Shown piece by piece: positions 1 to 29,885 of a stretch of 29,885 nt of DNA; position 1 is the stretch's first letter, and every line of letters begins with the position of its first letter. The notes under the pieces were generated by a model. It saw only the letters and a program-made list of their open reading frames with translations. It was not told where the DNA came from and did not search any database. The DNA comes from a virus: IMG/VR virus record IMGVR_UViG_3300001450_000138, positions 2,761 through 32,645 of that record; one strand, 5' to 3'. A program made the position numbers and the translations under genes.

Positions 1-417
1 ATTCTTTCTCGTGGTCGAAAAATGGCTCTTTGGCCTAAGCGTCAAGGTGGCGGTTCTCAACTTCCAGCATACCAACAGACAGTTCTAAATCAAGCCGATG
101 CAATTTACTCGGCGGCTTTTACTGCTTATTGGAATGTTCTTGAAGAAAACGGTGCATCTCATCTTGAAATGACTCGTGCTTCTAATGCTAATCAAACAGA
201 CGGTGAGTCTTATTCAAATGTCGAGGCTTTTGTCAAGGCACGAAAGGCTTCAAAGGTTTCCGGTCTTAAGTTGGATATTAAGAACGAACTGTGGGTCAAT
301 TCCAACAATGAAAAGAAGTTCAGCATTTCAAATGCACTTCTTCGACCTTGTGACCCGTCGAAAGCACCTGTTGTCGAACAGGCTCAAGACGACAATGAAG
401 AAGAGGACTCTCAATGA
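1..417 (+). CDS. Unidentified protein with acidic C-terminal tail (5' end possibly cut by window edge)
   Basis: I do not recognise this protein. The frame is open to base 1, so the true start may lie outside the window. The first internal ATG is at 22 with no clear Shine-Dalgarno. From that ATG the product is 131 aa, with a lysine/glycine-rich beginning, a mixed alpha/beta-looking middle and a strongly acidic end (DDNEEEDSQ). Acidic tails of this kind occur on viral single-strand DNA-binding proteins, but no OB-fold signature is certain, so that is only an option. The stop codon overlaps a nine-residue micro-ORF at 414, and an 8-bp hairpin follows at 438-456. Coding potential is good; function unknown. 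Confidence 0.6.
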   Translation: MLSRGRKMALWPKRQGGGSQLPAYQQTVLNQADAIYSAAFTAYWNVLEENGASHLEMTRASNANQTDGESYSNVEAFVKARKASKVSGLKLDIKNELWVNSNNEKKFSISNALLRPCDPSKAPVVEQAQDDNEEEDSQ

Positions 418-443
418 GTATCTTCTTTGACGACGATGAATGA
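414..443 (+). CDS. Possible micro-ORF ending FFDDDE
   Basis: This nine-codon reading frame (MSIFFDDDE) starts with an ATG that overlaps the TGA of the preceding gene in the ATGA manner used elsewhere in this genome. A purine-rich GAAGAAGAGGA lies 6-16 nt upstream. I list it only because the same C-terminal six residues followed by a stop recur at 1574-1597 with different codons. It could be a real micropeptide, a frameshift-accessible tail for the upstream protein, or chance. Confidence 0.25.
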   Translation: MSIFFDDDE

Positions 444-456
444 TTTTTAATCATTC
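438..456 (+). terminator. Perfect 8-bp hairpin after the first gene
   Basis: GAATGATT (438-445), a TTT loop and AATCATTC (449-456) form a perfect stem overlapping the stop of the micro-ORF. There is no long T-run after it, so termination, RNA-end protection or a protein-binding site are all possible. Confidence 0.4.
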
Positions 457-589
457 GGGGAATTGACGGGTTAAAGAAAAAAACTCGCTGTGTTGAGAAA
501 ACAATGCAGGGCAAAACAAATCGGAGTTACGGATTCTCCCCAAAAATCCACCTTTTTTAAGGCAAGGTCTATCATACAAATTACTTTGA

Positions 590-627
590 TACCATATGGT
601 AAGGATAATTTGTAGCATACCTTATGT
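590..627 (+). promoter_or_regulatory. Composite palindromic element, copy A
   Basis: The element has a perfect 12-bp palindrome TACCATATGGTA (590-601) that runs into TAAGG. TAATTTGT follows (606-613), then CCTTATGT (620-627), whose CCTTA is complementary to the earlier TAAGG. The same three-part layout appears on the minus strand at 2308-2271 and 1538-1501. Here it precedes the small plus-strand gene at 650, which suggests an operator or promoter role. Binding by a replication or partition protein is an alternative. Confidence 0.6.
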
Positions 628-649
628 ATGTATTATGTGGGGTTTAGGT

Positions 650-823
650 ATGTTTTGGAAGAAGCGAGAACCGAAGTTTGTAATTAAAGTTAAACAGAAC
701 CGATACGAGAAGTTCATTATTGATGAATTGCGTGTAAGTGCAGATACTCAAGAAGAGTTAGAAAAAGAACTCATTCTTGCACTTAAACAAATCACCCAAC
801 AACTTCAGGAGATGAACGCTTGA
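650..823 (+). CDS. Small unidentified protein, 57 aa
   Basis: I do not recognise this protein. The frame is also open upstream from 596, but that start would lie inside the palindromic element, so I prefer the ATG at 650, preceded by the weak G-rich stretch GGGGTTTAGGT. The product starts MFWKKREPKF, has a basic N-terminal half, then a Glu/Gln-rich amphipathic helix that is probably short coiled coil. It is the first of three tiny genes whose stops overlap the next start: its TGA at 821-823 overlaps the following ATG at 823. Composite element A lies immediately upstream. Confidence 0.55.
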   Translation: MFWKKREPKFVIKVKQNRYEKFIIDELRVSADTQEELEKELILALKQITQQLQEMNA

Positions 824-1017
824 TGAGAATTGGCCCTGTTGCACCTTTAGGTCATGGCTATGTTGAAAAGCCTTATACTAATTGTAAATGGTGTCAAACA
901 AAACTTGACCCCAACCAACACATGATGTATTATTGCGATACCGCTTGTTTCTTTTCTCAAAATAAAACAGGTGAATCAATTCAAACACATTATGTTCTAA
1001 AGGAGGAAGAAGAATGA
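823..1017 (+). CDS. Small Zn-binding (four-Cys) protein, 64 aa
   Basis: The protein carries a plausible treble-clef or zinc-ribbon site: C21-x2-C24, then C38-x3-C42, in the context NCKWCQT and YYCDTACFF. The tail is acidic (KEEEE). The ATG at 823 overlaps the preceding stop by 1 nt; a TTG three bases earlier is a weaker alternative. Small proteins of this type in viruses are often nucleic-acid or protein adaptors, but no specific family is recognised. Its own stop overlaps the ATG of the next gene, whose AGGAGG ribosome-binding site lies inside this gene at 1001-1006. Confidence 0.65.
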   Translation: MRIGPVAPLGHGYVEKPYTNCKWCQTKLDPNQHMMYYCDTACFFSQNKTGESIQTHYVLKEEEE

Positions 1018-1178
1018 AATACCCAGAAAAATTTATCGTTGCTGCTTTAATTAAAATGGACTTAGAAGAACTTTCTGCTTTAGCAGATGCTCTTTGGGAA
1101 GATTGGAAAAGAGTAGATATGGCTTTGAAAGTTGTTCAAGAGATGGACAGGGAAACAAGAGAGGCGAGCGAAGAATAA
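1014..1178 (+). CDS. Small helical protein, 54 aa
   Basis: This short gene begins at ATG 1014, overlapping the preceding TGA as ATGA, with a strong AGGAGG ribosome-binding site eight bases upstream. It ends at TAA 1176-1178. The product (MKYPEKFIVAALIKMDLEEL...) is alpha-helical, with alternating hydrophobic and acidic residues and a Glu-rich end; no cysteine cluster or membrane segment is present. Strong start signals and coupling to the neighbour support a real gene. Function unknown. Confidence 0.6.
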   Translation: MKYPEKFIVAALIKMDLEELSALADALWEDWKRVDMALKVVQEMDRETREASEE

Positions 1179-1201
1179 TTCCTTAGCGGTGGAGGGTGGC
1201 A

Positions 1202-1251
1202 TAAGGTAGGGTGTGATAATGATGGTAAGTTATTACGCCCTTTTTACCTTA
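1202..1251 (+). ncRNA. Long imperfect hairpin element
   Basis: The outer arms TAAGGTA (1202-1208) and TACCTTA (1245-1251) pair over 7 bp. The inner arms GGGTGTGAT (1209-1217) and ATTACGCCC (1232-1240) pair over 9 bp, counting two G-U pairs, with a four-T bulge between the stems on the 3' side and a 14-nt loop. It follows the stop of the 1014 gene by about 25 nt, so it may be a 3'-end structure or a terminator of that operon. Confidence 0.45.
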
Positions 1252-1302
1252 ATCTTGGTGATTAAAAAAATAAAAATATAACGAGAGTTAGTATTGTCTC
1301 TC

Positions 1303-1498
1303 TACCGCAAATTAAATACCGTAAGGGTGCGAGGCCCTTTCCTACTCCCTAAAAAGAGATATGTGGGTTTGTTCGATAAAAACACCAAAAGGGTTTAATT
1401 AACTTGTTTTCGTTTCTTGTTGGAAAGATAGAATACGAGATGGCGGCTGTGAAAGGTCGGTCTTAGGTGTTTTCCCACTATCTTTTTTTCTTTTTTTA
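1303..1498 (+). ncRNA. Candidate structured small RNA with its own promoter and U-rich terminator
   Basis: An archaeal-looking TATA box (TAAAAATATAA, 1271-1281) lies about 25 nt before the proposed start near 1303. Inside are a hairpin AAGGG/CCCTT (1323-1339), weaker pairing around 1355-1385, and a long-range 8-bp stem AAAGATAG (1424-1431) with CTATCTTT (1478-1485). The sequence ends in a broken T-run (1483-1497), which fits archaeal termination. No reading frame or tRNA fold fits. The borders are estimates. Confidence 0.4.
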
Positions 1499-1500
1499 TG

Positions 1501-1538
1501 ATAAGGCTTGGTTACAAATTACCCCTTACCATATGGTA
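1501..1538 (-). promoter_or_regulatory. Composite palindromic element, copy B (minus orientation)
   Basis: Read on the minus strand, TACCATATGGTA (1538-1527) runs into TAAGG. TAATTTGT and then CCTTAT (1506-1501) follow, with the same parts and nearly the same spacing as copies A and C. No protein gene lies downstream on the minus strand, which argues against a simple promoter role for every copy. Confidence 0.55.
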
Positions 1539-1573
1539 GGCGTAAGCATAATCTACCGCAGGAGGGTGTAAAA

Positions 1574-1597
1574 GTGTTCTTTGACGATGACGAGTGA
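1574..1597 (+). CDS. Possible SD-led micro-ORF ending FFDDDE
   Basis: GTG at 1574 follows a strong ribosome-binding site (AGGAGGG, 1560-1566) at normal distance and encodes MFFDDDE before TGA. The last six residues and the stop match the micro-ORF at 414-443, while the final three codons differ synonymously. It lies between palindrome copies at 1527 and 1615. Too short for confident calling; listed because of the repeated peptide and the good ribosome-binding site. Confidence 0.3.
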   Translation: MFFDDDE

Positions 1598-1614
1598 CCG
1601 TATCTAACTTTTCT

Positions 1615-1626
1615 TACCATATGGTA
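1615..1626. repeat. Palindrome TACCATATGGTA, copy E
   Basis: This is a perfect 12-bp palindrome identical to those in copies A and B. The flanking TAATTTGT and CCTTA parts are missing: on the minus strand TAAG is followed by AAAAGTTAGATA. It is the most degenerate member of the set. Confidence 0.6.
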
Positions 1627-1667
1627 GGGCTTGGCTTGACATGTAAATGTATAGCCAAAAATGCACA

Positions 1668-1685
1668 CCTTACCTATATATAAGG
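1668..1685. promoter_or_regulatory. TATA-like box inside an inverted repeat
   Basis: CCTTA (1668-1672) and TAAGG (1681-1685) flank TATATATA (1675-1682). The near-symmetry means it could direct transcription either way. The arms match the TAAGG/CCTTA arms of the composite palindromic elements, so it may belong to the same control system. No gene start is seen at the expected distance. Confidence 0.35.
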
Positions 1686-1791
1686 ACAATCTTAAAATTC
1701 TTACTACAACCACTCCTCACTCCCACCCACAAACACACCCTATGTTCGTCACTCTCTGTACTAAGAACTTTAACCTATTTCTACTACATAG

Positions 1792-1817
1792 AACCATATG
1801 GTAAGTGTATAATTTGT
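1792..1817 (+). promoter_or_regulatory. Composite palindromic element, copy D
   Basis: AACCATATGGTA (1792-1803) has the 10-bp core palindrome plus AG and then TAATTTGT (1810-1817). The CCTTA arm is absent. It sits just before the hairpin terminator at 1837 and is the fourth copy sharing both palindrome and TAATTTGT. Confidence 0.55.
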
Positions 1818-1836
1818 TGGGCGACCCCAACTAAAA

Positions 1837-1860
1837 GAAAGAGGGCCGAAGCCCCCCTTC
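1837..1860 (-). terminator. UUCG-tetraloop terminator of the minus-strand genes
   Basis: On the minus strand GAAGGGGGGC, loop TTCG, and GCCCTCTTTC form a 10-bp stem with two G-U pairs and the very stable C(UUCG)G loop, followed by TTTT. It lies about 30 nt past the stop of the minus-strand gene ending at 1890. A T-run at 1864-1870 on the plus strand means it could also stop plus-strand transcription. Confidence 0.65.
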
Positions 1861-1889
1861 TCGTTTTTTTCATTCATCATCAAACAATA

Positions 1890-2102
1890 CTATCCCCCCA
1901 CATCAATTACCCAATCGAAAAGGTCAATTGCTGGATGCCATGCAATTCCATCAATAATCCAATCTTGAGAAATCCATATTTTTTCGCTACCCCTTGAATG
2001 TTCAGTAAAAAGCAAAGCCCAATAATCTTCTTGAGAATACCAAACCATTCCATATACTCTACTGGGTTGACCGTGTGCATTATTGCCTATCATAGAATAC
2101 AT
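1890..2102 (-). CDS. Unidentified aromatic-rich protein, 70 aa
   Basis: This is the second gene of the only minus-strand operon in the window. Its ATG (2102-2100) shares one base with the TAA of the upstream gene (TAATG). The product begins MYSMIGNNAHGQPSRVYGMV and is rich in Trp, Tyr and Asp, with several WISQD/WIIDG-like stretches suggesting a compact beta-rich fold; there are no cysteines or membrane segments. The hairpin at 1837-1860 closes the transcript. No family recognised. The coupled start and dedicated terminator make it more believable than the overlapping plus-strand frame. Confidence 0.6.
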   Translation of the reverse strand: MYSMIGNNAHGQPSRVYGMVWYSQEDYWALLFTEHSRGSEKIWISQDWIIDGIAWHPAIDLFDWVIDVGG

Positions 2103-2269
2103 TAGTAATCACCTTGAATATAAACGGTCTTAATTCGCCCCTCATCTTTCAGTTCTTCATAACAACCTTCGCATAGGTGTCCAAATTCGGGTAATGTCAT
2201 AATTACCTTTGTTGAACCACATTCGTAGCCTTCACATGTCCTTGACATGTTATTATCAATCATTTTCAT
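2102..2269 (-). CDS. Small zinc-ribbon-like protein, 55 aa
   Basis: Read on the minus strand, the frame begins ATG 2269-2267 (MKMIDNNMSR; an ATG two codons later is an alternative) and ends TAA 2104-2102. It has two Cys pairs, TCEGYECGS (C-x4-C) and LCEGCYEEL (C-x2-C), spaced about 16 residues apart, as expected for a small Zn ribbon. A predicted helix (EGCYEELKDEG) follows the second pair. There is no clear Shine-Dalgarno. Composite element C lies directly upstream, ending only about two bases before the start, so the message may be nearly leaderless. Probably a regulatory or adaptor protein; the precise role is unknown. Confidence 0.65.
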   Translation of the reverse strand: MKMIDNNMSRTCEGYECGSTKVIMTLPEFGHLCEGCYEELKDEGRIKTVYIQGDY

Positions 2270-2270
2270 C

Positions 2271-2308
2271 ACATAAGGTAGTTCACAAATTTACCTTACC
2301 ATATGGTT
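2271..2308 (-). promoter_or_regulatory. Composite palindromic element, copy C (upstream of the minus-strand genes)
   Basis: Minus-strand reading gives AACCATATGGTA (2308-2297), then a perfect inverted repeat TAAGGTA / TACCTTA around AATTTGT, ending in CCTTATGT at 2278-2271. The layout matches copy A almost base for base. It ends two bases before the start codon at 2269. Confidence 0.6.
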
Positions 2309-2366
2309 CACTTTGGGAATTTTTTTATTAAAAAACATTAAATACGCAAAGCCCATCATAATAATC

Positions 2367-2696
2367 ATGCGAGAATTTATGAAAAAGGCTATGCGCCAAC
2401 ATAAAAATACCTTATATTTGCCCTCAATGTGGGCCATGATGGAAGAAATAGATAAAATTTTATGGCTTTGGGACCATTTTGACACACTTTGGCGCAACTC
2501 ATACCCCCCACCAGCAAAAAATCAAGAAGAATTAGGCTTAATACTTGCGGAGATACGCAAAACTCGGCAAAACTGTAAAACTTTATATAATCAATGCGAA
2601 TTAGATAGTAATAGTTGGAGTGCGCTACAAGACTTACCATTAGAAACTCTCGTAATTCGCCAAACAGGGAATACAACAAAAGAAAATAAAGAATAA
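2367..2696 (+). CDS. Unidentified helical protein, about 109 aa
   Basis: I do not recognise this protein. The frame is open from about 2313 with only a TTG there; the first ATG is at 2367 (MREFMKKAMRQHK), and ATGs at 2379 and 2391 are alternatives, none with a strong ribosome-binding site. The product looks alpha-helical, with a basic N-terminus, a Trp-rich stretch (ILWLWDHFDTLW), a proline turn (YPPPAK) and a helical, possibly coiled-coil second half. A minus-strand frame of 96 aa covers the same bases, but it lacks start signals and would break the direction of the array. Function unknown. Confidence 0.5.
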   Translation: MREFMKKAMRQHKNTLYLPSMWAMMEEIDKILWLWDHFDTLWRNSYPPPAKNQEELGLILAEIRKTRQNCKTLYNQCELDSNSWSALQDLPLETLVIRQTGNTTKENKE

Positions 2697-2724
2697 TAAC
2701 TTATTTTAAAGGGAGATAATAATA

Positions 2725-2826
2725 ATGTTGCTAATAAACTTTCGCTGGGAATGGATTAAAAAAGAAAAATTTTTTTTCGCTAGTCCCAAAAAAATTCCCG
2801 GCCATTTTTTCAACAAGGCGGTGTAA
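2725..2826 (+). CDS. Small basic aromatic peptide, 33 aa
   Basis: The ATG at 2725 follows a GGGAGAT ribosome-binding site (2711-2717). The product begins MLLINFRWEWIKKEKFFF and is rich in Phe, Trp and Lys. Its WEWIKKE stretch loosely resembles the tag of the following genes, but the match is too weak to count. It ends at TAA 2824-2826, three bases before the next ATG. Short length keeps confidence moderate. Confidence 0.4.
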   Translation: MLLINFRWEWIKKEKFFFASPKKIPGHFFNKAV

Positions 2827-2828
2827 TA

Positions 2829-2861
2829 ATGGGTTGGCAAGATATATTAGGAAGGTGGTAA
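2829..2861 (+). CDS. Ten-residue ORF consisting only of the tag motif
   Basis: ATG 2829 to TAA 2861 encodes MGWQDILGRW. This is nearly identical to the start of the proteins at 7680 (MSWQDILK) and others, and then stops. AAGGCGGTG lies 5-13 nt upstream as a possible ribosome-binding site, and the next tagged gene starts at 2863. It may be a genuine tag-only peptide, the remnant of a deleted gene, or a leader. Its presence suggests that the tag can be gained or lost as a unit. Confidence 0.4.
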   Translation: MGWQDILGRW

Positions 2862-2862
2862 T

Positions 2863-4416
2863 ATGGATTGGAAAATTATTTTAAAAAATGATATGACTTA
2901 TGAACAAAGAAGAGAAGTAGACGAAGAAGTTACTAAAATAGTAAATAGCATGGAAGGTGTATCTTGGAGAATAGAAGATTTTGGTCATACTTTCGGCAAT
3001 GCAATTTTTACCAATGATGATGGCTATAAAATTTCTGGAAAAATACCCAATATAAATTCAGTCATACTACGAGCAGGGTTGGCTGGCCCATTCAAGAAAA
3101 GGATGGTAGAAGATATGTTTAAGCCATCCTTCCGTTCATTAGATTGGTTTTTAGAAGTCATTACACCGATAGATAATATTACACACAATAAGTTTGGGGA
3201 TTCCTTAACAGTTTATGGAACGAGTGGTAATGAGTATAATATTGAATTATTAAGTATTAAGAGTAGCGGGTGTTACGAGGTCACTACCGAAGAAGGTTAC
3301 CACATATGTATTGAAATAGTACAATCAAAACCCGTAGGTGATAATTTATTAGGATTGACATTGGGGTTACTAAATGACGAGGAATCGTCTTCGCAAATTG
3401 ATGGAATACAGGATTATATTAGCGGAACCGCATATGTAGAATGTTTCGTTTGTGGCATAGAAACTGAAGTAGAATTTAAAGATAACAGATATTTTACATG
3501 TAATAACTGCGAAGCAGATAATTACTTAGAAAATATATCCTTTGAGCCGGGGTTTGCTGCGACTACTAGTGTGCAACCGTTTGATGGACCACTAGGAACT
3601 ATAGATAATTTAAGAGATTATCATATTGCAGGAGAAATATTCTCCGATGGAAATGCCGTATTTACTTTGGCAAACCCCCAAAATTTTTATTTATCAGTTA
3701 TAGGCGACACCAATAGGGAATTAAATTATTTAGGGGAAGGCATATATATTAATGATAAAGAATTTTTTAGTGAGGATGGTTATGAGATAGACATAGAAAC
3801 GTTTATAACAGATGATTATGACATAATGAGACTAATCGTAGCAAACACAGACTATGATTATGATGATTTATATGAAATAATGGACTTTGAGAATCTAAGT
3901 GGAGATTTATGGTCCGACAATCAGGGTGAATATTTAGACGGTAATGGCAATTTTACCGATGAAATAAATGTAATGTTTGATATTAGTAACTTGTCCGAAG
4001 AAGAATTTATTAAGGCGGCTATAAAAGAATGGAATTTTGACGAAAACGAAGTATTAGACTTATTTGATTATGAACAAGACGGAGTTTTTTGGACCAAAGA
4101 TGAAAAAAAATACGAACTCGATAATGGTGAAATGGTTGAAATTAATGATGAAGGAATTACAAAGAACTTAAGTAGTAAAGCCGTTCTCCCTATTAATATG
4201 AAGTGGACAGACTACCTTAAGAAAACTTCCAATGAAGAGGCTGAGGATTGGGAATCTGCCTTAAAGAGTTTTATTTCCGATGGTAAAAAATTGGGAATAC
4301 CTTTGTCGGTAATGGAATTATTGAAGTTGGCTAAAGAGGCCACGACTTCTCAGAGCGAAGGTTTTGAAACTCTACACCGACCTACCTTCAGTGAGGAGGA
4401 AGAGGAAGATGTTTGA
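2863..4416 (+). CDS. Large tagged protein with a zinc ribbon, 517 aa
   Basis: The protein starts with the tag MDWKIILK. Most of it is unrecognised and Asp/Glu/Asn-rich, apparently beta-rich. C194-x2-C197 and C213-x2-C216 (CFVC...CNNC) form a clear zinc-ribbon site. Near the C-terminus a second tag-like segment (MKWTDYLKK, residues 446-454, at 4198) precedes about 70 residues ending in an acidic tail (SEEEEEDV), as if a second short tagged gene had been fused on. No good ribosome-binding site precedes the in-frame ATG at 4198, so an internal start is not favoured. The stop overlaps the next gene's start by 8 nt. Possibly a virion or scaffold-associated protein; no family known to me. Confidence 0.65.
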   Translation: MDWKIILKNDMTYEQRREVDEEVTKIVNSMEGVSWRIEDFGHTFGNAIFTNDDGYKISGKIPNINSVILRAGLAGPFKKRMVEDMFKPSFRSLDWFLEVITPIDNITHNKFGDSLTVYGTSGNEYNIELLSIKSSGCYEVTTEEGYHICIEIVQSKPVGDNLLGLTLGLLNDEESSSQIDGIQDYISGTAYVECFVCGIETEVEFKDNRYFTCNNCEADNYLENISFEPGFAATTSVQPFDGPLGTIDNLRDYHIAGEIFSDGNAVFTLANPQNFYLSVIGDTNRELNYLGEGIYINDKEFFSEDGYEIDIETFITDDYDIMRLIVANTDYDYDDLYEIMDFENLSGDLWSDNQGEYLDGNGNFTDEINVMFDISNLSEEEFIKAAIKEWNFDENEVLDLFDYEQDGVFWTKDEKKYELDNGEMVEINDEGITKNLSSKAVLPINMKWTDYLKKTSNEEAEDWESALKSFISDGKKLGIPLSVMELLKLAKEATTSQSEGFETLHRPTFSEEEEEDV

Positions 4417-5530
4417 GTGGGACCGAAATGGTGCTTTGGCATTACTTACACAATATAAGAATTTTTGGGGTGCAAGTAAAAACGCACAATTTGGCATTAC
4501 AGGAAACCCTGATGCTAATACAAAAAAGGTTAATGCTAAGTCAGTTTATCTTTCAGTAGAAAATCATGGCCGTGTAGGAATGTCAAGAAAAAATATAGAC
4601 TTTTCCGGTGGCGGTGCAATTTTAGAAAAACTTTTATCATTCTTAGAAAGAGAAACATTTCTTGAAGAAGACCTTCTCGATTTTGAAGACATGGAAAGAG
4701 ATTTAGATAGATTGGAAACAAGAGGAAATAGAAATCCCGCTAACATTACATTTAGAACAATGACCTCATTTAAGCCCCCAGCCAATGAAGATGAAGAACC
4801 TGAAATTGAAAGGGGTATAGTAGCCGGTCATTTTTTAACAGTTCCTTATTGGGAATACCGACAATGGAAATCAAAGAAACTTAACCAATCCTTTCCGAGT
4901 GACAGACCTAAACCTGAATGGTATGCGTTTTCTAAAGACGGCGGAGAACCACCGCAAAATAAAGCAAGACCTCCACTTTGGCAAGCAATTTTGGGTGAAA
5001 AAAATAGCCTAAGAAATTTGGTAGCCGATGTTAAGGAATTGGTCGAAAAGAGTATGGGGCCGGGACCAGAACCAATAAAAATTGATGTTAATGCTAATTT
5101 AGGTCCAAAGACTGGAGAAAGGTTAGCGGCTATTGCTGGATTAAATAAAGTGATACAAGAGGTTATGGCTGACGGAACTATTTACACAACGGGTAGAAGA
5201 TTTCCCGTAAAGAGTAGACTTAACAATGCAGTGAGAAGTAAAACATTTAACATTAGTTCTTCGGACTTAGCAATTCTTGTTGAAACTTGCACTGTGACTA
5301 TTGACGGTGAGCGTGTTGAGATTGACGAAGTGGTAAATTATGAAAAAATAAATAACATTACAATGAAATTTCCAAAGAGTAATAAAACTCTTAATAATGT
5401 CGTGAGGGCAGTAATGGGAGAAAAAATGGAAACATTCAAAGTTCCCGGTAGCACAGAAGGTGACGGTATTACTCTCAAACAAATTGATGCTATGGAAGCG
5501 TTTAGTAATTTAATGAAGGTGTTGAAATGA
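4409..5530 (+). CDS. Unidentified protein, 373 aa
   Basis: The ATG at 4409 lies inside the end of the preceding gene and follows GAGGAGGAAGAGG, a good ribosome-binding site; an in-frame start at 4364 would overlap more. The protein begins MFEWDRNGALALL, without a canonical tag. A segment PLWQAILGEK around residue 191 (TGG at 4979) resembles the tag in the middle of the chain, where a probably linker-like region (GPGPEP) and a second predicted domain follow. A proline-rich stretch at residues 175-190 would fit a domain boundary. No family is recognised. The stop overlaps the next ATG (ATGA). Confidence 0.6.
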   Translation: MFEWDRNGALALLTQYKNFWGASKNAQFGITGNPDANTKKVNAKSVYLSVENHGRVGMSRKNIDFSGGGAILEKLLSFLERETFLEEDLLDFEDMERDLDRLETRGNRNPANITFRTMTSFKPPANEDEEPEIERGIVAGHFLTVPYWEYRQWKSKKLNQSFPSDRPKPEWYAFSKDGGEPPQNKARPPLWQAILGEKNSLRNLVADVKELVEKSMGPGPEPIKIDVNANLGPKTGERLAAIAGLNKVIQEVMADGTIYTTGRRFPVKSRLNNAVRSKTFNISSSDLAILVETCTVTIDGERVEIDEVVNYEKINNITMKFPKSNKTLNNVVRAVMGEKMETFKVPGSTEGDGITLKQIDAMEAFSNLMKVLK

Positions 5531-6081
5531 ATAATAGTGTAGGTCCAAAAAATAACAGCGGTAATTGGTGGTCAATTATTAAAGCGTATGAAGATATATT
5601 GCCATATCATTTACCCTTATTAGAAAGAATAATTAACGACTCGGATGATGAAGAACTCGTTGAACTCATTGATGAGTTCATAGAAGTTTATAATGAAGAT
5701 GATTTTTACTTACATTTAACCCCCGGACTCGTAAGTGGTGGGGCGCAGGGTATTGGTATGACGGATGAAACTCCACTATCAAATCAAGAAATAGTAGAAT
5801 TAAATGAATTTACTGAGAGAACTGCGGCTGGAGAAACCCTTACAGAAGAAGAAAGAAAGCGACAGCAGGATTTATTGGATAACTCCGGTCAAGTTATGCA
5901 GACTAACGCTTCATTGGGGTCTGATTATATTATGTTCACCTTAACTGAATATCCCGGTTTTAAAAAATTAGCAGGTCCTGTTATGATAGTTTTTGGGGAT
6001 ACAACTACATATCAAATGCAAAACGGTAATTTATTTAAGCGTAAATTGAGGGAGGCTATTGATAATGCGAAAAGTTCGTAA
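5527..6081 (+). CDS. Unidentified protein with displaced tag-like segment, 184 aa
   Basis: The ATG overlaps the previous TGA. The first 12 residues are Asn/Gly-rich, then NWWSIIKAYEDIL (from residue 13) resembles the tag (W-x-x-I-I-K) shifted inward. The rest is acidic, with helical regions and a C-terminal beta-rich half (YIMFTLTEYPG, GPVMIVFGD). No catalytic motif or membrane segment is visible, and function is unknown. The gene overlaps the next one by 17 nt and carries that gene's GGGAGG ribosome-binding site. Confidence 0.6.
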   Translation: MNNSVGPKNNSGNWWSIIKAYEDILPYHLPLLERIINDSDDEELVELIDEFIEVYNEDDFYLHLTPGLVSGGAQGIGMTDETPLSNQEIVELNEFTERTAAGETLTEEERKRQQDLLDNSGQVMQTNASLGSDYIMFTLTEYPGFKKLAGPVMIVFGDTTTYQMQNGNLFKRKLREAIDNAKSS

Positions 6082-6727
6082 GTCCTGCCCTCTATGTAAT
6101 CATCCGGATAGAGATAATTTAGAAATAGAAATTCTTGAAGGTCGCATGGATGCGAATGCTCTTGATAGAGAAGAAGGTTGGAGAGCCGGAACTACAAGAA
6201 AACATATGCAGGAACATTTGAATGCGTATCACGATGATTCAAATGATAAATGTGCATTATGTGTAGCACCAAATAGAAAGGATTTAGAAGCCGCAATTGT
6301 AGATGGACATATGAAACCGAGTAAGGTTGCAGAATATTTAGAAGTCGGAGTCGATTCAATTAACCTACATATGAAGAAACATCTCAAACCTATCGTGCAA
6401 CAATCGGCGGCATTAGATGTAGCCCGTGTAGAATTGAACGAAATCGACCTACTTTCGCAAAATGTTTCAATGTTACAGGGTAAAATTCAACAATTTATCA
6501 TAGATAACGAAGATTTAGACTTCAAAACCGTGGATTCTTTGGTAAAACTTAGTAAAGAAATTCGTGAGTCGCTAAAGTATGCGCTGGAATTTAAGGGCAA
6601 ATTAGTACATAAAAGAGAGGAAACAGTGGTTATTCAACAAATTGAAGTTATACAAAAGGTTCTTATAGAAAGATACCCCGAAGTATGGACTGAGATACGC
6701 GATGATATAGCGGAGAGATTAGCATGA
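6065..6727 (+). CDS. DNA-binding protein with tandem CxxC-HxxxH fingers; candidate small terminase subunit
   Basis: The start is ATG 6065, nine bases after GGAGG. Two repeats of one module are visible: C8-x2-C11 ... H47-x3-H51, and C63-x2-C66 ... H102-x3-H106. Each has the shape 'C.LC..P.R..LE..I..G.........L.....I..HM..H', the layout of a zinc-stabilised helix-turn-helix found in phage and bacterial DNA-binding proteins. A helical segment follows, and the C-terminus (RYPEVWTEIRDDIAERL) resembles ends of small terminase subunits. No other small-subunit candidate is seen near terL, so this is my best guess for the DNA-recognition subunit, but terL is 10 kb away and the role is inferred. It has no tag and overlaps the next gene as ATGA. 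Confidence 0.6.
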   Translation: MRKVRKSCPLCNHPDRDNLEIEILEGRMDANALDREEGWRAGTTRKHMQEHLNAYHDDSNDKCALCVAPNRKDLEAAIVDGHMKPSKVAEYLEVGVDSINLHMKKHLKPIVQQSAALDVARVELNEIDLLSQNVSMLQGKIQQFIIDNEDLDFKTVDSLVKLSKEIRESLKYALEFKGKLVHKREETVVIQQIEVIQKVLIERYPEVWTEIRDDIAERLA

Positions 6728-7047
6728 GTTGGGAAAATATACTGAAAACTAAGATTAGCCATGCGGCGTATGAAAGAAAGATATTTCATGACATGAAGAA
6801 ATTTTCAGCATCTTTGGCTGATTATACGATTGAGCATGAATTAGAAAAAATAGTTAATGACGACTCGAAATTTAAAAACTTGATTGAAATTAAAGAAGTT
6901 ATATATGATGATTTAGTTGACCTGTATTTAGACAAAATGAATGAAGCGTTAGATGAGATGCTTGATGATACTAGCGGTGATATACAAGAAGTATTAAATA
7001 AAAATAAAAATGAAATATTAGATGATAGTTATGAATATTTTTCATAA
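6724..7047 (+). CDS. Tagged unidentified acidic protein, 107 aa
   Basis: The protein begins with the canonical tag MSWENILK, and the ATG overlaps the preceding TGA. After a short basic stretch the chain is acidic and helical, with long Asp/Glu-rich heptad-like runs (LDKMNEALDEMLDD) that suggest coiled coil. No catalytic residues are evident. It is a simple example of tag plus unrelated body. Function unknown; a virion-internal or scaffold-associated role is possible by association with the tag. Confidence 0.65.
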   Translation: MSWENILKTKISHAAYERKIFHDMKKFSASLADYTIEHELEKIVNDDSKFKNLIEIKEVIYDDLVDLYLDKMNEALDEMLDDTSGDIQEVLNKNKNEILDDSYEYFS

Positions 7048-7059
7048 GGAGAGATTACA

Positions 7060-7683
7060 ATGAGTTGGTTTGATATTTTAAAAATTTCTTTTAAGCCGGT
7101 AGACCGTGATAGACCTTCACCTAAAATTAAACTGACTGAAGGTTTAGTAGGGGAAGTAGGGAGTTATAATCCCGAAACAGGTGTAACTAATATTTCACCT
7201 AACCCTAATATAACACCCGAAGAAATAGCAGACACATTAGCACATGAATCAACCCATGAAGCCCAATTTGGAACAGAACCTATATTAAGAGAAATTATAA
7301 AAGGGGCGCAACACAGTATAATTTCATTAATTCTTGCTGTGAAAATGACAGCATTAGAAAATTTAACTACTGAAGTAATAAGTGAGTTATTAGAAGATGT
7401 AGAATTGGGAGTAGGTAATGCCGTAAAAATATACCTCGAACAAGAATTGTCAATAGAAGTACAAGCCTATTCATTAGAAAGAAATTTTGAAACGAGAGAA
7501 GACCGACAAAGATTTGCTCGTTTAATTTTAGATTCCTTTGAAGCAAGAATTTTAGGGGCGTTGAGGGCGGCTGAAGTAGAAGTTGAAAAAGAAAGAATAT
7601 TAATGAGTGCATTAATAACAAGTCTCAGACCTATATTTATAAGAATTTTTGAAACCTTTGTTAGAAGGGGGTCTATGAATTGA
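7060..7683 (+). CDS. Tagged HExxH metallopeptidase-like protein, 207 aa
   Basis: The start is ATG 7060 after AGGAGAG, with the tag MSWFDILK. Residues 62-66 are HESTH in the context IADTLAHESTHEAQFG, the Zn-binding HExxH motif of many metallopeptidases, placed in a predicted helix as expected. Before it, a short beta-like region (GEVGSYNPETGVTNIS) fits the usual strand-helix order. A third ligand is not certain; E or H residues about 20-75 positions later are candidates. The C-terminal half is helical. It could trim virion or host proteins; a structural relic of a peptidase fold is also possible. The stop overlaps the TTG start of the next gene. Confidence 0.6.
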   Translation: MSWFDILKISFKPVDRDRPSPKIKLTEGLVGEVGSYNPETGVTNISPNPNITPEEIADTLAHESTHEAQFGTEPILREIIKGAQHSIISLILAVKMTALENLTTEVISELLEDVELGVGNAVKIYLEQELSIEVQAYSLERNFETREDRQRFARLILDSFEARILGALRAAEVEVEKERILMSALITSLRPIFIRIFETFVRRGSMN

Positions 7684-8039
7684 GTTGGCAAGACATTTTA
7701 AAATTTGACGAGCCAACGGCCCTATTTGAAGACCTGCGTAGGGAAATTGTAGAATACTTTCCACCTCGTTATATTGGTGATGCCAATACACCACAAAGTA
7801 TTATAGGAATTATTTTTCTTTTAATAGATTACTTAGAAAGCCCTATGTATTCCGAACCGAGAGCACAGGGAGTATTGAGAGCATTGTTAAAGAAAATTGA
7901 TAAAAAGCAAGACCAATTTACAGAAGATGAGGGACATGATAGGGCTTTTATAGATGGTAATACTTTATTTTATGCAACTGTAGGTGGATTGATTGATAAA
8001 ATTAGTGAAGCATTAAAATTTAGGGAGGAAAACGCATGA
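7680..8039 (+). CDS. Tagged unidentified protein with TTG start, 119 aa
   Basis: The start is TTG 7680, overlapping the TGA of the previous gene, with AGAAGGGGG upstream. The tag MSWQDILK is encoded immediately after and so fixes the start. The body looks helical with acidic patches (DLRREIVEYFPP, LKKIDKKQDQFTED) and shows no catalytic motif. Its stop overlaps the next tagged gene (ATGA), making a coupled pair. Function unknown. Confidence 0.65.
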   Translation: MSWQDILKFDEPTALFEDLRREIVEYFPPRYIGDANTPQSIIGIIFLLIDYLESPMYSEPRAQGVLRALLKKIDKKQDQFTEDEGHDRAFIDGNTLFYATVGGLIDKISEALKFREENA

Positions 8040-8242
8040 GTTGGCAAACTATCCTAAAACTTGATTGGCGTGAAATGCTTGATTCTTATATAACCGAGGA
8101 CAGTTTATTTCATAACATTTATAAACACCTTACCGACAGTCTTGGTTATAACGCCCCGTCAAAAGACGAGGTTATTGACTATTTAGAAGAAAATTACGAA
8201 AGACATAAACTATGGACAAACTTATGGAGTGACAAAAAATGA
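8036..8242 (+). CDS. Tagged small protein, 68 aa
   Basis: The tag MSWQTILK opens the protein, and the GGGAGG ribosome-binding site lies inside the end of the previous gene. The remaining 60 residues contain a predicted helical pair and a 'NAPSKDEVIDYLEENYERH' segment that could be a small helix-turn-helix, though this is weak. A Trp-rich basic end (KLWTNLWSDKK) follows. The stop overlaps the next ATG. Function unknown. Confidence 0.6.
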   Translation: MSWQTILKLDWREMLDSYITEDSLFHNIYKHLTDSLGYNAPSKDEVIDYLEENYERHKLWTNLWSDKK

Positions 8243-8610
8243 ACTGGAAAAAAATACTAAAAGCACCCTTGCCTATGAACACAAGGGGAGATAGAGATGA
8301 ACAATATAGGCAAAAAGTTGTTGAATATGAAAAAAGCAAAATTGAACCCGCATTAACGGAATATTATTCTAAAAATACAGCCAACGAAAACGAACCGTTT
8401 AGAATATTTTCCGGAAAGGGAACCGCCGGATTATACAATTTTAATGACATGGGGATGGCGTATAGAATAGCCCCAAGCGAAATAAGTATGATGGGTGGGA
8501 ATATTCTATTTATCTTAGGTGTTATAAAGGATTTATATGAAAAAGAGGGATATAAAGTGGTTTTGGATGATTCCCCTTCCGGGCGCGAAATGATTACAGT
8601 ATCACAGTGA
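8239..8610 (+). CDS. Tagged unidentified protein, 123 aa
   Basis: The protein starts MNWKKILK, a tag variant with Asn in place of Ser. A basic, helical N-terminal part is followed by a Gly-rich region (FSGKGTAGLYNFNDMGMAY) and a helix-strand end (FILGVIKDLYEKEGYKVVL). No known catalytic pattern or transmembrane helix of convincing length. It is coupled to the preceding gene by ATGA and ends six bases before the next ATG. Function unknown. Confidence 0.6.
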   Translation: MNWKKILKAPLPMNTRGDRDEQYRQKVVEYEKSKIEPALTEYYSKNTANENEPFRIFSGKGTAGLYNFNDMGMAYRIAPSEISMMGGNILFILGVIKDLYEKEGYKVVLDDSPSGREMITVSQ

Positions 8611-8615
8611 TTACT

Positions 8616-8840
8616 ATGACATGGACAGACATTATAAAAGACGAAGACCTTAGAGCCGCTCAAAAGAGAGGCATTGAAAGAGGTGTTAATAAAACAGGCT
8701 TTTGCCCAGAATGTAAGCAAACAGTAGTAATGTTTAATCAATGTCCTAAATCATTACCTCGCCCTCCTATTAAACCCGGATGCCCTATGAAGGATAGAAG
8801 AACTTCACGACCAAGAGGATTCCCAACAAGATTTGATTAG
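8616..8840 (+). CDS. Tagged small Cys-containing basic protein, 74 aa
   Basis: I choose ATG 8616 because it places the tag (MTWTDIIK) at the N-terminus; a GTG nine bases earlier is in frame. FCPECKQ gives a CxxC pair, and two more cysteines follow (NQCPKS, GCPMKD), so one Zn site is plausible. The C-terminus is Pro/Arg-rich and basic (RRTSRPRGFPTRFD), suggesting nucleic-acid contact. Typical of the small proteins in this array: a short tag plus a compact basic body. Function unknown. Confidence 0.6.
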   Translation: MTWTDIIKDEDLRAAQKRGIERGVNKTGFCPECKQTVVMFNQCPKSLPRPPIKPGCPMKDRRTSRPRGFPTRFD

Positions 8841-8851
8841 GGGGAATTAAT

Positions 8852-9019
8852 TTGTGGTGGGATATTATACAGAAAAAAAAATCTAAAACTAAAAAAGACG
8901 CTTGTTATCGCAAGGTAAGAAGTCGTTATAAGAAATGGCCCTCCGCCTACGCTTCTGGTGCTTTAGTTCAATGTCGTAAAAAGGGTGCGGCCAACTGGGG
9001 CAATTCAAAAAAGAAGTGA
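8852..9019 (+). CDS. Tagged small basic protein of the 'SAYASGALV' type, 55 aa
   Basis: TTG 8852 follows TAGGGGGAA at good distance and is the only start giving the tag form MWWDIIQK. The body contains KKDACYRKVRSRYKKWPSAY, then ASGALVQCRKKGAANWG, a motif I recall from small proteins and domains of marine phages and large viruses (A-C-Y-.-K-V-.-.-R-Y...W-P-S-A-Y-A-S-G-A-L-V). It has two Cys and many Lys/Arg, so nucleic-acid binding is likely. It was too short and unusually started for routine calling, yet it is well supported. The next gene starts four bases after its stop. Confidence 0.75.
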   Translation: MWWDIIQKKKSKTKKDACYRKVRSRYKKWPSAYASGALVQCRKKGAANWGNSKKK

Positions 9020-9023
9020 TATA

Positions 9024-9863
9024 ATGTGGCGATACATACTCAAGGAAGAATCTAAAGGGTTCAATAATCTTTCTCCGAGTAAGCAAAAGCAACTTAACTC
9101 CGAACCTTCATTTGATGTTAGTATTCCCGAAATGTCTTTTCCCGATAATGAAGACGAATTACCAAGTGTTCTAAAAATTATGCAAGGGCAAGACTTAGAT
9201 AAAAAAACTATCAATGACTTGGATAAAAATAACCATAAGATGATTCTTGACATTGTTGGGGAAAAAATATCCGATTGGAAAAATTTTCTTGAAGATTTAG
9301 ACATATACTCCTTTCGCCTAAAAAAGAAATACGGTAGAAAGAGACCATATCAAATTTCGGATAAAATTAAATCGTTAACAGATACAGACGACACACCTTC
9401 TTTTCCAAGCGGTCACGCTATTGATGCACATGCGCTGGCTAAGGTTCTCGGTGAAAAATATCCCGATAAGAAAAAAGAACTTAATACTATGGCAGATTCA
9501 ATTTCTCTCTCTCGCGTTCAAATGGGTAGTCATTATCCAAGTGATATAGAAGCAGGTAAAAAGGTAGGGCTTATGCTTGCCGATGCGTATTTAGATATTT
9601 CTAAATCTTGGGAAAATATTTTACAAAGTGGCGATAACTTTAAAAGAGAAAAGTCCGAAGGCTTACATGGGTGGTTTTCTCGAAGAGGTGGAAAGGAAGG
9701 TAAAGGTAAGAAAACACAGGGAGGATGGATTGACTGTTCTTCATGTGGAAAGAAAAACGGACCTAAGCCTTGTGGTAGAAAAGATGCTTCAAAGGGTAGA
9801 AAAAGAAGATGCCGACCAACTTGTTCCGCATGTAAAACTTATAAAAGGAGGAAAGGTAAATGA
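9024..9863 (+). CDS. Tagged PAP2 phosphatase fused to a basic Cys-rich module, 279 aa
   Basis: The start is ATG 9024 (MWRYILKEES), giving the tag; an earlier in-frame start at 8985 would overlap the previous gene. PAP2 superfamily motifs are complete: K100-x6-R107-P108, P128-S129-G130-H131, and S163-R164-x5-H170-x3-D174, with His131 and His170 as expected catalytic residues. There are no membrane helices, so this is a soluble acid-phosphatase/haloperoxidase-like type. A second tag-like segment (SWENILQ, 195-201) marks the boundary to a C-terminal basic domain with GWFSRRGGK, GGWIDCSSCG, PCGRKD and CRPTCSAC, a module I recall from marine and giant viruses (possibly DUF5872; name unverified). 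Likely a phosphate-ester hydrolase carried with a DNA-binding tail. The substrate is unknown. Confidence 0.8.
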   Translation: MWRYILKEESKGFNNLSPSKQKQLNSEPSFDVSIPEMSFPDNEDELPSVLKIMQGQDLDKKTINDLDKNNHKMILDIVGEKISDWKNFLEDLDIYSFRLKKKYGRKRPYQISDKIKSLTDTDDTPSFPSGHAIDAHALAKVLGEKYPDKKKELNTMADSISLSRVQMGSHYPSDIEAGKKVGLMLADAYLDISKSWENILQSGDNFKREKSEGLHGWFSRRGGKEGKGKKTQGGWIDCSSCGKKNGPKPCGRKDASKGRKRRCRPTCSACKTYKRRKGK

Positions 9864-10342
9864 GTTGGAAAGATATAATTAAATACAAACCTATTAAGGT
9901 AACAGGTCCATATAAGAAAGGAGACTATAAAGGTAAGGATTCTGAAAAAAATTCAACCTTTACTGAAATGTTTTACGAAAGTCTAATGACTTCAAGAACA
10001 GGTGAAACGCGTGTTGAAAGAAATCAAAGATTAGAGGCTTTAAACCAGTTATTTCCAAATGGGTCTTTATTAATTGCTGGTGGTAAATATGAAACTTGGG
10101 AAGAGTTTAATCGGGCATTGGATAAGGGGGAGATAGATAGAAATATAGATATTCCAATGGAAGCACTTTTGAGGCTTCGCTCGGACAGAAGCAAAATAAA
10201 AGAGACTGACCCTACTTCTTTAGAAAGTAGGCTTAAGAGAAAAAGAGCAGAATTAGAAAATGCTGATGAAAACCTTTCTCAAAGACAAAGAAGAGAAATT
10301 CAAAGAGAAATAAACCGCTTAGAACAACTATTAAAAAGGTGA
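9860..10342 (+). CDS. Tagged unidentified basic protein, 160 aa
   Basis: The tag is MSWKDIIK, and the ATG overlaps the preceding TGA, with AGGAGG upstream. After a Lys/Gly-rich linker (GPYKKGDYKGKDSEKN) comes a helical middle and then a long charged helix (residues about 110-160) rich in Arg, Glu and Gln with heptad-like spacing, probably coiled coil. No enzymatic motif is visible. The end of the gene carries the start signals of the next tagged gene. Function unknown; the coiled coil would suit assembly with partner proteins. Confidence 0.6.
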   Translation: MSWKDIIKYKPIKVTGPYKKGDYKGKDSEKNSTFTEMFYESLMTSRTGETRVERNQRLEALNQLFPNGSLLIAGGKYETWEEFNRALDKGEIDRNIDIPMEALLRLRSDRSKIKETDPTSLESRLKRKRAELENADENLSQRQRREIQREINRLEQLLKR

Positions 10343-10347
10343 GAAAA

Positions 10348-10764
10348 ATGAGTTGGAGAAATAACCTAAAGAAAAAACAAACCAAGTTTGGTTTTCAAAG
10401 AACCTTAGAGGGTGAAAGTATTGCTAACCTTGACCCAATAGACGAAGCCGTAAGAGAAAAGGAAAAGGCTGACAAATCTCTATCCGAAAGAAAAAAGCGT
10501 GAAGCAGAAAGATTAGCAGTAGCAAATCGTAAGGGGCAGGAAACCCTTGAAAAGGAAATTACAAGTACAGATTTAAGAGTTGACCGATTTGAAGAATTAA
10601 TAGAACAAATTCAAATAATGCTTGATTTAATAAATGAAAGAGAAAATAACCCTGACAATAATTATAGAGTAAAAATTGCTGAGGCATATAATACCCTATT
10701 AGGTTCATTCCGAGAAGTAAGAGAAGATATGTTTGAGTTTAAAACAGAACTTGATTTGGAATAA
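10348..10764 (+). CDS. Tagged coiled-coil protein, 138 aa
   Basis: ATG 10348 follows AAAAAGGTGAGAAAA and gives the degenerate tag MSWRNNLKKK, where Ile is replaced by Asn. Most of the chain is strongly charged helix (about residues 35-75 and 90-138) with coiled-coil character. No cysteine cluster or catalytic motif. It is the last gene of the tagged array before the promoter at 10766. Function unknown. Confidence 0.6.
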   Translation: MSWRNNLKKKQTKFGFQRTLEGESIANLDPIDEAVREKEKADKSLSERKKREAERLAVANRKGQETLEKEITSTDLRVDRFEELIEQIQIMLDLINERENNPDNNYRVKIAEAYNTLLGSFREVREDMFEFKTELDLE

Positions 10765-10765
10765 C

Positions 10766-10791
10766 TATAAATACCTCATCCCTCTAAGAGG
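10766..10791 (+). promoter_or_regulatory. Archaeal-type promoter with adjacent small palindrome
   Basis: TATAAATA (10766-10773) lies about 33-40 nt before the ATG at 10807, in one of the few gaps between genes. A palindrome CCTCT-A-AGAGG (10781-10791) sits between box and start and could be an operator or an RNA hairpin in the leader. Confidence 0.5.
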
Positions 10792-10806
10792 TAATTAGGG
10801 ATTCAT

Positions 10807-10992
10807 ATGAGTACAGAAGATAAAATAGAAGATGCTGCCGATATTGCAGAAGATATTGTAGAATTGGCAGAAGACTTGGGACTTATTTCCGAGGGCCAAG
10901 AGGCAAAGTATAAGGCTTTGATTCAAAAGGCGTTGCCGAAAGTAATAATTGTTTTGGGTGGAGTTTTGGGAATTTACATGTTGCTTAAGTGA
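10807..10992 (+). CDS. Small single-span membrane protein, 61 aa
   Basis: The gene starts at ATG 10807 behind its own TATA box. The first 45 residues are acidic and helical. The last 20 (from about KVIIVLGGVLGIYMLLK) form one hydrophobic helix that would span a membrane, putting the acidic part on one face. This acidic-helix-plus-C-terminal-anchor design could be a holin-like or host-membrane protein, or a tail-anchored virion protein, but nothing is specific. It carries no tag. The stop is immediately followed by the next gene. Confidence 0.6.
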   Translation: MSTEDKIEDAADIAEDIVELAEDLGLISEGQEAKYKALIQKALPKVIIVLGGVLGIYMLLK

Positions 10993-10997
10993 TAGGT

Positions 10998-12692
10998 ATG
11001 GTTCAACCAATAAAAGGTAGACTTGCTCGTGCTGTGCGTGAGCGCAAGGGAAATGATACTGAGTATTTAGATAAACTTAGAAATCGTGAGTTGTCTTTTA
11101 ATAATATGAAAGATATTTTAGAATTAATTGATGAAGCAAAAGATGAAAAAAGTATGTTTTATGATGATATAGTTTCTAATAAAAGAGACCCTGAAGAAGT
11201 TATTGAAACCTTACAAGCCCTGTATGATGAGAAATCCGGTGATGGGTTTGGTGCATATTATTCACTACCCTACGGCGACGGTCAAACAATTGGTGATAAA
11301 ACTACGGGCAATCCGGTTAAATGGGTAGAAGAAAATATTCAAGAATTGTATGATGAAATACTCAATGGTAATCCAATTGCTTTTTTAAGTGGCATGGCAA
11401 TATTAATTAGTAGAGTAAGTGTAAATACCGGAGGTAGACAAAGAACCCTCGACCGATTAAAAATATTATTTTCTAAAATACAAACCGATGGTGAACGCTG
11501 GGAATCTGTTAACAAAGAACAGTTGGAAGGGGCCATAGAAGGTAATGAAATAACGCAGGGGTATAACATAGTCAAAAGACTCAATGTCCTACATGTGGAA
11601 GACAAAGAATACACTAAGGTAGATTTATCAACATGGATGAGAAGTTCAAATTACGACGAGGCTAGTTTCATAAACATAATGAAAATATACGAACATATGT
11701 TAAAACGAACTACAATGAATTTTAGTGGCCCTCTTGTTGATTTCTATGAAGGTGGTAATACTGAAATCAAGAACTCCTTATTAGGCAAACTTCTAAGAGC
11801 GCAAGGTCCTACGGCTTTAGAAACTCTTTTCAGTAACTATCTTACATTTAGATTTTCAAGAGGTGGAAGAACAGGTTCAGCCGTTGGCGGTGGAGATTTA
11901 ATAGGCCGTAAAAATGTGACTGATTGGGTACTTGACATGCGGAGAAACCTTGATTCATTTTCAGTAAATTCTAAATATCCAGCATTAGCAAACAGGGGTA
12001 ATGAAAGTTTTGATGAAAAATTAGAAAGAATAAGATTAGAAGTAAGAGTACAAGGTAGCCCTACACAGATTCAATTTGAAGAATGGAAAAACAATATTGT
12101 TCCACAAATTGAAGACGACATAGAAGACATAGATGATGATTTGAAGGAACTACTAAAAAAGAATGATTATTTTTATATGTTATCTGTTTATCATTTGGAA
12201 CTCTTAGAAAATAATAATGAAGAAGAATTTAATATTATACCCGACACTTACAGTTTTTCCGCATTAACACAGGAAGGCAAAAGTTCATTCTTTATAAAGG
12301 CTGAACAATTTAAAAATGCCATAGCATTAGCATCCACTTTCAATACTCAAGGAAAGGAAAAAATTCAATCCGTTTTAGATGAATTGAAAACATATGAAAG
12401 AGATGAGGATGGCGATTTTAGAGATGCCGAAGATTATTGGGAAGAAGTAGAAGATAAAATAGAAAATTTAGAAAGTAGTATTAAGGCCGGTATAGATGAA
12501 TTATTTACACCTATACCAAATTTAATAATTGCTGAAATATCTAAAGTGTTATCTACATTAAACCCCAATGAAATAGAGTCTCTTCGTAATTTTATAAAAA
12601 TTGAGAATAAGAATCCCTATGAATATTTACACGACATAGATGCTCTTTATGATGCGAATTTAGAAAAGGACCCCGACTACTACAAAAGGTGA
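10998..12692 (+). CDS. Large unidentified protein, 564 aa
   Basis: I prefer ATG 10998 (MVQPIKGRLARAV). The frame also offers a GTG at 10989 that overlaps the preceding stop (GTGA). The product is mainly charged helices with a central Gly-rich segment (FRFSRGGRTGSAVGGGDLIG), a hydrophobic patch (AFLSGMAILISRV) probably too polar for a true membrane helix, and an acidic helical C-terminus (DVEDIDDD-like runs). No catalytic motif recognised. It lies in the late region with two other very large unknowns, and its stop is five bases before the next gene. A structural or scaffold role is guessed from position only. Confidence 0.55.
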   Translation: MVQPIKGRLARAVRERKGNDTEYLDKLRNRELSFNNMKDILELIDEAKDEKSMFYDDIVSNKRDPEEVIETLQALYDEKSGDGFGAYYSLPYGDGQTIGDKTTGNPVKWVEENIQELYDEILNGNPIAFLSGMAILISRVSVNTGGRQRTLDRLKILFSKIQTDGERWESVNKEQLEGAIEGNEITQGYNIVKRLNVLHVEDKEYTKVDLSTWMRSSNYDEASFINIMKIYEHMLKRTTMNFSGPLVDFYEGGNTEIKNSLLGKLLRAQGPTALETLFSNYLTFRFSRGGRTGSAVGGGDLIGRKNVTDWVLDMRRNLDSFSVNSKYPALANRGNESFDEKLERIRLEVRVQGSPTQIQFEEWKNNIVPQIEDDIEDIDDDLKELLKKNDYFYMLSVYHLELLENNNEEEFNIIPDTYSFSALTQEGKSSFFIKAEQFKNAIALASTFNTQGKEKIQSVLDELKTYERDEDGDFRDAEDYWEEVEDKIENLESSIKAGIDELFTPIPNLIIAEISKVLSTLNPNEIESLRNFIKIENKNPYEYLHDIDALYDANLEKDPDYYKR

Positions 12693-12697
12693 GATAA

Positions 12698-15349
12698 ATG
12701 GTAATGATAAGCGAAAATGAATACATGGCTCTATTAGAAAAATATGTGAGCGAAAAAGATTACGACTTTAAAGATGAAGAAGGAAACACTCTACCTATTA
12801 AAGAGCAGGTTAGAAAATTCGGCCAAGACACATTTAGAAGTAAGGGTTATTTATTAGAAAAAATCGAAGATAAATTTTCTGATATGCCTAAAGGAATAAA
12901 AGATGTAGTCGCTTGGTACGATTTAGGATTTATTATAAGAACACCCATTAACTTAGCAAATGAACAGATTACTGGAGTTTTTACTAAAAGAAGAATTGAT
13001 ACGCTTTACCCCGTTGCCGAAGAGTATTACAAACTTAACAATATTAGTGACGATGCTTGGGATAATAGGATAACTTTTTCCGGAAAGGGTGTAGATGATT
13101 TAAGAGCGCAATTAAAAAGATTTAAGAAAGAGGAAGAAAATTATTTTAGAGACTACGCAAGAATTATATTTATTATCGAAGCACTAAGAGACTATGCCTT
13201 AGAAGGAGAAAAGACTGAATTACCACAGGCCGATACTAAAAAATTAGATGAACTGTTTGATGGATTTAGAAAATATCAATTGACAGACGCCGAGGATAGA
13301 AAGAAAATTTACGAATACTGGGCAGGAACAGATGCTACATTTAAATCATTTAAAGATATTGTTATAGAAGTTCCCCTATTGCAGAAATTACAAAAACTTA
13401 CAGGAAACGAGATGGGTGAATTATCCGAGATTGATGCAGGTATGAGAGAATTTTTAGAAACAATAGATGCGGAGGAAGGTTATTCTGCTGAAGTCTTAGA
13501 ATACAAAAGAGCGTTAGATAAGATATTAAAATTAAGAATACCTAAATATACCATAACATATCCCACCCCACCCTCTCTAAACCAATATTCTCAAGAAGTT
13601 TCTCTTGTTAAATTAGCCGGTGATTTAGTTTATCAAATTACAAGAGTGGACACCGAGGAATACAGAAAAATATTTTCAAGAGGTATTTCCGCAGACGAAG
13701 TAGATATTCAAGAAGAGACTGAATATGATGATAATAAAAATGTAACAGGCACTACTTCTTCTATTGATTATAATGAACAAGTGGGTGAAGAATTATTGGT
13801 TGATGTGGAAGAGGTTGAACGAATGGCAGACCCGCTATCACTTCTGGCCGCTAGATTAAATAAATCGCAACTATATGTTGACGATGGTTTAGCACAATCA
13901 GTGGAAGAAAAAGTTGTAGAAGAATTATCGGAATATTTAAACAATCCTGATATTTTAGAAATGGTGAGAGAAAGTTATTTAGACCAAATAAAAGAATTTA
14001 TTTCCGAAATTAAAAGTGACCTTGTAAAAGAAGGGCCATATACTTTTATGATTTTAGACGACAAAAAGAACAGTTCAATACTAAGTAAATTAAAATCGGG
14101 AAAGGAAAAATATAACTTTGTTTTAGAATATTACATACCTGTTCAACAAGATAATAACATTAGATTGGTATTAAAAACTCAAGAAAAAAATTCATATGAA
14201 GCATATATTAATTCTGTAAATGAAATGGCAAATGACTTATTTGACGCCATTGTTGAAGTTAAAAATATTATACCAGAAGCCCGATTTAATAGAAATGTGG
14301 CAAGAAAACCGTTCAGAAAAAAGCCCGGTTCAGCAAGAACCGCTTCTTTATCGGGTGGTAATTATATTCCGGAACCGGGAGAATTTGCAGAATCTCTTCA
14401 AGAAAAAGATGATTTAACATACACCTTCTTTGAACAATTAGTCTCTATATTTAATCAATATTATTTTGACATTATAGACACTCGTTATTTATTCGAGATG
14501 GATAAACCAGATTTCATACAATCGGATTCATACAAAAAAATAGCCGCTCTTTCTACAAAAACAGGCACAGGTGTAAGAGCCGGTATTAGAAGGGCTATGG
14601 TTAAAAGGTCTAATATTAATATTACTGAAAAAGATTTTATTGCCCTAAATAATTTTTTCACAGAACTTAAGCGTTACAGTCAACTTAGTGTAAGTGAAGC
14701 AAAAAATATTTTTCAAGAAGTAACACCAGTTTTTAGAAAATTATACTTAATGGATTTACCCGAAAGTGACTCACGAAGAAAACAGATTACAGGAGTTAAT
14801 AAAAATCTTACAAATTATATGGGTAAATTATTATATGAAATTCTTGTAGCATCACAACAAATAAACGAAAATGATATAGATGTGCCGGTAGAATATGAAG
14901 GTAAATCACTTGATGAATATAAAAACGCACAGACCGATATTAGTGAATTAAAAATATTCGATGTATTAGAAGATGAAGAATTTATATCATACGCAAATGA
15001 TAACGGGCTTTACACTCCACTTAGAAATCTTAAAAGAACCCTCCGAAGAAATCCTCTAAAAATTTCAAGAACACTCAGCGATAAAGATGCCATGTATAAA
15101 GCATACATTGAGGCACTTGACACTGTGAAGGGTAATAGGGGGGAAAAAATCTACAAGGCTTATTTTGATTTCGACGATGTAGGAGATGTAGAATATGTAT
15201 TGGATTTGATTCAAAATGAAGATAGAATTGACTTGTATGCTCGTGACATTGAGGGTATCATTAAATCATATGACTCCTTCAATACCCTATCTTCTTACTA
15301 CGGAATTAGCGATGATATAATTTACAAAGTTAAGGGGCTATTTAGATGA
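12698..15349 (+). CDS. Very large unidentified protein, 883 aa
   Basis: ATG 12698 (MVMISENEYMALL) follows AGGTGAGA; a second ATG two codons later is possible. The chain is rich in Lys, Glu, Asp and Tyr and appears mostly helical. A basic Gly/Ser-containing linker (ARKPFRKKPGSARTASLSGG, around residue 535) may separate two domains. I see no transmembrane helix, collagen or Ig-like repeat, nor any nucleotide-binding motif. Position just before terL suggests a virion or assembly protein. Coding is certain, function unknown. The stop overlaps the next start as ATGA. Confidence 0.6.
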   Translation: MVMISENEYMALLEKYVSEKDYDFKDEEGNTLPIKEQVRKFGQDTFRSKGYLLEKIEDKFSDMPKGIKDVVAWYDLGFIIRTPINLANEQITGVFTKRRIDTLYPVAEEYYKLNNISDDAWDNRITFSGKGVDDLRAQLKRFKKEEENYFRDYARIIFIIEALRDYALEGEKTELPQADTKKLDELFDGFRKYQLTDAEDRKKIYEYWAGTDATFKSFKDIVIEVPLLQKLQKLTGNEMGELSEIDAGMREFLETIDAEEGYSAEVLEYKRALDKILKLRIPKYTITYPTPPSLNQYSQEVSLVKLAGDLVYQITRVDTEEYRKIFSRGISADEVDIQEETEYDDNKNVTGTTSSIDYNEQVGEELLVDVEEVERMADPLSLLAARLNKSQLYVDDGLAQSVEEKVVEELSEYLNNPDILEMVRESYLDQIKEFISEIKSDLVKEGPYTFMILDDKKNSSILSKLKSGKEKYNFVLEYYIPVQQDNNIRLVLKTQEKNSYEAYINSVNEMANDLFDAIVEVKNIIPEARFNRNVARKPFRKKPGSARTASLSGGNYIPEPGEFAESLQEKDDLTYTFFEQLVSIFNQYYFDIIDTRYLFEMDKPDFIQSDSYKKIAALSTKTGTGVRAGIRRAMVKRSNINITEKDFIALNNFFTELKRYSQLSVSEAKNIFQEVTPVFRKLYLMDLPESDSRRKQITGVNKNLTNYMGKLLYEILVASQQINENDIDVPVEYEGKSLDEYKNAQTDISELKIFDVLEDEEFISYANDNGLYTPLRNLKRTLRRNPLKISRTLSDKDAMYKAYIEALDTVKGNRGEKIYKAYFDFDDVGDVEYVLDLIQNEDRIDLYARDIEGIIKSYDSFNTLSSYYGISDDIIYKVKGLFR

Positions 15350-16128
15350 AGAGTATGAAGATAAAAGATGGAACAGTAATTACTTTTCCTGATAGAATAT
15401 ACTCCGACGATGAACTTGTAGAATTATGGGCCGCAGTTGGTTGGACTCATGTTCCGAGAAGAGAGCGTGAAACAATTGCTGAAATTAGTCAAATAGAACC
15501 CGATGGATATTATATTGCTATGGATGGTGAATATATCGTCGCTCACTGTGGTTGGGTTGATAGGGGAGATATTTTTCAAACCTGTGGAACGAAGGTAAGT
15601 ATAGGATATGACTTTAGAAGTTATAAAGGTGAGGGTATATCCAATGTTCTTCGCCAAAAAAGACTTAAGGTGATAGGTAGTAATCCTGCTATGTCGTTTA
15701 TTAATAATTCAACCGAGGGTTGGTTAGCAAGTCTAATGAAAGAAGGTTGGGAAATAGGAAGTGTGGAAGATTTACCGGAACAGTATCAAGAACTGGCTTT
15801 ACAATTGTCGGACTCCTATACTATCCTTATATTAAATATTAAACCGAAGGCTATGAAAAAGGCTTGGGAAATTTTAAAATCTCGCATGTCTTCAAGGGCA
15901 AAAAAACTTACTGATGAAATTATGGCCGATGGTCGAGAAAGAAGTGTTAAAGAAATAATAACTTTAATGTATAGATTAATTAGGGGTGATTCTAACATCA
16001 CGGGAAGACAAACAATTCCTACGAGAACCGAACTTAAAACTTATTTGTCAAAAAATAGAGAATATGTAAGTAGAAGAGTCAGTAGTGGTGGTAAAAAAAT
16101 TACATATTATGAAAAGGTGATACCATGA
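15346..16128 (+). CDS. GNAT-like acyltransferase joined by a tag to a C-terminal helical/winged-helix-like domain, 260 aa
   Basis: Residues about 15-165 look like a GNAT fold. A strand pair (GYYIAMDGEYIVAHCGW) is followed by FRSYKGEGISNVLRQKRL (90-107), matching the acetyl-CoA loop pattern R/Q-x-x-G-x-G/A then a helix, and by NNSTEGWLASLMKEGWE, like the final 'N..A..Ly.k.GF' segment. At residues 173-179 the chain reads AWEILKS, the tag without an initiator, exactly at the switch to a basic C-terminal domain. That part (SVKEIITLMYRL ... TRTELKTYLSKNREYVSRR, then KKITYYEKV) resembles a winged helix. The protein substrate is unknown. Coupled at both ends by ATGA overlaps. Confidence 0.55.
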   Translation: MKSMKIKDGTVITFPDRIYSDDELVELWAAVGWTHVPRRERETIAEISQIEPDGYYIAMDGEYIVAHCGWVDRGDIFQTCGTKVSIGYDFRSYKGEGISNVLRQKRLKVIGSNPAMSFINNSTEGWLASLMKEGWEIGSVEDLPEQYQELALQLSDSYTILILNIKPKAMKKAWEILKSRMSSRAKKLTDEIMADGRERSVKEIITLMYRLIRGDSNITGRQTIPTRTELKTYLSKNREYVSRRVSSGGKKITYYEKVIP

Positions 16129-16838
16129 ACGGATTTTGGGAAATACTAAAGCGTGTGGATATTCGCAATGCTGAGGAATACGAGAGAGCGTCTTTGGATG
16201 ATAGAAGAAAATGGCATCATAATCAGGGGCAGGGTTATTACCGAAGATTGCAGGTATTACAACGAACTTATAATGTCACTAATGAAGAATCTCCGATGTA
16301 TAAAGAAATGGTAGAATTACAGGAATTGTTTAGGTTTCATTTGAGGCAAGAGCAACGAATAAAATTTGATAGAATGCGACAGAATTTCTATTCCTTAGAA
16401 TTAGAAACTGATAGAAAAAGGGTAAAAGGTCAAATGACTCCACAAGGCAATCCTATGCCATACACAGAACTCTCACAAGAAGTTTATGAAACATTATCGG
16501 ATAGTAAAAAATACAAATATCATCAGGGTATGCGCCGTAAAACAGAAGGAGAAGAAAAAAAATTTCATGGTAGAATGATTGGTCGAATTGAAGATAAAAA
16601 TCAACTTCCTACCTTTGCTTCCTCAAAACATGGTGGAAAATCTGAGTATGGAATAATAACTACAAGGGAAGAATATGAAAATATGTCGAATGAAGATAAG
16701 AGAAAATATCATAATATGGTGGGGGCTAGAGCAAGAAGAAAAGGTGATATAGATTTAGGAAAATTTCATGTTAAAATGTCAAATAGATTAAGAAGAAATA
16801 GTAGCCTACCAAATTATTTTTCAATGGAGGATGAATAA
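16125..16838 (+). CDS. Tagged protein with three internal repeats, 237 aa
   Basis: It begins MNGFWEILKRVD, a tag with two extra residues before the Trp. Three related segments follow: about 15-41 (EEYERASLDDRRKWHHNQG), 116-156 (EVYETLSDSKKYKYHQGM ... KKFHGRMIGRI) and 180-224 (EEYENMSNEDKRKYHNMVG ... GKFHVKMSNRLRR). The shared pattern is EEYE.(L/M)S..DKRKYH..(M/Q)G followed by a second FH..M..R helix. Each unit is a basic, His-rich helical pair, suggesting nucleic-acid or scaffold binding. It directly precedes terL and shares a base with it (TAATG), so a role in packaging is tempting but unproven. Confidence 0.65.
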   Translation: MNGFWEILKRVDIRNAEEYERASLDDRRKWHHNQGQGYYRRLQVLQRTYNVTNEESPMYKEMVELQELFRFHLRQEQRIKFDRMRQNFYSLELETDRKRVKGQMTPQGNPMPYTELSQEVYETLSDSKKYKYHQGMRRKTEGEEKKFHGRMIGRIEDKNQLPTFASSKHGGKSEYGIITTREEYENMSNEDKRKYHNMVGARARRKGDIDLGKFHVKMSNRLRRNSSLPNYFSMEDE

Positions 16839-18250
16839 TGGACTTACTTACAGAAATGGATATGAAAGCCTCCGATGGTAATTTTGAATATTTCTTTACA
16901 AAAATTCTCGGAATGGAAATGGCAGACTTTCACCGTGATTGGCTACAATCAGTTCACGACACTCAAAGAACTGTAATCATTTGTTCACGAGACCACGGAA
17001 AGTCTGTATTCTTTCACTCTTGGTGTATCTACCAATTAATTTTTCAGCCTCCACCATATCAAATGATTTACATTTCTTCAAACCAAAAACAGACAATGGT
17101 TCACATGAAAGACATTGACCGAATGTTCACAAACATTCCTGCATTAAGAAAATTCAAACCTAAAGCCGGTTGGGCTGTCGGTTCAATGAGATTAACAAAT
17201 GGAAATGAAATACTTGAGCGTTCCGTTGGTTCACAGATTCGTGGACTTCACCCTCAAGAGATTATTATTGACGACCCTATGAAGGAGTTTTCTGTTGCCG
17301 CCATACAGCGAGTCACAGATTGGTTTTGGGGAGACATGATTCCTACTCTTCACCACACCGCTACTTTACGAATGGTCGGCACACCTTTCACATACACTGA
17401 TATATTTGCAGCATTAGAGGAAAACCCTGAATATGATGTGCAACGCTATCCAGCGATAAATCAAACGGGTGATGCTCTTTGGCCTTCTCGTTGGGATATT
17501 GATTCTTTAGAAAAGAGAAGAAGAGAAATAGGTTCTTCTAAGTTCACAAGAGAATATCTTTGCATACCAATTTCATCCAATACAATGTTATTCGGAAAAG
17601 AATTTATCGACAAGTCTAAAGACCGAACAAGTAAGTTATCGTATCATGGTAATACTGAGGCATTCAAATACTACATTGGCTACGACCCCTCACTTTCAGC
17701 AGATGGCGACTACACAGTAATGATGGTTATTGAAGTAGATGAAGATATGAATAAAAAGGTGGTTTGGATGGTAAGAGAAAAAAATATGGACTTCCGTTCT
17801 CACATTACCCGCATTACAGACCTTTGCGAGAGATATAAACCTGAAGTTGTAATGATTGAAACTAACACATTCGCTAAGTCTTTCGCTATGGAACTGCGTG
17901 ACATATCCGACTTCCCCGTAAAAGAATTTACAATGCACCGTAAGAAGAAGGAAGAAATTATTCTTAACTTGCAGATGAATTTAGAGAATAATAAAATTAT
18001 ACTACCCTATGCAGACGAAAAGGCGAAAGCAGTTTCGGATGCAATTATACAGGAACTCGAAGCATTCGGTATTAGCAGTACAGGAAAAATTGAGGGCTTA
18101 GGCGCACACGATGATATTGTTATTGCACTTGCATTAGCCAATCACGCCACAAAGTCTTTTAATGATGCTTTCATAGACATAGATAGTAGCGGGTTTTTCG
18201 GAACGCCGAAACAGGATTTTGGAGGTGGCATATATGGAATTAATATGTAA
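16838..18250 (+). CDS. terL: Terminase large subunit (DNA-packaging ATPase/nuclease), 470 aa
   Basis: TerL translocates viral DNA into the prohead and cuts it. ATPase domain: Walker A variant CSRDHGKS (49-56), Walker B EIIIDDP (141-147), and coupling motif RMVGTPF (178-184). RNase H-like nuclease domain: GYDPSLSADGDYT (first Asp), VVMIETN (middle acidic), and GAHDDIVIALALA (last Asp pair). Length is typical for the family, and all key residues are present, so it should be active. It starts at ATG 16838, overlapping the previous stop. By eye, Phe TTC and His CAC codons are commoner than in neighbouring genes. A homing endonuclease gene overlaps its last 17 nt without breaking it. Confidence 0.95.
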   Translation: MDLLTEMDMKASDGNFEYFFTKILGMEMADFHRDWLQSVHDTQRTVIICSRDHGKSVFFHSWCIYQLIFQPPPYQMIYISSNQKQTMVHMKDIDRMFTNIPALRKFKPKAGWAVGSMRLTNGNEILERSVGSQIRGLHPQEIIIDDPMKEFSVAAIQRVTDWFWGDMIPTLHHTATLRMVGTPFTYTDIFAALEENPEYDVQRYPAINQTGDALWPSRWDIDSLEKRRREIGSSKFTREYLCIPISSNTMLFGKEFIDKSKDRTSKLSYHGNTEAFKYYIGYDPSLSADGDYTVMMVIEVDEDMNKKVVWMVREKNMDFRSHITRITDLCERYKPEVVMIETNTFAKSFAMELRDISDFPVKEFTMHRKKKEEIILNLQMNLENNKIILPYADEKAKAVSDAIIQELEAFGISSTGKIEGLGAHDDIVIALALANHATKSFNDAFIDIDSSGFFGTPKQDFGGGIYGINM

Positions 18251-19607
18251 GGAAGATGAAATTGATACAGACGAACTTCGTAGAAAATTACCAGAACTTG
18301 AAGAGGCTCAAAAAGTTGAAGCGGAAAAAGAGAAAGAAGTAAAGGATTTATTAAGACTTAGTGAATGGCTACCATACCAATCTATTGATGAAACAGAAAT
18401 TATCAAGGACATTTCTAAAATATACCAAGTTAATCTTACTGATGCAAGAAATATGCTATCCACCTTCCCCGAAGAACCTCTAATTGATAACAAACCTATA
18501 CCTGCAATTATCAAAGATTTGAGAGGTATGCGTAGAAAATTAAAGGGCGACTCAAGAATGAAGATGAGTAAAACAATAGACCATTTAATTAACGCATATG
18601 GTGAACATTTAAACAAGTGCATAGATTCTATATATTGGGTTTCTCCCTATAAATCCGCACTAAAACTACTTACACCTGATATAGTCACATTAAGAAAATT
18701 AGAATATATCAAAGACGGAGATTTAAGAACTGAAATTCTGGATAATTTAACTAAGATGTGGGAGGCTAACATATTTAAGAATGAATTAGATTACGGCAAA
18801 GAGTATTCCGACTATACTAAAGTATTTAAACAGAGTAAGAAAAACATACGCTCTATCATAAAAGATATTTCTCACCAATCAATTAGAAAGTCAAGACAAG
18901 ATGTTTTAGATAATATTATCACTAAAACTATTTGTAATAATCCGGGCATCTCAAGTAATAGTATTCACTCTATGTTACCAAAAAGTTATCACCGTTCTAC
19001 TACACCACAGACAATTTCTAAAATGTTGAGAAGAATTAATGCCACTAATGTTAATGGTGACTACTACATTCTTAGTGATTCTATTAAAAAGGACCTTTAC
19101 GGATATGTAGCAGGATTTATTGATTCGGATGGGTATATTACTATGGACTCTTCATATTCTCCCCGTGTTGGAATGATTGCTACCGGTGATAGAGGAAGGG
19201 CTTTCTTCCAAGAAATGGAGAAGGAACTAAAAATTGGTCGCCTACACTTAGACCAAAAGGTGGGAGAAAATAACCGAAGTCAACATAGGTTAAACTTTTA
19301 TAGTCAAAACGATATTACAAAATTGTTAGACAAGTGCCTACCCCACCTTCGTATGAAAAAGGAACAAGGGCGGCTTTTACAAGAGGCTATTAAAATTAAA
19401 AAACATTATAAGAAAGAACCGTGGGCGAAGGACAGAATGGTAGAAATTTTTAAACTTATTAAGTGGGAAAATTGGAAGGATGCCCGAAAGCAAGGTGCTG
19501 TTGAATTTGAAAAATATGATATACAAGCAGACAATATATCAAAGTATAAGGATAACTGCAAATGGGATTTGATGAACCAAATGGATTCGATTGTTAAGGA
19601 GGAATAA
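18234..19607 (+). CDS. Freestanding LAGLIDADG homing endonuclease, 457 aa
   Basis: The start is ATG 18234, six bases after GGAGGTG; a TTG at 18219 is weaker. The C-terminal third carries one LAGLIDADG motif, YVAGFIDSDGYITM (motif at 292-300), with the Asp-Gly pair that binds metal. This is followed by the usual strand-rich saddle (YSPRVGMIATGDRG, RLNFYSQNDITKLL). With a single motif it should act as a dimer. Residues about 220-285 resemble a winged helix (NNPGISSNSIHSML ... TISKMLRRI ... GDYYILSD) that may aid site recognition. The N-terminal 200 residues are unrecognised helices. It sits between terL and portal, a classic site for such elements, and probably targets DNA of related viruses near this junction. 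Confidence 0.8.
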   Translation: MELICKEDEIDTDELRRKLPELEEAQKVEAEKEKEVKDLLRLSEWLPYQSIDETEIIKDISKIYQVNLTDARNMLSTFPEEPLIDNKPIPAIIKDLRGMRRKLKGDSRMKMSKTIDHLINAYGEHLNKCIDSIYWVSPYKSALKLLTPDIVTLRKLEYIKDGDLRTEILDNLTKMWEANIFKNELDYGKEYSDYTKVFKQSKKNIRSIIKDISHQSIRKSRQDVLDNIITKTICNNPGISSNSIHSMLPKSYHRSTTPQTISKMLRRINATNVNGDYYILSDSIKKDLYGYVAGFIDSDGYITMDSSYSPRVGMIATGDRGRAFFQEMEKELKIGRLHLDQKVGENNRSQHRLNFYSQNDITKLLDKCLPHLRMKKEQGRLLQEAIKIKKHYKKEPWAKDRMVEIFKLIKWENWKDARKQGAVEFEKYDIQADNISKYKDNCKWDLMNQMDSIVKEE

Positions 19608-19609
19608 AT

Positions 19610-21271
19610 ATGGGACTAAGAGATAGGTTTAGAACATTAATACGAAGGAGAACCCCCATACCTACTGAAAAGGAAGTTTATAATTTAGGTATTCAAGAGC
19701 GTAGATACCCCCAACATTACGCAGGAAGTTATCTTTACGATACGGCTAAAAATTCAACAGTTGTTAGAACCTGTTTAGTTCAACTTAAGAATGAAGTTTT
19801 CCGACGAGGATATGAATGGAAGAAGGCGTTTGATAAGAAATGTAATTCATGCGGCTACGAACACCAAAAAGATGTAGATGAATGTATGAATTGTAAATCT
19901 ACTGATTTAAGAACTCCTAATTACAGTCAAAAGGTCTACGCAGAAAATTTCTTTAAGAACCATGTAAATGATTCACACCAGTTATTTATTGATATTCTAA
20001 AGGAACTTGAAACTGACCTCAATGTTATGGATGATGCGTTCCTAATTTTAGTTAAGGATTATTTCTTAGAAGAAAATGGTGAAATAGCCATGTCTAAAAT
20101 CAATGAAATTTATAGAGGCGACCCAACTACAATGTTTATTGAAGTTGATGAAGATGGTGATAGAGGACACCATAGATATACTTGTGTTACACATAGAGAT
20201 TTCATTTCCGAAGAAAGATATGAAAAGTGTGGTGTGTGTGGAAGTAATCTACACCCTATCGAATTTACAAATAAAACTGCTCAAGCAGAACAACATTATA
20301 TTACAGGTGAAGTGGTTCATTTTAGTAAATATTCACCTACAAGATTATACGGTCACCCTCCAGTAATTACACTGTTTAATTATATATTTACCTTACAGGC
20401 TATGGAGTCTTATATTAGCACTTCATATCAAAAAATGAGAACACCGAAGGGTATTCTTGCTGTGCAGACTAATAACATGGAGTCGCTGGTAAAGTATTGG
20501 AAGGGTGTTAAGGAAAAGTTAGAACAAGACCCACACTACATTCCTATTATGGGTATTGAATCCGAAGGTGGTTCTCGTGGTTCTGTTGAATGGATTCCCT
20601 TTATGAACAGTCTAAAAGAAATGGATTATACTGCTGTAAAGGAAGACCTAAGAACAAGAATTTCGGCTTTCTATGGTGTAAGTAATATCTTCATGGCAGA
20701 CAATACGGCTTCCGGTGGACTTAACTCCGAGGGTATGCAAATTCTCGTTACAAATCGTGCTGTGGAAATGGCTCAAAGTGTCTATAACAAATATCTATTC
20801 CCATTTATGATGGATGAATTTGGTATAACAGATTGGAGAGTTCAACTTTTACGCTCGGAAGAAGAAGATGAAATGGCTGTATTACGCCGAAGAGAAATGG
20901 AAGTTACACTCGCTATTCAAATGAAAAATCTTGGTTTCGATGTTGATATGAATGAAGATGGAGACTTTATCTTTAAGAAATTCCCAGAAGAGGGGCTTAC
21001 AAAGGTTGATGTTGATAAAAAAGAAGAGAAGCCGATAGAAACTGATAAATTTGCTGGAACTAATATAGACCAATCACAATTAGGACAACTACAAGAACAA
21101 GCATTAATGAGTGGACAAAGTAAGGGTCAAGTAGCGGGTGAAGTAGCAGATAAGGCTGACTATACCCCAAAGGCAAGAATGCCTTCACCTCCCGATAAAA
21201 GATTTAGTGGACTTCCCGGTGACGCTGGAAATAAAAATGTAGATAAAAGAACAGAGAGGCGAATAAGGTGA
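19610..21271 (+). CDS. Portal protein with inserted zinc-binding modules, 553 aa
   Basis: The portal forms the dodecameric ring through which DNA enters and leaves the capsid. Support comes from the position after terL, the length, and recognisable portal features. These include an N-terminal basic helix (MGLRDRFRTLIRRR), TVVRTCLVQLKNEVFRRGYEW (early 'v.r.i..i...v...g' helix), GEVVHFSKYSPTRLYGHPPV (the clip/stem entry), and DLRTRISAFYGVSNIFM...SGGLNSEGMQ (the C-terminal 'fgvp..ll....n.s' region). Two four-Cys-type clusters are inserted: C78/C81/C92/C95 (CNSC...CMNC), and later YTCVTH...KCGVCG. Such zinc inserts are consistent with archaeal tailed viruses. The C-terminal 70 residues are Gln/Gly/Pro-rich and probably disordered. 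It ends in a GTGA overlap with the next gene. Confidence 0.85.
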   Translation: MGLRDRFRTLIRRRTPIPTEKEVYNLGIQERRYPQHYAGSYLYDTAKNSTVVRTCLVQLKNEVFRRGYEWKKAFDKKCNSCGYEHQKDVDECMNCKSTDLRTPNYSQKVYAENFFKNHVNDSHQLFIDILKELETDLNVMDDAFLILVKDYFLEENGEIAMSKINEIYRGDPTTMFIEVDEDGDRGHHRYTCVTHRDFISEERYEKCGVCGSNLHPIEFTNKTAQAEQHYITGEVVHFSKYSPTRLYGHPPVITLFNYIFTLQAMESYISTSYQKMRTPKGILAVQTNNMESLVKYWKGVKEKLEQDPHYIPIMGIESEGGSRGSVEWIPFMNSLKEMDYTAVKEDLRTRISAFYGVSNIFMADNTASGGLNSEGMQILVTNRAVEMAQSVYNKYLFPFMMDEFGITDWRVQLLRSEEEDEMAVLRRREMEVTLAIQMKNLGFDVDMNEDGDFIFKKFPEEGLTKVDVDKKEEKPIETDKFAGTNIDQSQLGQLQEQALMSGQSKGQVAGEVADKADYTPKARMPSPPDKRFSGLPGDAGNKNVDKRTERRIR

Positions 21272-24144
21272 TTTACAAGGGTATAATGGGAGACAGTGAA
21301 ATTTCACTTCTTTTAAGTAAATTTGAGAGTATATACAGATTTACCTCAAGGGGTTCATATGTTTTTCAAATAAATGAAAAGGATTTAGTAGAACTAGATA
21401 TAGAGGCAGAAGTTTATAATGATATATTAAACAAAGTTGATAGTTTAGATGGTAGGTTAATATTAGTTCTTCGTTCTAATTCTCGTGAATCTATTGTAAT
21501 AGATTCTTACATTTTTTCTACAATAAGTGTTGGGGATTGGCTTAATAAAAAACTCGAATCTCCTGAATTTGTTGATTTAATTAATGCTAATTCATTATTT
21601 GTAGTTTCAGAAATAGCGCGAAGTACAAAAACTCTACAGCAGTTTGGTAAAGTAGCAGGTGACGAAATATGGGAAATAGCGACAAGAGGTAATTTTGATA
21701 GTATAAGGGAAGTAGGAGATTTAAGTCAAATAACAGACAGCATTAATAACAATAATTTATCAAATTTTAAAAGGGATACTTTTGAAGAAGTTGAAATGTA
21801 TATTAGACATTGGAATCAGTTAAAATCTTTAACAGAAGAAGTTGGTGGCAAGGCCAAACCTATCTTGTTTATTGTTATTGGTAGAACATCGTTTAGTTTC
21901 AATGTTGTCATAAATACCGGATATACTTTAGGTCAATTACAAAAGACACTTAGCGTTTCAAGTCAGGGTGTTCATACGGGAGGGAAAAATAATAGGTATG
22001 TAGAGGGCCTTAAATTTAAACCAAGACTCAAATTTACAGAAGATTTTAAAGTTAACAACTTTGATAAATTAGTAGATACTGATGCTCAAAACTTTTTAGT
22101 AGCAAAGGTTAGAAGATACGCTTTACGAAGAGTTAAAGATGGAGGAAAAAAAATAGTTGGTGAATATGTTACCTTTGATAATTATTTTAGTTTTGCATAT
22201 GCCGATATTGATAAGAATTTTTTTACCCCAACAAGAAGTATAGAAAAAAATATTTACTATATTCCATCTATTGGTGATAGTGCCGCTCAAGTTAACAACA
22301 AACAAGCATTAAGGGGATTGAACATAGGTATTTTACAATTTGATAAACCGAGTAAAAATGTAAAATTGGGTGAAGCAATAGAATTATCCATTAAGGCTTA
22401 TCAGGAAGCATGGGGAAGTTATAAACCCTTATCAAGAAAATTTTTTACAGGAAAGAATGAAAATTTCTCAAGGGTAAGAGAACTATTTTATAACATACTT
22501 TATGCTTATGTCGATAGAGCATTAGGGGGCTTTATATCCACAGGAGGTCAAAGAAAATACAGTCCTAAAATTAGTAAAGAAAAAATACTTAAAGCCCGTG
22601 TTTTAGAACCTTTAACCGATGAACAAGAAAATACCATACGATATATGAATAGAAACCTTGAACAATCGGGTGGCAAACTTGATACAGAAACTGAAAAGAA
22701 ATATTTCCAATTCGTAAGAAGTTTTATGGAAAATAGAGCATATAGCCTTAAGGGTGATAATATTGCTATTAATTATGTCCCAACTATGTATGAAAAAGAA
22801 ACAAAAAGGATACTGTCGGGACAAGGTTTTTCTACATCAAAGCAAACAACAGGTGGTTTATATTTAATATCCATTGAAGGTATAGAGAGTAATAATAATA
22901 TATTTAGAAGTTTGCAGAGAGACTTTATAATAGAATATACTTTGGACAATTATTTATCAAGAAATTTATATCAATATTTTGTAGAAATAGATTTAAACAA
23001 TAAAGAAATAAATGTAATCAGGCCATCTCTTGTTGATGATGCCAGTCAATTTAAAATTAATTTTCAAGATTGGGATATTAGAATAGATTTAATTAATTTA
23101 ATTAACAGTCTTATCTCTAAACCTAAAGATTTAGTAGTGAGTGATAAGGGTAGAGTGGGTCTAACCAAACCTGCTAATCCAGCCGAGAGGTCTATGTATA
23201 ATTTAAGTGATGAAGTATTAAGAAGACAAGGGGTAGTAGACCACCCCTTAACTTTACATTATGAACCTATGAGATTTAATAAAGTCACAAGGCAAAGGTC
23301 AGGACATTTATTTTTTGAAAATACAAACGGCGTATTAGTTATATTTCCATTTGACACCTTCTACCATGATATAGAAGGTCAAGGTCAAAAAACTGTTGAT
23401 ATATGTTATACATCTGTTCAGCATATATACGATGATAAATTATTTGGAAATATAGTTGAACAATTATCAAAGCCTTTTTTAGAATGGATTAAGGAAAATG
23501 ATAATATAAGGGATGTAAGTTCTAAAAATAATGAAGAGTTAAATGAATTTGAAATTATTGCGGCTGTTAAATCTGTTTTTGAAGGAAACAACACTACCCC
23601 AATACTAACACCTCAAGTTTTTAAAGCGAGAGTTAAATCTGCAATAAAGGAAAGACTTGACGGACACATTTTTAAAAATACAAAAGGGTCAAAAGCCGCA
23701 TGTGTATATGTTAATACGGAATTTGAAGCCTTTTATTCTGCTGGAGATGAAGGTTATAGATTAGGTATGAATGCTGGAGATGGAACATTTCCTTTTAGTT
23801 GGAAGGCATTTAATAACTTTACAGGTAAAGAAACTGTTTCCGATTTGGACCCTCGGCGTGGTGATATGGTAGTTAATTTAAGAGGAATTTATATAGGAAA
23901 TGTAAATGAACACGCTTTATCTAATGCAATGATGCCTTTATTGCTTAATGAGCCGTCAATCAATATAAATGAAATAGATTTTTATATCGAATTATTTAGC
24001 CGGTATATAAGTCAAGCAACATACAACAACACAGAAGACAGTTTTAAATTGATGGTAAGAGAAGAAATAAAAGAGTATTTGCAAAAAAATCCAGAAGCAA
24101 TACAAATTAAGAAAATAGCAAGAAGAAATATGAGTCCAAATTAA
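21268..24144 (+). CDS. Very large unidentified protein after portal, 958 aa
   Basis: The GTG at 21268 overlaps the portal stop (GTGA); an ATG at 21286 is an alternative. No recognised domain. The chain is Asn/Lys/Ile-rich and seems alpha/beta with long helical stretches. Basic Gly/Lys segments (RVKDGGKKIVGEYVTF) and a region with several Phe/Tyr-rich strands near residues 640-760 are visible. No signal peptide or membrane helix. Position between portal and prohead protease suggests a virion, head-completion or ejected internal protein; this is inference from synteny only. It carries no tag. Confidence 0.55.
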   Translation: MIYKGIMGDSEISLLLSKFESIYRFTSRGSYVFQINEKDLVELDIEAEVYNDILNKVDSLDGRLILVLRSNSRESIVIDSYIFSTISVGDWLNKKLESPEFVDLINANSLFVVSEIARSTKTLQQFGKVAGDEIWEIATRGNFDSIREVGDLSQITDSINNNNLSNFKRDTFEEVEMYIRHWNQLKSLTEEVGGKAKPILFIVIGRTSFSFNVVINTGYTLGQLQKTLSVSSQGVHTGGKNNRYVEGLKFKPRLKFTEDFKVNNFDKLVDTDAQNFLVAKVRRYALRRVKDGGKKIVGEYVTFDNYFSFAYADIDKNFFTPTRSIEKNIYYIPSIGDSAAQVNNKQALRGLNIGILQFDKPSKNVKLGEAIELSIKAYQEAWGSYKPLSRKFFTGKNENFSRVRELFYNILYAYVDRALGGFISTGGQRKYSPKISKEKILKARVLEPLTDEQENTIRYMNRNLEQSGGKLDTETEKKYFQFVRSFMENRAYSLKGDNIAINYVPTMYEKETKRILSGQGFSTSKQTTGGLYLISIEGIESNNNIFRSLQRDFIIEYTLDNYLSRNLYQYFVEIDLNNKEINVIRPSLVDDASQFKINFQDWDIRIDLINLINSLISKPKDLVVSDKGRVGLTKPANPAERSMYNLSDEVLRRQGVVDHPLTLHYEPMRFNKVTRQRSGHLFFENTNGVLVIFPFDTFYHDIEGQGQKTVDICYTSVQHIYDDKLFGNIVEQLSKPFLEWIKENDNIRDVSSKNNEELNEFEIIAAVKSVFEGNNTTPILTPQVFKARVKSAIKERLDGHIFKNTKGSKAACVYVNTEFEAFYSAGDEGYRLGMNAGDGTFPFSWKAFNNFTGKETVSDLDPRRGDMVVNLRGIYIGNVNEHALSNAMMPLLLNEPSININEIDFYIELFSRYISQATYNNTEDSFKLMVREEIKEYLQKNPEAIQIKKIARRNMSPN

Positions 24145-24156
24145 GGAGAAATAAAT

Positions 24157-24372
24157 ATGAGTAATATAATAAGAAGAAAATTAGATGAAGCGAAACAACA
24201 ATTGGCAGACCTTGAGCGAAAGGCTAATAAACCGGAACCTACGCCTAAGAAAACTGTGGACTTAACAATGAATGTTCCCGAAGTTCCTCCGGATAACTTT
24301 GAGGCAGACCCTGTTATCCCCGGAATTATTCGACCCGGACCAAAAATGTCCAAAAAATTTAGACAGGTGTAA
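24157..24372 (+). CDS. Small coiled-coil / proline-rich protein, 71 aa
   Basis: ATG 24157 follows AAGGAGAAATAAAT, a good ribosome-binding site. Residues 1-28 form a basic-to-mixed amphipathic helix (IIRRKLDEAKQQLADLERKA). The remainder is Pro-rich and extended (KPEPTPKK, VPEVPPDNFEADP). Such a helix-plus-tail design suits a small assembly or linker protein. It ends two bases before the next tagged gene. No family recognised. Confidence 0.6.
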   Translation: MSNIIRRKLDEAKQQLADLERKANKPEPTPKKTVDLTMNVPEVPPDNFEADPVIPGIIRPGPKMSKKFRQV

Positions 24373-24374
24373 GT

Positions 24375-26810
24375 ATGTGGGAAACAATTCTAAAGAGAAA
24401 TATTAAGCCTAATGCTACTCTTAATGAAGTTGAGATTAAGATTAGACAGGCATTAAAAGTTCCTGCTTTAGAAGATGCTATTTCTGTAAATGAAGATAAA
24501 GCACAACGACTTGTTAATACATCTAAAAGAAAAGAAAGACAAGAATTGCTACAAAAAATTAAACAGGATAAACAAACTTTACAGTCGTATAAGAAATCAA
24601 ATCCTTTCTTAGCCTTTGGAAATAAAAAAGACATTCAAATTAATGATGCTGGAGAAATTATTGATGATGGTTATGGTAAAGGAGAATTTTACCCCATATA
24701 TGTTATAGAATCAGGAAAAGGTAAAACAAGACCGGGAATGGGTTCAGATAGCGGTAAAAAATTAATTAACCCAGAACTACCTCTTACAATAGAAGCGGCG
24801 GCTTTACATTATAAAGAAAATATTGTTGACTATGATAAAGCAAATGTTAATAGGGTTATGCCGAAAGATAAACCTTATGATGCACCTTATGGTCGAAAGG
24901 TAGAATCTAAGGATATTGAACCTTCTAAAGATGCTAAAGATTTAGAAGAAGCAAAAGAAAGATTAAGTTATTATGAAAATATAATTGAAGATAGAAGAAC
25001 TTCTAATGATGAAGCGATGATTTTAAGACTTCGTAGTGAGATAAAGGAATTAGAATCACAAATGATTGAAGATGCTGAGGAAAATACAAGGGTGGAATTT
25101 GAAGCGGCACAACAAAATTTGACTACAAAAACAACCCTACCACAAATAAGAACAATCCTACGACCAATTACAAATGCTGATTTCAATGACTTTATTATCT
25201 CATTAGATGAATTCGTGGACAGTGGTTCTTCACCTATTATTGATAAATACCGAGAAAAAAATCCTGATAAATTCACAGATATTATGGCTTTAGTAGAATC
25301 TTCTTCTTCTTCATTAGACAGTTCTAATCCTGCTGATAGATATATAGACAAACTTACTATGATGGTTAATAAGAAGTCAATTGACTTTAATAGGGATGAA
25401 AATTACAATAGAGTTTCATTACAGGTTTCCGATACTAAAAGATACAGTAGAGAAAACAATAGATTAATTCTTCCTACCAATCAAGACCTTTCGGGAAAGT
25501 TTAACGATATTTCTACATGGTTGGCTAAACATTACGAACCATTACCAGAAGTTGGAGATAAAGATTTATTTATTAAAAAACTTATTAACGCTATTAATAA
25601 TGTTGTAGACGAAAAGGGTGGTAATAATTCAATTGCCTATGCAATACAACGAATGTTAAATGACAATTTAGCAAGTCAATTTTCAAGACAGGTTGTAGTG
25701 ACAGGTAGATATTTAGACTCAAACACAGAACAACAAAAGTTTAGACAATTTATTAACACCAAGTCAAGAAAGGATATGAGGTTATTAGAAAATATAGCCA
25801 CCTTTTTACACCGAGGAAATCAAATGTCGGGTTTTCTTACTCAAAGTCAAATAGACGATGCCAACGAAATGCTTCAAGAACAGGTGGGTAGTAAGCAGTT
25901 TGGTAGATATTTCCTCACAGAAATCCCTTCAGCACAATTACAAAGAAAACCTAAAAGTAATTTAGCGGAAAGATTTGGTGCTAAGGGTAGAAAGCAAACT
26001 GGTAAAGGTGAATTAGTAGTTCCAGAAAAATTTGCAGGAGCATCAGGAAAACCTAAAGAAGGTCCAGTAAATAGACCGAAACAAAGAACACCAACTTTAT
26101 ATCCTAAAGATACTGCTCGCAATAAAAAGAAATTAAATTATCCTGAAGATTATGAACCTATGACTGGAAGTTATTCCGACGAACTTACAGAAAACCAAAA
26201 AACAGTTTTAGCAGATATTAGACAATCGTATAAGGTTAACAGTCCTCCTTCAAAAAAGGAAATAGAAGAAAGATTACAAAATTTGAGAGAACTACAAAGT
26301 CAAAATGAACCGGTATCGGATGAAGAAAGAGACAAATTAAACCAAGAATTTGCTGAATCATTAGGTCCGATTGCTATGAAGCGTGATGGTATAATATCAT
26401 ACGAACCTTATTCAGCAAGACGCAGAAAGTTTTCAATAGGGGGTAAGAATCTCGAAGAAGTAATCGCTCAAATTAAGTTAAACCTTGATAATGGTTCTTC
26501 ACCTCTTAGCAGTTTTTATGAAACGCAGGTGAAGAAGGCAGACCTATCAGCACTTTCTACTAAGGAAAGACGCAAGGTTAAAACAATGCTTCAAAACGCC
26601 CATCCAACAGAATACTTCGGTGAAGACTACCTCCGTTTGGGCAAAGTTATAAATATAATTGACGGTTTAGCGGAGGATGAAGAGGCCGAACTCTTGGAGA
26701 AGTTGGGAGTCAAAAATCTACAAATGGTTAAGACCGCCGCATCACTAAGAAAGAAATATGAAAATCTATACAAAAAATTATACGATATGGTATATGATGA
26801 GGAGGAATAA
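24375..26810 (+). CDS. Very large tagged protein, 811 aa
   Basis: The protein starts MWETILKRN, a clear tag (W-x-x-I-L-K) with the residue before Trp missing. It is the largest tagged protein and lies far from the main array, between portal and prohead protease. After an N-terminal helical part there is a domain around residues 95-180 (GEFYPIYVIESGKGKTRPGM ... APYGRKVES). A strong coiled coil follows at about 185-245, then a mixed middle and a Lys/Pro-rich linker (PVNRPKQRTPTLYPKDTARN, about 565-590). The last 200 residues are helical and charged. No enzyme motif is seen. Length and coiled coils are compatible with a scaffold or an internal virion protein. Confidence 0.6.
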   Translation: MWETILKRNIKPNATLNEVEIKIRQALKVPALEDAISVNEDKAQRLVNTSKRKERQELLQKIKQDKQTLQSYKKSNPFLAFGNKKDIQINDAGEIIDDGYGKGEFYPIYVIESGKGKTRPGMGSDSGKKLINPELPLTIEAAALHYKENIVDYDKANVNRVMPKDKPYDAPYGRKVESKDIEPSKDAKDLEEAKERLSYYENIIEDRRTSNDEAMILRLRSEIKELESQMIEDAEENTRVEFEAAQQNLTTKTTLPQIRTILRPITNADFNDFIISLDEFVDSGSSPIIDKYREKNPDKFTDIMALVESSSSSLDSSNPADRYIDKLTMMVNKKSIDFNRDENYNRVSLQVSDTKRYSRENNRLILPTNQDLSGKFNDISTWLAKHYEPLPEVGDKDLFIKKLINAINNVVDEKGGNNSIAYAIQRMLNDNLASQFSRQVVVTGRYLDSNTEQQKFRQFINTKSRKDMRLLENIATFLHRGNQMSGFLTQSQIDDANEMLQEQVGSKQFGRYFLTEIPSAQLQRKPKSNLAERFGAKGRKQTGKGELVVPEKFAGASGKPKEGPVNRPKQRTPTLYPKDTARNKKKLNYPEDYEPMTGSYSDELTENQKTVLADIRQSYKVNSPPSKKEIEERLQNLRELQSQNEPVSDEERDKLNQEFAESLGPIAMKRDGIISYEPYSARRRKFSIGGKNLEEVIAQIKLNLDNGSSPLSSFYETQVKKADLSALSTKERRKVKTMLQNAHPTEYFGEDYLRLGKVINIIDGLAEDEEAELLEKLGVKNLQMVKTAASLRKKYENLYKKLYDMVYDEEE

Positions 26811-26813
26811 AAA

Positions 26814-27050
26814 ATGGAAGAAGAAACAACAATTGAAATTTTAGAAATATTGAAGGCCCTATCCGATAAGGTTAAGGATTTAGAGAAAAAATTAGAAGAC
26901 TCGGACACAGCAATTATGAAGGCTGGATTTGTACGAAGTCCGAGACCAAGTGCAAAAACTCAAGCAGGGATGCCCAGCGGTGATGTAATTTCAAAAATGG
27001 ATTGGAATGATTTAGATTCACTTGTGAAAAATTTGGAGGGAACAATATGA
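26814..27050 (+). CDS. Small coiled-coil protein, 78 aa
   Basis: ATG 26814 lies after GAGGAGGAAT, a strong ribosome-binding site within the end of the previous gene. Residues 1-35 are a heptad-patterned acidic helix (IEILEILKALSDKVKDLEKK), then a basic Pro/Ser linker (GFVRSPRPSAKTQAGMPSG) and a second short helix (KMDWNDLDSLVKNLEG). It overlaps the next gene as ATGA. The layout suggests a small scaffold or chaperone-like assembly factor. No specific family. Confidence 0.6.
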   Translation: MEEETTIEILEILKALSDKVKDLEKKLEDSDTAIMKAGFVRSPRPSAKTQAGMPSGDVISKMDWNDLDSLVKNLEGTI

Positions 27051-27469
27051 GCAAAGAAAAAATGATAGCAGATGAAGCAGACATACAAGGTGTAGATGTT
27101 TTAACACAACTGACCGAACTTACAGTATTACTTACAAACGCATTAGGCTACGAACCTGCCGATAAACAAAAGGATGAGAAGGCTGGAAAGCAAGTTGATG
27201 TTGAAAGATTAGCCGCTAAGACCATCACCAAACAAATTAATTTAATTCGCAGGGAATACGAAACCAAACTTATGCCGGAGAATATGACCTATAAGGCGGA
27301 ACCCGACGAAGAAGAAATACGAATTGAGTCGGATGGAAACGCGGAAGATTCACAAGACAAAGATGTTGAGGCCGCATTGGAAACAGCACTCGGAAAACTT
27401 AAGCGTCTTAAGCATACACTAACAATTAACGAGGATGCCGCTTTAACCCCAAGTGATGAAATGGTGTGA
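27047..27469 (+). CDS. Unidentified acidic protein, 140 aa
   Basis: The ATG overlaps the previous TGA. The N-terminal 85 residues are helical (VDVLTQLTELTVLLTNALGY, then RLAAKTITKQINLIRREYE), followed by an acidic linker (EPDEEEIRIESDGNAEDSQD) and a short helical end. No motifs. It lies directly before the ligase gene. Possibly a small structural or scaffold component by position; unrecognised. Confidence 0.6.
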   Translation: MSKEKMIADEADIQGVDVLTQLTELTVLLTNALGYEPADKQKDEKAGKQVDVERLAAKTITKQINLIRREYETKLMPENMTYKAEPDEEEIRIESDGNAEDSQDKDVEAALETALGKLKRLKHTLTINEDAALTPSDEMV

Positions 27470-27474
27470 GGGTA

Positions 27475-29571
27475 ATGGCTTTTACCCAATTCGATAGCGT
27501 AGTAAAAAATGTTTCTTCTTTAAGAAATATGGTTCGTGCTACTTTTTTAAGTGCGAGAGATAATCCTAAAGCGTATGAAAAAGATTGGCAGAAATTAGTT
27601 GTCGAACTTAGAGAAATGCTAAAAGACCCTAAACTTAAGGAACAGTTTCCTAATATAGATGATAGCGTTTTATTTTCCGATGAGACATTTTCTGTAAATA
27701 ATGAAGGGGCTGGAAATTTATACAACTCATTTAATAATAAATCTACCCCTGCGGTCATAGTAAAACAGGATAGACCTGAAAAATTTATTGAACCTAATAA
27801 ACCAATGTATCGTATATTTGAAATAGACGACATGAAAGAAATCAAAGGACTTACTACAGAATATGTTGTTCAAGAAAAATACGATGGGTTAAGAATACAG
27901 ATACATAAATTTGATAATAAAGTAAAAATTTATACATTCAATGCGAGGGACATTACAGAAAAAATGCCTCAATGTGTTAAGGTGTTGGAGGACCGAGTTT
28001 TTCCTAACTGTATATTAGATGCAGAAGCCGTCATGTATAAAGACGGAGAAGCATTAGTTCGAGCCGATACTCTCGCACACATAAATAAAAAGGTTACAGA
28101 CGAAGCAGATATTAAAGCCCATGTTTTTGATATTATGTATTTTGAAGATAACTCCGTCGTATCGGATAAATTAGAAGAACGACTAATGATTCTTATGAAA
28201 AACTTTTCAGCAAATGCTGACGAGTATGTACTATTTCCCAATAAGAACAATACAAGAGATGCTGACTCCTTAGCAGAAATTGAAGAATATGCTATGGATA
28301 TAATGAAGAATCCTGCTTCGGAAGGAGTAGTTATTAAGGATGCTAAGTCTTCTTATGTTATTGGTAAAAAGAAAAACCCTAAATGGATTAAGTGGAAAAA
28401 ATTTGTAGACTTAGATGTTATGGTTTTAGACAAGACAGAAAATAAAAATGGAACATTTGGTTATACTATGGGTATAGGTCCTGTTGAAGAAGATTCTATT
28501 AAGGCAGTAGAAATAGATGGGGATTATTATATGAATGTAGGAAAGACTACCAACACCCAAAAAGATGTTGAGGTTGGTACTATTATTCGTGTTATGGCTG
28601 ATGAAATTATGGGTAATAATAAAAAAGGTTTCTCTTTATTTAATTCTAAGTTTCACGAAATACCAGAAGTAAAACTTCCGGATAAATTAATTACTCTTGA
28701 ATTTTTAACAACGGGTGGAAAAAAGAGTCTTGGTGATTACAAGATTGAAGCCCTTACAAAGTCGTATGAAATTACAGACGGAATACATGGTATTGCTAAA
28801 TTAAATACCGAACTTAATTTAGAGGGTTTTATTTTTCATGGATTTAAGGATGAAAACTTAATGTCTAAAAATGCTTCCTTAGATATAGATTTTTGGAAAG
28901 AAGAATTGAAAGATGCTTATGGTAAAGACAACGGTAGATTTTTTGTATTCGTAAAACAATTAGTCGATGAATATGGAACTTTATCGGCAAATGATATTTT
29001 TGGTAGGGTAGTTAAACATGATGAAAAAATGATGAATAGACTTTTTGGTAATGATTCAAAGGCGGAAGAAAAAATGAAAGAACGCCTAATGAAAGCGGGT
29101 GAAACATATGGAATTGTTTATTCTGCTGGTAAATTTTCCCATAACGATAATATGTTAAATAAGGCAGAAGCAAGAAATGGGGAATTTGAACTTTGGATTA
29201 CCGATAGTGGGTATCTGCACTTTGTTATACTCTACAAAGGTAAAAAGATGGCATGGGAAATACAAGTGAGTGGGGATGAACAAATTTATGATTTCTTAGG
29301 CGAATCAGGAAAATACCCATGTAAGCAAATTGTAAAACCTAAAACTGACGACCTTCTCGAAAGAGGTCCAATGATTTTAGGCGCACAAAGAAAAGGCTAT
29401 CACGAGTACATTCTTAACGGTAAAGAGATAAAAACAAAACTACATTGTAGATATTTACCTGTTGAAGGTAAAGAAATGTGGCTTGCTTGGACAGGTTATG
29501 AAACAAAACCCGCACCTAAATCAAGTGATTCAGGGCTAATAAATATCTATGAAGATGATTCTTCCGATTAG
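27475..29571 (+). CDS. ATP-dependent DNA ligase with large C-terminal extension, 698 aa
   Basis: Seals DNA nicks using ATP through a ligase-adenylate intermediate. Nucleotidyltransferase motifs are complete: motif I EKYDGLR with catalytic Lys135, Ia FNARDIT, III LDAEAVMY (181-188), IIIa FDIMYF (218-223), IV SEGVVIKD (282-289), V WIKWKK (304-309). An OB domain follows (about 312-400, VDLDVMVLDK...VGTIIRVMADEI). The N-terminal 120 residues are short and replace the usual DNA-binding domain. The last roughly 300 residues are unidentified and contain strand-rich blocks (FELWITDSGYLHFVILYKG; LHCRYLPVEGKEMWLAW). ATG 27475 is preferred over GTG 27466. Unusually, it sits among structural genes next to the prohead protease. 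Confidence 0.9.
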   Translation: MAFTQFDSVVKNVSSLRNMVRATFLSARDNPKAYEKDWQKLVVELREMLKDPKLKEQFPNIDDSVLFSDETFSVNNEGAGNLYNSFNNKSTPAVIVKQDRPEKFIEPNKPMYRIFEIDDMKEIKGLTTEYVVQEKYDGLRIQIHKFDNKVKIYTFNARDITEKMPQCVKVLEDRVFPNCILDAEAVMYKDGEALVRADTLAHINKKVTDEADIKAHVFDIMYFEDNSVVSDKLEERLMILMKNFSANADEYVLFPNKNNTRDADSLAEIEEYAMDIMKNPASEGVVIKDAKSSYVIGKKKNPKWIKWKKFVDLDVMVLDKTENKNGTFGYTMGIGPVEEDSIKAVEIDGDYYMNVGKTTNTQKDVEVGTIIRVMADEIMGNNKKGFSLFNSKFHEIPEVKLPDKLITLEFLTTGGKKSLGDYKIEALTKSYEITDGIHGIAKLNTELNLEGFIFHGFKDENLMSKNASLDIDFWKEELKDAYGKDNGRFFVFVKQLVDEYGTLSANDIFGRVVKHDEKMMNRLFGNDSKAEEKMKERLMKAGETYGIVYSAGKFSHNDNMLNKAEARNGEFELWITDSGYLHFVILYKGKKMAWEIQVSGDEQIYDFLGESGKYPCKQIVKPKTDDLLERGPMILGAQRKGYHEYILNGKEIKTKLHCRYLPVEGKEMWLAWTGYETKPAPKSSDSGLINIYEDDSSD

Positions 29572-29607
29572 ATACTTTAATATAGTCCTTAGAATACAGA
29601 CCCTATC
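29572..29607 (+). promoter_or_regulatory. Archaeal-type promoter of the prohead protease gene
   Basis: TTTAATATA (29576-29584) lies 24-32 nt before the ATG at 29608, the distance expected between a TATA box and a start site at or next to the start codon. No Shine-Dalgarno is seen, so a leaderless transcript is likely. Confidence 0.5.
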
Positions 29608-29885
29608 ATGCAGTTAGAAACCCCTATGTTCGGAAACGAACCCAATAGTGGCGGAGAACTTGTAATTCTCAAGTCAAATAACGAATGCGTTATTGCTGGC
29701 TACGCATCAGTTGATGTAGTAGATAAACAGAATGATAAAATTACTTTAGGCGCAATTAAAGAAGCGGCTGATAAATTTATGAAGCAAGACCGATATAGAA
29801 ATGTTATGATTACACATTCTAATGTTCAAGTCGGAGAGGTCGTAGACCAATATACAGATTCCAATGGTAAAGTCCTAAAAACAGG
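29608..29885 (+). CDS. Prohead protease (XkdF/HK97 type), 5' part only
   Basis: The gene runs off the right edge; 92 codons are visible. The segment ECVIAGYASVDVVDKQNDKI is typical of phage prohead proteases ('i.GyaS..~vD..gd.i'). It is followed by a helix (GAIKEAADKFMKQD) and NVMITHSNVQVGEVVD, where the His matches the catalytic His in the serine-protease fold of this family. The enzyme would mature the capsid by trimming scaffold and other internal proteins. The Ser and third residue lie beyond the window. It is transcribed from its own promoter, and the major capsid gene is expected next. Confidence 0.85.
   Translation, partial: MQLETPMFGNEPNSGGELVILKSNNECVIAGYASVDVVDKQNDKITLGAIKEAADKFMKQDRYRNVMITHSNVQVGEVVDQYTDSNGKVLKT

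Follow-up and report, generated by a model that had tools for sequence, protein, structure and literature searches.

Loading of unrelated cargo into a shell of the HK97 fold by a short peptide is well known from encapsulins. The internal proteins IPI, IPII and IPIII of bacteriophage T4, which are otherwise different, variable and non-core, have about 10 N-terminal residues in common (MKTYQEFIAE in IPII and IPIII, MKTFKEFTS in IPI). This capsid-targeting sequence (CTS) is cleaved off at a conserved Glu by the protease of the prohead. Targeting has been shown to depend mainly on its residues 4 and 7 (PMC9026906). The cyanophage protein T4-GC190 starts with MKKFSAFL[NK]EA, the equivalent of the T4 peptide, and has been found in S-SM1 virions by proteomics (PMC3037559). 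In giant phages such as SPN3US many head-packaged ejection proteins travel with the genome; the parts of the literature consulted describe no W-x-x-I-L-K tag common to them.

Viruses of the magrovirus type have marine archaea as hosts, Poseidoniales in the case of Magrovirales. Magrovirales are defined by a genome of 90-110 kb with opposed morphogenesis and replication modules (PMC10768690, PMC12999244), and the magrovirus gene set includes PolB, a clamp loader, an ATP-dependent ligase and an ERCC4-type nuclease (PMC10160649). The stretch of DNA analyzed here (the window) covers 29,885 nucleotides of IMG/VR record IMGVR_UViG_3300001450_000138, a 32.6-kb fragment, and the virus, judged from sequence, looks like a magrovirus. 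The genomes of its relatives measure 90-96 kb and are divided into two modules of opposite direction, and one relative (G005) encodes all four proteins of the above gene set. Magrovirales also have an MCP and replication genes akin to those of haloarchaeal tailed viruses. The shell gene here codes for a viral major capsid protein (MCP) of the SU10/HVTV type, which matches archaeal tailed viruses only, with HVTV-1 and HCTV at the top, and the best matches of PolB are haloviruses. An S78 capsid protease is encoded in relatives, in one of them directly beyond the ligase.

A first-pass annotation of the window had pointed to a peptide shared by the N-termini of a dozen otherwise unrelated proteins. 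The peptide is real and more widespread than claimed: it opens 161 of the 714 late-strand proteins of nine related genomes, against a chance expectation of 0.36 (from the internal rate) or 0.41 (from shuffles), tag and gene counts being approximate because genes were called with a simple script based on ORFs and Shine-Dalgarno motifs. The tag is a short helix, S/T/N-W-x-x-I-L-K, at the front of late proteins, with 9-27 carriers per genome; an S/T/N N-cap precedes the Trp, Ile (+3) and Leu (+4) would lie on the same side of the helix as the Trp, and Lys (+5) comes next. An alignment of 137 tagged proteins gave the consensus MxWxxILK and nothing more, with W invariant and K in at least 90%; no residue beyond K8, Glu included, is conserved in it. 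W is present in 165/165 tags (by search definition), position W+3 is always I, L or V (I in 136), W+1 is mostly E, K or Q and W+2 mostly D or N. The bodies behind the tag are indeed unrelated, falling into about 95 clusters, and homologues do not lose the tag, which is retained at body identities of 24-33%. Codons for the I, L and K of the tag are used at the genome average, therefore selection acts on the peptide, as had been proposed, and not on copied DNA.

The tagged genes of the window all lie on the + strand. The previously listed starts are all present in the sequence, most of them preceded by a purine-rich, Shine-Dalgarno-like stretch; that at 2829 opens no gene and that at 10348 is degenerate. 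The gene at 2863..4416 encodes a 517-aa protein starting MDWKIILK. The next N-terminally tagged products are those of 6724..7047 (107 aa, MSWENILK), for which no homologue was found among the fetched loci, 7060..7683 (207 aa, MSWFDILK, HExxH, weakly minigluzincin-like), 7680..8039 (119 aa, TTG start, MSWQDILK), 8036..8242 (68 aa, MSWQTILK), 8239..8610 (123 aa, MNWKKILK) and 8616..8840 (74 aa, MTWTDIIK, with CxxC-type motifs). They are followed by a 55-aa basic module (KDACYRKVRSRYKKWPSAYASGALVQCRKKG) with a TTG start and the tag MWWDIIQK (8852..9019), a 279-aa PAP2 phosphatase starting MWRYILK and fused to a Cys-rich basic module (9024..9863), and a 160-aa protein starting MSWKDIIK (9860..10342). 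The 138-aa product of 10348..10764 has MSWRNNLK where its homologues have MSWQDGLK and MIWQDGLR, and the 237-aa product of 16125..16838 starts MNGFWEILK, with W at residue 5, its homologues starting MDWQNVLK and MGWFNILK. An 811-aa tagged protein (24375..26810, MWETILK) is encoded inside the head module between the portal and ligase genes. The cargo bodies of these viruses include metallopeptidase-like proteins, PAP2 phosphatase and DNA-binding-like modules that are basic and Cys-rich; many others have no assigned kind. A search for defence or anti-defence identity gave weak single PADLOC matches only, and such an assignment was rejected.

The tag is not strictly N-terminal, a point that the first-pass annotation had missed. 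In the 184-aa protein of 5527..6081 (+) the tag NWWSIIK (5563-5583, residues 13-19) follows a 12-residue extension. The 2863..4416 protein has an internal tag-like KWTDYLK (4201-4221) at the point where a separate gene of the tagged type (MTWEKYLK...) was fused, and a relic tag SWENILQ (9606-9626) stands at the junction of the PAP2 protein with its Cys-rich basic module, so that tags occur at fusion junctions where relatives carry a separate tagged gene. The family of 4409..5530 (+), conserved in 9/9 genomes, is tagged at the C-terminus, weakly in the window (FSNLMK) and with a clear W-x-x-hydrophobic motif in 11 of 27 homologues. Across the first nine genomes, a general count of C-terminal tags gave 2 matches where 1.4 were expected, therefore this use is confined mainly to that family. 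Together the C-terminal copies in one conserved family and those at fusion junctions argue for a portable docking helix. The proposal of an exposed helix agrees with a model of the 7060..7683 protein, in which residues 3-10 form a helix detached from the body.

The tag is found on the late strand only, is specific to one clade of viruses and sits on unrelated bodies. None was found on the genes of the opposite, replication strand in two counts (0/266 and 0/170), and none on 209 homologues of three core proteins of the + strand, TerL (16838..18250; 0/85), the portal (19610..21271; 0/79) and, within the head module, the ATP-dependent DNA ligase (27466..29571; 0/45). The claim that core genes are untagged thus held for these three; the capsid protease, also named in it, lies outside the window. 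Tagged genes cluster near TerL and the head genes, within and beside the head module, with few inside the tail module and a few at a distance from TerL, near the tail end (G001 and G002). The exact DNA pattern of the tag gave one-strand matches in 16/16 relatives and none for the reversed control. A match to the window TerL is encoded by 40 of 50 tag-bearing contigs, in line with the predicted co-occurrence; several contigs with a single match and no TerL of the window type (G017, G022, G024, G034, G043, G055) look like chance. No tag was detected in HVTV-1-like loci (861 kb scanned), nor in HVTV-1 and its relatives, cyanophages or T4. Across 257 Gb of cellular genomes the strict DNA version of the tag had 15 isolated, scattered matches, while at least 120 stretches matched in viral contigs; the tag is all but missing from unrelated genomes, and an origin from a host-derived signal was rejected. 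A literature search for the tag strings, which covered neither the paper that founded the magroviruses nor one of 2025 on Poseidoniales viruses, returned no match, so an earlier mention is possible.

Of the parallels suggested earlier, the T4 one is close and the encapsulin one weaker: encapsulin cargo-loading peptides differ from the tag in sequence and in their usual C-terminal position, and no direct link was found. The T4 peptide and the tag share an S/T N-cap, an aromatic residue and hydrophobics at +3/+4 (T-Y-Q-E-F-I; S-W-E-D-I-L), and the two residues that matter for T4 targeting, Y4 and F7, correspond in spacing to W and W+3, which by analogy may have the same role here. In the tag W replaces Y/F and Lys is added at +5, there are 9-27 carriers against about three in T4, copies are also C-terminal and internal, and the MCP of the archaeal virus (SU10/HVTV-like) is of a type different from that of T4. 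To our knowledge C-terminal tags have no T4 counterpart. Cyanophage CTS-like starts (T4-GC190, MKKFSAFLNEA; P-SSM4_158, MLSFKAYLAE) have the same spacing and occur on enzymes and basic proteins, but with the T4 motif instead of W-x-x-I-L-K and with few carriers per genome. The cyanophage gp114 that has a module in common with the window gene 8852 adjoins T4-GC190, and T4-GC119/gp114 is, going by a database note, presumably a virion protein.

The tag is most likely a docking label that loads late proteins into the assembling virus particle, with packaging suggested by sequence and by analogy. This reading draws on the excess of tagged starts, the background codons for I, L and K and the retention of the tag in diverged homologues; on its restriction to the late strand, its absence from TerL, portal and ligase and its clustering by TerL and the head genes; on the T4 spacing shared by W and I and on the equivalent peptide at the start of the virion protein T4-GC190; on the presence of the 8852 module in gp114, encoded between terminase and neck genes; and on the modularity of the tag and its modelled detachment from the body. 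It is weakened by the lack of a conserved protease site after the tag, unlike in T4, by the C-terminal tags, by the structure search of the 4409..5530 family, which gave no match, and by the few tagged genes near the tail end. Docking on another viral or host hub (virus factory, late-transcription or lysis complex, host division or membrane machinery), with the proteins working late in the cell and left unpackaged, would fit a short selected peptide on late proteins, movable to either end, equally well, and a PAP2 phosphatase or a metallopeptidase could act late in the cell. We nevertheless consider it rather unlikely, given that the tag agrees with a proven capsid-targeting peptide in both spacing and position, that the tag genes lie within and beside the head module and that some cargo modules are common to cyanophage head-region proteins.

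If the tag instead fixed proteins to the tail or the outer surface of the particle, where they would serve in decoration or adhesion, this would suit the tagged genes being late and turning over rapidly, the latter fitting host-recognition proteins. As surface proteins are seldom enzymes or small, basic, Cys-rich modules and the tail module holds few tags, this appears improbable. Trp, Ile and Leu on one helix face and the lipid substrates of PAP2 enzymes would also be compatible with an amphipathic N-terminal helix anchored in the plane of the host membrane. Such an anchor would be short at 8 residues, its polar positions, held mostly by acidic or amide residues, fit anionic membranes poorly, the strict choice of W, I, L and K at fixed spacing exceeds what amphipathicity needs, and internal copies exist, which makes an anchor improbable as well. 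A translation-start effect, a DNA-level effect or chance could be invoked for the preference for AGT at Ser2 (0.81 vs 0.28) and for the DNA that neighbouring leaders have in common. Its probability is negligible: chance is refuted by the number of tagged starts, and DNA copying or a translation-start origin is ruled out by codon usage, the C-terminal and internal copies and the untagged core genes.

If the tag is indeed a loading label, these archaeal tailed viruses, a magrovirus-like clade, would use it as a portable docking helix by which late proteins, a set that changes fast, are recruited to some conserved partner in the prohead as it assembles. The proteins would be packaged as a result and would probably reach the inside of the host along with the genome. 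The partner may belong to the class of scaffold, core or protease extension; the S78 protease extension and small conserved head-module proteins (window 26814 and 27047) are candidates only, and Pfam, PHROGs and fold/structure searches for a receptor through the 4409..5530 family gave nothing useful. If true, the tag would flag, by sequence alone, candidate virion-packaged or injected proteins of an abundant group of ocean archaeal viruses, and about one fifth of late, mostly unannotated magrovirus genes would become a testable payload list. Short capsid-targeting peptides would then have arisen in archaeal viruses too, a new loading tag would be on offer, and other lineages of marine phages could perhaps be scanned for shared tags of their own.

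More tentatively, the system could serve general protein delivery, convergent with the T4 CTS, in which one helix at either end brings up to about 27 interchangeable payloads per virus into the head, from which they would be injected into marine archaea, and cassettes come and go in tandem behind the tag that they share. Comparison with the relative G001 revealed that 2829..2861 (+), a 10-codon ORF (MGWQDILGRW-stop), is what a deletion has left of a tagged gene: its leader is 91-95% identical to those of relatives, and the tag start is fused to the ILGRW-stop end of a neighbour, an end that is present in G001.

We show that the short N-terminal tag of the M-x-W-x-x-I-[LI]-K type, carried by otherwise unrelated proteins of this virus, is a selected, portable, late and clade-specific docking helix. 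All tag starts listed in the first-pass annotation were found in the window, which belongs to an IMG/VR virus record of 32.6 kb; the majority are M-x-W-x-x-[IL]-[LI]-K variants with a purine-rich, Shine-Dalgarno-like stretch upstream. Two are less complete than had been assumed: the tag-like start at 2829 is present but heads an ORF of merely ten codons (MGWQDILGRW-stop), and the one at 10348 is degenerate (MSWRNNLK). In the related genome G001 the place matching 2829 holds several tagged genes in tandem, the first having a leader 91-95% identical to the window, and comparison of the two shows the 2829 ORF to be a tag start fused to its neighbor's ILGRW-stop end, which we read as a putative deletion stump. 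Several tagged genes (e.g. window 8852-9019 and its homologs) use TTG or GTG starts, so the tag would often be missed by automatic annotation.

A search for TerL relatives yielded 80 IMG/VR loci. In 16 whole relatives we counted 2-14 matches per genome to the DNA pattern DTGNNNTGGNNNNNNATHYTNAAR, on a single strand only, and none to its reversed control. Among the 714 late-strand proteins of nine genomes (the window record, G001-G006, G010 and G011), 165 match a loose tag definition, and the stricter W-x-x-[ILV][ILV]-[KR] was observed 161 times versus 0.36 expected from its internal rate and 0.41 from shuffles. Loci encoding the window's TerL (919 kb) contain 100 matches to the exact pattern, all on the TerL strand; loci whose TerL is HVTV-1-like (861 kb) contain none, and neither does a 392-kb set of sequence from HVTV-1, cyanophages and T4. 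A strict Shine-Dalgarno-plus-tag pattern matched 15 isolated places in 257 Gb of genomes from bacteria and archaea, and at least 120 in viral contigs. A TerL match is encoded by 40 of 50 tag-bearing contigs, in 39 of them at ≥56% identity. In the 184,733-bp contig IMGVR_UViG_3300021958_000021 the tags form two groups and a second TerL gene lies about 90 kb from the first; the contig is therefore probably two joined virus genomes or a concatemer of related genomes.

The opposite strand of the relatives encodes PolB, an ERCC4 nuclease, an RFC-like clamp loader and a second ligase; their late-strand genes include those for an S78 protease and an SU10-type MCP. Their MCP matches archaeal tailed viruses only (HVTV-1 and HCTV top) and their PolB is closest to haloviruses; on these grounds the virus fits the ICTV Magrovirales descriptions (PMC10768690, PMC12999244) and the gene set of PMC10160649; the putative Poseidoniales host is taken from these papers. 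These viruses have two ATP-dependent ligases (window 27466-29571; locus L086:4711-6219, minus strand): besides that of the replication module there is a larger ligase in the head module, encoded between the portal and the capsid protease, and this second enzyme might be packaged to repair or circularize the injected genome.

The tag is confined to late-strand genes: in two gene sets no opposite-strand gene of at least 80 aa has it (0/266 and 0/170). TerL (85 homologs), the portal (79), the ligase (45) and further core genes also lack it. With their first 14 residues trimmed, the tagged proteins group into about 95 clusters, 69 of them singletons, and known domains are scarce (PAP2 in 7 of 137, DUF5754 in 6, a putative metallopeptidase family in 2). 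For window genes having homologs, the full tag is kept in 70 of 103 homologs, down to 24% body identity, and many of the remainder have damaged tags (MSWQDGLK, MTWKDITK, MAWRMIAD). In the 165 tags W is followed by E/K/F/Q, then D/N, then I (136), L (139) and K (157), and preceded, if not by the initiator Met, mostly by S, N or T, which are typical N-cap residues of helices; no conservation was seen after the K in the aligned tags. Codons for I, L and K are at the genome average, Ser2 alone favoring AGT, which bears out the earlier proposal that selection acts on the peptide. In the AlphaFold2 model of the 7060 protein, residues 3-10 form a helix (pLDDT <50) detached from a low-confidence body with weak minigluzincin likeness, as would be expected of a docking segment.

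The motif is not restricted to N-termini. The 4409-5530 family, present in all nine genomes with a mostly untagged N-terminus, has many homologs with a C-terminal motif (KSWTQILRKC, PISWEGILRNES, TDWRTIMKVNA, NDWRDILKRELIC); the W motif lies five residues or fewer from the C-terminal end in 11 of 27 members, and in the four genomes of a second clade that were compared every member, assigned by position, length and alignment, ends with such a motif. In the window PAP2 protein SWENILQ stands at the junction with a Cys-rich module, which in G011 is a stand-alone gene starting MTWQDILRKKGDNFKREK; this and further internal copies mark gene fusions. Tandem arrays of tagged genes (L087:3832-9600 of G005; L099:5444-9092 of G010) combine a common tag and 20-30 residue linker (NIQISSQRTSSKDYV.PDE; QI..GRQKLRTDD.PLP) with differing bodies, and their DNA identity is higher at the gene start than just downstream; we read them as candidate cases in which payloads were swapped behind a front end that had been copied.

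The closest parallel is found in T4, where IPII and IPIII begin MKTYQEFIAE and IPI begins MKTFKEFTS. Packaging needs no more than the first ten residues, with positions 4 and 7 mainly responsible for targeting and 8 and 10 for processing (PMC9026906), and the internal proteins are a diverse set with the targeting sequence as sole common feature (PMC3012670). The layouts of T-Y-Q-E-F-I and of S-W-E-D-I-L in the tag are identical, and the same layout is found in T4-GC190 of T4-like cyanophages (MKKFSAFLNEA), a cytidylyltransferase detected in S-SM1 virions by proteomics (PMC3037559). Window gene 8852 has a basic module that recurs in gp114 of cyanophages, encoded between the terminase and the neck genes. 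From these likenesses we infer a docking partner and the packaging and injection of the carriers: the tag would load them into the prohead, from which they would most likely be delivered into the host. We propose that the tag may act like the T4 capsid-targeting sequence, yet do not class it as one, because it is not followed by a protease site and the two groups of viruses are not closely related.

Other roles have to be weighed against prohead loading. A start-codon effect and any mechanism requiring a free N-terminus are excluded by the C-terminal and internal copies. On sequence data alone, docking on a hub outside the virion is indistinguishable from packaging; the other rivals are a membrane anchor and attachment of the proteins to the particle exterior.

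Magroviruses, cyanophages, and Flavobacterium and Roseobacter phages have small basic Cys/Trp modules (KDACYxKV...SAYASGALVxCR; SLRxWFxRKG...GWVDC) in common (window 8852-9019; loci L310:18747-20522, L338:7770-8240 and L339:7860-8290); Roseobacter phage CRP-901 has two such genes unannotated. A further lineage-specific tag may be MKKQILSEQFRRMQKLAGIITESQFNE, the start of the gene adjoining the modules in Flavobacterium phage immuto (L338:8261-8725).
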